Source: Rhizobium acidisoli (lineage in GTDB: Bacteria; Pseudomonadota; Alphaproteobacteria; Rhizobiales; Rhizobiaceae). Taken from it: DNA of 64,000 nucleotides. Made by a program: the position numbers and the translations under genes. This document shows, in pieces, positions 1 to 64,000 of the stretch. The notes beneath the pieces were generated by a model. That model saw only the letters and a program-made list of their open reading frames with translations. It ran no database searches and had not been told where the DNA came from. The stretch spans positions 3,476,001 through 3,540,000 of the forward strand of contig NZ_CP034998.1 of assembly GCF_002531755.2 (NCBI RefSeq), read 5' to 3'. The number at the start of each line of letters is the position of its first letter. Position 1 is the first letter of the stretch.

Positions 1-390
1 ATAGGCCTTGTCGGCGATCGCCTGTTCGACCGTCTTGATGGCAACAGGTGCATCTTCGAGATTCAAAGTACAGGCTTCCTCGCAGGGCGCCGGGCAGACG
101 CGGCCGGTGAACTCCGGGAAGTTGTTGGTCGAATGCAGGTTCTGGATCGCCGCTTCCCAGTTGTTGTTGTAGACGAGGTCGTTCCAGTCGGGGATCTGGT
201 TGTGCACAGGGCAGCCCGTGGGGCCGTGACAATAGGGGATGCCACAGTCCATGCAGCGCGCAGCCTGTTTCTGCACTTCCGGGTCCGACATCGGGATCGT
301 GAACTCACGGAAATGACGGATACGATCCGACGCCGGCTGGTACTTCGCCACTTGCCGGTCGATTTCCAGAAACCCCGTTACCTTACCCAT
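1..390 (-). CDS. gltD: Glutamate synthase (NADPH) small subunit, 5' part only
   Basis: GltD passes electrons from NADPH through FAD and two 4Fe-4S clusters to GltB in the glutamine-to-glutamate step of ammonium assimilation. Only the first 130 codons lie in the window; the gene runs off the left edge (family length about 480 residues). The protein starts [10 protein letters not shown] and carries the N-terminal cluster cysteines in CMDCGIPYC and CPAPCEEAC, spaced as in GltD. The ATG at 388-390 is preceded by GGGACGAAGAT, a modest ribosome site. It lies 227 bases downstream of gltB on the same strand, with a strong hairpin between them. The family call is certain; the C-terminal part cannot be judged. 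Confidence 0.95.
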
Positions 391-568
391 ATCTTCGTCC
401 CTTACCCTCATGACCGCCTCACCGCAGCCAATCTGTCTATCGTCAGTCCCGGTAACCGGGGCAAGTTGCTTCTCGTGACCGTCATTGGAACATGTCCTCT
501 GAAACATCCGCGCGATCTGGACGGCTTTCCGCCGTCGGCATGATCGTCACGGGGTCATCGGGATATTT

Positions 569-602
569 CCGTCATCCGCCGCATCAGGTCGGCGGATGAC
601 GG
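569..602 (-). promoter_or_regulatory. Perfect 12-bp hairpin between gltB and gltD
   Basis: CCGTCATCCGCC and GGCGGATGACGG are exact inverted repeats separated by 10 bases. They sit 15 bases beyond the gltB stop and about 180 bases before the gltD start. There is no following T-run on the minus strand, so I read it as an mRNA-stabilising or partial-attenuation hairpin rather than an intrinsic terminator. A smaller palindrome, CCCGGT-A-ACCGGG, lies at 448-460. Confidence 0.6.
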
Positions 603-617
603 CTGTCCCGGTGCATA

Positions 618-5342
<4,725 letters not shown>

Positions 5343-5877
5343 CTTTCCTCCTGTCGAAGCCCGCGGAGCCGCGGGCGGCTTTTCGTCCTGTGCCGCAACC
5401 AAAATAGGTCCGGCGCATGACAGCGCTGTTGCATGGTGAAGATCGGCCGCAGACATCTGCTTATCAAGGAAAGCAAACCGTCGCGTTCCGCGCCTGCCAT
5501 TCGCCTCCGCGCGCCGCCATGGGGCTTGGCGCTCGGAAGAACTATAGCGTGAAAGCCCGTTCGTTCCAGGGCTTTCGGCGCCTCTTCGGCCGTTCCGGCC
5601 AAAATAGGACAGCAACACTGTCCTAATTCATCTGTTCTATGCCAGAAAGCATTCGGGTCCGCAAGAGCGCGTCCTCAAAAAACGTCAATTTGCGACGGAA
5701 GATTACCGGATCGGTCGCCGATGCGAAATAAAATTACGCCAGAGGCAGTCATTTTGTTTATTGATTGCGTAGTTCAATTTCTGTGATGTGTCATGGGCAA
5801 CAGCCTTGATCCTGTGAAGCTTTGGCGTAATCTCCGCCTCGGCCCTGCCAAACCCTTCCTTTACAACGGTTCCCCTC
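5343..5877. other. gltB-ltaE divergent intergenic region, 535 bases
   Basis: Holds the promoters of gltB (minus) and the threonine aldolase gene (plus). The only distinct structure I see is the palindrome at 5605-5625. The AT-rich stretch at about 5690-5790 is a plausible core promoter area, but I cannot place -35 and -10 boxes with confidence. No convincing small gene is visible. Confidence 0.5.
5605..5625. promoter_or_regulatory. Palindromic operator candidate upstream of gltB
   Basis: TAGGACAG-CAACA-CTGTCCTA is a perfect inverted repeat with 8-base arms and a 5-base spacer, and the flanking A and T bases extend it loosely. It lies about 265 bases upstream of the gltB start and about 250 upstream of ltaE. 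The form suits a dimeric regulator (Lrp/AsnC, GntR or similar). The cognate protein is not identifiable from the sequence. Confidence 0.5.
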
Positions 5878-6930
5878 ATGTTCTTTGCTTCCGATAACTG
5901 GGCCGGCGCCCATAGATCCATTGCCGAACGCCTGCTGGCGGAATCGGCCGGTTATGCCGCCGCCTATGGCACCGGCGATCTCGACAAGAAGGTCGAGGCT
6001 CGTTTCTCCGAGGTCTTCGAGCGCGAGGTTTCGGTGTTCTTCGTCGCCACCGGCACCGCCGCCAACTCCCTGTCGCTGGCAAGCGTCCAGCGCCCCGGCG
6101 GCATCACCTTCTGCCATTCGGAGGCGCATGTGATCGAGGACGAATGCGGCGCGCCCGAATTTTTCTCCGGCTCCGCCCGCCTCGCCGCCGTCGACGGCGA
6201 AGCCGGCAAGATCGATCCGGCCAAGCTTTCCGCAAAAATCGCACACTTTCCGGAAGACGCCCTGCGTCAAGGACGCGCCAGCGCCGTGACCATCACCCAG
6301 GCAACCGAGATCGGCACCGTCTATTCCCTTCCCGAGATCGGCGAGATCGCCGCCATAGCAAGGAAACGCAACCTGCCGCTCCACATGGACGGCGCCCGTT
6401 TTGCCAACGCGCTGATCGCGCTGGGCGCCACCCCGGCCGAAATGACCTGGAAGCGCGGCGTCGACATGCTGTCCTTCGGCGGCACCAAGAATGGCTGCTG
6501 GTGCGCGGAAGCGATCGTCTTCTTCGATCCGGACCGCGCCCGGGAAATGCCCTTCATCCGCAAGCGCGCCGCCCAGCTTTTCTCCAAGTCGCGTTTCATC
6601 GCCGCCCAGTTCGATGCCTATTTCGAAAACGGCCTCTGGCTCGATCTCGCCCGTCATTCGAACGGCATGGCGAGCCGCCTGCGCGCCGGTATCGGCGCCA
6701 GCAACGCCACCCGCCTTGCCTGGCCGACCGCGTCCAACGAAGTCTTCGCCGTGGTCAGCAAACATGCGGCAAAAACCGCTGAGGAAAAGGGCGCGAAATT
6801 CTACGAATGGCCGGTCCCGGCGGCAACGCCCGAATTGGTTTCCGAGAACGAAACCCTGATCCGCCTCGTCACCAGCTTCGCGACGACAGAAGCGGATGTG
6901 GATGGTTTCCTGAAGTGCCTGGCCGCCTGA
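5878..6930 (+). CDS. ltaE: Low-specificity L-threonine aldolase
   Basis: PLP enzyme that splits L-threonine or L-allo-threonine into glycine and acetaldehyde. The 350-residue length fits the beta-eliminating lyase / fold-type I family. The cofactor-binding aspartate is in HMDGARF (about residue 171) and the Schiff-base lysine in SFGGTKNG (about residue 204); the start FASDN fits the family N-terminus. The ATG at 5878 has only a weak upstream ribosome site. It is a single-gene unit, convergent with the LysR gene 49 bases downstream. Family assignment is firm; preference for threo or allo substrate cannot be read from sequence. Confidence 0.93.
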   Translation: MFFASDNWAGAHRSIAERLLAESAGYAAAYGTGDLDKKVEARFSEVFEREVSVFFVATGTAANSLSLASVQRPGGITFCHSEAHVIEDECGAPEFFSGSARLAAVDGEAGKIDPAKLSAKIAHFPEDALRQGRASAVTITQATEIGTVYSLPEIGEIAAIARKRNLPLHMDGARFANALIALGATPAEMTWKRGVDMLSFGGTKNGCWCAEAIVFFDPDRAREMPFIRKRAAQLFSKSRFIAAQFDAYFENGLWLDLARHSNGMASRLRAGIGASNATRLAWPTASNEVFAVVSKHAAKTAEEKGAKFYEWPVPAATPELVSENETLIRLVTSFATTEADVDGFLKCLAA

Positions 6931-6979
6931 CCGCCTTCCGAGGCCTGCCTCCGGCGGGCCTTTCGGCGACGGCCGTGGC

Positions 6980-7834
6980 TCACGCCGACCTCAGCCGTCT
7001 CACTTTCTGCAGAATATCGTCCGAAAGGGCGGCGACCAGCGCCTGATCCGCCCCTTTCCGCGGCACCAGCACGAATTCCACATCCTCCAGCAGCGGAAGT
7101 TTTGCCGCAGCGATCTCTTTTAGCCCCGAAGGCGCCATGCTGCGCGGCTGCACCAGCACGCCCATCCCGGCCCGCGCCGCCGCCGTCAACCCGCTGAGGC
7201 TCCCACAGGTGCAGACGATCCGCCACGCCACGCCGTTTCGCGCCAGCGCTTCCAGTGCGATCGCCCGGGTGACGCTCGGCGGCGGAAAGGCGATCAGCGG
7301 CAAAGGGCCGGCGGCGAGCACACGTTCGGGATCGCGCGCCAGCCAGACGAGCGGCTCGCGATAAACGAGTTTTCCGCGGGCATCGCCGAGCCGGCGCTTG
7401 GCAAGCACTAGATCGATCTCGCCATTGTCCTGCATCTCATAAAGCACGCCAGATAGCGCCACCGTCAGCTCCAGATCGACGGAGGGGTGCGAACGAACGA
7501 AATCCTCCAGCACCGCCGGCAACTGGCTGGTGACGAAATCCTCCGACACGCCGAGCCGCAGGCTGCCGCGCAGGCTGTTGCCCCGAAACAGCGACTGCAC
7601 CTGCCCTTCGATCGAAAGCATGCTGCGCGCATGCGACAGTAGCGCCTCGCCATCGCCTGTTAAAATGACCTTATGCGTGTCACGTGCCAGGAGCTTGCGG
7701 CCGAGTGCCGCCTCCAGCCGCTGGATGTGCTGGCTGACGGTCGACTGGCCAAGGCCGAGCCTTTCCGCCGCCAGCGTAAAACTGCCCATCTGTTCGACGG
7801 CGACGAAACTGCGCAGTTGCGAAAGGTCCAGCAT
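6980..7834 (-). CDS. LysR-family transcriptional regulator
   Basis: A 284-residue LysR-type regulator. The N-terminal winged helix-turn-helix (about residues 3-62, with FTLAAERLGLGQSTVSQHIQ as recognition segment) is clear, followed by a periplasmic-binding-like effector domain. It is divergent from the YfeH-like transporter gene with about 90 bases between starts, the usual arrangement for a LysR protein that controls its neighbour. An ATAAC-T-GTTAT palindrome lies 15 bases upstream of its start and may be its autoregulatory site. The effector is unknown. Start ATG 7832-7834 matches the usual family N-terminus (LDLSQLRSFVAV). Confidence 0.9.
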   Translation of the reverse strand: MLDLSQLRSFVAVEQMGSFTLAAERLGLGQSTVSQHIQRLEAALGRKLLARDTHKVILTGDGEALLSHARSMLSIEGQVQSLFRGNSLRGSLRLGVSEDFVTSQLPAVLEDFVRSHPSVDLELTVALSGVLYEMQDNGEIDLVLAKRRLGDARGKLVYREPLVWLARDPERVLAAGPLPLIAFPPPSVTRAIALEALARNGVAWRIVCTCGSLSGLTAAARAGMGVLVQPRSMAPSGLKEIAAAKLPLLEDVEFVLVPRKGADQALVAALSDDILQKVRRLRSA

Positions 7835-7848
7835 GATCCAGTTTCTCG

Positions 7849-7859
7849 ATAACTGTTAT
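7849..7859. promoter_or_regulatory. LysR-type operator candidate
   Basis: ATAAC-T-GTTAT is a perfect 11-base palindrome in the gap between the LysR gene and the divergent transporter. It has the T-N11-A character and position typical of LysR regulator sites. Assignment is by position and form only. Confidence 0.45.
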
Positions 7860-7924
7860 TCCTTGCATCCTGGATCGCAATGGACGACAAAACAAGGACT
7901 GTTTTATCACGCCGCGAGACCACT

Positions 7925-8929
7925 ATGCGTCGCTTTCTGCCCGATACCTTCACCATCCTGCTTGTCTGCACGGTCATCCTCGCCTCGCTGCTGCCGGCAA
8001 GGGGCGCCTTCGCGGGTTATTTCGGCATCGCCACCGATCTTGCCATCGCGCTGTTATTCTTCCTGCATGGCGCCCGCCTCTCGCGCGATGTCGTGATTGC
8101 GGGCCTGCTGCACTGGCGCCTGCATCTCGTCATCCTGTTGACCACCTTCGGCATTTTTCCGCTGCTCGGCCTCGGGCTCGGCTTCATTCCCGACACCATC
8201 CTGCCGCAGCCGCTTTATCTCGGCATCCTCTTCCTCTGTGTGCTGCCCTCGACGGTCCAGTCGTCGATCGCCTTTACCTCGATGGCGGGCGGCAACGTGC
8301 CTGCCGCCATCTGCTCGGCCTCGGCCTCCAACATTTTCGGCATGTTCCTGACGCCGCTGCTCGTCGGCCTGCTGTTTTCCGTCGGCGGCCATGGCGGCTT
8401 CTCCTTCGACGCGCTGGAGCAGATCCTGCTGCAGCTGCTGGCCCCCTTCATCATCGGCCAGATCCTGCAGCCCTGGATCGGCGACTGGATTCGCGCCAAG
8501 AAGAAGATCCTGATGCCCGTCGACCGCGGCTCGATCCTGATGGTCGTCTATCTCGCCTTCTCGACGGCTGTCGTCGAGGGCCTGTGGCATACCTTCTCGA
8601 TCGCCGATATCGCCGCCGTCGTCGTCGCCGATATGGTCCTTCTGGGGATAGTGCTGGTGCTGACGATGGTCGGCAGCCGCTGGCTGGGCTTCGACAAGGC
8701 CGACGAAATCACCATCACCTTCTGCGGCTCGAAGAAGAGCCTGGCAAGCGGTGTTCCGATGGCAAACGTCATTTTTTCAGGCCAGTCGATCGGTGCGATC
8801 GTTCTGCCGCTGATGCTCTTCCACCAGATCCAGCTGATGGTCTGCGCCGTCATCGCCCAGAAATACGCCGCCGCCGCGGCCCGCCGCGCAATGGAAAAAG
8901 AGATAGAGGAAGCCGCCAGCCCGGCCTGA
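7925..8929 (+). CDS. YfeH-like (SLC10A7-type) bile acid:sodium symporter family protein
   Basis: A 334-residue integral membrane protein with about ten hydrophobic segments. The N-terminal stretch (TDLAIALLFFLHGARLSRD, then HWRLHL) closely matches my recollection of E. coli YfeH and the SBF-like family that includes vertebrate SLC10A7. The motif ITFCGSKKSLASGVPMA near residue 265 is the conserved core of the sodium/substrate region. The substrate is not known for this branch. I took the ATG at 7925 (MRRFLPDTF) because an upstream in-frame ATG at 7880 would add residues the family lacks. Probably controlled by the divergent LysR protein. Confidence 0.85.
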   Translation: MRRFLPDTFTILLVCTVILASLLPARGAFAGYFGIATDLAIALLFFLHGARLSRDVVIAGLLHWRLHLVILLTTFGIFPLLGLGLGFIPDTILPQPLYLGILFLCVLPSTVQSSIAFTSMAGGNVPAAICSASASNIFGMFLTPLLVGLLFSVGGHGGFSFDALEQILLQLLAPFIIGQILQPWIGDWIRAKKKILMPVDRGSILMVVYLAFSTAVVEGLWHTFSIADIAAVVVADMVLLGIVLVLTMVGSRWLGFDKADEITITFCGSKKSLASGVPMANVIFSGQSIGAIVLPLMLFHQIQLMVCAVIAQKYAAAAARRAMEKEIEEAASPA

Positions 8930-8940
8930 CTCGCAACAAA

Positions 8941-8965
8941 AACGGCGCCCCGATGGAGCGCCGTT
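8941..8965. terminator. Bidirectional intrinsic terminator
   Basis: AACGGCGC and GCGCCGTT form an 8-bp stem with a 9-base loop between the convergent transporter and hsp20 genes. On the minus strand it is followed by TTTTTGTTG, a good T-tract, so it mainly terminates hsp20; on the plus strand the tract is CGTTT. Confidence 0.8.
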
Positions 8966-8987
8966 CGTTTACCCCATAGGGGATCAA

Positions 8988-9458
8988 TCAGCCGTTGATG
9001 ATCTGCGCCTCGATGGCCTTCGGAGCCTCGACCGGTTCTGCCGCAATCGCAATCTTGCGGGGCTTCATGGCCTCGGGAATGTTGCGCAGAAGATCGATGT
9101 GCAGCAGGCCGTTCTTAAGCGAAGCGGCGGTGACCTCGACATGGTCGGCAAGCTGGAAGCGGCGTTCGAAGGCGCGCTTGGCAATGCCGCGGTAGAGAAA
9201 TTCGCCGCCTTCGGCAGGTTCCTCGGCCTTTTCACCCTTGACGGACAGGACATGGGCATGGGCTTCGATCGAAAGTTCGGTCTCGTCGAAACCGGCGACC
9301 GCCATGGTGATCCGATAGGTGTTTTCGCCGGTGCGCTCGATATTATAGGGCGGATAAGTCTGGGCCTGCTCCGGCTGGGCAAGGCTGTCGAGCATGGTGA
9401 AGAGACGGTCGAAACCGACGGTCGAACGATAAAGGGGAGAGAAGTCTACGTGACGCAT
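8988..9458 (-). CDS. Small heat-shock protein, Hsp20 / IbpA class
   Basis: ATP-independent holdase chaperone of 156 residues that binds unfolding cytoplasmic proteins. The alpha-crystallin domain spans about residues 35-128, beginning with the class A signature YPPYNIER and ending with ASLKNGLLHIDL; the short C-terminal tail holds PRKIAI, the IXI anchor motif. The ATG at 9456-9458 has AGGAGG six bases upstream, and that ribosome site is folded into a ROSE-like hairpin. An RpoH-type promoter lies about 110-135 bases upstream. An open frame extends further upstream, but family alignment and the ribosome site fix this start. A strong terminator follows the stop. Confidence 0.95.
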   Translation of the reverse strand: MRHVDFSPLYRSTVGFDRLFTMLDSLAQPEQAQTYPPYNIERTGENTYRITMAVAGFDETELSIEAHAHVLSVKGEKAEEPAEGGEFLYRGIAKRAFERRFQLADHVEVTAASLKNGLLHIDLLRNIPEAMKPRKIAIAAEPVEAPKAIEAQIING

Positions 9459-9558
9459 GATGTCCTCCTGTGGAAGCGACGTGTTGCGATAAAATGCCCC
9501 TGAAACCCCATCTTTGGCGGCCTCGGGACGGTTGCGCAGGCCCTCTTCGGCACCCGCA
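9459..9558 (-). ncRNA. ROSE-like RNA thermometer in the hsp20 5' UTR
   Basis: On the minus strand the last 20 bases before the start read GTCGCTTC-CACA-GGAGGAC. GUC(G)CUUC pairs with GGAGGAC as a 7-bp stem with one bulged G and one U-G pair, closing over the whole Shine-Dalgarno GGAGG (plus-strand 9462-9480). The UCGCU segment matches the UYGCU signature of ROSE elements, known upstream of rhizobial small heat-shock genes. The leader from the predicted RpoH start is about 100 nt, the usual ROSE length. The upstream hairpins of the element were not modelled. Confidence 0.75.
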
Positions 9559-9564
9559 GGAAGG

Positions 9565-9593
9565 AGATGGTGATGGGATTTGACGAGTTCAAG
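9565..9593 (-). promoter_or_regulatory. RpoH (sigma-32) promoter of hsp20
   Basis: On the minus strand CTTGAA (9588-9593) is followed after 15 bases by CACCATCT (9565-9572). These match the sigma-32 boxes CTTGAA and CCCCATNT with one mismatch and good spacing. It predicts a transcript start near 9558. Confidence 0.75.
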
Positions 9594-9882
9594 ACCCTCC
9601 CGAAATCGCCCGACCGGCCCCGTGAACCCCGCATGAACGGCCGGTTCGGAGCGCATTCACACGCATCCGCCTAGAAATCGCAGCGTCGGGTGAATCTGGT
9701 CCCGATGGCTGAAGTGCATCGTCCCTTCTTCTTCAGCCTCAAACTCGGCCGGCTGCGAGCACCCTCATGCTCCTGCCGGCCCTTTTCACACTTTGCAGCC
9801 GTGCAGGGTCGCCGCTTTCCAAGCCGGATGCCATGCGCTATCCCTGATGCGAAGCAGTCAGCAGCGGCGCATTGGCAAAGTC

Positions 9883-10857
9883 ATGGATCAGGTTCTCTAT
9901 TCGACGCCCGACAATCCCGCCCCGGAAAACCGCACGGAAGGGTTCTTCGAAACCCATGACGGCCACCGGCTGCGTTACGCCGTTTTCCGCGCCAGTGCCC
10001 AGGTCGCCAAGGGCACCGTCGTCATCCTGCACGGCCGCAACGAATATATCGAGAAATATTTCGAGACGATCCGCGACCTGACGGCTAGGGGTCTCTGGGT
10101 CGCCACCTTCGATATGCGCGGGCAGGGCGGTTCGGGGCGGCTTCTGAAGCGCCGCAACCACGGCCACATCCGCCGCTTCGCCGATTACGAACGTGATCTC
10201 GACACCTTCCTCGAAAAGGTGGTGCTGCCGGATACCCGCCTGCCCTTCTACCTGCTCGCCCACTCCACAGGCGGGCTGATCGCGCTCTCGGCCGCGCCTT
10301 ATCTTACCACCCGTATCGATCGCATGGTGCTGTCGGCGCCCTTCATCGGCCTGACCGGCCAGGCGGCCTCGCCCCGCGTCATCCGCACCCTTGCCGGCAC
10401 GCTGACGGCTCTCGGCCTCGGCTTCCTGCCGCTGACTTCGAAGCTGAAGGAGCCGGATTTCCGCGACAATCCGCTGACCTCGGACGAAACCCGCTTCGAG
10501 CGCAATGTCGCGATGATGAAAGCCCATCCGGAGCTGACGCTCGGCCCGCCCACGGCCCGCTGGCTCACCGAGGCATTCCGCACGATGGACCGGGTCACCT
10601 CGCCCTATCATCTCTTCTCGATCACCATCCCGACCATCGTCATCGCTCCGACGCGTGACGGCGTCGTGCCCTATACGGCCCAGGAGCGGCTCTCGCGTTA
10701 TTTCCGCGCCGGCCAGCTGGTGCCGATCAACGGCGCCCGCCACGAGATTTTCCAGGAACGCGATACCTATCGCGCTGCCGCCCTTGCCGCCTTCCACGCC
10801 TTCATTCCCGGCAGCGATGCCGAAGAAAACCAGCACGTCGCCGCCCTCGGCACGTGA
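9883..10857 (+). CDS. Alpha/beta hydrolase, lysophospholipase / S33 type
   Basis: A 324-residue serine hydrolase of the PldB / monoacylglycerol lipase type. The oxyanion segment HGRNEYIEKY lies near residue 50, DMRGQGGSGR near 78, and the nucleophile serine in LLAHSTGGL (Ser128). The acid and base are likely in PTRDGVVPY and GARHEIFQE near the C-terminus. No signal peptide is seen. The start is uncertain: ATG 9883 (MDQVLYSTP) or ATG 9847, neither with a good ribosome site. The true substrate (lysophospholipid, monoglyceride or other ester) cannot be decided from sequence. Single gene, convergent with hisN. Confidence 0.85.
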   Translation: MDQVLYSTPDNPAPENRTEGFFETHDGHRLRYAVFRASAQVAKGTVVILHGRNEYIEKYFETIRDLTARGLWVATFDMRGQGGSGRLLKRRNHGHIRRFADYERDLDTFLEKVVLPDTRLPFYLLAHSTGGLIALSAAPYLTTRIDRMVLSAPFIGLTGQAASPRVIRTLAGTLTALGLGFLPLTSKLKEPDFRDNPLTSDETRFERNVAMMKAHPELTLGPPTARWLTEAFRTMDRVTSPYHLFSITIPTIVIAPTRDGVVPYTAQERLSRYFRAGQLVPINGARHEIFQERDTYRAAALAAFHAFIPGSDAEENQHVAALGT

Positions 10858-10877
10858 GCCGGATCAGCAGAGCTGAC

Positions 10878-10903
10878 CCGGGGGATTGGCAAGCCAACCC
10901 CGG
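10878..10903. terminator. Hairpin between convergent hydrolase and hisN genes
   Basis: CCGGGG(GA)TTGGC, an AA loop, then GCCAACCCCGG: an 11-bp stem with a two-base bulge, abutting the hisN stop codon. There is no long T-tract on either side, so termination efficiency is uncertain. Confidence 0.55.
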
Positions 10904-10904
10904 A

Positions 10905-11678
10905 CTAGCGCTGCAGGATGGCAATCGCCTGTTCGTAGACCGCCCGGCTGCCGGCGGCGATGATCGAGCCGCCGTTTTCAGGCCGTCCGCCGTCCCAGGT
11001 GGTGATGATGCCGCCCGCCCCTTCGATGACCGGAATGATGCCGCCGACATCATAGGGCTTCAGGCTGTTTTCGATGACGAGATCGATATGGCCGGCGGCA
11101 AGCAGCGCATAGGCGTAGCAGTCGCAGCCGTAGCGGAAGAGCCGGACCTGGCTCTCGATCTCGCGGTATTTCTCCATCTCCTCGCCGGCGAAGAGATGCG
11201 GTGAGGTGGTAAACAGGATGGCGTTCGAAAGAGCGTCGCATTGGCGCGTCGCCAGCCGCCGCTCGCCCTCCGGGCCGCTATAGATCGAGCCGTTCTGGTC
11301 GGCAAAATAACGCTCGCCGGTAAAGGGCTGTTCGATCATGCCCATGATCGCCCGCCCTTCTTTCTGCAGGCCGATCAGCGTTCCCCACACCGGCAGGCCG
11401 GAGATGAAAGCGCGCGTGCCGTCGATCGGATCGATCACCCAGACATAGTCGCGGTCGAGCCCGACATTGCCGTGCTCCTCGCCGAGAATGCCATGGTTCG
11501 GAAAATTCTCCTCGATCAGCGCCCGGATGGCGAGTTCGGCCGCCCGGTCGCCTTCGGTCACCGGATCGAAACCGGAGGAAAGCTTGTTGGTGATATCGAG
11601 ACCGGAGCGGAAGCGCGGAAGCGTCTCGGCCTTGGCGGCCTCCGCCAGACGATTGAAGAACGAGCGGTCAGGAAGCAT
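10905..11678 (-). CDS. hisN: Histidinol-phosphatase, inositol monophosphatase type
   Basis: A Mg-dependent phosphatase of 257 residues in the IMPase superfamily. Metal-site motifs are complete: GEEHG (66-70), WVIDPIDGTRAF (80-91) and PYDVGGIIPVIEGAGG near the C-terminus. The start MLPDRSFF and the DPVTEGDRAAE segment fit the HisN branch, which dephosphorylates histidinol phosphate in histidine synthesis, rather than SuhB or CysQ. ATG 11676-11678 is chosen; an in-frame ATG at 11712-11714 would add 12 residues, and neither has a strong ribosome site. Other IMPase substrates remain possible. Confidence 0.85.
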   Translation of the reverse strand: MLPDRSFFNRLAEAAKAETLPRFRSGLDITNKLSSGFDPVTEGDRAAELAIRALIEENFPNHGILGEEHGNVGLDRDYVWVIDPIDGTRAFISGLPVWGTLIGLQKEGRAIMGMIEQPFTGERYFADQNGSIYSGPEGERRLATRQCDALSNAILFTTSPHLFAGEEMEKYREIESQVRLFRYGCDCYAYALLAAGHIDLVIENSLKPYDVGGIIPVIEGAGGIITTWDGGRPENGGSIIAAGSRAVYEQAIAILQR

Positions 11679-11789
11679 GGTCGGTCCGTGTGCTGGCGGG
11701 AGTGGTGTTTTCATAGCGAAAAGCAGCAGGAATGCAAACGCGGGCTGTTCAGCTCGGCTGCCTAAAGATATCGCAGCGCAATATATTGC

Positions 11790-11818
11790 TTGACATTTGT
11801 GCAACGCAATAGTAGCGT
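11790..11818 (+). promoter_or_regulatory. Sigma-70-type promoter of the small RNA
   Basis: CTTGACA with TTGACA at 11790-11795, a 17-base spacer, then TAGCGT at 11813-11818. The -35 box is a perfect consensus and the -10 is poor (TA and the final T match). It places the transcript start near 11825, exactly at the first hairpin of the small RNA. Confidence 0.65.
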
Positions 11819-11824
11819 CCTTCG

Positions 11825-11903
11825 TACAGTCTTCTGACTGTAAATACCCTCCTTGGGTGTTTCCTCCCTAGACTTAGCCGCGCTTACAAGCGCGGTTTTT
11901 TTT
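11825..11903 (+). ncRNA. mmgR: Trans-acting small RNA MmgR (alpha-r8 family)
   Basis: An orphan transcription unit of about 77-79 nt. It has a 5' hairpin TACAGTC-TTCT-GACTGTA (11825-11842), a second small hairpin ACCC-TCCTT-GGGT (11846-11858), the single-stranded motif TTTCCTCCCT (11860-11869), and a terminator CCGCGCT / AGCGCGG followed by eight Ts (11878-11903). From memory, Sinorhizobium meliloti MmgR is 77 nt, carries this pyrimidine-rich motif, and lies between the same kinds of neighbours (monophosphatase and N-formylglutamate amidohydrolase). MmgR limits polyhydroxybutyrate accumulation and binds Hfq. The exposed CCTCC could pair with ribosome sites of target mRNAs. Confidence 0.85.
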
Positions 11904-11946
11904 GCCGGTGAAGACCGGCCGGATAATATCGGTGAAATCACGCAGC

Positions 11947-12828
11947 CTATTCGGCGGCTAGGGCCTGATCGCCGGCGAATTTCTCGACATAATCCGCCAT
12001 CTGCTGCATGAAACCCGTGACCGCCTCAGCGACCGCGGTAAAGTCAGCGCGTTTTTCCAGCGTCACCTCGTTGACATAGATCGCCCGGTTCACTTCGATC
12101 TGCAGCGCATGCAGCCCGCGCGAGGGCCGACCATAATGTTCGGTGATGAAGCCGCCGGCATAGGGCTTGTTGCGGATTGCCGCAAAACCCATTTCCTCGA
12201 GGATGGCGATGGCGGCGCGCGAAAGTTCGGCCGATGCGCTGGTGCCGTAACGATCGCCGATGATGAAATCGGGCCGTGCGGTATAGCCGGCGACGCGCAC
12301 ATTGCCGGGCATCGAGTGGCAGTCGATCAGCACGCCGAAGCCGAACTGCACATGCGTCCGTGCGATCAGCCGCCGAAGCGTCGCATGATAGGGCTTGTAG
12401 ACCGCTTCGACCCGGTCGAGCCCCTCCTGCACCGGCAGCCGCCGCGCATAGATCTCCATATTCTCGGCAACGATACGCGGAATGGTGCCGAGCCCGCCGG
12501 CGACCCTCAGCGAATTGACATTGGCATAGGGCGGCAGCAGCCCGTCGAACATCCTCGGATCGAGCTCATAGGGCTCGCGATTGACGTCGAGATAGGCGCG
12601 CGGAAAGTTGGCGGCCAGCAGCGGCGCGCCGAGGGCGACGGCCGAGCCGAAGAGTTCGTCGACATAATGATCCTCGGAACGGCGGATGGCGATGCCCTCC
12701 AGCCTGGACTGGGCGATAAATTCCGGTGGATAAATACGACCGCTATGCGGGGAGTTGTAGACGAAGGGAATGGTCTGCGACACGGGCTCATGAACCTCAA
12801 AAAGCTCGTATTCGCGTATCTCCGGCAC
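11947..12828 (-). CDS. N-formylglutamate amidohydrolase family protein
   Basis: A Zn-dependent amidohydrolase of 293 residues (HutG / N-formylglutamate deformylase fold). Family motifs are FVYNSPHSGRIYP (22-34), the SEDHYVDELF segment and LIDCHSMPG. It splits N-formyl-L-glutamate to formate and glutamate in the five-step histidine pathway, but no hut genes are near, so the physiological substrate may differ. The start is GTG at 12826-12828, preceded by AGAGGG. The MmgR gene lies just beyond its stop on the opposite strand. Confidence 0.85.
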   Translation of the reverse strand: MPEIREYELFEVHEPVSQTIPFVYNSPHSGRIYPPEFIAQSRLEGIAIRRSEDHYVDELFGSAVALGAPLLAANFPRAYLDVNREPYELDPRMFDGLLPPYANVNSLRVAGGLGTIPRIVAENMEIYARRLPVQEGLDRVEAVYKPYHATLRRLIARTHVQFGFGVLIDCHSMPGNVRVAGYTARPDFIIGDRYGTSASAELSRAAIAILEEMGFAAIRNKPYAGGFITEHYGRPSRGLHALQIEVNRAIYVNEVTLEKRADFTAVAEAVTGFMQQMADYVEKFAGDQALAAE

Positions 12829-12944
12829 TCTCGGCCCTCTTTACCATGTCATGAACTGGCTGCTTTGCCCATGTTGCCAGTTGCCCGGCCCCAAGTCCAT
12901 ACTATGTAGGAGGGATGCGGCCGCGCACAGGCAATTCACCGGTT

Positions 12945-12971
12945 GTTTACCGGGTCAAGACTAGTGTAAAC
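12945..12971. promoter_or_regulatory. Inverted repeat upstream of cpdR
   Basis: GTTTAC, a 15-base spacer, then GTAAAC, ending 43 bases before the cpdR start, between divergent genes. A possible regulator site; it does not fit the TTAA-N7-TTAA CtrA box. Confidence 0.3.
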
Positions 12972-13014
12972 GCTTGGCAGCCCACCAAAACTTATTGATC
13001 AGCGGTCTGGATTG

Positions 13015-13377
13015 ATGACTCAGAAGATACTTCTCGCAGAAGACGACAACGACATGCGCCGCTTCCTGGTGAAAGCGCTCGAAAAGGCCGGTTACAAGGT
13101 CCTTTCCTATGACAATGGCGCCAGCGCCTATGACCGGCTGCGCGAGGAACCGTTTTCCCTGCTGTTGACCGATATCGTCATGCCGGAGATGGACGGCATC
13201 GAGCTGGCGCGCCGCGCCACCGAACTCGACCCCGACCTGAAGGTGATGTTCATCACCGGTTTTGCGGCCGTGGCGCTGAACCCTGATTCGAAGGCGCCGA
13301 AGGATGCCAAGGTCCTTTCCAAGCCTTTCCACCTGCGCGATCTCGTCGACGAGGTCAACAAGATGCTTGCCGCATAA
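13015..13377 (+). CDS. cpdR: Single-domain response regulator CpdR
   Basis: A stand-alone receiver domain of 120 residues with no output domain. It has acidic residues AEDDND (9-14), phosphoacceptor Asp53 in LLTDIVMPEMDG and Lys103 in VLSKPFHLRDL. In alphaproteobacteria, CpdR receives phosphate from CckA through ChpT. Unphosphorylated, it directs ClpXP to the cell pole to degrade CtrA and other cell-cycle proteins. ATG at 13015 (MTQKILLAEDD) is chosen over an in-frame TTG one codon upstream. Location next to tRNA-Val and N-formylglutamate amidohydrolase supports the assignment. It stands alone with a short 3' gap to the tRNA. Confidence 0.92.
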   Translation: MTQKILLAEDDNDMRRFLVKALEKAGYKVLSYDNGASAYDRLREEPFSLLLTDIVMPEMDGIELARRATELDPDLKVMFITGFAAVALNPDSKAPKDAKVLSKPFHLRDLVDEVNKMLAA

Positions 13378-13461
13378 GGCTTGCCGGGTGGCGTGTCACA
13401 AAACTGAAAAAAGCCTATTGACGGCTCCGAAGGTTTTGTGATCTATGCGCCGCCATCGGAT

Positions 13462-13536
<75 letters not shown>

Positions 13537-14079
13537 TCCGATCCTTATGCCCCACAAGGGGTTTTCGCCAAACCGCTGATTGGTGAATTTCTCCCGGTTC
13601 TTTTCTCATTTAGCACTAACGATGCCGGATCTTCGTCGCTTCTCGTGGAGGCGACATATCGTCGATCGCTGATCCACTGCCGGTGAGACTTTGTGCCCGA
13701 CATCGGCACCTCCGCACAAACCGTACTGGCGTCAGGTTGAGCCGATTCACGCAGATTGCAGCTATCTGCGCTCGCATATGAGATCGCGCTCATTCGAGCC
13801 TCAATTGCATACCGCGCTTGAGCCCTCAGCCCCTCGTTGTTTGTGATGGGCAGATGACAAGTTTGTGACAAAACGCGTGTTATTTCAGCAACATAGCCGA
13901 TACAGCCTATTGTCATGATCGACTCTGACGTTGCAGCGCAGCATCCCTTATGTAACTTCCGCGGCGAGGCAGGCGCCGAACCAAAACAGACGCCGCTTCG
14001 CTCACACGGGATGAAGATCCGTAGGGACTGCCGATGGCAACGGTCTTCATCCTCTTGCATCTGAACTGGAGGTTATTCC
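13537..14079. other. tRNA-Val to ropA intergenic region, 543 bases
   Basis: Upstream control region of the porin gene. Several short palindromes are present and a strong leader hairpin lies at 14010-14051. A minus-strand open frame crosses most of it, but it lacks a ribosome site, recognisable domains and normal codon bias, so I do not call it a gene. The AT-rich stretch at about 13830-13895 is the likely core promoter zone. Confidence 0.5.
14010..14051 (+). promoter_or_regulatory. Structured 5' leader of the porin mRNA
   Basis: GATGAAGA(T)CCGT pairs with ACGGTCTTCATC, a 12-bp stem with a single bulge, and the loop itself contains GCC-GAT-GGC. It ends 28 bases before the ropA start; GGAGG at 14068-14072 stays outside the stem. 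It may protect the mRNA 5' end or be a small-RNA target. Confidence 0.55.
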
Positions 14080-15123
14080 ATGAACATCAAGAGCCTTCTT
14101 CTCGGCTCCGCTGCTGCACTTGCAGCAGTATCCGGCGCTCAGGCTGCTGACGCTATCGTTGCTGCCGAGCCGGAACCAGTTGAATACGTCCGCGTCTGCG
14201 ACGCTTACGGCACCGGCTACTTCTACATCCCGGGCACCGAAACCTGCCTCAAGATCAACGGTTACATCCGTTTCCAGGTTGACGTTGCTCCGAACGCCAG
14301 CTCGATCGGCGCCAGCGGCGGCGGTTCTGTTGCCAACGACTCGGATTGGGATGCCCGTACGCGTGGCCAGGTTCAGTTCACCGCCAAGAGCGACACCGAA
14401 TACGGTCCGCTGACCGGCGTCATCGTCATGCAGTTCAATGCTGACAACGCTTCGGCTCAGAAGGCTCAGCTCGACTCCGCTTACATCGACATCGCCGGCT
14501 TCCGCGCTGGTCTGTTCTACAGCTGGTGGGACGACGGCCTCTCGGGCGAAACCGACGACATCGGTTCACCGGTCACGCTGCATAACTCCATCCGTTATCA
14601 GTACGAAACCGACGCCTTCTACGCCGGCATCAGCGTCGACGAGCTGGAAGACAGCCCGTTCTATGACGGCGAAACTGCCAACAACGTCGGCGTTGCCGTC
14701 GGTCTCGGCGGCAAGGCCGGTGCCTTCAGCTACCAGATCACTGCTGGCTACGACACCGACAACGAAGAAGGCGCCGTCCGCGCCATGGGTACGGTTGCTG
14801 TCGGTCCGGGCACGCTCGGCCTCGCAGTTGTCTACGCAACGAACCCGAACGCCTACTACAACAAGGCTGAATGGGCGATCGCTGCCGAATACGCCATCAA
14901 GGCGACTGACAAGCTGAAGATCACCCCGGCTGTTCAGTACTACGACAACTACGGCGTCACTGCAGGCGAGTTCAATGACGACGTCAGCGCCTGGAAGGCC
15001 GGCGTAACGATCGACTACCAGATCGTCGACAACCTCGCAGCCAAGGTCTCGGTTCAGTACCTCGATCCGGACAACGCTGCTGACGTAACCTCGGGCTACT
15101 TCCGCCTGCAGCGCGCGTTCTAA
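14080..15123 (+). CDS. ropA: Major outer membrane porin, RopA type
   Basis: A trimeric beta-barrel porin of 347 residues in the alphaproteobacterial porin family (Porin_2). It has a signal peptide of about 22 residues ending SGAQA-AD, the family segment EPVEYVRVCDAYGTGYFYIPGTETCLKINGYIRFQ split by two cysteines, alternating strands throughout, and a terminal Phe (RLQRAF) for barrel assembly. A strong ribosome site (GGAGG) precedes ATG 14080. Codons are biased to highly used forms, consistent with a very abundant protein. RopA of R. leguminosarum is the closest named family member I know; paralogues exist in these genomes, so orthology is not certain. Confidence 0.9.
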   Translation: MNIKSLLLGSAAALAAVSGAQAADAIVAAEPEPVEYVRVCDAYGTGYFYIPGTETCLKINGYIRFQVDVAPNASSIGASGGGSVANDSDWDARTRGQVQFTAKSDTEYGPLTGVIVMQFNADNASAQKAQLDSAYIDIAGFRAGLFYSWWDDGLSGETDDIGSPVTLHNSIRYQYETDAFYAGISVDELEDSPFYDGETANNVGVAVGLGGKAGAFSYQITAGYDTDNEEGAVRAMGTVAVGPGTLGLAVVYATNPNAYYNKAEWAIAAEYAIKATDKLKITPAVQYYDNYGVTAGEFNDDVSAWKAGVTIDYQIVDNLAAKVSVQYLDPDNAADVTSGYFRLQRAF

Positions 15124-15490
15124 TAAAAGGCTGCTGGCTACTTGCTACGGCGCTGTAAGCCGGCAGCCACAAATTCCTGATCCGACTGACCTCCGATCGG
15201 GAAAGAATGGGCCTGGACTTCCCTGCCTGGGCCCATTCTCCCTGACCAGAAATGCGTCCAAGACGGCAGGCGCTCTATCAGCGCCTTGCCACCGTCATGT
15301 CGTTGTCGGTGCCCCCACATCCCATGCCATCGCCAGCCCTTGTGACCGCCCACCGGGCCAGCCCGGCCGCCGATGAAACTTTCCCCCGCGGGGAATAACA
15401 GAACCAAATTTCGGACACAGAACCATGCCATGGCCGAACCGAGGATGAGGTGGTGATTCGCCTCGCCAGCACAAGGGGTTTGACATCGAA
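15124..15490. other. Porin 3' region, 367 bases without a gene
   Basis: Contains the ropA 3' hairpin (15204-15239) and a TTCCCC-CGC-GGGGAA hairpin at 15381-15395. Open frames here are minus-strand fragments without ribosome sites or recognisable content. The promoter of the next gene must lie in the second half. Confidence 0.5.
15204..15239 (+). terminator. Hairpin downstream of ropA
   Basis: AGAATGGGCC and GGCCCATTCT form a perfect 10-bp stem with a 16-base loop, 80 bases after the porin stop. No T-tract follows, so it may be a 3'-end stabiliser or a Rho-assisted terminator. Confidence 0.55.
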
Positions 15491-15985
15491 ATGAAATTAT
15501 CCGCGCCTGTTGCCGCCGCATTTTGTTCCGCCGCCCTCGCCTTGCCGGCCGCTGCAGCGCCGGCGTCTCCTCCCGAGACGTTTCCCGGCGCGCCCGGCGT
15601 CATCACGCTTTCCGGCAAATGCGCCAAGCTTGTCGTCGCCAAGTTCGACGCCACCAAGGGCTGTAAGAACGAGCTCGCCAGCGTCACGCTGGTCAATGGC
15701 CTGGTGACCTTCATCTTCACGTCGGACGGCAAGGCGCTCGGCTTCCAGGGCGATGGCAGCGGCATCAAGCCCGCCTCCAATGGCAATGCCCGCCTGCCGC
15801 TTAGCCTCGTCACCACGGGCGTCGGCAACAAGATGACCGGGGAGGTCAAGGTCGCCGGCTTCTGCACCTTCGGCAATCCCTATGCCGGCAAGCCGATCGC
15901 GATCGAATGCACGGCCGAAAGCAAGGATTCCTCGTTTACCGGCAGCTTCCGCACCGGCGGCAAGCTGGTTAAAAAGGGAAAGTAG
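15491..15985 (+). CDS. Secreted hypothetical protein with four cysteines
   Basis: A 164-residue protein with a typical signal peptide (MKLSAPVAAAFCSAALALPAAAAP, cleavage near residue 22). The mature part is small, beta-rich and hydrophilic, with cysteines in SGKCAKLV, TKGCKNEL, AGFCTFG and IECTAES that could form two periplasmic disulfides. I do not recognise a domain. It ends in a lysine-rich tail (GGKLVKKGK). ATG at 15491 has a weak ribosome site. It is a single gene, convergent with the nuclease-like gene. It is probably real because of the signal peptide and GC-rich third positions; the function is unknown. Confidence 0.7.
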   Translation: MKLSAPVAAAFCSAALALPAAAAPASPPETFPGAPGVITLSGKCAKLVVAKFDATKGCKNELASVTLVNGLVTFIFTSDGKALGFQGDGSGIKPASNGNARLPLSLVTTGVGNKMTGEVKVAGFCTFGNPYAGKPIAIECTAESKDSSFTGSFRTGGKLVKKGK

Positions 15986-16048
15986 AGCAATCCCGGCAAA
16001 AGCGCGCAGCGGTTTAGCGTCCGGGATTGTGTGAAAATGTTCTAGCCG

Positions 16049-16774
16049 TCAGGCGCACCAAGCGCCGCCGGCAGCGCCCGGCTTGCGCGCCAGCCCTTCA
16101 TTGATCAGCTGCGCGCCGAACGAGCGCCCGTCGCGCGAGACGACACGCGGCGCTCCTGATGACTCGGCCTTGCCCGCGGCATTCATGGTGAAGGGACCGG
16201 CGTTCAGAAGCGCCAGAAGCCGCGACTTGGCGGCAAAGGCCACCCTGCGTTCGCCGTCACAGCGCGCCTGGTCGACGACAGGGCTTGCCATATCGGCGAT
16301 CACGATCTTCTCGCCCTTGTACCAGAAGACGCCGCCATCGCCGACGCAGTTGATATGGGCGCCCTGCCCGCAATAACCAAAGGCGATTGTCCCGGTTTCC
16401 GGATTGGCGGGGGTGAGCGGGGACGGCACCGCCTTGACCGGCTGGACGGCCGGCGTCGGGATAGTCGCCGGCGGCAGCAGCTGCGATTGCGGCGCCGGCG
16501 GGACGGCTTTCGGCGTGGGTGTGGCAAGCGCCACCTGCTTCGGCGGCACGTCCTTCCTGGCGGCAGGTCTGGGCTCGGCCGTTTCGCGCGCCACCGGCGC
16601 CGATTGCCGGGCAAGCATCGGCTGAATGCTCTTCCAATGGTCGTGGGCGACGATGCCGCCGATCGCGGCAATGCCGATTACCGCCCAGGGCAGCAATCCG
16701 CCACCGCTGCTGCGCGCTTTGCTCTTTCCTCTGGCCGGCGCCTTGCGGCGGCCGCGTGTCGCTGTCTTGGCCAT
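16049..16774 (-). CDS. Membrane-anchored, degenerate thermonuclease-like protein
   Basis: A 241-residue protein. A basic N-terminus rich in Lys/Arg/Ser is followed by one transmembrane helix (about residues 27-45, LLPWAVIGIAAIGGIV), a proline-rich linker (about 55-125), and a C-terminal domain resembling staphylococcal-nuclease (SNase-like) proteins. The SNase motif usually reading DGDT...IRIADIDTPE appears here as GDGGVFWYKGEKIVIADMASP, and the later GRSFGAQLINEGLA and terminal WC fit the fold. The calcium and catalytic acids appear lost, so nuclease activity is doubtful. Start ATG 16772-16774 (MAKTATRG) or ATG 16787-16789. The homology is inferred from pattern only. Confidence 0.6.
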   Translation of the reverse strand: MAKTATRGRRKAPARGKSKARSSGGGLLPWAVIGIAAIGGIVAHDHWKSIQPMLARQSAPVARETAEPRPAARKDVPPKQVALATPTPKAVPPAPQSQLLPPATIPTPAVQPVKAVPSPLTPANPETGTIAFGYCGQGAHINCVGDGGVFWYKGEKIVIADMASPVVDQARCDGERRVAFAAKSRLLALLNAGPFTMNAAGKAESSGAPRVVSRDGRSFGAQLINEGLARKPGAAGGAWCA

Positions 16775-16993
16775 CTGTCCGATTCCCATGAGGCAGGGAT
16801 TATCGCCGCCCAATCCTTTCTGAAAGGTTGGCGCGGCGACACGACGATGCCGGGTTCGCCGATCTTTCGTGCGAGCACCAGCCGGCTTGGGAGAAGCGCC
16901 TCGTGGAATCCACGCGCATGAGTGAAAAAAGCCGAACAAATCTAGCGTTCAGACGTTAGCCAGCGAAAAATTCATCCACTGTAGGAAAAATCC

Positions 16994-17506
16994 ATGGATC
17001 TGATCATCGCCGACATGATACCGGCGTCGCGCATCCACTATCCCGTCATCTTCGCCCGCCTGCTCGGCGCCATCGTCTTTGGCGGGCTGATCGGCTTCGA
17101 GCGTGAGGCACGCGACCGCCCGGCAGGCTTCCGCACCCATATTCTGATCAGTCTTGCTGCGGCCCTCTTCGCCATCATTTCGATCGAGGCGGTGCACATG
17201 CCGGGTTTTGCCGATGACGAGCAGGTGCGGATCGACCCGCTGCGCGTCATCGAAGCAGTGACGGCCGGCGTCGCCTTCCTTGCCGCCGGCATGATCGTCT
17301 TTGCCAGGGGCCGGGTGCACGGGCTGACGACGGGGGCCGGCATGTGGCTTTCCGGCGCGATCGGCCTTGCCATGGGTTTCGGTTATTGGCCGATCGCCTT
17401 CTTCACGACGTTGGCCGCCATCTGCGTGCTCTTCGCCTTCGGCAAGCTCGAACACCGGTTCGGCTACAATTCCGCAGGGCGCGCCAATCGGGATGAAGAC
17501 CAGTAA
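16994..17506 (+). CDS. MgtC/SapB-family membrane protein
   Basis: A 170-residue inner-membrane protein with about five hydrophobic helices. The MgtC family core is evident: RLLGAIVFGGLIGFEREARDRPAGFRTHILISLAAALF near residues 22-59, then RVIEAVTAGVAFLAAGMIV and GLTTGAGMWLSGAIGLAMGFG. MgtC proteins support growth at low magnesium, and some inhibit ATP synthase; many relatives with the short form have unknown roles. ATG 16994 follows AGGAAAAATCC. The hydrophilic C-terminal tail is short. It is a single gene ended by a bidirectional hairpin. Confidence 0.88.
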   Translation: MDLIIADMIPASRIHYPVIFARLLGAIVFGGLIGFEREARDRPAGFRTHILISLAAALFAIISIEAVHMPGFADDEQVRIDPLRVIEAVTAGVAFLAAGMIVFARGRVHGLTTGAGMWLSGAIGLAMGFGYWPIAFFTTLAAICVLFAFGKLEHRFGYNSAGRANRDEDQ

Positions 17507-17514
17507 AAAGCGAA

Positions 17515-17537
17515 ACGCCCGGCATTATGCCGGGCGT
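17515..17537. terminator. Bidirectional intrinsic terminator
   Basis: ACGCCCGGCA-TTA-TGCCGGGCGT, a perfect 10-bp stem with a 3-base loop. On the minus strand it is followed by TTCGCTTTTTA, terminating the small gene at 17562-17738; on the plus strand it lies 8 bases after the MgtC-family stop. Confidence 0.85.
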
Positions 17538-17561
17538 ATATCATTGCGACCGTCTGTTTCG

Positions 17562-17738
17562 TCATTCGGAGCGCGCGGCCGGAGCATCGCTTTTTCCAAC
17601 CGGTGCCGGGCCGCCGGAGGCGGTCAGCGGCTTCTGGCGTTTGCCGATATTGATGCGCTCGTCCGCCGCCTCGCGCACGGCCTGCCATTCATTTTCGTGC
17701 CGGATAAAGATCTCGCGGGGCACAAAGTTGATCGTCAT
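17562..17738 (-). CDS. Small hypothetical protein (58 residues)
   Basis: Starts MTINFVPREIFIRHENEWQ and contains the segment AVREAADERINIGKRQKPL. It is charged, soluble and has no signal peptide or membrane helix. ATG 17736-17738 is preceded by GGGTGAGAAAAAT, a fair ribosome site; an in-frame ATG at 17772-17774 would give 70 residues. A good terminator follows the stop at once, which supports a real transcript. I do not recognise the family. It lies 56 bases downstream of another small minus-strand gene and may share its transcript. Confidence 0.55.
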   Translation of the reverse strand: MTINFVPREIFIRHENEWQAVREAADERINIGKRQKPLTASGGPAPVGKSDAPAARSE

Positions 17739-17794
17739 ATTTTTCTCACCCTGTTTCAATTCTGCGGTCAGCAAGCAGGCTTGTGCAATGCCGG

Positions 17795-18022
17795 TTATTT
17801 CTTTGTCTCTGCATTACCCTTGATGTCGGGACCGCCCTTGGAAAGATCCGCACCGGTAACGTGGGCCGGTACGTGAATGTCGTGGTAGACGCCCGGTGTC
17901 AGCGTCAGGTCGACATGATGCGGCGGCAACACCTGCGCCTTCTGCATGCGGTTCGGCTTCGCCCGCTTCATGCGGTCGGATGCCTCCGTGCGTTTGTCGG
18001 GAACATGGGTCGAAGTGTGCAT
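17795..18022 (-). CDS. Small hypothetical protein (75 residues)
   Basis: Begins MHTSTHVPDKRTE. It is basic in the first half (KRAKPNRMQKAQVLPPHH) and then has VDLTLTPGVYHDIHVPAHVTGADLSKGGPDIKG. No signal peptide, membrane helix or known domain. The start is well supported: AGGAGG six bases before ATG 18020-18022 (a second ATG directly upstream is closer). It may be co-transcribed with the 58-residue gene downstream. Function unknown. Confidence 0.6.
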   Translation of the reverse strand: MHTSTHVPDKRTEASDRMKRAKPNRMQKAQVLPPHHVDLTLTPGVYHDIHVPAHVTGADLSKGGPDIKGNAETKK

Positions 18023-18139
18023 CATCGGCCTCCTTTTTAAGCTCAACCAGTGTCTAACGAGCAGGCACCGGGATGGTTCCAAAAAAACACTTCGCCTCTG
18101 TGCGGCCGCCGGCCTTGACTGGCCCGCGAAGTTGATTAC

Positions 18140-18363
18140 CTAAAGCCTGTCCCGCCGCCTTCCAGACATCGGCTGCGGGTAATTTTGGTGCCGGGCCCCT
18201 CTGGCGAGAGTTTTTACGGCGCTCTCGTGATGTCGGTACCGCCTGCAGCTTAGCCGGCGGATTTTTCATCGATGAACAAGCTCACCATGCCTTATCCGCA
18301 TGCCCGTCGTGGCATGCCGCGTTCCTCCCTCTCCACCATGATTTGCGGCCGCGAGGTGCGGCC
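18140..18363 (+). promoter_or_regulatory. Structured leader of the DUF475 gene, candidate riboregulator
   Basis: Four features stand out. CTCT-GGCG-AGAG (18199-18210) is followed directly by TTTTT. An alternative pairing, CGAGAG (18205-18210) with CTCTCG (18222-18227), is mutually exclusive with the first. CCGCC...GGCGG (18239-18260) is followed by ATTTTT. GCATGCC-CGTCGT-GGCATGC (18298-18317) is a perfect hairpin. Terminator-like and competing stems suggest attenuation or a riboswitch. I could not match the conserved loops of the yybP-ykoY manganese riboswitch, the obvious expectation for a TerC-like gene. Confidence 0.4.
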
Positions 18364-19455
18364 ATGAACCAGCCCGCGACCCACCACTCCTCGCTCAGCT
18401 ATTTCCGCTGGGCCTTTATCGTCACGGCCCTCGGCCTCGTTCTCGGCGCCGTGCTCGGCTGGCAGACGACAGGCACGATCGGCGGCATGGCGACCGTCTT
18501 CTTCATCTGCACCGTGCTTGCGGTGCTGGAGATCTCGCTCTCCTTCGACAATGCCATCGTCAACGCCAACAAGTTGAAGGAGATGACGCCGGTCTGGCAG
18601 AAGCGCTTCCTCACCTGGGGCATCATCATCGCCGTCTTCGGCATGCGCATTGTTTTTCCGCTGGCGATCGTTGCGATCGCCGCACGGATCGGCCCCTGGG
18701 ATGCACTTGTGCTTGCCGCCCGTGAGCCGGAAGAATATGCCCGCATCATGAATGACGCGCATCTGCCGATCGCAGCCTTCGGCGGCACCTTCCTGATGAT
18801 GGTCGGCCTCAGCTACTTCTTCGACCATGAAAAGAAAATCCATTGGTTCCGAGGCTTGGAAAAGGTGATGGCGCGCTCAGCCACCATCAGGGGCATCGAG
18901 ATCGCTTTCGTTCTGGCGCTGATACTGGTTTTCTCCTGGCTGATCGGCGGCGAGCAGGCGAGCGTCTTCGTCCATTGCGCCATCTACGGGCTGCTCACCT
19001 TCCTCGCGGTCGAGGTGGTGGGTGAACTGCTCGATGCCTCGCAACAAACGATGAGCGCTGCCGCCAAGGGCGGCCTCGGCGCCTTCATCTATCTCGAGGT
19101 GCTGGATGCCAGCTTCTCCTTCGACGGCGTCATCGGCGCCTTTGCGCTGACGCAGAACCTCTTCGTCATCGCGATCGGCCTCGGTATCGGCGCCATGTAT
19201 GTGCGCTCGATGACGATCATGCTGGTGGAGAAGGGGACGCTTGCCGAATACCGCTATCTCGAGCACGGCGCCTTCTACGCCATCCTGATCCTCTCGGTGA
19301 TCATGTATGCGCAAACCCTGGTGCACATCCCCGAGGTGATCACCGGGCTCGGTGGCGCGACGCTGATCGGTCTGTCGCTCTGGTCTTCCATCCGCCACAA
19401 CAGGCGCGAGCGGCTGGAAGATCACGCCAACCGGCAGGAAGAACTTCACGCCTGA
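18364..19455 (+). CDS. DUF475 (TerC-like) integral membrane protein
   Basis: A 363-residue protein with about nine membrane helices. Paired acidic membrane motifs typical of the TerC/DUF475 superfamily are present: LEISLSFDNAIVNANKL in the first half and LEVLDASFSFDGVIGAFAL in the second, an internal-repeat pattern expected for metal or cation exporters of the LysE-like fold. Relatives act in tellurite or manganese export; DUF475 itself is uncharacterised. GAGGTGCGGCC lies before ATG 18364; an upstream in-frame GTG/ATG is less likely. It is preceded by a structured leader and followed by an intrinsic terminator. Confidence 0.85.
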   Translation: MNQPATHHSSLSYFRWAFIVTALGLVLGAVLGWQTTGTIGGMATVFFICTVLAVLEISLSFDNAIVNANKLKEMTPVWQKRFLTWGIIIAVFGMRIVFPLAIVAIAARIGPWDALVLAAREPEEYARIMNDAHLPIAAFGGTFLMMVGLSYFFDHEKKIHWFRGLEKVMARSATIRGIEIAFVLALILVFSWLIGGEQASVFVHCAIYGLLTFLAVEVVGELLDASQQTMSAAAKGGLGAFIYLEVLDASFSFDGVIGAFALTQNLFVIAIGLGIGAMYVRSMTIMLVEKGTLAEYRYLEHGAFYAILILSVIMYAQTLVHIPEVITGLGGATLIGLSLWSSIRHNRRERLEDHANRQEELHA

Positions 19456-19524
19456 CGATTGCAATGCATTTAGAAACAGAGCCGCAGCGCTTTGCGTTGC
19501 GGCCTTCCCTTTGGACAAAAATAA

Positions 19525-19550
19525 AGCCCGCGACCATATGGTTGCGGGCT
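19525..19550. terminator. Bidirectional intrinsic terminator
   Basis: AGCCCGC(G)ACC-ATAT-GGT(T)GCGGGCT with a G-U pair, an 11-bp stem. On the minus strand it is followed by TTATTTTTG, serving the small gene at 19579; on the plus strand ATTTCATT follows. Confidence 0.8.
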
Positions 19551-19578
19551 ATTTCATTCATGCATGGCTTAACGCAGG

Positions 19579-19749
19579 TTAGCGGGAGGCCTGACCGAAG
19601 GCGGTCGGGTCGATGCCGAGTTCCCTCAGGTCGCGGGCACGCGGCCGGCGGCCGGCTTCAACGGCGGCGCTGACACCATTTGCGGCGCCGAGCACAGCAA
19701 ATGCGCGACCAAAGAAACCTGTGCGGACCGAATTGCGGATGGCGGACAT
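19579..19749 (-). CDS. DUF1127-like small basic protein (56 residues)
   Basis: Starts MSAIRNSVRTGFFGRAFAVLG and ends with RPRARDLRELGIDPTAFGQASR. The arginine-rich RxRxLRELGID-P-F ending resembles the DUF1127/YjiS-type small proteins common in alphaproteobacteria, some of which have been linked to phosphate, RNA turnover and stress physiology. ATG 19747-19749 has AAGAGGAAA about nine bases upstream. A strong terminator lies 28 bases beyond the stop, so it forms a complete one-gene unit. Its family is a moderate-confidence call because the N-terminal half is atypical. Confidence 0.7.
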   Translation of the reverse strand: MSAIRNSVRTGFFGRAFAVLGAANGVSAAVEAGRRPRARDLRELGIDPTAFGQASR

Positions 19750-19899
19750 TGTCCATTTCCTCTTGTTTTGATTGACCGCTTATAGATGGTATCGCGCAGA
19801 TACCTCCACAATGCTCAGAAAATCACCGCAGCCATGCAAAAACAGAAGGCCGGCGCATGTTTCCATGGCCAGCCTTGAGGGAGGGGTAATGTCGTCTTT

Positions 19900-21417
19900 T
19901 TAGTCTTCGTTTGCAGCCAGCTGCGACAGCACCTGGCCGCGGCCGCGAATCCGCAGGATCAGCGGGATGAGAAAGGCGGCGGCCGCAACGATCAGCAGGC
20001 CCGCGGCGATCGGCGACATCACCAGCGTCGTGACGTCACCCTGGCTGATCGCCAGCGCACGGCGCAGCTGCTGCTCGGCCAGCGGCCCGAGGATCAGGCC
20101 GACGACGGCAGGCGCGATCGGATAGCCGAAGAGCCGCATGAGATAGCCGAGCAGGCCGAAGGCGAGCAGCATGCCGAGTTCGAATACCGACGGGTTGGCG
20201 CCGATCGTCCCCAGCGTCGCAAACAGCAGGATGCCCGCATAAAGCCACGGCTTCGGGATCGTCAGCAGCTTTACCCAGAGGCCGATCATCGGCAGGTTCA
20301 AGACCAGCAGCATCGCATTGGCGATGAGCAGGCTCGCAATCAGGCCCCAGACAAGCTGCGGATTGGTGGCAAACAGCAGCGGCCCCGGCTGCAAGCCGTA
20401 TTGCTGGAAGCCGGCAAGCATGATCGCCGCGGTTGCCGTCGTCGGCAGGCCGAGGGTCAGAAGCGGCACCAGCGTGCCGGCGGCCGACGCGTTGTTGGCC
20501 GCCTCGGGACCTGCCACGCCTTCGATCGCGCCATGGCCGAACTCCTCCGGGTTCTTCGCCAGCCGCTTTTCGGTGGCATAGGAAAGGAAAGTGCCGATTT
20601 CGGCGCCGCCCGCCGGCATCGCGCCGATCGGAAAGCCGATCAAGGTGCCGCGCAGCCAGGGCTTCCAGGACCGCGCCCAGTCCTCGGCCGTCATCCACAG
20701 CGAACCTTTGACCGCCTCGACCTTCTCGGCAATGCGGTTGCCCTGCGCGGCGATATAAAGCGTCTCGCCGATCGCAAACATCGCCACCGCAAGCGTCGTC
20801 ACCTCGACACCGTCGAGCAGGTCGGGAATGCCGAAGGACAGCCGCGCCTGCCCCGTCTGCTGGTCGATGCCGACCATGGCGAGCGCGAAGCCGATAAACA
20901 GCGCCGTCAGACCCCTAAGGGCTGAATCGCCGAAGGCCGAGGAGACGGTGACGAAGGCAAGCACCATCAGCGCGAAATATTCGCGCGGCCCGAAGACCAG
21001 CGCCAACTTGACGATATAGGGCGCGATGAAGGCGAGCCCCAGCGTCGCGATCAGGCCGGCGACGAAGGAGCCGATCGCCGCTGTCGCCAGCGCCGGTCCG
21101 CCGCGCCCGGCGCGCGCCATCTTGTTGCCCTCGAGCGCCGTGACGATCGAAGCGCTTTCACCCGGCGTGTTGAGCAGGATCGAGGTGGTCGAGCCGCCAT
21201 ACATGCCGCCATAATAGATGCCGGCGAACATTATCAGCGAGCCGCCGGGATCGAGCTTGTAGGTGACGGGCAACAGCAGCGCCACGGTAAGTGCCGGGCC
21301 GATGCCGGGCAGCACGCCGACGGCGGTGCCGAGCGTCACGCCGACCAGCGCATAAACCAGGTTCATCGGCTGCATCGCAACCAGGATACCCTGCCATAGG
21401 AATTCGAATGTGCTCAT
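19900..21417 (-). CDS. tctA: Tripartite tricarboxylate transporter, large membrane subunit TctA
   Basis: A 505-residue membrane protein with about twelve helices. The TctA signatures are [18 protein letters not shown] (near 39-56) and the [18 protein letters not shown] loop (near 69-86), and the second-half repeat has [24 protein letters not shown] and [17 protein letters not shown]. It works with TctB and the binding protein TctC as a secondary carrier for citrate-like or other carboxylates; the substrate cannot be fixed by sequence. Last gene of tctCBA, 89 bases after tctB. ATG 21415-21417 follows GGGACACCAAG. Confidence 0.93.
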
Positions 21418-21506
21418 CTTGGTGTCCCAGGCGGCGTTCCCGACCTTACGATTTCGAGGTCAGGCGCCGCGTAAAATCAAAAGGGCTGACAGCGCGTCCC
21501 GCGCGA

Positions 21507-21998
21507 TCAGAAGAACAGATGTTCGAGTGGGCCGGCCGGCAGCGTCAACTGCAGCAGCTGCGAGAAGATCGCCCAGACGACGAAGCTGAGGACGATGCCA
21601 AGCGGCAGCGAGAACCAGAGCTTGCGTTTGCCGAAACCGCGTGCCGTCAGCGCAAAGAGGATGCCGGTGGCGATCGAGAAACCGGCGACGCGCAGCAGCA
21701 GCATTTGGCCGGCAAGACCGGCGACGATCCAGATGACGGGCGCCACTTCCTGCCGATCGCGTTCCGGAAATTCGCCGCGCCAGGCTTCGGCGACGGTCCA
21801 GACCCCGAGACAGAAGAGGCCGAACGCCACCACTTGAGGCACCGTCGCCGGGCCGATGCGGTCGTATTGCGCGATCGTCTTCAGATGCGAGGCATCCCAG
21901 GCCATCACGCCGGCGACGACGAAGAGGAAAACGGCAATGATGAACGCCGCCCAATCAGGGCGGCGTGTCGTTGCCGAGGAGGTGTTATCCTCGCTCAT
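21507..21998 (-). CDS. tctB: Tripartite tricarboxylate transporter, small membrane subunit TctB
   Basis: A 163-residue protein with four predicted helices, as expected for TctB (segments AAFIIAVFLFVVAGVMAW, VVAFGLFCLGVWTVAEAW, IWIVAGLAGQMLLLRVAGF, FSLPLGIVLSFVVWAIF). TctB proteins vary greatly in sequence, and the size, topology and gene position make the call. Its ATG overlaps the tctC stop as ATGA (21995-21998), so the two are translationally coupled. Confidence 0.9.
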   Translation of the reverse strand: MSEDNTSSATTRRPDWAAFIIAVFLFVVAGVMAWDASHLKTIAQYDRIGPATVPQVVAFGLFCLGVWTVAEAWRGEFPERDRQEVAPVIWIVAGLAGQMLLLRVAGFSIATGILFALTARGFGKRKLWFSLPLGIVLSFVVWAIFSQLLQLTLPAGPLEHLFF

Positions 21999-22939
21999 TG
22001 AACAAGTCCGATATCTTTAAGAATGCCTTCGGTGGCGGAGACATCCTTCTCGAGCTGCGCCTTGAAGGCATCGCCGGACAGATAGGTGTCGGCCCAGCCC
22101 TTGGTCTTCAGAGTTTCCTGCCAGGTGGCCGAGCTATGCAGCTTCTCGAAATCGGAGGTGACGCTTGCCACCTGCTCCGCCGACAGGCCGGGAGCCGCGG
22201 CAACCATGCGCCAGTTCTGGATGGTGACGTCGGTGCCGGCTTCCTTCAGCGTCGGGGCATCGATGCCGTCGATGCGCTTGTCGCTGGAGACGGCGAGAAG
22301 ACGGAGCGTGCCGGATTTCACCTGTGATTCGAACTCGCTGTAGCTCGAGACGCCGGCCGTGACCTGGCCGCCGAGAATGGCGGCGAGCGCTTCACCGCCG
22401 CCGGAGAAGGCGACATAGTTGATCTTGGTCGGATCGACGCCGGAGGCCTTGGCGATCAGGCCGACCGTGATGTGGTCGGTACCGCCGGCCGAACCGCCGC
22501 CCCAGGAAACCGCGCCCGGATCCTTCTTCAGCGCCGCAACCAGATCGGCCATGGTCTTGATCTCGGAAGAGGCCGGAACGACGACGGCTTCATATTCACC
22601 GGTCAGACGGGCGATCGGCGTGACGTCCTTGAGCGTGACCGGCGACTTGTTGGTGAGGATCGCGCCGACCATGACATAGCCGCCGACGATCAGCGAGTTC
22701 GGATTGCCGGCAGCCTGGCTGCTGAACTGTGCCAGGCCGATGGTGCCGCCGGCGCCGGGCACGTTCTGGACCTGCACGTTGCCGGAGATCTTCTCCTGCT
22801 GCAAAACCGTCTGCAGCGAACGGGCCGTCTGGTCCCAGCCGCCGCCGGGAGCGGCCGGCGCGATGATGGTGTAGTCGGCCGCATAGGCCGGCACCGCGAT
22901 GGTCGCGGCAAGAAGGGTTGCGATGAACGTATGCTTCAC
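21995..22939 (-). CDS. tctC: Tripartite tricarboxylate transporter substrate-binding protein TctC
   Basis: A periplasmic Bug/TctC-type binding protein of 314 residues with signal peptide [20 protein letters not shown]. The mature N-terminus [20 protein letters not shown] has the ligand-carboxylate binding loop (PGGGWD), and [11 protein letters not shown] and GGSAGGTDH follow, as in the family. The start is GTG at 22937-22939, preceded by GGAGGACACATC. First gene of the tctCBA operon. It may respond to the TctD/TctE-like pair 7.5 kb away. Confidence 0.93.
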
Positions 22940-23378
22940 GATGTGTCCTCCGTGGGCGGCTGAGCAAACCGCCTGTTATTCTCTGGGAATCGGGAGGAAC
23001 GGCCGACAGCGGACACGATTGTCCTGATGACGAGCAGAATACCTCCCAAGGCTTCAGCTCTCCGCCTCCACGGAGAAGAAGTAGCCAAAGCCACCACAAC
23101 AAGCTGTCATTTAGCTGACACCGGCGAGATATCCAGGAGAAGGGGCCACTTTTTTGCCGTAATTGGGTTGGGGTGGGTCTCAATCCCGCTTAGCTGCCCG
23201 CATCATGCAGGCAGGTCATGCCCCTTGGCTCCCAATCCGTGTATTGCGCGCAAGTCTCTGAAGTTTAACCCTTGCACGCGCGACCTCAAGTCAATTACAC
23301 CTTGTACAATTCAAGGTTTTGCTCCGGCTATCTCAATTTCTGCAGATCTTTATTTTACCGATCCCCATAGGAAACGAT
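22940..23378. other. tctC / beta-helix gene divergent promoter region, 439 bases
   Basis: Contains a direct or inverted motif AGCTGTCA-TTT-AGCTGACA (23103-23120; TGTCA and TGACA also form an inverted repeat) about 170 bases upstream of tctC. It also contains ACCTTG-TACAATT-CAAGGT (23299-23317), 62 bases upstream of the beta-helix gene. Both are candidate regulator sites. No gene is seen. Confidence 0.45.
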
Positions 23379-24992
23379 ATGTCGCGCTGCCTGCACACGA
23401 ATCCCGACCGGATTTATGAGGACCTGCGATCGCTGCGCCCCGGCGCGACACTGACGCTGGAAGGCGGGCGATATGCAACGCCGCTTGTCCTCTCCTCTGT
23501 CAGCGGCTCCCAGCAGCAGCCGGTGGTGATCCGCGGCGCCGATGCCGTCATCGACGGCGGCAGAAGCTATGACGATCATCGCGGCACCGCCAACCGTCTC
23601 TCCGCCGTGCAGGAAGCCAATGGCCGCTTTCCCGGCATCTACTACCTTGCCGATGATGCAGCACTTGTGCTGCGCAATTGCCAATGGGTCGTCATTGAAG
23701 ATCTGACCTTCGAGGGCTGCTGGCCGACCGCGATCTATCTCGACAACTGCCAGCATATCACGCTCCGCCGCCTGCATATTCGCGGCAGCACGATCGCCAT
23801 CGGCGCGGCCGGAGCCTATACGCGCCATCTGCTGATTGAAGGGTGCGACTGGATTCAGGATCTGCAGTCGCACGGCGAGGCGGACCTTGCCGCGATCCGG
23901 AAATCCGGCATGGTCGATGCCGCGCTCGATCCCGAGGATTGCAGGCTCTGGCGAAAAACCTACTGGGGCCAGGTTCACGGCAATATCGAGGACACCGCGA
24001 GCCGCGTGAACGTCGAAAAGGACGAGCGCGGTTTTGACGGCGACTTCTTCCGCGCATGGACCATCGCCGGTTATGTCGTGCTGCGCGACAACGCCATTCT
24101 CGATGCCTTCAACGGCATCCATTTTTTCAACGATGCGTCCGATTCGACGGTGGAGGATTTCTGCCGCAACATCGTCATTGAAAACAATTGGTTCGTCCGC
24201 ATTCGCGACAACGCCGTCGAGGCGGAGGACTATGCCTGGAATTGGACCGTGAGCGGCAACCGCTTCGTTGACTGCTACATGCCTTTTTCGCTGGAGATGC
24301 GGCGATCCGGATATTTCTATATCTACGGCAATCTCGGCTGGAACCAACACCGGCCTGGCCCCGATGACGACGATCGCAATTTCGGCCAGCTTTTCAAATT
24401 TCCCAAAAAACACGAAGCGGTCGGCCCGCATTATGTCTTCAACAATTCATGGATGCTGAGAGGGCCGATCAGCAAGCGCTACCGCTTCCGCCAGCTCCAC
24501 CACCTGAACAATGCGATAGGCTATTATGGCGCGACAGGCCTTTCGACGCCGGAGGATTCCGTACCGTTTGGCGCGGGCTGGCAGAGCGTGCCGAAAGAGG
24601 GACAGGATGAAGCTTCGCTCGAAGGCAAGCATTTCACCAGGCTTTGGCAGGAACTCGACATACGCTTCGACGGCGATCTGATCGATCACAAATATTTCCC
24701 CAATCTGCTGCGCGAGGCGGGATATGCGATCGGCGTCGACGCCCATCCCGGACCGGTTCCTTTCCACTCGCCCGTCCTCGGCCAGCCTGAGGGGCTGAAG
24801 CTGACCACAAAGGTTCCAGCAATCGCCTTCCTGATGCAGCTTCCCGACGGGCGAACCCAGGCCGTCGGCTGCGCTGACTACACCGTCGGCGCCTGGCAGG
24901 GTGAAGATCCCTTCACGGTCGATAGACCGATGTTCTACGAATATTGGCTTTACGCCGCTCCTTGCGGAAAGGGCGAAGCGGCCGAAAGCTGA
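23379..24992 (+). CDS. Right-handed parallel beta-helix protein, polysaccharide-lyase-like
   Basis: A 537-residue protein with a series of beta-helix rungs (VIRGADAVIDGG, LRNCQWVVIEDLTFEG, LDNCQHITLRRLHIRG, LRDNAILDAFNGIHFFND, NIVIENNWFVRI, WTVSGNRFVDC). The N-terminus (DLRSLRPGATLTLEGGRY) resembles that of chondroitinase-B/alginate-lyase-like (PL6-type) folds. No signal peptide is visible, so it may be cytoplasmic, use another export route, or have a misjudged start. ATG 23379 follows ATAGGAAACGAT. The catalytic residues cannot be identified. It is convergent with the binding-protein gene six bases downstream. Substrate unknown. Confidence 0.7.
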   Translation: MSRCLHTNPDRIYEDLRSLRPGATLTLEGGRYATPLVLSSVSGSQQQPVVIRGADAVIDGGRSYDDHRGTANRLSAVQEANGRFPGIYYLADDAALVLRNCQWVVIEDLTFEGCWPTAIYLDNCQHITLRRLHIRGSTIAIGAAGAYTRHLLIEGCDWIQDLQSHGEADLAAIRKSGMVDAALDPEDCRLWRKTYWGQVHGNIEDTASRVNVEKDERGFDGDFFRAWTIAGYVVLRDNAILDAFNGIHFFNDASDSTVEDFCRNIVIENNWFVRIRDNAVEAEDYAWNWTVSGNRFVDCYMPFSLEMRRSGYFYIYGNLGWNQHRPGPDDDDRNFGQLFKFPKKHEAVGPHYVFNNSWMLRGPISKRYRFRQLHHLNNAIGYYGATGLSTPEDSVPFGAGWQSVPKEGQDEASLEGKHFTRLWQELDIRFDGDLIDHKYFPNLLREAGYAIGVDAHPGPVPFHSPVLGQPEGLKLTTKVPAIAFLMQLPDGRTQAVGCADYTVGAWQGEDPFTVDRPMFYEYWLYAAPCGKGEAAES

Positions 24993-24998
24993 GGCTCG

Positions 24999-26063
24999 TC
25001 ACTGCGCCCGCAGAACCTCGTTCCAGTGTGCGATCAGCCGCGCCCGTTTCACCTGGTCGAGATAGACCATCAGCCCGGGGCTGACCGGCACCGGCCGCAG
25101 CTGGGCGCCGAGCAGTTCTTGCAGCGTATTGGCAGTATTTTCGCCGGCCACCTCGGGGCTGACGGCGGGGATCTGCAGCTCGCGCGCCATGATCGTCTGC
25201 CCTTCCCTCGACATGAAGAAGGTCAGATAACGCCGGCCGAGCTCCGGCTCGGCGGCCGCCTGCGGCACCAGCCCGATCCGTGACATCACCACGGTATAGT
25301 CCTTCGGCAGCACGATGCCGACATCCGGATAGCGCGAGGCCCAGTCGGCTGCATAGGAGCCGAGAATATTGTAGCCGAGCACGAAGCGCCCGTCGGCAAC
25401 ACGCTCCAGGATCGCCGAACTCGTCGAATAGAGCTTGACGCCGGCAGCCCCCATCGCTCCGATCACCGACCAGATATCGCCGAACTGTTCCTGGTCGCGC
25501 GCCATGAACAGAAAACCGACGCCGGAGCGCTCGATATCGTAGGTTCCGATCCGCCCATAGGCCTCGTTGCCCTTGCGGGTCAGGTAATCGACGAATTCCG
25601 CCCGCGAGCTCGGCACCGGCTCATGCGCAAAGCTCGGCTTGTGATAGACAAACACCGCCGGCTCGAAGGTCAGCGCATAGGCGGTGTTGCGCCAGTTCGC
25701 CCATTTCGGCCATGCCGCACTCATCGGCAGGTTGCTGACCTGCGCATATCCGTCGTTGGAGAGCTTCACCTGCAAGTCCATCGCCGAGGAAAAGGCGAAA
25801 TCCGCCGTCTTCTTGCCGGCATCCGTCTCCCTGACGATCCGGTCGTAGATATCGCCGGTCAGCATGTCTTCGTATTTGACCGCGACGTCGGGATTGGCAT
25901 CCTGGAAACCCCGGATCATCGGCTGCGCCAACGGTTCGTCGAGCGAAGAATAAACCGTCAGCACCGGCGCATCTGAATTGCCCGATTTCGCCGCATAGAA
26001 GGCCTGATCGGCGAGCGCAAAGCCCGGCCAGAACGCCAGCAGCAAGATAAAAACTCTCCTCAT
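24999..26063 (-). CDS. Periplasmic ABC-type substrate-binding protein (Fe/anion type)
   Basis: A 354-residue protein with signal peptide MRRVFILLLAFWPGFALA. The mature part is a class II periplasmic binding protein: VLTVYSSLDEPLAQPMIRGFQDANPDVAVKYED, then TADFAFSSAMDLQVKLSNDGYAQ and GYNILGSYAADW, resembling the AfuA/FbpA iron-binding and related extracellular binding families. No ABC permease or ATPase is nearby. In related genomes a protein of this type sits beside TctD/TctE-like two-component genes, so it may be a sensor accessory. The IS630 element is inserted 66 bases upstream of the start, which could alter its expression. Confidence 0.75.
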   Translation of the reverse strand: MRRVFILLLAFWPGFALADQAFYAAKSGNSDAPVLTVYSSLDEPLAQPMIRGFQDANPDVAVKYEDMLTGDIYDRIVRETDAGKKTADFAFSSAMDLQVKLSNDGYAQVSNLPMSAAWPKWANWRNTAYALTFEPAVFVYHKPSFAHEPVPSSRAEFVDYLTRKGNEAYGRIGTYDIERSGVGFLFMARDQEQFGDIWSVIGAMGAAGVKLYSTSSAILERVADGRFVLGYNILGSYAADWASRYPDVGIVLPKDYTVVMSRIGLVPQAAAEPELGRRYLTFFMSREGQTIMARELQIPAVSPEVAGENTANTLQELLGAQLRPVPVSPGLMVYLDQVKRARLIAHWNEVLRAQ

Positions 26064-26130
26064 GCCCTAACAATGCCTGAGCGCGCCGGGGGGAGCAAGG
26101 CCGCCGGCAGGAGCAAGGGCGGTGGAATTA

Positions 26131-27174
26131 GAGCGTTTCATGTTTTGACAGAAGCGTAGCCTGCGTTTTCGAAGTAGTTTGCGCATTCGTCTGGTTTAAT
26201 GGTGCCGACGAGATATCCTAGATGGCGCCAGGTGTCCTCAGTGGTTCTCTTCTGGGCCAACCGCATCCAATGCTTGATCTTGGCGAATGTCTGCTCAATC
26301 GGATTGAGGTCGGGCGAGTATTTCGGCAAGAACCATAACCTGGCGCCGGCCGCTTTGATGGCATCGCGAATGGCCTTGGCTTTGTGAGAGCCGAGATTGT
26401 CGAGAATGACGATGTCGCCGGGCTTGAGGGTTGGGATCAATTGCTGGCTGACATATGCGCTGAAGCACTCGCCGTTGATGGGACCATCGAAGACGCAGGG
26501 CGCGGTGAGCCGATCGCAGCGCAAAGCGCCAAGGAAGGTCAAGGTGCGCCAGCGGCCGTGCGGTGCAAAGCCGCGCAGCCTCTTACCTTTCAGCCCCCAG
26601 CCACGCAGGGGCGCCATGTTAGTTCTGATCCAGGTTTCATCTATGAAGACCAGGCGATGCGGATCGAAGCGGCCTTGCCAGGCCTTCCAGCGTGCTCTGC
26701 GCCGGACAATGTCGGCGCGACCCTGCTCAAGGGCGAACAGCGTTTTTTTTAAAGCTCAGGCCTTCGCGGCGCATGAATTGCCAGATGGCATTGTGCGACA
26801 CCCTCACGCCGCGTGCGGCCAACTCGTCCTGTAGCCGATGCAGCGTCAGATGCGACGTCTCCTCAATCCGCTCGATGATAAAGGCTCGGTACGGCTCCAA
26901 AATACGCCGGCGATGGCCGCCCATCTGGCCGGGCGAAACACTGCCGGTTGCGCGAAAACGCTGCGACCACTTCACCACAGAGGAAACAGCGATATCGAAC
27001 CGCTCGGCCACAACCCGGCAACTCTGACCAGCACCAACCGCGGAAACAACGCGCTCATGAAGATCATCCGAATAAGGTCGCGTCATGGATGCTGGCCTCC
27101 AACCCAGCATCCATCATGAATCACAAATCTGCTGATTTGGGAATCCGCCGATTCCGAAAAGAAATGAACCGCTC
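26131..27174 (-). mobile_element. IS630-type insertion sequence, 1044 bases, with TA duplication
   Basis: Ends are GAGCGTTTCATG (left) and, read inward from the right, GAGCGGTTCATT: terminal inverted repeats matching at 10 of the first 11 bases. Both ends are flanked by TA (26129-26130 and 27175-27176), the target duplicated by IS630/Tc1-mariner elements. It contains one transposase in two frames. The right TA plus the first element base form the stop codon of the neighbouring carbamoyltransferase gene. Removing the element and one TA joins two same-strand genes 66 bases or so apart. Confidence 0.9.
26138..27086 (-). CDS. IS630-family transposase in two frames joined at an A8 run
   Basis: The upstream frame (start ATG 27084-27086) encodes the helix-turn-helix DNA-binding half (MTRPYSDDLHERVVSAV, then a second HTH) and ends at 26727. 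The downstream frame carries the DDE catalytic core: VFIDETWIRTN, VILDNLGSHK and SPDLNPIEQTFAKIK, so all three acidic residues are present. The frames meet at TTT followed by eight As (plus-strand 26753-26760), and the second frame is +1 relative to the first. Loss of one A, or ribosome/polymerase slippage, yields a 315-residue transposase of normal length. It could be a programmed frameshift or an inactivating mutation. Confidence 0.85.
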
Positions 27175-28043
27175 TAGGCGCCGACCCATTCCATCAGCGC
27201 ATTTTGTGCGTGCAGTAGGAAGGCCTTGGCTGCGCGACTTTGGCAAAGCGAATGCTCCATCGCCTCGGCCGTCACCTCCTGGCCGCGCGTCACCGGCGGG
27301 CACGGCAGGAAGATCGCATCCTCCGGCAAACGATCGAGAATATCGGTCCCGATCCGGTAGCTGGCAAGCGCGTCATCAAGAGCGTCACCCGGCCATGAAT
27401 CGGTGATGATGATGTTGGCATCCGATAGCTCGCCCATATCGGTGCTTGCGCGAAACCGCTCGTTGAGCAGTGCGGTATCACTTATATGCCAGCGTTCGGG
27501 GTAGACCTGCACCACCTCGATCGGCAATGCGATCGACGCCTCGACCCAGGAGCGGAGGATATTTGCGTCTGCCGCCACCCCAACGACCTTCAACCCGTCG
27601 ATCGAACCGCGCCGGCTGTTGATATAGGCAAGGTCGCCGAGCGTCTCGCAAGGGTGGTTGGAGCGTGTGCGCGCGTTGATGATGGGCACCGGCGCGGCGG
27701 CGGCCACCGCCTTCAGCGTCTCCAATTCCCTTGTGCGGATCACCAGCATGTCGAACCAGTTGCCGAGATAACCCGCAAGATCGCCGGATTCCTCTCGACC
27801 GTTGAAGCCGATCGGCACATGCACGCAGATACCACCCATCGCCTGGACGCCGAGATCGAAGGCAGTCGTATTGCGCCAGCCGCTATCGTCGGCAATCAGC
27901 GCGACGCGCCTGCCCGCCAGGCTCTGCGGCATGGTGCGCTCATTCCAGGCCCTGGCGAGCACCCCCGCGCGAGCGATAATCGACCGAAGCCCGGCCTCAG
28001 GAATATCGTGAAGCTCCAGAAAATTCCGGGCCGAAGCTGTCAT
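27174..28043 (-). CDS. Divergent aspartate/ornithine carbamoyltransferase-family protein
   Basis: A 289-residue protein with the two-domain carbamoyltransferase layout. The carbamoyl-phosphate motif, normally STRTR, is changed to SGWRNTTAF near residue 54 with one extra residue. HPCETLGDL keeps the HPCQ-type loop with E for Q. The HCLP motif is replaced by FLPCPPVTRG, although EVTAE follows as usual, and the SMG ornithine loop is absent. It may act on another substrate or be regulatory. ATG 28041-28043 has AAGGAAGA upstream; a longer start is unlikely. Its stop TAG is formed by the IS630 target site, and the original stop would have been TAA. Confidence 0.75.
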   Translation of the reverse strand: MTASARNFLELHDIPEAGLRSIIARAGVLARAWNERTMPQSLAGRRVALIADDSGWRNTTAFDLGVQAMGGICVHVPIGFNGREESGDLAGYLGNWFDMLVIRTRELETLKAVAAAAPVPIINARTRSNHPCETLGDLAYINSRRGSIDGLKVVGVAADANILRSWVEASIALPIEVVQVYPERWHISDTALLNERFRASTDMGELSDANIIITDSWPGDALDDALASYRIGTDILDRLPEDAIFLPCPPVTRGQEVTAEAMEHSLCQSRAAKAFLLHAQNALMEWVGA

Positions 28044-28470
28044 CCAAAATCTTCCTTGCGCATGAACCGTCACCACAATAACCGGCACCAGCCTGACAGC
28101 AACCGCCCAAGCAGCCGCGAATCACACTCGATATTGGATACCCCTCGCAACCGTCCTCCGGCCCGCACCATGGGTCCGCTTTCAAGTCACGAACCGATCG
28201 ACGGCCACTTTTTATGGTGCCTGTCCGAAGCTTTGCCTGAAGCAAATCACTCCGTCTGCTGCAATTAGAATCCACTTTTTATCACAAAGGATTAGCGCCG
28301 AACGCTATCCTTCACCCATTCAGAGTATTGATGAAGAACGGCGACGCTATATGGTCGCGCTGCCGTGTCAAAACGTCGAATCCGCCCGAATTTCTATTCT
28401 GGGGGCGACTCTACGCGACAAAAACTCTATAAAAAGCTGGACTAAACTGGGAAGATCCATGGGAGGGGTC
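28044..28470. other. Divergent intergenic region, 427 bases
   Basis: Promoter region between the carbamoyltransferase gene (minus) and the TPR cyclase gene (plus). It contains AAGGAT(T)AGCG-CCGAA-CGCTATCCTT (28287-28312), a 10-bp stem with one bulged base. The rest is lower in GC than the coding sequence, and no small gene is convincing. Confidence 0.45.
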
Positions 28471-30339
28471 ATGGAACGACGACTGAGCGCTATTCTCGCT
28501 GCGGATGTCGTTGGCTATAGCCGACTGATGGGCATTGATGAGGCCGGCACGCTGCAGGCGCTGAACCGCCACCGCTGCGAACTGGTCGATATCAGGATTT
28601 CGGACTATAAGGGCCGGATCGTCAAACTCACCGGCGACGGCATCCTTGCCGAATTCCAGAGCGTGGTGAACGCGGTTGCCTGCGCCGCCGAAATCCAGCG
28701 CAGTATGGCCGCCCGCAACGAGAACGTGCCCAAGGACGAGCGCGTCGAATTCCGTATCGGCATCAATCTCGGCGATGTCGTGGTCGAGAACGGCGATATC
28801 TTCGGAGACGGCGTCAATCTTGCCGCCAGGCTTGAGCGTATCGCAGCGCCCGGCGGCATCGCCGTATCGGCCTCGGTGCGCGATCAGGTCGGCGCGCGCC
28901 TCAATCTCGGTTTCGAATTCATCGGCGAGCATATGCTGAAGAACATCCGGCAGCCGGTTCAGGTCTACACCGTCACCCTGGCGCCGCCCTCCTCGGCGAA
29001 ATTGGTCGCGCAGAACCGCAATACCTGCTTCATTGCCGTGCTGCCCTTTACCAATATGAGCGGCGATGCCGACCAGGACTATTTCTCCGACGGCATCACC
29101 GAAGACATCATCACCGATCTCTCCAAGATCTCCAGCCTGCACGTCGTGCCGCGCAATACGATTTTCACCTATAAGGGCATATCGGTGAAGGTGAAGCGGC
29201 TCGCTCAGGAACTTGGCGTGCGCTACGTGCTCGAGGGCAGTGTGCGCATCTTCGGCAATCGTGTGCGCATTTCCGGCCAGCTGATCGACACCGCCAATGG
29301 CGATCATCTCTGGGCCGAACGTTATGACCGCGACCTGACCGACATCTTCGCCATCCAGGACGAGATCACCCATGCGATCGTCGGCCAGTTGAAGGTGCGG
29401 CTGCTGCCGGAAGAGAAGAAGGCGATCGCCACTGAGCCGACCGCCAATGTCGAGGCCTATACCTATTATCTCCGGGGTCGTCAGCTCTCTCACACCTGGA
29501 CCAAATCCTATCTCCAGCTCGCAAGGCGCATGTTCTGCAAGGCGGTCGAGCTCGACCCCGACTATGCCCGCGCCTACGCCGGCATTGCCGATTGCGACGC
29601 GGCGATCCGCGATTGGGCACCTGACGACGTTCCGCTAAGGCGCATCCTCGAGATGAGCGCCCGCGCGCTTGCGCTTGATCCAGACCTTCCCGAAGCCCAC
29701 GCCTCCCACGGTCTTGCCCTGCATCAGAGCGGCTTTGATGACAGCGCAGCGGCGGCCTTCGAACGGGCCCTGTCGCTCGACCCGAACCTGTTCGAGGCGA
29801 ATTTCCATTATGCCCGCTTCTTCTTCATGCACGGCAACTTCGCTGAATCGGTTCAATATTTTACCCGCGCCGCCGCAATCCGCCCTGACGACTACGTCTC
29901 GCCGATCCATCTGATGTCCGCCTACCGCTCGCTCGGGCGTGTGTTGGATACGGAAAACTGGGCGCGTCTCGGTCTGCTGCGCGCCGAACGCGCGCTGAAC
30001 CTCAATCCGGAAAATTCCGGCCCGGCCCATCGCGGCGCGCTGGCGCTTGCGCATATGGGCGATACCAAGAGGGCACGCGACTGGGCCGCCCGCGCCATCG
30101 CTATCGATCCCGACGACATCGTCGCGCAGTACAATCTCGCCTGCGTCTATTCCGTCCTTGGTGATATCGACCAGGCGATCGACCTTCTTGAGAGGCTGCT
30201 GCCGCACAGCTCCGTCTATCATATCAAATGGTTCAACAATGATTCCGATCTCGACAACATCCGCGACGATCCCCGCTTCCGCAGGCTGCTGGCCGCCGCA
30301 ATGATGCAGCGCGAACGGATCGAAAGGACCGGGAGTTGA
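28471..30339 (+). CDS. Class III adenylate cyclase with TPR repeats
   Basis: A 622-residue soluble protein. The N-terminal cyclase homology domain (about 1-170) has metal aspartates in LAADVVGYSRLM (Asp12) and KLTGDG (Asp56), the ATP-selecting Lys52, and DGVNLAARLE with the transition-state Asn and Arg, so it should make cAMP. A middle TolB-like domain follows (about 190-320, FIAVLPFTNMSGDADQDYFSDGITEDI). The C-terminal half holds several TPR units, e.g. FCKAVELDPDYARAYAGIADC. This architecture is abundant in rhizobia. ATG 28471 is preceded by GGGAGGGG; ATG 28459 is an alternative. Its role is unknown and it is not in an obvious operon. Confidence 0.88.
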   Translation: MERRLSAILAADVVGYSRLMGIDEAGTLQALNRHRCELVDIRISDYKGRIVKLTGDGILAEFQSVVNAVACAAEIQRSMAARNENVPKDERVEFRIGINLGDVVVENGDIFGDGVNLAARLERIAAPGGIAVSASVRDQVGARLNLGFEFIGEHMLKNIRQPVQVYTVTLAPPSSAKLVAQNRNTCFIAVLPFTNMSGDADQDYFSDGITEDIITDLSKISSLHVVPRNTIFTYKGISVKVKRLAQELGVRYVLEGSVRIFGNRVRISGQLIDTANGDHLWAERYDRDLTDIFAIQDEITHAIVGQLKVRLLPEEKKAIATEPTANVEAYTYYLRGRQLSHTWTKSYLQLARRMFCKAVELDPDYARAYAGIADCDAAIRDWAPDDVPLRRILEMSARALALDPDLPEAHASHGLALHQSGFDDSAAAAFERALSLDPNLFEANFHYARFFFMHGNFAESVQYFTRAAAIRPDDYVSPIHLMSAYRSLGRVLDTENWARLGLLRAERALNLNPENSGPAHRGALALAHMGDTKRARDWAARAIAIDPDDIVAQYNLACVYSVLGDIDQAIDLLERLLPHSSVYHIKWFNNDSDLDNIRDDPRFRRLLAAAMMQRERIERTGS

Positions 30340-30428
30340 CACCGGGCTTTTCCTTCACCCAATCTTTAAAATCGCTGTGACATCGCTCCCCCACCTCTGT
30401 AATCTCCTTTGGAAAACAGGGGACATCC

Positions 30429-31106
30429 GTGCGCATCCTGCTCACCGAAGACAATATCGCGCTGGCCGACGGCCTGTCGGCGATCTTGCGCGGCACGGGC
30501 CATGCCGTCGATGTCGTCCATGACGGCGCATCCGCCAATGCGGTGATCGCCGCGGAAAATTTCGATCTGGTGATCCTCGACCTCAACCTCCCCGAGATGG
30601 ACGGGCTCGACGTGCTGCGCGCCATGCGCGCCCGGCAAAACCAGGCGGCCGTCCTTATCCTGACCGCGCGCGGCACGCCGGAGGAACGGGTGAAGGGCCT
30701 CGATCTCGGCGCCGACGATTATCTGATCAAACCCTTCGACATCGCTGAATTCGAGGCCCGCGTGCGTGTGCTTTTACGCCGTCAGGCCGGCCTGCGCTCG
30801 GCGACGGTCAGTTTTGGCGGCATCTCCTTCGATCTCAATTCCCGCGCCTTTTCGGCCGGGGCCACGCCGCTCGATATTCCCGCCCGCGAGCTTGGGCTGC
30901 TCGAAATTCTCTTCATGCGGGCCGGCAAGGTCGTCGCCAAGGAAGCGATCATCCAGTCGCTGACGGCCTTCGACGACGACATTTCTTCGAACGCCATCGA
31001 GCAATATGTCAGCCGCCTGAGGAAACGCCTCTCGCCGCATGGCCTGACGGTCAAGACCGCCCGCGGCATCGGCTATTATCTCGACAAGCTCCCCGAGGCC
31101 TCATGA
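30429..31106 (+). CDS. OmpR-family response regulator, TctD-like
   Basis: A 225-residue protein with a receiver domain (Asp51 in LVILDLNLPEMDG, Lys in DYLIKPFD) and a C-terminal winged helix DNA-binding domain (SNAIEQYVSRLRKRL, TARGIGYYL). The closest pattern is TctD, regulator of tricarboxylate transport. The start is GTG at 30429, preceded by GGGGACATCC. It overlaps the kinase gene by four bases (ATGA), so the two are coupled. With tctCBA in the same window it is a plausible, though not adjacent, regulator of that operon. Confidence 0.9.
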   Translation: MRILLTEDNIALADGLSAILRGTGHAVDVVHDGASANAVIAAENFDLVILDLNLPEMDGLDVLRAMRARQNQAAVLILTARGTPEERVKGLDLGADDYLIKPFDIAEFEARVRVLLRRQAGLRSATVSFGGISFDLNSRAFSAGATPLDIPARELGLLEILFMRAGKVVAKEAIIQSLTAFDDDISSNAIEQYVSRLRKRLSPHGLTVKTARGIGYYLDKLPEAS

Positions 31107-32485
31107 AAGCCGCCTATTCCCTCAGGCGCCGGCTGCTCTTCTGGCTGCTCGTCTCCACCGCCGTCATCGGTACGCTGGCGCTCGCCGATACCTATCGCGA
31201 GGCTGTCCAGACCTCGAACATCGTCTCCGATCGCGTGCTCGCCGGCTCGGCGCTGGCGATCGCCGAGCGCGTCGTTGTCGCCGAGGACGGCTCGCTGCAG
31301 GTCGACATCCCCTATGTCGCGCTTGAAATGCTGACCTCGGCAGCGCAGGACCGCGTCTTCTACCGCGTCGACGGTCCGCCGGGCAAATTCATCACCGGCT
31401 ACCAGTCGCTGCCGGTCCTCAATAAAACGCCGGCCAATGCTGCCGCCTTCGCCGACGACACCTTCCGCGGTGAACCGATCCGCGTCGCCACGCTCGAACG
31501 CTCTGCCTCCACAGGCATCCGCTCCGTGCCCTTCGTGGTCACGGTCGCCGAAACCACCATCGCCCGCCGGCAGTTGGCGCAAGCGATCCTCGTTCGCTCG
31601 GCCCTGCGCCTCGCCTTCATGATCGCTGGTGCCGCCGTCATCGTCTGGATCTCGGTCACCGTGGCGCTGCGCCCGCTCTACAAACTCGGCGACGCCATCG
31701 GCGAGCGCAGCCCCGATGACCTGCACCCGATCGAGCAGACCGTGCCGAGCGAAGTCGAACCGCTGGTCGATACGGTGAATAGCTTCATGGTCCGCCTGCA
31801 ATCGGCGCTCGATGCGCTGCGCCATTTCACCGGCAATGCCAGCCATCAGCTGCGCACGCCGCTGGCGATCATCCGCACCCAGCTTGCGCTTTCCGCCCGT
31901 GCCGGCTCGCTTGCCGAGGCCCAGGCGGCAGCGCTAAAGGGGGACCAGGCCGTGGCGCATGCCGAGCGCATCCTTGCCCAGCTTCTGCTGATGGCAAAGA
32001 TCGACGCCGCCACCGCCAAGGAGGCGCTGACCGCCTCCGCCATCGATCTTGCCGCCATCGCCCAGGAAATCACCGGCGAGCAGATCCCGACGGCAGCCGT
32101 CGCCGGCATCGATCTCGGCTTCGAAGGCGAGAGCCCGGCGATGATCCGCGCCGAGCCGCTGCTGATCGGCGAAATGCTGCGCAATCTTGCCGGAAATGCC
32201 ATCGCCTATGCCGGCAAGGGGGCGGAGGTCACCGTCCGCATCATCGCAGCCACGGAGACGATCCGCCTCGAAGTCGAAGACAATGGCCCCGGCATTCCGC
32301 GCAATAAACTGGAGGCAGTGCGCGGGCGTTTTTCGCGCGGCAATCAAACAGGTGCGCAAGGCACCGGCCTCGGCCTGCCGATCGTCGAGGAAATCGCCAA
32401 TCTTTTCAACGCCGACCTGACGCTGGAGCCGGGCCCGGACGGCAAGGGTCTGAAGGCGGTCGTCACCTTTGCCAAGGCGGCTTAA
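31103..32485 (+). CDS. Sensor histidine kinase, TctE-like
   Basis: A 460-residue membrane kinase. Transmembrane helix 1 lies at about 10-28, a periplasmic two-component sensor N-terminal domain (2CSK_N type) at about 30-165, helix 2 at about 168-188, then a HAMP-like linker. The dimerisation domain has His248 in FTGNASHQLRTPLAIIRTQ, and the ATP domain has the N-box (MLRNLAGNAIAYA) and G-boxes (DNGPGIP, GTGLGLPIV). It phosphorylates the overlapping TctD-like regulator. The signal is unknown; TctE in enterobacteria responds to tricarboxylates. The upstream periplasmic binding protein gene may supply the ligand. Confidence 0.9.
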   Translation: MKAAYSLRRRLLFWLLVSTAVIGTLALADTYREAVQTSNIVSDRVLAGSALAIAERVVVAEDGSLQVDIPYVALEMLTSAAQDRVFYRVDGPPGKFITGYQSLPVLNKTPANAAAFADDTFRGEPIRVATLERSASTGIRSVPFVVTVAETTIARRQLAQAILVRSALRLAFMIAGAAVIVWISVTVALRPLYKLGDAIGERSPDDLHPIEQTVPSEVEPLVDTVNSFMVRLQSALDALRHFTGNASHQLRTPLAIIRTQLALSARAGSLAEAQAAALKGDQAVAHAERILAQLLLMAKIDAATAKEALTASAIDLAAIAQEITGEQIPTAAVAGIDLGFEGESPAMIRAEPLLIGEMLRNLAGNAIAYAGKGAEVTVRIIAATETIRLEVEDNGPGIPRNKLEAVRGRFSRGNQTGAQGTGLGLPIVEEIANLFNADLTLEPGPDGKGLKAVVTFAKAA

Positions 32486-32583
32486 AAGCCTTCGGCCCTC
32501 CTTGCTTTATTTCGCTGCATTGCACACACTGATTTCGGGAACAGCAAGCCGCACGACGATGCGAGCCGGATAAAAAGAGAAAT

Positions 32584-35500
32584 ATGTCGATCAAAGCCAG
32601 TATCTATCATCTGACGCATTACACTTATGACAAGCCGGTCCGCCTCGGCCCCCAGATCATCCGGCTGAAACCTGCCTCGCATTCGAAGACAAGGGTGCTC
32701 AGCCACTCGCTGAAGGTCACGCCTTCAAACCACTTCGTCAACCTGCAGCAGGATCCCTACGGCAACTACCTCGCCCGCTACGTTTTCCCGGACCCGGTGA
32801 CGGAGTTCAAGATCGAGGTCGATCTCGTCGCCGACATGACGGTCTATAATCCCTTCGACTTCTTCGTCGAGGAGGAGGCGACCAAATGGCCGTTCGGCTA
32901 TCCTGAAACGATCCAGGAAGACCTGTCGATCTATATGACGCCGGAACCGGCCGGCCCGCGGTTGAAGGCGCTGCTGCCGACGCTCGACTGGTCGCCTGGC
33001 CAGCCGACGGTGGATATGGTCGTCGGGTTGAATGCCCGTCTGCAGCGGCAGATCGGCTATGTCATCCGCATGGAAACCGGCGTGCAGACGCCGGAGGAGA
33101 CCCTCGAAAGCGCCAAGGGCTCCTGCCGCGACACCAGCTGGCTGCTCGTCCAGATCCTTCGCCATCTCGGCCTTGCCGCCCGCTTCGTCTCCGGCTACCT
33201 CATCCAGCTGACGCCGGATCTGAAGGCGCTCGACGGCCCCTCCGGCACCGAAGTCGATTTCACCGACCTGCATGCCTGGGCCGAGGTCTATCTGCCCGGC
33301 GCCGGCTGGGTCGGCCTCGACCCGACCTCCGGCCTGTTGACCGGCGAAAGCCACATCCCGCTGGCCGCCACCCCGCATTACCGCAACGCCGCCCCGATCT
33401 CCGGCGGTTATTTCGGCGAGGCCGAAACCGAATTCGCCTTCGACATGAAGGTGTCGCGTGTCGCCGAACATCCCCGCATCACCAAGCCCTTCTCCGATGA
33501 AAGCTGGGACGAGCTCAACGAACTCGGCGAAAAGGTCGACCGTGTCCTCGAGGCCGAGGACGTGCACCTGACAATGGGCGGCGAGCCGACCTTTGTTTCG
33601 ATCGATGATTTCCAGTCCGAGGAATGGAACACCGCCGCCGTCGGCCCGACCAAGCGCGAAAAGGCCGACAGCCTGATCCGCCGGCTGCAGGAACGCTTCG
33701 CCCCCGGCGGCTTCCTGCATTACGGCCAGGGCAAATGGTACCCGGGCGAAAGCCTGCCGCGCTGGACCTTCTCGCTCTACTGGCGCCGCGACGGCAAACC
33801 GGTCTGGCAGAACCTCGATCTGGTCGCCGCCGAAGGCAAGGATACCGGCGTCACTTCAGAGGATGCCGAGAAGCTGCTGACGGCGATCGCAAGAGAACTG
33901 GCGATCAAGCCCGACATGGTGCAGCCGGCCTATGAGGATCCGGCCGACTGGATCATCAAGGAAGGCAATCTTCCCGAAAACGTCGATCCGGCGAATTCGA
34001 AGCTGAAGGATCCGGAAGAACGCAACCGCATCGCCCGGGTCTTCGCCCGCGGCCTCACCGTCGCCACGGGTTACGTCCTCCCGGTTCAGGCATGGAACGC
34101 CAAGGCGGCCGAAAGCCGTGTCTGGATCAGCGAGAAATGGCAGAGCCGCCGCGGCCGAATCTTCCTCGTCCCGGGCGACAGCCCGATCGGCTACCGCCTG
34201 CCGCTCGGCACCCTGCCCTATATTCCCCCGGCGCGTTATCCCTATATCCACCCTGCCGATCCGACGATCCCGCGCGAACCGCTGCCCGATGTCTTCGTGC
34301 CGGCCGGTCGCGCCATGCCGGAAGCCTCTTTCCAGGCTGGCGAGAGCAATCGCAGCCGGATCGAACAGACGCTCGGTGAGATCGGCGGCGCCGTGCGCAG
34401 CGCCATGTCGGTCGAGCCGCGCGACGGTAGGCTCTGCGTCTTCATGCCGCCGGTCGAGCGCATCGAGGATTATCTCGAGCTGATCGCCGCGGCCGAAAAC
34501 GCCGCTGCCGAGCTTAAACTTCCCGTCCATATCGAGGGCTACCCGCCACCGCAGGACGAGCGTATCAACGTCATCCGCGTCGCCCCGGATCCCGGCGTCA
34601 TCGAGGTCAACATTCATCCGGCCTCGAACTGGAAGGAATGCGTCGACATCACCACGGCGGTCTATGAGGAGGCGCGGGCCACCCGGCTCGGCGCCGACAA
34701 GTTCATGATCGACGGCCGTCATACCGGCACCGGCGGCGGCAACCATGTCGTCGTCGGCAGCGCCAATCCGAACAACAGTCCCTTCCTGCGCCGTCCCGAT
34801 CTCTTGAAGAGCGTTGTCCTCCACTGGCAGCGCCACCCCTCGCTCTCCTACCTCTTCTCCGGCATGTTCATCGGCCCCACCAGCCAGGCGCCGCGCATCG
34901 ACGAGGCCCGCCATGACAGCCTCTATGAGCTGGAGATCGCCATGGCGCAGATCGCTGCCCCCGGCCGCGGTCAGCCGCCGCTGCCCTGGCTCGTCGACCG
35001 CCTGTTTCGCAACCTTTTGACCGATGTCACCGGCAACACCCACCGCGCCGAGATCTGCATCGACAAGTTGTTTTCGCCCGACGGCCCGACCGGAAGGCTC
35101 GGCCTCATCGAGTTCCGCGGCTTCGAGATGCCGCCGAACGCGCGCATGTCGCTTGCCCAGCAATTGCTGGTGCGCGCGCTGATCGCCCGCTTCTGGGTCA
35201 ACCCGGTCGACGGCAAGTTCGTCCGCTGGGGCACGACCCTGCACGACCGCTTCATGCTGCCGCATTTCGTCTGGGCCGACTTCCTCGACGTGCTGGCCGA
35301 CCTTCGCGAAAACGGCTTCGACGTCAGCCCGGAATGGTTCAAGGCCCAGCTCGAATTCCGCTTCCCCTTCTGCGGCGAAGTCGAATACGAGGGCTCGAAG
35401 CTCGAACTGCGCCAGGCGCTGGAGCCTTGGCACGTCATGGGCGAAGAGGGCGCGCCGGGCGGCACCGTCCGCTATGTCGACTCGTCCGTCGAGCGCCTTC

Positions 35501-35910
35501 AGGTGCGGCTCGAAACCAGCAATACGGCGCGTTATACCGTCACCTGCAATGGCCGCACCCTGCCGCTGACGCCGACCGGCACGGCCGGCGTGTCGGTCGC
35601 CGGCGTCCGTTACAAGGCCTGGCAGCCGGCCTCCGGCCTGCATCCTGTGCTGCCGATCAACACGCCTTTGACTTTTGACATTTATGATACATGGTCGAAG
35701 CGTTCGATCGGCGGCTGCATCTATCATGTTGCCCATCCGGGCGGCCGGACCTATGACACCTTCCCGGTCAACGGCAACGAGGCGGAAGCAAGGCGGCTCG
35801 CCCGCTTCGAGCCGTGGGGACATACGGCGGGCGGATACATCCCGCGTGCCGAGACGGGCTCGCTGGAATTCCCGCTGACGCTGGATCTGCGGCGGCCCGC
35901 TGGAATTTGA
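32584..35910 (+). CDS. Transglutaminase-like / DUF2126 amidoligase fusion protein
   Basis: An 1108-residue protein. The N-terminal bacterial transglutaminase-like cysteine peptidase domain (about 1-280) has a complete triad: Cys181 in [12 protein letters not shown], His230 in [12 protein letters not shown] and Asp246 in GLDPTSG. The remaining 800 residues are DUF2126, beginning [16 protein letters not shown], a family predicted to be a glutamine-synthetase-like COOH-NH2 ligase. First gene of a three-gene cluster with a permuted ATP-grasp protein and a second transglutaminase. No signal peptide, so cytoplasmic. A peptide or amide-bond making and breaking role is predicted; the product is unknown. 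Confidence 0.85.
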
Positions 35911-35940
35911 TGCCGGCGTTGGGGGATAGCTTGGGTTTTG

Positions 35941-38358
35941 ATGGGTAAGAGGCCGGCAACAGAGCGCAGGGAAGAGACAGAGAACCGCACCGGCAAACGT
36001 GCGGCCTTCGACTATGCGCCGCTTCCCGGCACCGCCGACGAGATGGTGGACAACAAAGGCAGGGTCCGCCCGGTCTGGCAGCATTTCCTCTCGCATCTGA
36101 GCGCAATGCCGGAAAAGGATCTTGCCGAGCGTTTTGCCCGCGCCGACCGCTACCTCAGAGACGCCGGCGTCTTCTACCGTGCCTATGGCAGCAAGGGCAC
36201 CGGCGAACGCGCCTGGCCGATCTCGCATATCCCGGTGCTGATCGACGAGCGCGAATGGCAGACGCTGTCGGCCGGCCTCGTCCAGCGCGCTGACCTGCTG
36301 GAAGCGATCGTCGCCGACATCTACGGCGACAACCGGCTGGTGGAGGAAGGCGTCCTGCCGCCGGCGCTGATGGCCGCCAATCCCGAATTCCAACGCCCGC
36401 TTGCCGGCATCCGGCCGGCCTCCGGCCATTATCTGCATTTCTGCGCCTTCGAGATCGGCCGCGGACCGGATGGCAATTGGTGGGTGCTAGCCGACAGGAC
36501 GCAGGCGCCGTCGGGCGCCGGTTTCGCGCTGGAAAGCCGCGTCGCGACCACCCGGGCGTTCTCGGATATCTATGCCGAAACCCCGGTCCACCGCCTCGCC
36601 TCGTTCTTCGGCGGCTTCCGCGACGCGCTGCAGGGGATGAAACATTCCGGCGACGACCGCATCGCCGTGCTGACGCCGGGCCCGGCCAACGAGACCTATT
36701 ACGAACACGCCTACATCGCCCGCTATCTCGGCTTCATGCTGCTCGAGGGTGAGGATCTCACCGTCGTCAAGGGCCGCGTCATGGTGCGCACCGTCGCCGG
36801 CCTGAAGCCGATCGGCGTTCTCTGGCGCCGTCTCGATTCGGCCTTTGCCGACCCGCTCGAGCTGAACCAGAATTCGCATATCGGCACCCCCGGCCTCGTC
36901 GAAGCGCTGCGCGCCGAAAGCGTCACCATCGTCAATGCGCTCGGAACCGGCGTTCTCGAGACCCGGGCGCTGCTGGCTTTCATGCCGACCATCTGCCGCC
37001 GCCTGCTGGGGCAGGATCTGCAACTGCCCTCGATCGCCACCTGGTGGTGCGGCCAGGAAGACGAACGCGAGCACGTCGCCAAGAATATCGAGAAGATGGT
37101 GATCGGCCCGGCCTATTCCCGCGCCCCCTTCTTCGACGACGACGGCGAATCCGTGCTCGGCTCGTCGCTGCGGGCGACCGCCAAGGATTCCATCACCGAC
37201 TGGCTGAGTTCGGACGGCCCGAAACTGGTGGGACAGGAGGTCGTCACGCTGTCGACGACGCCCGCCTGGGTCGACGGCAAGCTGGTGCCGCGGCCGATGT
37301 CGCTGCGCGTCTTCGCCGCCCGCACGGCGAACGGCTGGCAGATCATGCCCGGCGGTTTTGCCCGCATCGGCTCCGGCGCCGATGTCGCCGCGATCGCCAT
37401 GCAGTCGGGCGGAGCGGCCGCCGATGTCTGGATCGTCAGCGACAAGCCGGTCGAGCGCCACACTCTGCTGCCGGCCGAAGGCAGCTTTACCCGCAACATG
37501 CCGGGCAGCCTGCCGAGCCGGGCGGCCGACAATCTGTTCTGGCTCGGCCGCTACATCGAGCGCGCCGAAGGGGCGCTGCGCATCCTGCGCGCCTGGCATG
37601 CGCGTTACGCCGAAGCCGCCGATCCGAGCCAGCCGCTGCTCGCCGACGTCTCCGCCTATCTCTCAGCCGTCGATATCGACACCGCCGAACCCGTGCCGGA
37701 AACGCTGCTGCGCAACATCGACAGCGCCGTTTATTCGGCGAGCAATATTCGCGACCGTTTTTCGCCGGATGGCTGGCTGGCGCTCAACGATCTCGCCAAG
37801 ACCGCCCGCCGCTTCCATGTCACCGTCGCCGCCGGCGACGACGCCAGCCACGCGATGACGATCCTGCTGCGCAAGCTTGCCGGCTTTGCCGGCCTCGTGC
37901 ACGAGAACATGTACCGCTTTATGGGCTGGCGCTTCCTCTCACTCGGCCGCTATATCGAGCGCGGCCTGCACATGACGCGGCTGCTCGGCCATATGTCCGG
38001 CCCGGAAGCGCCCGACGGCGCGCTCGACATGCTGCTCGAAATCGGCGACAGCGTCATGACCCACCGCCGCCGCTACAACGTCAATACGGCGCGGCTGACC
38101 GTCACCGACCTGCTGGCGCTCGATCCCCTCAACCCCCGCTCGGTCCTCTTCCAGGTTAACGAGATCCATCACGAGGTCGAGCAACTGCCGAACGCCCTGA
38201 TCAACGGACAGATGTCGCCCTTCTACCGCGAGGCGATGCGGCTCCACTCGGGCCTGGCGGTGATGACGCCGGAGGGCATGGGGGCCGAGGTCTATCAGCG
38301 CCTCGAACGCGAATTGGAGCAGCTTTCCGATCTGCTCGCCCAGACCTATCTCGGGTGA
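35941..38358 (+). CDS. Circularly permuted ATP-grasp / alpha-E fusion protein
   Basis: An 805-residue cytoplasmic protein. Residues of about 60-470 form the circularly permuted ATP-grasp ligase (DUF404/DUF407 type): IYGDNRLVEEGVLPP, HFCAFEIGRGPDGNWWVLADRTQAPSGAGFALE, and NALGTGVLETRALLAFMP. From about 505 the all-helical alpha-E domain (DUF403) starts with SLPSRAADNLFWLGRYIERAEGALR and has a second HxxRYxER-type segment (GWRFLSLGRYIERGLHMTRLL). These are separate genes in many genomes and are fused here. ATG 35941 follows a TTG codon; the first 40 residues are poorly conserved. Likely forms amide bonds with ATP. Confidence 0.88.
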   Translation: MGKRPATERREETENRTGKRAAFDYAPLPGTADEMVDNKGRVRPVWQHFLSHLSAMPEKDLAERFARADRYLRDAGVFYRAYGSKGTGERAWPISHIPVLIDEREWQTLSAGLVQRADLLEAIVADIYGDNRLVEEGVLPPALMAANPEFQRPLAGIRPASGHYLHFCAFEIGRGPDGNWWVLADRTQAPSGAGFALESRVATTRAFSDIYAETPVHRLASFFGGFRDALQGMKHSGDDRIAVLTPGPANETYYEHAYIARYLGFMLLEGEDLTVVKGRVMVRTVAGLKPIGVLWRRLDSAFADPLELNQNSHIGTPGLVEALRAESVTIVNALGTGVLETRALLAFMPTICRRLLGQDLQLPSIATWWCGQEDEREHVAKNIEKMVIGPAYSRAPFFDDDGESVLGSSLRATAKDSITDWLSSDGPKLVGQEVVTLSTTPAWVDGKLVPRPMSLRVFAARTANGWQIMPGGFARIGSGADVAAIAMQSGGAAADVWIVSDKPVERHTLLPAEGSFTRNMPGSLPSRAADNLFWLGRYIERAEGALRILRAWHARYAEAADPSQPLLADVSAYLSAVDIDTAEPVPETLLRNIDSAVYSASNIRDRFSPDGWLALNDLAKTARRFHVTVAAGDDASHAMTILLRKLAGFAGLVHENMYRFMGWRFLSLGRYIERGLHMTRLLGHMSGPEAPDGALDMLLEIGDSVMTHRRRYNVNTARLTVTDLLALDPLNPRSVLFQVNEIHHEVEQLPNALINGQMSPFYREAMRLHSGLAVMTPEGMGAEVYQRLERELEQLSDLLAQTYLG

Positions 38359-38363
38359 CGGCG

Positions 38364-39242
38364 ATGCTTTACGATCTTTCGCTGCGCATGGGTTACAGCT
38401 ACGACGTGCCGGCCTCCGGCGCCCGCCACATCATGCGCCTGATGCCGCTGTCGCTGACCAACCGGCAGCGCCTGGTCGCCGGCTCGATCACCATTTCGCC
38501 GACGCCGGACGAGCAGTCGCATTTCGTCGATTTCTTCGATCATCCCGCCACCGCCTTCATGCTGCGCGCGCCGCACGAGACGCTCGACATTCGCATGCAG
38601 GCCCGCGTGCAGGTGGAAAGCCAGCCGATCGCCGCCGATTTTTCGCCGCTGCTCGCCGACCTGCCGGAGGAGTTGTCAGGCGTCTGGTCGCTGGCGCCGG
38701 ATTCGCCGCACCACTTTCTCGGCGACAGCCCGCGCCTGACCCAGGCGCGCGGGATCAGCGACTTTGCCCGAAGCTGCGCCATGCCTGATCTGACGGCGAT
38801 GCAGATCGCCTACGCGATCTGTGCCCGCATCTACAAGGATTTCACCTACGACGCCGACGCGACGACGGTGGACACGACGCCGCTTGAGGCATTCAAGCTT
38901 AAGTGCGGCGTCTGCCAGGATTTCACCCACATCATGATCCTGGCGCTCCGAAGCCTCGGCATTCCGGCCGGCTATGTCTCGGGTTTCCTGCGCACCATCC
39001 CGCCGCCCGGCAAGGAACGCCTCGAAGGGGCGGATGCCATGCATGCCTGGGTGCGGATCTGGTGCGGCGAGACGACCGGCTGGATCGAACTCGACCCGAC
39101 CAACAACATACCCGCCGGCACCGACCACATCGTCGTTGCCTACGGCCGCGACTATTCCGACGTCGTTCCCGTCATCGGCGTATTGAAGAGCTATGGCGGC
39201 CAGCGCGCCGTCCAGGCGGTCGATGTGATCCCGCTGAAATAA
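38364..39242 (+). CDS. Transglutaminase-like cysteine peptidase
   Basis: A 292-residue protein. The N-terminal beta domain (Bact_transglu_N type, LRMGYSYDVPASGARHIMRLMPLS) is followed by the transglutaminase core with Cys184 in KCGVCQDFTHIMI, His227 in DAMHAWVRIW and Asp244 in IELDPTNN. It is expected to hydrolyse or transfer amide bonds. ATG 38364 is used; a GTG at 38355 overlaps the upstream stop as GTGA and is equally possible, so the gene is translationally coupled to the ATP-grasp/alpha-E gene. It is a paralogue of the N-terminal domain of the cluster's first protein. Confidence 0.9.
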   Translation: MLYDLSLRMGYSYDVPASGARHIMRLMPLSLTNRQRLVAGSITISPTPDEQSHFVDFFDHPATAFMLRAPHETLDIRMQARVQVESQPIAADFSPLLADLPEELSGVWSLAPDSPHHFLGDSPRLTQARGISDFARSCAMPDLTAMQIAYAICARIYKDFTYDADATTVDTTPLEAFKLKCGVCQDFTHIMILALRSLGIPAGYVSGFLRTIPPPGKERLEGADAMHAWVRIWCGETTGWIELDPTNNIPAGTDHIVVAYGRDYSDVVPVIGVLKSYGGQRAVQAVDVIPLK

Positions 39243-39352
39243 TCCCAAAACTGGAAAAATCCGCCGGTTCGTTAAAATTCTATTGACGCTGTAAGGCAGG
39301 CGTAAAGAAGCAGCGTGCGTAATGTCACCCACAGGGTCTATTTCGGGTGAAC

Positions 39353-40555
39353 ATGATGAGCACCTCCTTTTTGCATCCCTGCCTGCGTCGCATGTTGAGC
39401 GATCGAGGCGGTAATTTCGGCATAGTGACGGCGATTATGGCGCCCGTCCTTCTCGGCGCCGCCGGCTTGGCGATCGATTATTCGAATATGGCGCTGTCAC
39501 AGCGCCAACTCCAGGAATCAACGGATTCTGCAGCACTCGCGGCGGCGACCGCACTTGCGAGCGGCAAGGTCGCCGACGAGGCGGCCGCAAAGACCTTGGC
39601 GAAGGATTTTGTCGTCGGACAAATGGCAAATTATGCCGGCACGGCATCAGCCAGCGCAATCAGGAACGCCACGAATGTGGACATCACCACGTCCACCTCC
39701 TCGACCAGCAAGAGCTACAGCGTCACAGTCGCGACCTCATATCGCCTTGGCCTGACACCATTCATGAATCTTTTAGGCCACTCTACGATTGACATCTCCA
39801 CAACCAGTTCGACCACGAGCGGCACCAGCCAGACACGGAGCGCGCTATCGATGGAACTTGTCCTCGACCAGTCGGGGTCCATGGGCTACGACACCAATAC
39901 ATGCGCCCAATACAAAAAGAATGGCACCACCTGCAAAACCTACGTCGTCAAGATCGACGCGCTGAAACAGGCATCTGCGTCACTCTTCGATGCGCTCGAT
40001 AAGGCCGATCCGCAACATACCCTCGTACGCACAGGCGTCATCTCGTACAGTAACGGACTATTGCGTGATTGGACCAACAAGGTCACCAGCGTTAGCGCTA
40101 TGGACTGGGGAACAACCAAATCCCGCGACTACGTAACAACGCTCTCGCCAGACGGCGGCACAGACGCCACTGAACCGATGCAACTGGCTGACGACACGAT
40201 CAAAAAGAACGCGAACAGCACCGACGCTGAAAGCGTCGCACATCAAAAAAAGGGCAATTCCAAGGTCGACAGGTTCATTATACTCATGACCGATGGCGAA
40301 ATGACCAGCAACAGCAGCACTTGGAACAAGGACAAGGATCAAAGCGTCCGCGACAAATGCGATGCCGCCAAGACAGACGGAATTACCCTTTTCACCGTGG
40401 CTTTCATGGCGCCGGACAAAGGCAAGAGTCTTCTCCAATACTGCGCCTCGCCGGGCGGCAACTACTATGAAGCTGAAACCATGGAGAAATTGGTGGCCGA
40501 CTTCGAAAGCATCGCCCAAACGGCAACCAAGGCCGCGACGCTGCTGACCAACTGA
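39353..40555 (+). CDS. TadG-like protein with von Willebrand A domain
   Basis: A 400-residue protein. The N-terminus has the TadE/TadG-type membrane anchor (SDRGGNFGIVTAIMAPVLLGAAGLAIDYSNM, about 17-46), then RQLQESTDSAALAAATALA. A von Willebrand factor A domain follows, with the metal-ion site DQSGSMG (Asp172, Ser174, Ser176) and ILMTDGEMT. Such proteins belong to Flp/tad pilus clusters or act alone as surface adhesins. No other tad genes are in this window. Codon and base use are less GC-biased than in neighbours. ATG 39353, 39356 or GTG 39347 could be the start. Ended by a very strong terminator. Confidence 0.85.
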   Translation: MMSTSFLHPCLRRMLSDRGGNFGIVTAIMAPVLLGAAGLAIDYSNMALSQRQLQESTDSAALAAATALASGKVADEAAAKTLAKDFVVGQMANYAGTASASAIRNATNVDITTSTSSTSKSYSVTVATSYRLGLTPFMNLLGHSTIDISTTSSTTSGTSQTRSALSMELVLDQSGSMGYDTNTCAQYKKNGTTCKTYVVKIDALKQASASLFDALDKADPQHTLVRTGVISYSNGLLRDWTNKVTSVSAMDWGTTKSRDYVTTLSPDGGTDATEPMQLADDTIKKNANSTDAESVAHQKKGNSKVDRFIILMTDGEMTSNSSTWNKDKDQSVRDKCDAAKTDGITLFTVAFMAPDKGKSLLQYCASPGGNYYEAETMEKLVADFESIAQTATKAATLLTN

Positions 40556-40580
40556 AGTCCCACAACAAGGTGTGCAAACG

Positions 40581-40614
40581 AAAAGCCGCGCCGGAACAAA
40601 CCGGCGCGGCTTTT
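40581..40614. terminator. Strong bidirectional intrinsic terminator
   Basis: AAAAGCCGCGCCGG-AACAAA-CCGGCGCGGCTTTT, a perfect 14-bp stem with a 6-base loop, 25 bases after the TadG-like stop. The T-run is part of the stem on both strands. Confidence 0.92.
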
Positions 40615-40782
40615 CGTTATCGCTATCCCACCCATCTGATCGGGAAAAGCGATTGAAATCAACCCCCTTGAGCCCGGTGAATATGAAGGTTTCGCAAATT
40701 TTTCGTTTGTCCAAATCCCTTGTTGCAAGTGCTTCCTAACGATGCATAAACTGTCGCTGAGACAAGCGACAAATCGATTAGA

Positions 40783-40800
40783 TCAGGCTTAATAGCCTGA
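40783..40800. promoter_or_regulatory. Inverted repeat upstream of the glycogen operon
   Basis: TCAGGCT-TAAT-AGCCTGA, 7-base arms with a 4-base spacer, ending 29 bases before the glgP start. It could be an operator or a hairpin in the leader. Confidence 0.4.
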
Positions 40801-40829
40801 AACCAAATTAAAATTGGCGAGATCTGACC

Positions 40830-43292
40830 ATGAATACCGTTTCCAAGCCAGTTATTCCCTCCCCCGCCCCGCGCAGCTCAAAGCCGGAAATTCTCGCCGA
40901 AGAAATTATCGAACGCCTGACCTACCGCATCGGCAAGGATGCCAAGGTGGCAAAGCCGCATGACTGGCTGACGGCGACGATCCTGGTGGTGCGCGACCGC
41001 ATCATCGACAGATGGATGGCCTCTACCCGCGAGGTTTATGCGACCGGCGCCAAGCGCGTCTATTATCTTTCCCTCGAATTCCTGATCGGCCGCCTGATGC
41101 GCGATGCCGTCTCGAATCTCGGCCTGATGGAGGAGGTGCGCGATGCACTCACCTCGCTCGGCGTCGACGTCAACGTCATCGCCGGCCTGGAGCCGGATGC
41201 CGCCCTCGGCAATGGCGGCCTTGGCCGCCTGGCGGCCTGTTTCATGGAAAGCATGGCGACGGTCGACGTGCCCGCCTATGGCTACGGCATCCGCTATGTG
41301 CACGGCCTCTTCCGCCAGCAGCTGGCCGACGGCTGGCAGGTGGAGCTGCCGGAAAACTGGCTCGCCCACGGCAATCCCTGGGAGTTCGAGCGCCGCGAGA
41401 GCGCCTATGAAATCGGCTTCGGCGGCGCCGTCGAATTCATCACAACCCATGACGACCAACCGCGCTACGTTTGGAAACCGGCCGAGCGCGTCATCGCCGC
41501 CGCCTTCGACACGCCGGCCGTCGGCTGGCGCGGCAAGCGCGTCAACACCCTGCGCCTCTGGTCGGCGCAGCCGATCGATCCGATCCTGCTCGATGCTTTC
41601 AACGCCGGCGACCACATCGGAGCGTTGCGCGAAAGCAACAAGGCCGAAAGCCTGACCCGGGTTCTCTATCCCGCCGACGCGACCCCGGCCGGCCAGGAAC
41701 TGCGCCTGCGCCAGGAGTTCTTCTTCTCGTCGGCCTCGCTGCAGGACATCCTGCGCCGCCATCTGCAGCAATATGACGATTTCACCTCGCTGCCGGACAA
41801 GGTGGCGATCCAGCTGAACGACACCCATCCAGCCGTCTCGGTGGCCGAACTGGTGCGTCTGCTCTGCGACGTCCACGGGATGGATTTCGACCAGGCCTGG
41901 GAAATCACCCGCCATACTTTCTCCTACACCAACCACACGCTTCTGCCGGAAGCACTGGAAAGCTGGGCGGTACCGCTGTTCGAGCGTCTGCTGCCGCGCC
42001 ACATGCAGATCATCTATGCGATCAACGCCAAGATTCTGATCGACGCGCGCAAGGGCAAGAATTTCTCCGATGGGGAAATCCGCTCGATTTCGCTGATCGA
42101 TGAAAGCGGCGACCGCCGCGTGCGCATGGGCAACCTTGCTTTCGTTGGCTCGCATTCGATCAACGGTGTTTCCGCCCTGCACACCGACCTGATGAAGGTC
42201 ACGGTCTTTGCCGACCTGCACAAGCTCTATCCCGACCGCATCAACAACAAGACCAACGGCATCACGCCGCGCCGCTGGCTGCAGCAGTGCAATCCCGGTC
42301 TCACCGGCCTGATCCGCGAGGCGATCGGCGACGAATTCCTCGACGACGCCGAGAAACTGCGCCCGCTCGAGGCGTATGCTTCCGATCCGAGCTTCCAGCA
42401 GAAGTTCGCAGCGGTGAAACGCGCCAACAAGGTGGCGCTCTCCAACCTGGTCGCCAGCCGCATGGGCGTGAAGCTCGATCCGTCGGCGATGTTCGACATC
42501 CAGATCAAGCGCATTCACGAATACAAGCGCCAGCTTTTGAACATCATCGAGGCCGTCGCACTCTACGACCAGATCCGCTCGCATCCCGAGCTCGACTGGG
42601 TGCCGCGCGTCAAACTGTTCGCCGGCAAGGCGGCGCCGAGTTACTACAACGCCAAACTGATCATCAAACTGATCAACGACGTCGCCCGCACGATCAACAA
42701 TGATCCATCGGTGCGCGGCCTGCTGAAGGTCGTCTTCGTGCCGAATTACAATGTCTCGCTCGCCGAAGTCATGGTGCCCGCCGCCGACCTCTCCGAACAG
42801 ATCTCGACCGCCGGCATGGAAGCATCCGGTACCGGCAACATGAAGTTCGGCCTCAACGGTGCGCTGACCATCGGCACGCTTGACGGCGCCAATGTCGAGA
42901 TGCGCGACAATGTCGGCGAAGACAACATCGTCATCTTCGGCCTCAAGGCCGACGAGGTCTCCAAGGTCCGCAGCGATGGCCACAATCCCCGCGCCATCAT
43001 CGAGGGATCGCGCGAACTCGCCCAGGCGCTCGCCGCCATCGGCTCCGGCGTCTTTTCGCCCGATGACCGCAACCGTTACACCTCGCTGATCGACGGCATC
43101 TATTCGCACGACTGGTTCATGGTCGCGGCCGACTTCGACGCCTACGCCCAGGCCCAGCGCGAAGTCGATCAGATCTGGACCAATCAGTCCGACTGGTACA
43201 CCAAGACGATCAACAACACGGCGCGGATGGGCTGGTTCTCGTCCGACCGCACGATCAGGCAATATGCAGACGAAATCTGGAGAGCCGGATGA
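40830..43292 (+). CDS. glgP: Glycogen/starch phosphorylase
   Basis: An 820-residue PLP-dependent GT35 enzyme that releases glucose 1-phosphate from glycogen. It has the full family length and motifs: EPDAALGNGGLGRLAACFMES near 124-144, NDTHPAVSVAELVRL, KRIHEYKRQLLN, and the PLP lysine in STAGMEASGTGNMKFGLNGAL near residue 670. ATG 40830 is preceded by GCGAGATCTGACC. First gene of a six-gene operon; its stop overlaps the glgB start (ATGA). Placing degradation first with synthesis genes behind it suggests cycling control of glycogen rather than synthesis alone. Confidence 0.96.
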   Translation: MNTVSKPVIPSPAPRSSKPEILAEEIIERLTYRIGKDAKVAKPHDWLTATILVVRDRIIDRWMASTREVYATGAKRVYYLSLEFLIGRLMRDAVSNLGLMEEVRDALTSLGVDVNVIAGLEPDAALGNGGLGRLAACFMESMATVDVPAYGYGIRYVHGLFRQQLADGWQVELPENWLAHGNPWEFERRESAYEIGFGGAVEFITTHDDQPRYVWKPAERVIAAAFDTPAVGWRGKRVNTLRLWSAQPIDPILLDAFNAGDHIGALRESNKAESLTRVLYPADATPAGQELRLRQEFFFSSASLQDILRRHLQQYDDFTSLPDKVAIQLNDTHPAVSVAELVRLLCDVHGMDFDQAWEITRHTFSYTNHTLLPEALESWAVPLFERLLPRHMQIIYAINAKILIDARKGKNFSDGEIRSISLIDESGDRRVRMGNLAFVGSHSINGVSALHTDLMKVTVFADLHKLYPDRINNKTNGITPRRWLQQCNPGLTGLIREAIGDEFLDDAEKLRPLEAYASDPSFQQKFAAVKRANKVALSNLVASRMGVKLDPSAMFDIQIKRIHEYKRQLLNIIEAVALYDQIRSHPELDWVPRVKLFAGKAAPSYYNAKLIIKLINDVARTINNDPSVRGLLKVVFVPNYNVSLAEVMVPAADLSEQISTAGMEASGTGNMKFGLNGALTIGTLDGANVEMRDNVGEDNIVIFGLKADEVSKVRSDGHNPRAIIEGSRELAQALAAIGSGVFSPDDRNRYTSLIDGIYSHDWFMVAADFDAYAQAQREVDQIWTNQSDWYTKTINNTARMGWFSSDRTIRQYADEIWRAG

Positions 43293-45496
43293 AAACGCCG
43301 AAAAACGTCCCTGAAGTAAAGCTTTCCTGGGAAATTTCGGCAGATGAAATCGCGGCGATCCTTGCCGGCTCGCATTCCAATCCCTTTGCCGTCCTAGGGG
43401 TGCACCAGGCAGGCGACGCCTTCGTCGCCCGCTGTTTCATCCCGGGCGCGGAGGAAGTCACCACCATGACGCTCGACGGCAGCGTCATCGGCGAACTGAA
43501 GCAACTCCATGGCGACGGCTTTTTCGCCGGCCCGGTTTCCCTGACCAAGCTCCAGCCGGTGCGTTACCGCGCCCGGCGAGGCGATGCGGAATGGGCCGTC
43601 ACCGACCCCTACAGCTTCGGTCCGGTGCTCGGGCCGATGGACGATTATTTCGCCCGCCAGGGCTCGCATCTGCGCCTGTTCGACAAGATGGGCGCCCACC
43701 TCATCAAGCATGACGGCGCCCAGGGCATCCACTTCGCCGTCTGGGCCCCGAATGCGCAGCGCGTTTCCGTGGTCGGCGATTTCAACAATTGGGACGGACG
43801 CCGCCACGTCATGCGCTTCCGCTCCGATAGCGGCATCTGGGAGATCTTTGCCCCTGACGTGCCGATCGGCGTTGCCTACAAATTCGAGATCCGCGGTCAG
43901 GATGGCGTGCTGCTGCCGCTGAAGGCCGATCCCTTCGCCCGCCGCAGCGAGCTCCGGCCAAAAACCGCCTCGATCGCCGCCGCCGATCTGGAACAGGAGT
44001 GGGAAGACGAAGCCCATCTGAAGCACTGGCGCGAAGCCGACAAACGCCGCCAGCCGATCTCGATCTACGAGGTGCATGCCGCCTCATGGCGGCGCCGGGA
44101 CGATGGCACGATGCTGTCCTGGGACGAGCTCGCCTCCAGCCTCATCCCCTATTGCGCCGACATGGGCTTCACCCATATCGAGTTCCTGCCGATCACCGAA
44201 TACCCCTATGACCCCTCCTGGGGCTACCAGACGACAGGCCTCTACGCACCGACCGCCCGGTTCGGCGAGCCGGAAGGTTTCGCCCGTTTCGTCAACGGCT
44301 GCCACAAGGTCGGCATCGGCGTCATCCTCGACTGGGTACCGGCGCATTTCCCGACCGACGAACACGGCCTCGGCTGGTTCGACGGCACGGCGCTCTACGA
44401 GCATGAAGATCCGCGCAAGGGCTTCCACCCCGACTGGAGCACGGCGATCTATAATTTCGGCCGGACCGAGGTCGTTTCCTACCTCGTCAACAACGCGCTT
44501 TACTGGGCCGAGAAATTCCATCTCGACGGTTTGCGCGTCGACGCCGTCGCCTCGATGCTCTACCTCGATTATTCCCGCAAGCACGGCGAATGGATCCCGA
44601 ACGAATATGGCGGCAACGAGAACCTCGAAGCCGTCCGCTTCCTGCAGGATCTCAACACCCGCATCTACGGCAATCATTCCAACGTCATGACGATCGCCGA
44701 GGAATCGACCTCCTGGCCGAAGGTCTCCCAGCCCGTGCATGAAGGTGGCCTCGGCTTCGGCTTCAAGTGGAACATGGGCTTCATGCACGACACGCTGAGC
44801 TACATGAGCCGCGATCCGATATACCGCGGACACCATCACAACGAACTCACCTTCGGCCTGCTCTACGCCTATTCGGAAAATTTCGTCCTGCCGCTCTCGC
44901 ATGACGAGGTCGTCCATGGCAAAGGCTCGCTGATCGCCAAGATGCCCGGCGACGACTGGCAGAAATTTGCCAATCTGCGCGCCTACTACGCCTATATGTG
45001 GGGCTATCCCGGCAAGAAGCTGTTGTTCATGGGCCAGGAATTCGCCCAGTGGAGCGAGTGGAGCGAGGCGAAATCGCTCGACTGGAACTTGCTTCAGTAT
45101 CGCATGCATGAGGGCATACGGCGCCTGGTGCGCGACCTCAACTTCACCTATCGCAGCAAGCCGGCGCTGCACGAGCGTGACTGCGAGGGCGAAGGTTTTG
45201 AATGGCTGGTCGCCGACGACCACCAGAATTCCGTCTTTGCCTGGCTGCGCAAGGCGCCGGGCCAGAAGCCGGTCGCCGTCATCACCAATTTCACCCCCGT
45301 CTATCGCGAGAACTATACGATCCGCCTGCCGTCCGCAGGCCGCTGGCGGGAAATCCTGAACACCGATGCCGACATCTACGGCGGCAGCGGCAAGGGCAAT
45401 GGCGGGCGCGTGCAGGCCGTCGATGCCGGCGGCGACATCACCTGCTCGATCACCTTGCCGCCCTTGGCGACAATCATGCTTGAACCTGAAAATTAG
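43289..45496 (+). CDS. glgB: 1,4-alpha-glucan branching enzyme
   Basis: A 735-residue GH13 enzyme that makes alpha-1,6 branches in glycogen. It has two N-terminal carbohydrate-binding/Ig-like domains (the second with [23 protein letters not shown]) and a catalytic barrel with nucleophile Asp in [16 protein letters not shown], acid/base Glu in [11 protein letters not shown] and third Asp in [14 protein letters not shown]-terminal beta domain follows. Start ATG 43289 overlaps the glgP stop by four bases; glgC follows after 19 bases. Confidence 0.96.
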
Positions 45497-45515
45497 TGAC
45501 TGGTGGGAGGAGAAA

Positions 45516-46778
45516 ATGGTAGAAAAGCGTGTTCAGCCACTTGCCCGCGATGCAATGGCTTATGTTCTGGCCGGCGGCAGGGGGAGCCGCCTCAAGGAAC
45601 TCACCGACCGGCGTGCCAAGCCTGCCGTCTATTTCGGCGGCAAGGCCCGCATCATCGATTTCGCCCTGTCGAACGCCCTGAACTCCGGCATCCGCCGCAT
45701 CGGCGTTGCCACGCAATACAAGGCGCATTCGCTGATCCGCCACATGCAGCGCGGCTGGAACTTCTTCCGCCCTGAGCGCAACGAGAGCTTCGACATCCTG
45801 CCGGCCAGCCAGCGCGTCTCGGAAACGCAGTGGTATGAAGGCACCGCCGACGCCGTCTATCAGAACATCGACATCATCGAGGATTACGGTGTCGAATACA
45901 TGGTCATTCTCGCCGGCGACCACGTCTACAAGATGGACTATGAGTGGATGCTGCAGCAGCACGTCGATTCCGGCGCCGACGTCACCATCGGCTGCCTGGA
46001 AGTGCCGCGCATGGAAGCGGTGGGCTTCGGCGTCATGCATGTGAACGAGAAGGACGAGATCATCGCCTTCGTCGAGAAGCCGGCCGATCCGCCGCCCATT
46101 CCCGACAAGCCGGATTTCGCGCTCGCCTCGATGGGCATCTACGTCTTCCACACCAAGTTCCTGCTCGATGCGCTGCGCCGCGACGCTGCCGACCCGAACT
46201 CCAGCCGCGACTTCGGCAAGGACATCATCCCCTATATCGTCAAGAACGGTAAGGCGGTCGCCCACCGCTTCGCCAAGTCCTGCGTCCGCTCCGATTTCGA
46301 GCACGAGCCCTACTGGCGTGACGTCGGCACGATCGATGCCTATTGGCAGGCCAATATCGACCTGACGGCGATCGTTCCGGAGCTCGATATCTATGACAAG
46401 TCCTGGCCGATCTGGACCTATGCGGAGATCACCCCGCCGGCGAAATTCGTCCATGACGACGAGGATCGCCGCGGCTCGGCCACCTCCTCCGTTGTTTCCG
46501 GCGATTGCATCATCTCCGGCGCCAGCCTCAACAACAGCCTGCTCTTTACCGGCGTCAGGGCCAACTCCTTCTCCAAACTGGAAGGCGCGGTCATCCTGCC
46601 GAACGTCAAGATCGGCCGGCGGGCGCAGCTCAAGAATGTGGTGATCGACCATGGTGTCGTCATTCCGGAAGGCCTTGTTGTCGGCGAGGATCCCAAACTC
46701 GACGCCAAGCGCTTCCGGCGGACGGAAAGCGGCATCTGCCTGATCACCCAACCGATGATCGACAAGCTGGATATCTGA
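45516..46778 (+). CDS. glgC: Glucose-1-phosphate adenylyltransferase
   Basis: A 420-residue ADP-glucose pyrophosphorylase that makes ADP-glucose, the committed and allosterically controlled step of glycogen synthesis. It has the nucleotidyltransferase motif [23 protein letters not shown] (near 19-41), the substrate region FVEKP, and the C-terminal left-handed beta-helix ([18 protein letters not shown]...). ATG 45516 has GGGAGGAG six bases upstream. The first residues lie in a longer open frame, but family start and ribosome site agree. Enzymes of this alphaproteobacterial class are usually activated by fructose 6-phosphate and pyruvate. Confidence 0.96.
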
Positions 46779-46781
46779 CTT

Positions 46782-48224
46782 ATGAAAGTTCTTTCGGTTT
46801 CGTCCGAAGTCTTCCCTTTGATCAAGACAGGGGGCCTGGCCGATGTGTCAGGCGCCCTGCCCATTGCTCTTAAAGCCTTCGGGGTCGAAACCAAGACCCT
46901 TCTGCCCGGCTATCCCGCCGTCATGAAGGTCATTCGCGACCCCGTCGTCAGGCTCGAATTCCCTGACCTGCTCGGCGAGCCGGCTGCTGTGCTTGAGGTC
47001 CAGCATGAGGGCCTCGATCTGCTCATCCTCGATGCGCCGGCCTATTACGACAGGCCGGGCGGCCCCTATGTCGATCCGCTCGGCAAGGACTATCCCGATA
47101 ATTGGCGGCGTTTCGCCGCGCTGTCGCTCGCCGCCTCCGAGATCGCCGCCGGCCTGCTGCCCGGCTGGCGGCCGGATCTCGTCCACACCCACGACTGGCA
47201 GGCGGCGCTGACCTCGGTCTATATGCGCTACTATCCGACGCCGGAACTGCCGAGCGTGCTGACCATCCACAACATCGCTTTCCAAGGCCAGTTCGGCCCC
47301 GAGATCTTTCCCGGCCTGCGCCTGCCCGCCCATGCCTTCGCCACCGACAGCATCGAATATTACGGCACGGTCGGCTACCTCAAGGGCGGCCTGCAGACCG
47401 CCCACGCGATCACCACGGTCAGCCCGACCTATGCCGACGAGATCCTGACCCCGGAATTCGGCATGGGGCTCGAGGGCGTCATCGCCAGCCACATCGACAA
47501 TCTGCACGGCATCGTCAACGGCATCGACACTGATATCTGGAACCCGGCAACCGATCCCGTCGTCCACACCCATTATGGCCCGACGACCCTGAAGAACCGC
47601 GAGGAGAACCGCCGTTCGATCGCCGAATTCTTCCATCTCGACAATGACGACGCCCCGATCTTCTGCGTCATCAGCCGACTCACCTGGCAGAAGGGCATGG
47701 ATATCGTCGCCAACATCGCCGACGAAATCGTCGCCATGGGCGGCAAGCTCGTCGTGCTCGGCTCCGGCGAAGCCGCACTTGAAGGCGCATTGCTTGCCTC
47801 CGCCAGCCGCCATCCCGGCCGCATCGGCGTGTCGATCGGCTATAACGAGCCGATGTCGCACCTGATGCAGGCCGGCTGCGATGCCATCATCATCCCGTCG
47901 CGTTTCGAACCCTGCGGCCTGACCCAGCTTTACGGCCTGCGTTACGGCTGCGTGCCGATCGTCGCCCGCACCGGCGGGCTGAACGACACGGTGATCGACG
48001 CCAATCACGCCGCACTTGCGGCGAAAGTGGCAACCGGCATACAATTCTCACCCGTGACGGAAACGGGCATGCTACAGGCAATCCGCCGTGCGATGCATTT
48101 TTACGCGGACCGAAAACTCTGGACCCAATTGCAAAAGCAAGGCATGAAATCGGATGTCTCCTGGGAGAAGAGCGCCGAACGCTACGCTGCCCTCTATTCA
48201 AGCCTCGTCTCGAAAGGCATGTGA
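46782..48224 (+). CDS. glgA: Glycogen synthase (ADP-glucose)
   Basis: A 480-residue GT5 glycosyltransferase that adds glucose from ADP-glucose to glycogen chains. The ADP-glucose site [13 protein letters not shown] is at 15-27, HTHDWQAAL near 129, and the donor-site motif [18 protein letters not shown] near 370. It begins three bases after the glgC stop, so it is coupled to it. Family length and motifs are complete. Confidence 0.96.
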
Positions 48225-49862
<1,638 letters not shown>

Positions 49863-49874
49863 TCCGGGGGGAAC

Positions 49875-51854
49875 ATGCGGGGAGAGAGTTCGGCGCAAAG
49901 CGGCGCGATCGTCTTCGAGACCGGCGTCGAATTTGCCGTGTGGTCGCATCACGCCGCACAGATCGAACTCTGCCTCTTCGAGGATGACGGCAACAGGGAA
50001 TTCGCGCGCCTGCCGATGGCACGCGACAGCAATCACGTCCACCGTCTGTTTGTCGACGGTCTGAAGGCCGGCGCCCGCTACGGCTATCGCGCCGACGGCA
50101 TCTACGCCCCTGACAACGGCCTCTGGTATGATCCCTCCAAACTGCTGATCGATCCCTACGCCAAGGAGATCGATAGGCCGTTCCGCTACGATCCCCGCCT
50201 CGGCATCTATGGCGAGGACAGCCAGGATCTGATGCCGAAGGCGATCGTCACCACCGACACGCATGCCGAAATCGGCAAGCCGCTCTTCCAGCCGGGCGGC
50301 TTCATTTACGAAGTGGCTGTCCGGCCCTTCACCATCCTCCATCCCGACGTGCCGGAGGCTCAGCGCGGCACGATCGCCGCCCTTGCCCATCCCTCCGTCA
50401 TCGCGCATCTGAAGCGCATCGGTGTCGACGCCGTCGAACTGATGCCGATCACCGCCTGGATCGACGAGCGCCACCTGCCGCCGCTCGGCCTCACCAACGG
50501 CTGGGGCTACAATCCGGTCGCCTTCATGGCGCTCGATCCGCGGCTGGCGCCGGGCGGCATGGCGGAGCTGCGCCAGACGGTCGCCGCCCTCCATGCCGAA
50601 GGCATCGCCGTCATCCTCGATCTTGTCTTCAATCATACCGGCGAGAGCGACCGTTACGGGACGACGCTGTCGCTGCGCGGCCTCGACAACCTGCATTATT
50701 ATCGCCACGCCCGGAATATGCCGGGCGAACTTGTCAACGACACCGGCACCGGCAACACGCTCGCCTGCGATCATCCCGAGGTGCGCCGTCTCGTCATCGA
50801 CAGCCTGCGCCATTTCGTGCTCAATTCAGGCATCGACGGTTTTCGCTTCGATCTCGCCCCGGTGCTCGGCCGCACCGAGACGGGCTTCGAGCGCGACGGC
50901 GGAACGCTTGCCGCGATCCTCGCCGATAATGTGCTTGCCGACCGGATCATGATTGCCGAACCTTGGGATATCGGCCCGGGCGGTTATCAGCTCGGCAATT
51001 TCCCGCCGTCTTTCCTCGAATGGAACGACCGGCTTCGTGACGATCTGCGCTGCTACTGGCGCGGCGACGATTGGAAGACCGGGGCGCTCGCCACCGCACT
51101 CGCCGGCTCCTCCGACATCTTCTCCCGCAACGACGGCAAAGAGACGCGCAGCGTCAATTTCCTCGCTGCCCATGACGGTTTCACGCTGACCGATCTCGTC
51201 TCCTATGCCGGCAAGCACAATGACGCCAATGGCGAGCACAATCGTGACGGCCATAACGAGAACCACTCCTGGAACAACGGCGTCGAGGGGGAGACGGTCT
51301 ATCCCTCGATCCGCAAGCGTCGCCGTGAGGATGTGATGGCGCTGATATCGACACTCTTTGCCACCCGCGGCAGCATCATGCTGACCGCGGGCGACGAGGG
51401 CGGCCGCAGTCAGCATGGCAACAACAACGCCTATTGCCAGGACAATGAGATCACCTGGCTGGACTGGAAGGCGCTGAACGAGGATCTCATCGCCCATACA
51501 GCCTTCGTCGCCGGGCTGCGCCGCCGCTTCACGGTCTTTTCCGAAACAGGCTTCCTGGCGGGCAACGGCGATGTCGAATGGATTTCGCTCTCCGGCGAGC
51601 CGATGACCGTTTCCGAATGGGAGACACCGTCGCTTTCCACCCTCGGCATGCTGCTTTCCACAGGTGACCGCTCCGCGCGCGGCAGGCAGACCCGGCTTGC
51701 CGTGCTCTTCAACCGTTCGGGCGACCGCCAGTTTTTCACGCTCCCGTCCGAAATCGAACCGGGCTGGCGTCAATTGACACCGGATGGAGCCAGGAAAACC
51801 GCCGCCCGCGTCACCGTCGAGCCACGCTCCGTCGCCTTTTTCGTAGAAAAGTGA
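49875..51854 (+). CDS. glgX: Glycogen debranching enzyme
   Basis: A 659-residue GH13 isoamylase-type enzyme that removes the short limit branches left by GlgP. It has an N-terminal CBM48-like domain (FAVWSHHAAQIELCLFED), then the barrel with VIAHLKRIGVDAVELMP, DLVFNHTGE, nucleophile Asp in GIDGFRFDLAPVLGR, acid/base Glu in IAEPWDIG and third Asp in NFLAAHDGFTL. ATG 49875 follows GGGGGGAAC, 12 bases after the pgm stop. Last gene of the glg operon; no clear terminator follows. Confidence 0.95.
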   Translation: MRGESSAQSGAIVFETGVEFAVWSHHAAQIELCLFEDDGNREFARLPMARDSNHVHRLFVDGLKAGARYGYRADGIYAPDNGLWYDPSKLLIDPYAKEIDRPFRYDPRLGIYGEDSQDLMPKAIVTTDTHAEIGKPLFQPGGFIYEVAVRPFTILHPDVPEAQRGTIAALAHPSVIAHLKRIGVDAVELMPITAWIDERHLPPLGLTNGWGYNPVAFMALDPRLAPGGMAELRQTVAALHAEGIAVILDLVFNHTGESDRYGTTLSLRGLDNLHYYRHARNMPGELVNDTGTGNTLACDHPEVRRLVIDSLRHFVLNSGIDGFRFDLAPVLGRTETGFERDGGTLAAILADNVLADRIMIAEPWDIGPGGYQLGNFPPSFLEWNDRLRDDLRCYWRGDDWKTGALATALAGSSDIFSRNDGKETRSVNFLAAHDGFTLTDLVSYAGKHNDANGEHNRDGHNENHSWNNGVEGETVYPSIRKRRREDVMALISTLFATRGSIMLTAGDEGGRSQHGNNNAYCQDNEITWLDWKALNEDLIAHTAFVAGLRRRFTVFSETGFLAGNGDVEWISLSGEPMTVSEWETPSLSTLGMLLSTGDRSARGRQTRLAVLFNRSGDRQFFTLPSEIEPGWRQLTPDGARKTAARVTVEPRSVAFFVEK

Positions 51855-51943
51855 CCGCCTCCCCTCGCTTGCGCAAATCCTTGTCGCAATCGTCATAAAT
51901 GCACGATAAGGCTTTGGCTGGCGGCCCATCTCACGAGGAATTC

Positions 51944-52429
51944 ATGGTCACGGAAATTTCACTCTCCGACGTCCGGGGACTGATCGGCATGGAAACAGGC
52001 CTTTCGGACTGGATCACCGTCGACCAGACGATGATCGACGCCTTCGCAGGAGCGACCGACGACCATCAGTTCATTCATGTCGACCCCCAGCGCGCGGCCG
52101 AAAGCCCCTTCGGCGGCACCATCGCCCATGGCTTCCTGACGCTGTCTCTGCTGTCGACGATGAACTACAACTGCTTGCCGAAAGTGCGCGAGCAGACCAT
52201 GGGCATCAATTACGGTTTCGATCGCGTCCGCTTCATGACGCCGGTGAAAAGCGGCGCCCGCGTCCGCGGCCGCTTCCTGCTCTCCGACGCCCGCTTCCGC
52301 GGCGGCGGCATGCTGATGACCACCTATGACGTCTCGATCGAGATCGAAAACGAGAAGAAGCCGGCGCTCACGGCAAAATGGATCACCATCATCCAGTTCG
52401 ATCCGAAGGATCGTCCCGAGGACAAGTAG
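51944..52429 (+). CDS. MaoC-fold enoyl-CoA hydratase, NodN-like
   Basis: A 161-residue hot-dog-fold protein. The hydratase 2 motif is present: AGATDDHQFIHVDPQRAAESPFGGTIAHGFLTLSLLS (catalytic Asp and His near residues 40-45). Relatives include (R)-specific enoyl-CoA hydratases and the nodulation protein NodN. No acyl-CoA genes lie beside it, so the substrate is open. ATG 51944 follows CGAGGAATTC; an in-frame ATG at 51899 would add 15 residues with no ribosome site. It is convergent with the VOC gene 18 bases downstream. Confidence 0.88.
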   Translation: MVTEISLSDVRGLIGMETGLSDWITVDQTMIDAFAGATDDHQFIHVDPQRAAESPFGGTIAHGFLTLSLLSTMNYNCLPKVREQTMGINYGFDRVRFMTPVKSGARVRGRFLLSDARFRGGGMLMTTYDVSIEIENEKKPALTAKWITIIQFDPKDRPEDK

Positions 52430-52447
52430 ACGGAACGGCGCTTTTGC

Positions 52448-52846
52448 TTAGATAACCGAATTGAAGACGGCTTCGAGTGCGTGTCCGTCAGGATCCATCA
52501 CGAACGCCGCATAATAATGTTCGCCGTAGTGGGGGCGTAAGCCTGGACCACCATTGTCACCGCCGCCATGGGCGATTGCCGCGGCATGGAACCGATCGAC
52601 CGCCTGGCGGCTCGGGGCGGCGAGAGCCAGGTGAAAACCCGGACCGGCCGGGCGCTGGCCCTCCGGTCGATGTTTGATCGCCAGCTTGTCCCCGCCACCG
52701 GGAAGGCCGTAGCCGACTGCCTGACCCGTCTGCCCCGGCCGGAGGTCATCCCAAACCCTGACATAACCGAGCGCGGCAAGGGCGGCATCGTAAAATGCCG
52801 CCGATCGTTCGATATCGGAAACGCCGAGGGAGGCATGATGCAGCAT
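52448..52846 (-). CDS. VOC/glyoxalase-family protein
   Basis: A 132-residue single-module pair of beta-alpha-beta-beta-beta units (vicinal oxygen chelate superfamily). It starts MLHHASLGVSDIERSAAFYDAALAALGY and ends YAAFVMDPDGHALEAVF with the metal-site glutamate. It could be a lactoylglutathione-lyase-like enzyme, a dioxygenase relative or a resistance protein. It lies 46 bases downstream of soxG on the same strand and may be the last gene of the sarcosine oxidase transcript. Exact role unknown. Confidence 0.85.
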   Translation of the reverse strand: MLHHASLGVSDIERSAAFYDAALAALGYVRVWDDLRPGQTGQAVGYGLPGGGDKLAIKHRPEGQRPAGPGFHLALAAPSRQAVDRFHAAAIAHGGGDNGGPGLRPHYGEHYYAAFVMDPDGHALEAVFNSVI

Positions 52847-52892
52847 TCACCTATCCCTTGTATGAGACTTCCGCAGCGGGATTGATCCGGCC

Positions 52893-53441
52893 TTAATGTC
52901 CCGCATCTTCTGCCGCTTCCGCCAGCAGCCCGAAGACGTAATCGGAAAACGATCGCCAGCACTCCACCCGGAACGTGTCTTTATCGGTGCGCAAAAGCAC
53001 GATCTCGGCCTTGCCGAGGATCGTGCGCGACGCTGCTCCGACCGGAAACGAAGACAAGGACAGATCCTGCGGGCAGCCGGCGGCAAGCGTCTTTTCCGCA
53101 CCCGGTCCCGAGACGATGATCGCCAGATTGCGGTGAGAAACGTCGGTCGCCGAATGCACGGCGCCCACGCTCGAAAGCACCGTCATCAGATCGGCGCCGT
53201 CCTCGTCGATCACCAGCCATTCGTCCGGCCCGATCCAGAGCACCGACCGGGCGCCGGCCCGGCCCGATGTTTTCGGGGCGGTCGGCACGGGGAGACCAAG
53301 CGCGGAGGAAAGTGCTGCAAGCGATTCCGCTGGCGCGCGCAGCGCCACACGGCTCGCTGCCGGCGCCGTCGTCAGCCGTACTGTTGCGGAGCCGCCGAGA
53401 CGGCCGGCAAGCGCCGGTTTGCGAATTGCGACATCAGCCAT
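52893..53441 (-). CDS. soxG: Sarcosine oxidase gamma subunit
   Basis: A 182-residue protein of the SoxG family, which packs against the alpha subunit in the heterotetrameric sarcosine oxidase. Typical segments are SVLWIGPDEWLVID (about 73-86), VGAVHSATDVSHRN and the terminal DTFRVECWRSFSDYVFGLL. Its ATG (53439-53441) overlaps the soxA stop by eight bases, giving coupled translation, with GGAGG upstream inside soxA. Last sox gene of the operon soxB-D-A-G. Confidence 0.9.
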   Translation of the reverse strand: MADVAIRKPALAGRLGGSATVRLTTAPAASRVALRAPAESLAALSSALGLPVPTAPKTSGRAGARSVLWIGPDEWLVIDEDGADLMTVLSSVGAVHSATDVSHRNLAIIVSGPGAEKTLAAGCPQDLSLSSFPVGAASRTILGKAEIVLLRTDKDTFRVECWRSFSDYVFGLLAEAAEDAGH

Positions 53442-56427
53442 GGATGCGGCCTCCTTCCTTGTCAAAGAATACCAGATCCGTCACCTCGACGGCGATCGTC
53501 CGGTCCGCCATCGGCACGTAGAGCGTTTCGCCCATCCTCGCCCGACCGCCGGCGACAAGCGCGAAGGCGATCGACCGGCCGCAATTTTCCGACCAATAAG
53601 CCGATGTGACGTGGCCGAGCATGGTCATCGGCTTCGGCTCGTTCGGATTGGCGACGATCTGCGCGCCTTCTTCGAGCACCAGCTTCGGATCCTTGGTGAC
53701 GAGGCCGACGAGCTGCTTGCGCCCTTCCTTGATGAGATCAGGCCGCTGCAGCCCGCGAATACCGACGAAGTCCTTCTTTTTCTTCGAAACGGCCCAGGCA
53801 ACACCCGCGTCATCGGGGGTCACGGTACCGTCGGTATCCTGGCCGACGATGATGTAGCCCTTCTCGGCGCGGAGAACGTGCATCGTCTCGGTGCCGTAGA
53901 CGCAGGCGCCGAGCGGCTCGGCATTGGCCCAGACCGCTTCGAGCACCGACTGGCCGTAATCGGCCGGCACGTTGATTTCGAAGCCGGTTTCACCGGTGAA
54001 GGAGACACGGAAGAGCCGCGCCGGCACGCCGCAGACCGTGCACTCGGCAACGCTCATATGCGGGAAAGCTTCGTTCGAGAGGTCGAGCCCTTCGACCAGC
54101 GGCGCGACGATCTCGCGCGCCTTCGGCCCCTGCACGGCAATGACAGCCCATTGCTCGGTCACCGAGGTCAGCCATACCTGCAGATCCGGGAATTCCGTCT
54201 GCAAGTAATCTTCCATGTGATGGAGAACGCGCGGCGCGCCGCCGGTCGTCGTCGTCACATGGAAACGGTCGTCCGCCAGGCGCCCGACGACGCCGTCGTC
54301 ATAAACGAAGCCGTCCTCGCGGGTCATGATGCCGTAGCGGGCCTTACCCGGCTTCAGCGTGTCCCAGGCATTGGTGTAGATGAGATTAAGGAATTTTGCC
54401 GCATCCGGCCCCACCACCTCGATCTTGCCAAGCGTCGAAGCATCGAAGATGCCCGCTGACTCGCGTGCCGTCCGGCATTCGCGGGCGACCGCCTCATGCA
54501 TGGTCTCGCCCGCCCGCGGATAGAACCAGGCACGCTTCCAGTTGCCGACATCCTCGAAGACCGCGCCATGCGCTTCTTCCCAGTGATGCAGCGGCGTCTT
54601 GCGTGTCGGATCGAACAACTCCCCGCGCGAATGGCCGATCAGCGTGCCGTAGGTAACCGGCGTATAGGGCGCGCGGAAGGTGGTGAGACCGACCTGCGGG
54701 ATTTCCTTGCCGAGCATCTCGGCGGCGATCGCCAGGCCGTGCATGTTGGAAAGCTTGCCCTGGTCCGAGGCCATGCCGTTGGTCGTGAAGCGCTTAATGT
54801 GCTCGATCGAATGCATGCCCTCGCGCACGGCAAGGCGGATATCCTTGGCGCAGACGTCGTGCTGGAAATCGATGAAGGCCTTGGCGTTGGTCTTCGGACC
54901 GGCGCCTTCGGCAGCGCCGATCATGCCGCCCGTCCAGTCATAGGCCTGCTCGGCCGAAATGACGATCTTGTCGCCACCGCTTCCGCCGGTGGCCTGCGCC
55001 ATCAGCTCGCCGGCGGCAAGCGATTCCTCGATCGTCCGCTGCAGATCGTCGGTGCCGTTGCAGGCGCCGACCGAGAGGCAGTCCTGTGCATAGGAGCCGG
55101 GCAGAAAGCGCTGGCTTTCGGCGTCAAAGGCCACTTTGCCGCGCGACTGGGAGAAGAGATGCACGGACGGCGTCCAGCCGGCCGAAACCAGCAATGCATC
55201 GACCGCGATCTTGCGCGGCGAACCGCCGCCGTTGCGCGCTACCGTCATCGACGAGATGCGCAGCCGCCCCGCCGTATTGACGACCGACTGGCCGGCCAGA
55301 ACATCGATGCCGAGCGCACGCGCCTCTTCCAACACCGCCGCTCCTGGCGCCTGCCTGCTGTCGACGATGGCGGCGATTGAAACACCGGCTCGTTTCAGAT
55401 CGAAAGCCGCCTCATAGGCCGAGTCATGCGCCGTGTAGATGCCGACCTTGGTCCCGACGGCGACGCCGTAGTGATTGAGATACATCCGCCCCGCCGAGGC
55501 CAGCATGATGCCCGGCCGGTCGTTGTTCGGAAATACCATGTGCCGCTCGATCGCGCCGGTGGCAAGGATCACCCTCTTGGCCCGAACCTGCCAGAGCCGC
55601 TCGCGCGGCAGATCGCTGGAAGGCCTGGCGATATGATCGGTAACGCGCTCGGCAAGAGCGACGAAATTGTGGTTGTAGTAACCGAAGGCGGTCGTGCGGA
55701 CGAGGACTTCGACATTGTCCATCGCCTTCAACCGCGCCACGGCCTTCTGCGCCCAGCTATTGCCGTCCTGTCCGTCGACCTTTACGCCGGTATCGTAACG
55801 CAATGCCCCGCCCGCTTCCGCCTGCTCGTCGCACAGGATGACCCGGGCACCGTTCTCGGCCGCAGCCAGCGCTGCCGAAAGCCCGGCAAGGCCGGCGCCG
55901 ACCACCAGCACGTCGCAATGGGCGTAACGGCTGGCATAATGATCGGGATCCTCCTCCGTCGGCGCGACACCGAGGCCGGCGGCACGACGGATGATCGGTT
56001 CGTAGACGCTTTTCCAGGCGGCACGCGGCCACATGAACGTCTTGTAGTAGAAACCGGCGGCAAAGAACGGCGACATCAGATTGTTGACCGCGCCGACATC
56101 GAAGGCAAGCGACGGCCAACGGTTCTGCGAGTTGACGATCATGCCGTCGAAGACTTCCTGCACGGTGGCGCGCACGTTCGGCTGCTTGCGGGCCTTGTCG
56201 CGGGCGACGTCGATCAGCGCATTCGGCTCCTCGGCCCCAGCCGACAGAATGCCGCGGGCCCGGTGGTATTTGAACGAACGTCCCAGAAGATGCACGCCGT
56301 GGGCGATCAGCGCCGAGGCGACGGTATCGCCTTCGAGCGCCGTATAGCTCTTGCCGTCGAAGCTGAAACGCGCGGTTCTGGCCGGCGTCAGACGGCCCTT
56401 GCCGACAATACGGTTCGCGCCGCTCAT
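53434..56427 (-). CDS. soxA: Sarcosine oxidase alpha subunit
   Basis: A 997-residue subunit. The N-terminal ferredoxin-like domain (TARFSFDGKSYTALEGDTVASAL) is followed by the NAD-binding Rossmann motif VVGAGLAGLSAALAAAENG (175-193), a central SoxA domain, and a C-terminal aminomethyltransferase (GcvT-like) half that uses tetrahydrofolate to capture the formaldehyde unit. With SoxB, SoxD and SoxG it oxidises sarcosine to glycine, 5,10-methylene-THF and hydrogen peroxide. The ATG (56425-56427) overlaps the soxD stop as ATGA. Same family as the TsoA-type subunits. Confidence 0.95.
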   Translation of the reverse strand: MSGANRIVGKGRLTPARTARFSFDGKSYTALEGDTVASALIAHGVHLLGRSFKYHRARGILSAGAEEPNALIDVARDKARKQPNVRATVQEVFDGMIVNSQNRWPSLAFDVGAVNNLMSPFFAAGFYYKTFMWPRAAWKSVYEPIIRRAAGLGVAPTEEDPDHYASRYAHCDVLVVGAGLAGLSAALAAAENGARVILCDEQAEAGGALRYDTGVKVDGQDGNSWAQKAVARLKAMDNVEVLVRTTAFGYYNHNFVALAERVTDHIARPSSDLPRERLWQVRAKRVILATGAIERHMVFPNNDRPGIMLASAGRMYLNHYGVAVGTKVGIYTAHDSAYEAAFDLKRAGVSIAAIVDSRQAPGAAVLEEARALGIDVLAGQSVVNTAGRLRISSMTVARNGGGSPRKIAVDALLVSAGWTPSVHLFSQSRGKVAFDAESQRFLPGSYAQDCLSVGACNGTDDLQRTIEESLAAGELMAQATGGSGGDKIVISAEQAYDWTGGMIGAAEGAGPKTNAKAFIDFQHDVCAKDIRLAVREGMHSIEHIKRFTTNGMASDQGKLSNMHGLAIAAEMLGKEIPQVGLTTFRAPYTPVTYGTLIGHSRGELFDPTRKTPLHHWEEAHGAVFEDVGNWKRAWFYPRAGETMHEAVARECRTARESAGIFDASTLGKIEVVGPDAAKFLNLIYTNAWDTLKPGKARYGIMTREDGFVYDDGVVGRLADDRFHVTTTTGGAPRVLHHMEDYLQTEFPDLQVWLTSVTEQWAVIAVQGPKAREIVAPLVEGLDLSNEAFPHMSVAECTVCGVPARLFRVSFTGETGFEINVPADYGQSVLEAVWANAEPLGACVYGTETMHVLRAEKGYIIVGQDTDGTVTPDDAGVAWAVSKKKKDFVGIRGLQRPDLIKEGRKQLVGLVTKDPKLVLEEGAQIVANPNEPKPMTMLGHVTSAYWSENCGRSIAFALVAGGRARMGETLYVPMADRTIAVEVTDLVFFDKEGGRIHG

Positions 56428-56765
56428 TGCGCCTCTCCTTCCAGGGCTTCATAGGTCTCGACAGGCGCATGCTTCTCGGCCGCAGCACCGATCTGAGGCT
56501 TCGGCTCACCCGCCTTGTAAGTCACGATGAACTTGTCGCTCACCGTATCGCGCGCCGCGTTGAAGAAGCGTCCGCAGCCGTGAATATGCCGCCAGCGTTC
56601 GAAGATCAGGCCCTTCGGATTGTCACGCAGAAAGAAATAGGCTTCGAATTCTTCATCCGAGACCGAGGCGATATCGGCAGGCCGCACGATATGCGCGTCA
56701 CCGGCGCCGCGGAATTCAAGCTCCGAGCGCTCTTCCTGACAGTAGGGGCAATGGATCAGCAGCAT
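56424..56765 (-). CDS. soxD: Sarcosine oxidase delta subunit
   Basis: A 113-residue zinc-binding subunit. The zinc ligands are visible as CPYC at residues 6-9, with further His and Cys in RHIHGCGRFF. The motif RDNPKGLIFERWRH is diagnostic of SoxD. ATG 56763-56765 has AAGGAAATCACAC upstream; longer frames run into a repeat element and are unlikely. It sits between soxB and soxA in the operon. Confidence 0.95.
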   Translation of the reverse strand: MLLIHCPYCQEERSELEFRGAGDAHIVRPADIASVSDEEFEAYFFLRDNPKGLIFERWRHIHGCGRFFNAARDTVSDKFIVTYKAGEPKPQIGAAAEKHAPVETYEALEGEAQ

Positions 56766-56785
56766 GTGTGATTTCCTTCTCCTTC

Positions 56786-56808
56786 CCTTCTCCCCATTGG
56801 GGAGAAGG
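56786..56808. repeat. Palindromic intergenic repeat between soxB and soxD
   Basis: CCTTCTCCCC-ATT-GGGGAGAAGG, a perfect 10-bp stem with a 3-base loop, followed by a degenerate downstream copy of the GGCGGATGAGGGG segment (56819-56830). This is the pattern of the palindromic intergenic elements scattered through Rhizobium genomes (RIME-like). In the operon it may shape mRNA stability between soxB and soxD. Confidence 0.65.
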
Positions 56809-56871
56809 TGCCTGAAAGGCGGATGAGGGGGTGAGCGACGAAAGGAGCGAACGTCCAGATAGCATTCATCA

Positions 56872-58125
56872 TCAGTGCGCCACCGCTGCAGCCGCCGCCT
56901 CGTCAATCAGCCGACCACTGCGGAAACGCTCCAGCGTCAGCCCGGCATTGAACTTGTGCGGCTCGTCGCGGGCAATCAGATGCGCGAAGAGATTGGCCGA
57001 ACCCGGCGTCGCCTTGAAGCCGCCGGTGCCCCAGCCGCAATTGACGTAGAGGCCGGGAACCGGCGTCTTCGACTGGATCGCCGAACGGTCCGGCGTATTG
57101 TCGACGATGCCGCCCCATTGCCGCATCATCTTGACGCGCCGGAACATCGGGAAGAGTTCGCAGATGGCGTCGAGCGTGTGCGTGATGATCTGCAGTCCGC
57201 CGGTCTGGGAGTAGGAATTGTACTGGTCGGTGCCGGCGCCGATGACGAGCTCTCCCTTGTCGGACTGGGAGATATAGGCATGCACCGTGTTCGACATGAC
57301 GACGCACGGGAAGATCGGCTTCAGCGGCTCGGAGACCAGCGCCTGCAGCGGGCTCGATTGCAGCGGCACGCGCACATCGGCCATCTTCATGATCGTCGTC
57401 GTATGGCCGGCGGCCGACACAGCGACCTTTTTGGCGCCGATGAAGCCGCGCGAGGTCTCGACTCCGGTCACGCGTCCATCGGGGCCGCGGCGGATACCGG
57501 TCACTTCGCAATTCTGGATGATGTGCACGCCGCGGTCCGAGGCCGCACGCGCATAACCCCAGGCAACCGCATCGTGCCGCGCCGTGCCGCCGCGCCGCTG
57601 CAGCGCCGCACCGTTGATCGGGTAGCGGGCACTGGCCGAAATGTCGAGCGGCGGGCAATAAGCCTTGGCTTGCTCCGGCGTCAGCCATTCATTGTCGATA
57701 CCGTAGAGCCGGTTGGCATGGATATGCCGCTTGAACGACTGCTGGTCGTGAATATTGTGCGAGAGCATCATCACGCCGCGCGGCGAATACATCACATTAT
57801 AGTTGAGCTCCTGCGAAAGCCCTTCCCAGAGCTTCATCGAATGCTCGTAGATCTGCATGCTCTCTTCGTAGAGATAATTCGAGCGGATGATGGTGGTGTT
57901 GCGGCCGGTATTGCCGCCGCCAAGCCAACCCTTCTCGATCACCGCCACATTGGTGATGCCGTGCTCCTTGGCGAGGTAATAGGCTGCACCCAGCCCATGA
58001 CCACCGGCGCCGATGATGACGACGTCGTATTCGGCGCGCGGCTCAGGCGAAGTCCATTGCTTCTCCCAGCCCTTATGGCCCCGAAGGGCCTCCCTCGCCA
58101 CGGCAAAAACCGAATATTTCCGCAT
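56872..58125 (-). CDS. soxB: Sarcosine oxidase beta subunit
   Basis: A 417-residue flavoprotein with covalent FMN and FAD that carries the sarcosine oxidation site. The dinucleotide motif is VVIIGAGGHGLGAAYYLAKE near 34-53, and the FAD-binding tail VNCGWGTGGFKATPGSANLFAHLI lies near 365-388. The family start MRKYSVFAVAREALRGHKGWEKQW and AGGAGAACAAGGCGG support ATG 58123-58125; longer open frames are ignored. First gene of soxB-D-A-G, with an about 100-base gap containing a palindromic repeat before soxD. Confidence 0.96.
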   Translation of the reverse strand: MRKYSVFAVAREALRGHKGWEKQWTSPEPRAEYDVVIIGAGGHGLGAAYYLAKEHGITNVAVIEKGWLGGGNTGRNTTIIRSNYLYEESMQIYEHSMKLWEGLSQELNYNVMYSPRGVMMLSHNIHDQQSFKRHIHANRLYGIDNEWLTPEQAKAYCPPLDISASARYPINGAALQRRGGTARHDAVAWGYARAASDRGVHIIQNCEVTGIRRGPDGRVTGVETSRGFIGAKKVAVSAAGHTTTIMKMADVRVPLQSSPLQALVSEPLKPIFPCVVMSNTVHAYISQSDKGELVIGAGTDQYNSYSQTGGLQIITHTLDAICELFPMFRRVKMMRQWGGIVDNTPDRSAIQSKTPVPGLYVNCGWGTGGFKATPGSANLFAHLIARDEPHKFNAGLTLERFRSGRLIDEAAAAAVAH

Positions 58126-58422
58126 CCGCCTTGTTCTCCTATGGGAAAGGGCTGTTCTCCGCGCCCATACAAATCGCAAATCCAAATGCGGCACAACGGT
58201 TCTTTTGCGACAGTCTAGCGCTTTGCTTTTGACACTCAGCGACATGATGCCGAAAACTGCGCAGTTTCGCGCGGCATCGTCCGCTGCTTCCAAGGCCGTT
58301 CGGCAGGACGAGGCAAAATCGGCCTTTCCTAGGGGCCGCCGCGCGGTCGTAGCCCAAGTGGGCGAGAAGACAAGCAGTTACTAAAATGTTAATTCTCCCC
58401 GTGTTTCCGGGGTCCGTGTATC
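58126..58422. other. soxB / FecR-gene divergent promoter region, 297 bases
   Basis: Must hold the promoters for soxB (minus) and the FecR-domain gene (plus). I see no strong palindrome or clear sigma-70 boxes. Confidence 0.4.
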
Positions 58423-59481
58423 ATGTGGGGTCGGCGTTCATTACTCCAAGCACTTTGCATTGTGGTTGCCATCGCGCAGCCGGCTCTCGCCGCCGAGCCA
58501 GTCGGCCAAGCCGTCGTCATTAAGACGGAGGTGACGGGACAGAGCGGCCCAATCGAAGTCGACAGCAGCGTCCATCGCAACGAGCGCATCAAGACATCCC
58601 CATCGGGGCTTGGCCAATTCCTGTTTCGTGACGGCACGAAGCTCGCGGTGGGCTGGGGCTCGTCGGTCGTGATCGACAAATATGTCTTCGATGATTCCCA
58701 ATCGGTCAAGAAACTGACCATCAGAGCGGCAAAGGGCACGTTCCGCTGGGTGAGCGGCAGCTCCAACTCCTCCGCTTACCAGATCCTGACGCCCGCCGGC
58801 ACGATCGGCGTGCGCGGCACCGCTTTCGATTTCTACGTCGGCCCCGATGGCACGACCGCCGTCGTCCTGTTGAATGGCGCGGCCCGGTTTTGCGGCCCGG
58901 GCGGCTGCAGGCAATTGCAGCAGCGCTGCGATTGCGTGGTCGCCAAGCCGAACGGCAATATGTCTGCGGCACGCCGGGTCGATCCCAGCATTCTCGATAC
59001 GCTCGGAAATCCCCGCGCGCTGCCGTTCCTTTCCGGCAATCAGCGGCTTTCAGGCGGCATCGGCATGATCGGCGGCTGCAATATGGCGTCGGCCGCGCCG
59101 GAAAGAAAAGACAGAAAACCCCCACCTCCGGCGATTGCACCTGTTCCGCAAAGGCAGGATCCGCCGCAGAGGCGGGCCGAGCCGCAGAAGGAGCGGCCGA
59201 ACAAACCCGACATGCCGCATCACGCCAACCCGCATCACGACAGGCCCCATCACGACAGGCCAGATCACGACAAACCAGATCACGACAGGCCGCATCATGA
59301 TCGGCCCGATCGTCCCGACAAGCATGACGGGCATGATGATCACGACCGGCCCGGACACCACGACCAGCATCACGGAAATGACCAGGATCATCAAGGACAC
59401 GATCGCGACCACGATGGCGATCGTGATCACGACAGGGATCGGCACCACAACAGGGGCGGCAGTTTCAATCACAACCGCTGA
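58423..59481 (+). CDS. FecR-domain protein with His/Asp-rich repeat tail
   Basis: A 352-residue exported protein. The signal peptide is about 23 residues (to QPALAAEP). The FecR domain spans about 40-150 (TLAVGWGSSVVIDKY-like core, ILTPAGTIGVRGTAFDFYVGPDGTTAVVLLNG), followed by several cysteines (RFCGPGGCRQLQQRCDC). From about 225 it is proline-rich, then about 90 residues of His/Asp/Arg/Pro repeats (HHDRP, DHDKP, DHDRP) that should bind divalent metals. No FecI sigma factor or TonB receptor is adjacent, so it is not a classical FecR. It converges on the CHASE2 cyclase gene, five bases away. Confidence 0.85.
   Translation: MWGRRSLLQALCIVVAIAQPALAAEPVGQAVVIKTEVTGQSGPIEVDSSVHRNERIKTSPSGLGQFLFRDGTKLAVGWGSSVVIDKYVFDDSQSVKKLTIRAAKGTFRWVSGSSNSSAYQILTPAGTIGVRGTAFDFYVGPDGTTAVVLLNGAARFCGPGGCRQLQQRCDCVVAKPNGNMSAARRVDPSILDTLGNPRALPFLSGNQRLSGGIGMIGGCNMASAAPERKDRKPPPPAIAPVPQRQDPPQRRAEPQKERPNKPDMPHHANPHHDRPHHDRPDHDKPDHDRPHHDRPDRPDKHDGHDDHDRPGHHDQHHGNDQDHQGHDRDHDGDRDHDRDRHHNRGGSFNHNR
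59233..59307 (+). repeat. 15-base tandem repeat, five units, inside the FecR gene
   Basis: Five consecutive 15-base units based on CATCACGACAGGCCC encode HHDRP, HHDRP, DHDKP, DHDRP and HHDRP. Further degenerate units continue to about 59460. This is an in-frame repeat, likely to vary in copy number between strains. Confidence 0.85.
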
Positions 59482-59486
59482 CCCGT

Positions 59487-61658
59487 TCAGTCGGCCGCGC
59501 TCTTCTCGAATCGATCATTCGCCTCGCGAAAATGATCGGTCCTGCCGGATACCCGTTGATAGAATTCCGCCAGGCCGTCGATCACTCCCGCCGCCCTGAG
59601 CTTTGCCGCGCCGATAAGCTTGCGGGTGTTCTTCGAATGCGCAAGCAGGGCCTGCATCAGCTGCTGGTGGGTGACGACAAGGGCTGAAAATTCAGCCGAT
59701 GCGGCAACGCGTTCGTCGCCGACGACAGCAAGGATCTGCGTTCGGCTGCTCTTTCCTTTGAGCGGAATGGCGCCGGCCTCGAGCAGCGCCATACCCCGCA
59801 CCGACCTTGCCGTGCTGTCGGATATCAGAATATCGAAGCCGACTTCCTTGCAGCATGATTCCAGACGTGCCGCGACATTGACGGCATCGCCGACCGCCGA
59901 ATAGTTGAAGCGCGTCTTGGCGCCCATGTTGCCGACGCAGGCAAGGCCGGTATGGATGCCGATGCCGATCCCGACCTGTTGTCCCGGTCCAAAGCCGAAA
60001 GCGTCGCCGGCGTTCAATTCGGCGAGCGTCTCGCGCATGGCAAGCGCTGCGCGAACCGCCTTGGTTTCATGATCGGCCACATCGACGGGCGCATTCCAGA
60101 ACGCCATGATGGAATCGCCGATGAACTTGTCGAGCGTGCCTTCATTGGCCACCACGTGGCGGCTCAGCGCATCGAGCAGCGTGTTCAGGAAGGCGACGAC
60201 ATCGGTCGGCGCCAACCGCTCGCTGATCTCGGTGAAGTTTCGGACATCGACGAACATGACCGTCAGTTCGCGGTCGTCGCCGCCGAGGCGCAATGGATCG
60301 CGGGTATGCTCGATACGATGGAGCAGCGATGGCGAAAGATAATGCCCGAAGGCACGCCGCACCGCCCGCCGCTCCCGGTCGATCACCAGGATTTTGAACG
60401 AGGTTGCGGCAAAATGGATGATCGATCCGCTGACGATCGGCGCCAGCGGATCGAAAAGAAGCCCGGCATACAGAAACGACGACCAGGAGGCTACGAGCGC
60501 CATCGCCGTGATCAGCAGGCCGCAGATCAGCGCGACGGCGGGACTGACGAAGGTCGTCACCACGACGAGCAGGCATCCGAGCACGGCAATGGTCAGGATT
60601 TCCAGCCCGTCGGCCCAGTCGGGCCGCGACAGGAAATGGCCGGACAGGATCTGCTCGACCGCCTGGGCATGCAGCGACACGCCGGGAACGTTCTCGCCGA
60701 GCGCCGTGACGCGGATGTCCTGCAGGCCGGCAGCCGATGTGCCGACGAAGACGATGCTGCCGTCAATGGCGGCCGCGACCTCGGGAGAGGCCCCTCCGGC
60801 CGCAAGCACCTGCCGAGCGGATATGTACCGCTCGGCCCGATCAGGGCTGACATAGAGCCAGAGTTCGCCCGCCGCCGTCAGCGGCACAACAAAATCGCCG
60901 ATTTTCGCCGATGTCATGATGCCGGCGCGATCGGGCGCGCCTGACAGCACATAGGTCGACGCCCCCTGCGCAACGCGCAGCGCCTCAATGGCGAGATTGG
61001 GATAGAGCTGCTCGCCGTCGGTCAAAAACAGCGGCACCGCCCGCACCACCGGCGAAGGGTTGCCGGGGTTGAGGCTGATATGGCCGAGCCCCGCCGCATT
61101 CGCCTCCAATTGCGGCCTGAGCGGCGTCGAGGCGCCGAGATAGGGCGGCGCGGAAATGGGGCTTTCGCCTGTGAAGGCGAAACCCGCCTTCACAGGCGGC
61201 CGGTAATTGCCCACATTGGAAAGGCCGAAGCCGAGCACGACGGGCTTCTCGGCAATCGCGCGGGCGAATATCTCGTCATTGTCAGGCAGTTTCTCGGCCA
61301 GCGAAGGATCGACGCCTGCGACCTCGGCGACAACGTTGCGCGGCGACAGCCGGTCCGGCTCGGCGAACAGAATATCGAAGGCGATGGCCGAAGCGCCCAT
61401 CGCCGAAAGCCGATCCACCAGCAGCGCCATCCGGTCCCGCGGCCAGGGCCATTGGCCGAATTCGCGTAAGGATGCCTCGTCGATGTCGATCACGCGAACC
61501 GGCATCGGCTCGAAGGTCCTTGGAACGAGCCGCTGATATTCATCGAAAGTCACGCCGCGGATCAGCTTGAAAATCCCGGGATCATCGGCCCGCAGGATCG
61601 TGAGCAGAGCCACGATCGCCAGGCCGATAACGACACCGATTTGCTGGACGCGCGTCAT
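59487..61658 (-). CDS. Membrane adenylate/guanylate cyclase with CHASE2 sensor
   Basis: A 723-residue protein. An N-terminal transmembrane helix (about 5-22) precedes an extracytoplasmic CHASE2 domain (about 30-340, with VRVIDIDEASLREFGQWPWPR and IVFVGTSAAGLQDIRVTALG). Three helices follow (about 345-430), then a class III cyclase domain with metal Asp in VMFVDVRNFTEIS, ATP-selecting Lys and Asp in LDKFIGDSIMAFW, and VGDAVNVAARLE with the Asp/Asn/Arg set complete. It should make cAMP. A C-terminal tail of about 70 residues resembles an adenylate-cyclase regulatory extension. ATG 61656-61658. Confidence 0.88.
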   Translation of the reverse strand: MTRVQQIGVVIGLAIVALLTILRADDPGIFKLIRGVTFDEYQRLVPRTFEPMPVRVIDIDEASLREFGQWPWPRDRMALLVDRLSAMGASAIAFDILFAEPDRLSPRNVVAEVAGVDPSLAEKLPDNDEIFARAIAEKPVVLGFGLSNVGNYRPPVKAGFAFTGESPISAPPYLGASTPLRPQLEANAAGLGHISLNPGNPSPVVRAVPLFLTDGEQLYPNLAIEALRVAQGASTYVLSGAPDRAGIMTSAKIGDFVVPLTAAGELWLYVSPDRAERYISARQVLAAGGASPEVAAAIDGSIVFVGTSAAGLQDIRVTALGENVPGVSLHAQAVEQILSGHFLSRPDWADGLEILTIAVLGCLLVVVTTFVSPAVALICGLLITAMALVASWSSFLYAGLLFDPLAPIVSGSIIHFAATSFKILVIDRERRAVRRAFGHYLSPSLLHRIEHTRDPLRLGGDDRELTVMFVDVRNFTEISERLAPTDVVAFLNTLLDALSRHVVANEGTLDKFIGDSIMAFWNAPVDVADHETKAVRAALAMRETLAELNAGDAFGFGPGQQVGIGIGIHTGLACVGNMGAKTRFNYSAVGDAVNVAARLESCCKEVGFDILISDSTARSVRGMALLEAGAIPLKGKSSRTQILAVVGDERVAASAEFSALVVTHQQLMQALLAHSKNTRKLIGAAKLRAAGVIDGLAEFYQRVSGRTDHFREANDRFEKSAAD

Positions 61659-61917
61659 GATCTCACCGGTGTCCCTCCACGGCCCGCATAAACGGCCCGC
61701 ACCTGCCGGCAGGCTACGCCGCTTTCGGTCCAAACGCCATTCGCACATGCCGTTCGGATCCTCTCTTTCGATGGGCCGCACTACGCTTCCGGTTTAAGCC
61801 GGGCTTTTGCCTGGATGACAGGGGTGACAGGCAGCTTCGATCTTGCCGGGCAGCCGGCGAAATGTTCTTGTAGCGATCGAAAATCGAATGCCTTCCAGAG
61901 AAGAACGAGGGGTCGCC

Positions 61918-63507
61918 GTGATTTCCGAAACCGCCGCACGTCGGAGCGGCTACTGGCTGATTGTCGTCGTGCTGGCAATGCTCGCAGGACTGCCGCTGGC
62001 CGTCTGGCTCGATATCAGCGATCTCTCGGGAAATACCCTGCGGCGTCAAGCACGCGACATGAGTTCATTGATATCGAGCATCCGTTCCTATTATTCCGCC
62101 AATGTCGTCGGGCGCGTCCTGGCCGCGCATGCCAGCGGCCTGACCGAAGGCACGGTCGTCTCCCACAACTACGCGAATATTCCTGGCGCCATCCCGCTGC
62201 CGGCGACGCTTTCCCTGGAGCTCGGCGATGTCATTAAGGAGCAGCAGGCCAACATCACCTACCGCTTCGTCTCCGACCTGCCGTTCAAAAGCCGTGCCTC
62301 CCACGAGCTCGACGAATTCGAGAGCAAGGCACTCGCCGCGCTGCGCGCCAATCCGCAGCAGACGCTGAACGATCTCACCCGGGTCGGATTGACCGATACC
62401 TTGCGCTTCATCACCCCCGTCGTCATGGGCCAGGCTTGTGTTGCCTGCCACAATACCCATCCCGAAAGCCCGAAGACCAATTGGAAAGTGGGCGATGTGC
62501 GCGGCATTCAGGAAGTCATCATCCGGCAGCCCTATGCGAGCAACGTCTTCGCCTTCAAATACCTGCTCTGCTATTTTCTGTTCGTTGCCATCATCGGCAT
62601 CAGCTTCATTCTCCTCCAGCGGCAGCAGGCGCGCGCGATCCATAGCGCCAACCAGGATCTGGAAACGGCAAACGAGTTCCTCGCCAGCGTTTCCCTGAAG
62701 ATTTCGCGCTATCTCTCGCCGCAGATCTACAAAAGCATCTTCAGCGGGCAGAAGGATGTCGTCGTCCATACCGAGCGCAAGCGCCTGACGATCTTCTTCT
62801 CCGACATCAAGGATTTCACCGCCACCACCGAACGCCTGCAGCCGGAAGCGCTGACGGCGATGCTCAACGAATATCTGACTGAGATGTCGAACATTGCCCT
62901 GGAACATGGCGGCACGGTGGACAAGTTCATCGGTGACGCCATGCTGGTGTTTTTCGGTGACCCGGAAACCAGAGGTCCGGAGGAAGACGCCAAAGCCTGT
63001 CTGCGCATGGCCGTCGACATGCAGCGCCGTCTCGGTGAACTCAAGGACAGATGGCGCAGAAACGGCACCGAAGAGCCTTTCGTCGTCCGGATGGGGATCA
63101 ACAGCGGCTACTGCAACGTCGGCAATTTCGGCAGCAGCGACCGCATGGACTATACGATCATCGGAGCGGAGGCCAATCTTGCAGCCCGGCTGCAATCGAT
63201 CGCCCAGGGAGGAGAAATCGTCATCAGCTACGAAACCTATGCGCTGGTGAACGAGATCGTCGACGCCCACCCGCTGCCGCCGATCACCATGAAGGGCATC
63301 CAGCGCGAGATCGTTCCCTATGCGGTGGATGGGCTGACACTCGGTGCGGATCACAAGAGCCGCGTGCTCAGCGAACACCTCGCCGGCCTCGACCTGCATC
63401 TGGACATGAGCCGGCTGGAACCGGCCGATCGCCTCCGGGTCAGGGCGGCTCTCAAGGAGGCGATCGCCGCGCTTGATGAAAGCGCGCCGGAAGCAGCCGG
63501 CCGGTGA
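61918..63507 (+). CDS. Class III cyclase with periplasmic DUF3365 haem-type sensor
   Basis: A 529-residue membrane protein. TM1 is at about 12-30, a periplasmic Tll0287-like (DUF3365) domain at about 40-205 contains CVACH (174-178), a c-type haem attachment site, and TM2 at about 214-233 is followed by the cyclase domain (about 285-470). Metal aspartates are in FFSDIKDF (Asp296) and VDKFIGD (Asp340), with Lys336. The substrate-selecting Asp of the GDxVN motif is replaced ([10 protein letters not shown]), but Asn420 and Arg424 remain. GTG 61918, with GAGGGG seven bases upstream, is preferred to ATG 61888. Redox or ligand sensing at haem is likely. Confidence 0.88.
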
Positions 63508-63682
63508 CCGGACAGGGGCAAGCGTGATTTTTCCACCCGCTTTCCATATGCATCTGGACTTCCTATACCCGATCTGCTATCCCGCATCACCAATCGCAAG
63601 GCTGCGGCCGCGCGAACGTTATATTTTTGCCCCTGGCGCTGCGCCGCCGCAGGCATCAACCAACCAAAGGAACGTGATTCTC

Positions 63683-63895
63683 GTGCAGGTACTTGTCCGC
63701 GATAACAATGTCGATCAGGCTCTCCGCGCTCTCAAGAAGAAGATGCAGCGCGAAGGCATTTTCCGCGAAATGAAGATGCGCGACTACTACGAGAAGCCGT
63801 CGCAGAAGCGTGCTCGCGAAAAGGCCGAAGCTGTTCGTCGTGTTCGCAAGCTGGCCCGCAAGCGCGCCCAGCGCGAAGGTCTGGTCGCACGCTGA
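63683..63895 (+). CDS. rpsU: 30S ribosomal protein S21
   Basis: A 70-residue basic protein, [19 protein letters not shown]... with [17 protein letters not shown] and an Arg/Lys/Ala-rich helix to the end, diagnostic of bS21. It binds near the anti-Shine-Dalgarno region of 16S rRNA and supports initiation. The start is GTG 63683, with AAAGGAAC upstream; an in-frame GTG at 63674 would add three residues. Followed by a strong terminator. One of several S21 copies is usual in rhizobia. Confidence 0.95.
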
Positions 63896-63934
63896 GCGTT
63901 GCCGTCGTTTTTTCGACGTTTTCAGATGCATTGT

Positions 63935-63967
63935 GGCGGGGGCGATGGGTTCGCCACCGCCTTTTTT
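63935..63967 (+). terminator. Intrinsic terminator of rpsU
   Basis: GGCGG(G)GGCGA, a 5-base loop, then TCGCC(A)CCGCC: 10 base pairs with one mismatch, followed by TTTTTT. Forty bases after the rpsU stop. Confidence 0.92.
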
Positions 63968-64000
63968 AGTTTGCCGCTGAAGATCGCATATCCCAGTATC

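Follow-up and report, generated by a model that had tools for sequence, protein, structure and literature searches.

A widespread transglutaminase-DUF2126 gene set with a fused ATP-grasp that appears to have given up ATP-site residues

Three adjacent open reading frames in Rhizobium acidisoli form a common variant of an amide-bond gene set, whose fused ATP-grasp, judged from the sequence, appears to have given up the residues of the ATP site. The reading frames occupy 32584-39242 of the window, the 64,000-nucleotide stretch of DNA that was analysed, and encode a transglutaminase (TG)-DUF2126 protein (gene A), an ATP-grasp-Alpha-E protein (gene B) and a second TG protein (gene C). We give an even chance to the cluster being an accessory module on a core amide-bond system, with a non-catalytic gene B, DUF2126 as ligase and the TGs as processing enzymes. 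The core ligase, a split CP-ATP-grasp, would start the amide product. Gene B would have no catalytic role, serving to hold a substrate of that kind or to scaffold the other proteins. The DUF2126 part of gene A would act as the module's ATP-dependent ligase, and the two Cys-His-Asp enzymes of TG fold would cleave or transfer the amide bonds of the product begun by the core ligase. In many bacteria, Peptidase_Mx and the Ntn hydrolase Anbu would be further processing enzymes of the system.

The three genes and their catalytic residues

All features lie on the forward strand. Gene A (32584..35910, 1108 aa) has the Pfam domains Bact_transglu_N, Transglut_core and DUF2126. Gene B (35938..38358) consists of CP_ATPgrasp_2 (462 bits) fused to Alpha-E (201 bits), and starts either with the listed TTG at 35938 or one codon on, with the ATG at 35941. 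Gene C (38355..39242, GTG start) encodes a stand-alone transglutaminase-like protein with Bact_transglu_N and Transglut_core. The Pfam scores of the three genes are well over the curated cut-offs, the CP-ATP-grasp, Alpha-E and TG genes lie side by side, and the set is found again in other classes, which bears out the earlier note in treating it as a genuine conserved set of predicted amide-bond type. The last two genes are indeed coupled, as the stop of gene B and the start of gene C overlap by 4 nt (38355..38358). Inspection of the three products by eye showed no export signal.

The TG triads are intact, as had been proposed. In gene A, with TG-like domains at residues 6-83 and 143-247 (Pfam and alignment), Cys181, His230 and Asp246 are invariant in 57/57 aligned proteins, the window copy counted in. 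In gene C the triad is Cys187, His230 and Asp247, invariant in 21/21 aligned proteins and confirmed at the codons. Of the two cysteines originally singled out for mutation, Cys181 of gene A is thus a triad residue, but Cys184 of gene C is a non-conserved neighbour of the triad residue Cys187 within KCGVCQD.

The DUF2126 part of gene A, a candidate ligase delimited by Pfam and alignment, covers 33418..35892 (residues 279-1103) and belongs to PF09899 with 1330 bits. Its positions GTGGGNH (715-721), E674, N676, R845 and E848 are invariant in 57 sequences. Comparison by hhalign with GCS2 and Amidoligase_2 gave no match, in a test without power, since the positive control failed likewise. In PDB sequence searches with gene A, the TG part alone was matched at E < 0.001, and profile searches gave no good PDB relative of DUF2126 or Alpha-E.

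Gene B belongs to the ATP-grasp CP type 2 family (PF14403, 2e-138; hhalign to the split type, 4e-105), but the ExN, K and D residues that resemble an ATP/Mg site in its split paralogues are missing from it. Glu-Asp-Asn, invariant in the split paralogues, is replaced by Ala185-Asp-Arg187 (36490..36498), the VVKx(n)GGYG lysine (Lys456 in the split paralogue L004) by Gly390 (37105..37107), and the aspartate of HVDLRP (Asp516 in L004) by Ser455 (37300..37302). The Alpha-E domain (37510..38352) retains both ER pairs, E541-R542 and E674-R675. In split numbering, the four positions E248, N250, K456 and D516 are putative ligands of ATP and Mg, judged from motif resemblance together with conservation. 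All four are present in 43/43 split proteins examined, whereas of 126 fused proteins 63 keep none, 63 keep one and no protein keeps more; Lys456 is present in 62/126 and Glu248 in 1/126. The gene B of the window is additionally without the lysine and the glycine loop.

In a tree, the fused (63 rows) and split (26 rows) ATP-grasps are parted by one branch (100/100). The fusion is genuine and looks like a single event. It had been taken to strengthen the case for a physical complex. The fusion itself stands, but in a study of the Yersinia bercovieri Anbu-operon proteins, pull-downs with Anbu as bait gave no stable complex (PMC6376114).

The cluster had been credited with two ATP-dependent ligases. 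This is not supported, given the absence from the fused ATP-grasp of the ExN, lysine and aspartate that are invariant in the split paralogues, which leaves DUF2126 as the sole ligase candidate within the cluster, in a putative role taken from its Pfam description. The dN/dS of the fused ATP-grasp part is 0.019-0.190 in eight same-genus comparisons, and because of this purifying selection the sequence seems to be that of a repurposed (pseudo-) ATP-grasp rather than a decaying one. The same selection could also be expected if DUF2126 and the fused ATP-grasp were both working ligases, the latter with altered residues. This alternative gains from the fused clade having a motif of its own, DRTQAPSG, from R117, D127, R175, R201, E256, D273, D305, N333, R457, R476 and D496 each being kept in 0.96-1.00 of the 126 fused proteins, and from the retention of Lys456 in about half of them. 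We nevertheless consider it unlikely, given the loss of ExN and the aspartate, in the window also of the lysine and the glycine loop, and the finding that in 759/780 locus pairs the fused proteins resemble each other less closely than the split ones do. As gene B is without residues that its active-looking paralogue retains, the choice of protein to assay changes.

The core set, the module and their peptidase partners

A split set of a CP-ATP-grasp with intact residues, Alpha-E and TG is present elsewhere in this genome (C1:3009699-3013165), and its ATP-grasp matches PDB 3n6x at 7e-187. Split and fused types were told apart by score, known fused proteins reaching at most 434 bits and split ones at least 708 bits. 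By raw genome counts, with kinship ignored, Alpha-E and the split-type ATP-grasp occur in the identical 201 of 348 genomes of the phylum (58%; best split-type E at most 3.2e-193). DUF2126 occurs in 112 of the 348, about one third, and in 37/37 same-genus genomes. Both core and module are therefore widespread. All 112 DUF2126 genomes have the split-type ATP-grasp, and DUF2126 is found in 0/147 genomes without it. Alpha-E is likewise present in 112/112, with at least two copies in 106/112 as against 11/236 genomes without DUF2126. In the remaining 6/112 there is a single Alpha-E copy, of split type by score in the two inspected (G096 = L030, G347 = L022), so that gene B may at times be dispensable. 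In Burkholderia sp. TSV86 (L115) the fused module lies beside the split set. In experiments, module and split set are best deleted jointly.

A recurrent partner of the cluster is the zinc peptidase Peptidase_Mx, present in 57/112 genomes with DUF2126 and in 14/236 without. It lies at most 6 kb from DUF2126 in at least 18 genomes, and Alpha-E is present in 69/71 Peptidase_Mx genomes. The link offers a further enzyme for tracing the product.

The association of Alpha-E with Anbu (136/139 Anbu genomes) could be read in terms of protein tagging and degradation, in which peptide tags added by the ligases would be stripped off by Anbu or another peptidase, or the tagged proteins would be degraded by such an enzyme. 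Anbu is found on the same fetched stretch as DUF2126 in 4/40 and 2/80 loci of two sets. However, it is absent from the operon and the genome of the window and from three other same-genus genomes of that draw; the sole PF00227 match in this genome was judged by eye to be HslV, beside HslU. Among Alpha-E genomes, Anbu is also no more common with DUF2126 (72/112) than without it (64/89; p 0.29). Tagging is thus a very doubtful explanation for the cluster.

Neighbourhood and nitrogen response

The conserved small substrate gene that had been expected beside the cluster was not found. The search covered stop-to-stop frames of at least 30 aa at 40 loci and open reading frames of at least 40 aa within 3 kb of the core at 120 loci, and would overlook a gene that is very short, strongly divergent or far from the core. 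Among the 25 and 14 largest families listed, inspection by eye showed no short family that reaches outside a single synteny group (Comamonadaceae) or is more than a set of frames antisense to longer genes. In 14/15 loci of the genus, as well as at L006 and L007 from two nearby genera, a VWA gene and glgP adjoin the cluster; an upstream regulator pair is kept in roughly half of the loci of the genus. As these neighbours are absent from more distant loci, a functional tie to the glycogen genes or the upstream two-component system was rejected. An anti-phage defence system was likewise dismissed, since PADLOC matched the three proteins to no family. Rfam matches in the window (tRNA, mmgR and terC only) all lie outside the cluster.

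A different role, in the scavenging of amines or amides during nitrogen starvation, is suggested by analogy with the PuuA/PuuD pathways: a GS-like ligase would add glutamate or a similar group to an amine, and amidases of TG fold would release it. Promoters in other classes speak for this idea, as sigma-54-like sites precede 12/34 first genes (controls 2/116) and, in an independent test, 72/137 (controls 27/554). The first scan (400 bp, threshold 10/11) had hit 4/14 split starts (0.2 expected) and 1/56 TG-DUF2126 starts (0.4 expected), and the later threshold of 9 was picked after its result. So do published data, in the parts available: the NtrC and sigma-54 targets shared in Burkholderia cenocepacia H111 include I35_5080-83 (PMC5491218), PP_2686-2688 of P. 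putida are up 11- to 15-fold under nitrogen limitation (PMC7801951; a table in PMC3325844 agrees), and marine metagenomes show a link to urea domains (PMC3597751). On the other hand, PP_2686-2688 also rise 14- to 20-fold in the rpoN mutant and PP_2685 changes 1.1-fold in the wild type according to the available data (PMC7801951), a poor fit to sigma-54 dependence in P. putida. A -24/-12-like element was found upstream of 0/16 same-genus first genes, window included, a sigma-54-like site before 1/21 other alphaproteobacterial first genes, which is not beyond controls, and none before the split set of this genome. The promoter-level test thus gave no sign of nitrogen control for the window cluster. 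The listed families of recurrent neighbours showed no catabolic gene. Scavenging therefore appears improbable. The promoters in other classes point to growth conditions for tracing the product.

The reading of the cluster as an accessory module can be extended, tentatively and with less than an even chance of being right. Gene B may found a class of repurposed ATP-grasps in which, once fused to Alpha-E, a new conserved pocket (DRTQAPSG) replaces the ATP site, and the protein recognises the product of the active paralogue; TG-DUF2126 would extend this product, and TG, Peptidase_Mx and Anbu would trim it. Together they would make up a single common cycle, in many cases responsive to nitrogen, that makes and cuts an amide-linked molecule. 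The literature searched names no product of the system, and in the open-licence literature, by titles and the beginnings of abstracts, no paper was found on an inactive ATP-grasp/Alpha-E or on the DUF2126 or Peptidase_Mx link.

Comparison with known systems

With the rlo/rim loci of Pseudomonas (RloABC, RimBK), the cluster shares the pairing of an ATP-grasp with a peptidase. According to the available part of PMC12239564, these loci have a RimK-like ATP-grasp, a retropepsin-like protease and a membrane pseudo-transglutaminase; the three cluster genes have no Pfam match to a retropepsin domain. The likeness to Gss (glutathionylspermidine synthetase/amidase) lies in the general pairing of a ligase with a cysteine amidase. 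The families differ, Gss being built of GSP_synth and CHAP, and the split ATP-grasp gave no profile alignment with E. coli Gss in an hhalign test without power.

Closer counterparts exist, and the word "undescribed", used of the pathway in the earlier note, is too strong. In the B. cenocepacia regulon, I35_5080-5083 (BCAM1233-1236) are adjacent genes for DUF404/407, DUF403, a transglutaminase and a large transglutaminase, under NtrC/sigma-54 control and with ATP-grasp and Alpha-E as separate genes; the name DUF2126 does not occur in the part of the paper available (PMC5491218).

The domain families of the cluster are also those of the Anbu operon (CP-ATP-grasp, Alpha-E, transglutaminase and Anbu). 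For its ATP-grasp from Y. bercovieri, release of orthophosphate from ATP has been measured; glutamine, glutamate and Anbu gave no stimulation, and the assay, as far as described in the available text, did not distinguish ligation from hydrolysis (PMC6376114). This result should not be carried over to the ATP-grasp of gene B. Compared with the Anbu operon, the window set has DUF2126 in addition, its ATP-grasp is fused to Alpha-E and is without the key residues, and Anbu is absent. The split set of this genome, in contrast, is such a set minus Anbu.

Genes of the cluster and their recurrence

Three genes on the forward strand make up the cluster in the window (C1:3476001-3540000 of a 7.5 Mb genome), all with domain scores far over the curated cut-offs. 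Gene A (32584-35910) encodes a transglutaminase-like (TG) domain together with DUF2126 (1108 aa), gene B (35938-38358) a circularly permuted ATP-grasp fused to Alpha-E (806 aa from a TTG, 805 aa from the next codon, ATG), and gene C (38355-39242) a stand-alone TG protein (295 aa). By the listed start, genes A and B are spaced by 27 nt. Genes B and C overlap by 4 nt, in line with the coupling proposed in the earlier note. The top database relative of gene A carries the name Rhizobium leguminosarum (96% identity). The Cys/His/Asp triads, which had been considered intact in both TG proteins, are indeed invariant, as C181/H230/D246 among 57 gene A proteins, together with GTGGGNH and further DUF2126 positions, and as C187/H230/D247 among 21 gene C proteins, including one paralogue encoded elsewhere in the genome. 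The assignment of Cys184 of gene C as catalytic has to be revised, since the conserved cysteine is C187, three residues further on.

Compared to loci L049 and L059, gene A (32584-35910) looks mosaic, as if recombined: the TG part is 97% alike at a dS of 0.34-0.41, but the part for DUF2126 is 84-85% alike at a higher dS of 0.60-0.70. Downstream of the cluster (39347-51854) lie a Tad/VWA gene and glycogen-type genes (glgP and glgB by eye; NTP-transferase, starch synthase, phosphoglucomutase and CBM48 amylase families), which keep adjoining it across the genus and nearby genera. Behind the VWA gene, an 18-nt inverted repeat without mismatches encloses a 6-nt loop (40577-40618) and is perhaps a terminator. 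The window also contains an mmgR (suhB family) small RNA (11839-11910) and, within its 64 kb, three adenylate/guanylate cyclase-domain proteins (28351-30339, 59490-61781, 61843-63507) with different partner domains (TPR, CHASE2, Tll0287-like).

DUF2126 is found in 42/61 relatives (37/37 of the same genus, own genome counted, and 5/24 others), and in 112/348 genomes sampled from the phylum. For layout comparison, 40 loci outside and 15 inside the genus were gathered. A fused-type ATP-grasp with Alpha-E and a further TG gene lies within the gathered stretch at 35/40 non-genus loci, mostly in the gene order of the window and in some cases on the opposite strand, and the set is complete at 15/15 same-genus loci. 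Four of the 40 (L008, L010, L022, L044) have TG-DUF2126 alone in the stretch, and three of these genomes encode Alpha-E in a frame of 814-915 aa beyond it; L030 has a split set only, with ATP-grasp and Alpha-E as separate genes. Among 80 named loci, the best 80 of at least 593 stretches, Alpha-E is in the flank at 75, and a single open ATP-grasp-Alpha-E frame directly follows DUF2126 at 63, by a rule that rejects short contigs and other orientations. As the fused type recurs in this manner (35/40, 15/15 and 63/80 loci), the fusion is the norm for the module, and no oddity of the window.

Fused and split ATP-grasp proteins

The genome carries a second set (C1:3009699-3013165), in which ATP-grasp, Alpha-E and TG are each encoded by a gene of their own. 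A tree of 89 rows was built from the window, this split paralogue, L005-L044 and 28 loci chosen from the 80 named ones, leaving out matches below 1100 nt. It places 63 fused and 26 split domains on the two sides of a single branch (support 100/100).

Residues were counted over all gathered loci, typed by the better-matching query protein (126 fused, 43 split). The 43 split proteins are invariant at key places of VLEDN, VVKx(n)GGYG, HVDLRP and NSSQGGGxKD, motifs which, by their resemblance to other ATP-grasp enzymes, look like an ExN and an aspartate that bind Mg, and an ATP-site lysine accompanied by a glycine loop. In split-type numbering, the 126 fused proteins, which include 16 of the window's genus and 19 Pseudomonas-like near-copies, have Ala, Ser or Gly at the E248 site in 117 cases and Glu in one, Arg at the N250 site in 117 and Asn in none, Asp at the D516 site in none, and Lys at the K456 site in 62. 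Altogether, 63 keep none of the four residues and 63 keep one; in gene B of the window, E248 is replaced by Ala, N250 by Arg, K456 by Gly and D516 by Ser. Half of the fused proteins still carry the lysine, which argues against nucleotide binding having disappeared completely from every member of this group.

DRTQAPSG and SMQ-GG stretches are conserved specifically in the fused sequences, and at least 0.98 of either kind (124 fused, 47 split) retain both ER pairs in Alpha-E. For 40 loci that encode a fused as well as a split ATP-grasp, likeness between loci is lower for the fused than for the split protein in 759/780 pairs (mean likeness 47% versus 63%). Within the genus, dN/dS for the ATP-grasp part of gene B ranges from 0.019 to 0.190 (8 comparisons). 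Because the key residues are lost, yet the sequence is conserved, we conclude from these comparisons that the gene B ATP-grasp is probably kept for a role other than standard ATP-grasp chemistry.

Dependence on the core, further partners and regulation

Alpha-E is present in 201/348 genomes, and a split-type ATP-grasp profile, which scores the gathered split sequences at 708-887 bits and the fused ones at 180-434 bits, matches exactly those 201 (best E at most 3.2e-193 in every one). As all 112 DUF2126 genomes are among them, DUF2126 never occurs without the core in the 348-genome sample; 89 genomes have the core without DUF2126. Two or more Alpha-E copies are found in 106/112 genomes with DUF2126 versus 11/236 without, and six of the 112 have one copy only (kinship ignored throughout).

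Near the module, 7/40 loci encode a protein that combines a zinc ribbon with a Peptidase_Mx domain (PF10005, PF15887; HExxH by eye), and 4/40 encode the Ntn hydrolase Anbu; for the 80 named loci, again the best of at least 593 stretches, the numbers are 10 and 2. Peptidase_Mx matches occur in 73/348 genomes, or 71 when the weak fragments of G242 and G289 are left out and the broken-up matches of G000 and G231 retained. These 71 comprise 57/112 genomes with DUF2126 versus 14/236 without (p 3e-21, kinship ignored), 69 also have Alpha-E, and in at least 18 genomes the gene lies less than 6 kb from DUF2126, in several arrangements. Anbu is present in 139/348 genomes; Alpha-E accompanies it in 136, and genomes with DUF2126 are not favoured in this sample (p 0.29). 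A search of the window genome did not find it. The Peptidase_Mx copy of the window genome (G000:C1:664292-665032, loci L060-L062) is broken across different frames and looks frameshifted, by sequencing error or genuine loss; same-genus G016, G028 and G265 each have a single near full-length match.

Sigma-54-like sites (at least 9/11 positions, at most 250 bp upstream of the first core gene, neighbouring genes as controls) precede 12/34 first core genes versus 2/116 controls in other classes (p 2e-7). For the 80 named loci, the best of at least 593 stretches with many Pseudomonas near-copies, the counts are 72/137 versus 27/554 (p 7e-37). These results agree with a study of B. cenocepacia that lists I35_5080-83 as targets shared by NtrC and sigma-54 (PMC5491218). 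The same scan gives 0/16 versus 2/109 in the window's genus and 1/21 versus 3/178 in other alphaproteobacteria, and no site upstream of the window genome's split set. Strong sites lie before the module in a Reyranella alphaproteobacterium (L142, 10/11) and an Akkermansiaceae MAG (L141, 11/11). According to one P. putida study, PP_2686-2688 are up under nitrogen limitation equally in wild type and rpoN mutant, and PP_2685 is hardly up in wild type (PMC7801951), which counts against sigma-54 control there; another has PP2685-2687 up (PMC3325844). The sigma-54 and nitrogen evidence from other bacteria cannot be carried over to the window.

A possible mechanism

Starting from the observed gene content, residues, linkage and dependence within the sample, the core ligase would activate a carboxylate, and gene B, without that activating ability, might hold the same substrate class or serve as a scaffold. 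DUF2126 would attach a unit, the TG enzymes could cleave or transfer amides, and Peptidase_Mx and Anbu, where present, may contribute further processing.

For the ATP-grasp of Y. bercovieri, a published assay measured orthophosphate release, by which ligation and hydrolysis are not told apart, and saw no stimulation by glutamine, glutamate or Anbu (PMC6376114). Judging from its operon, this enzyme is presumably of the split kind.
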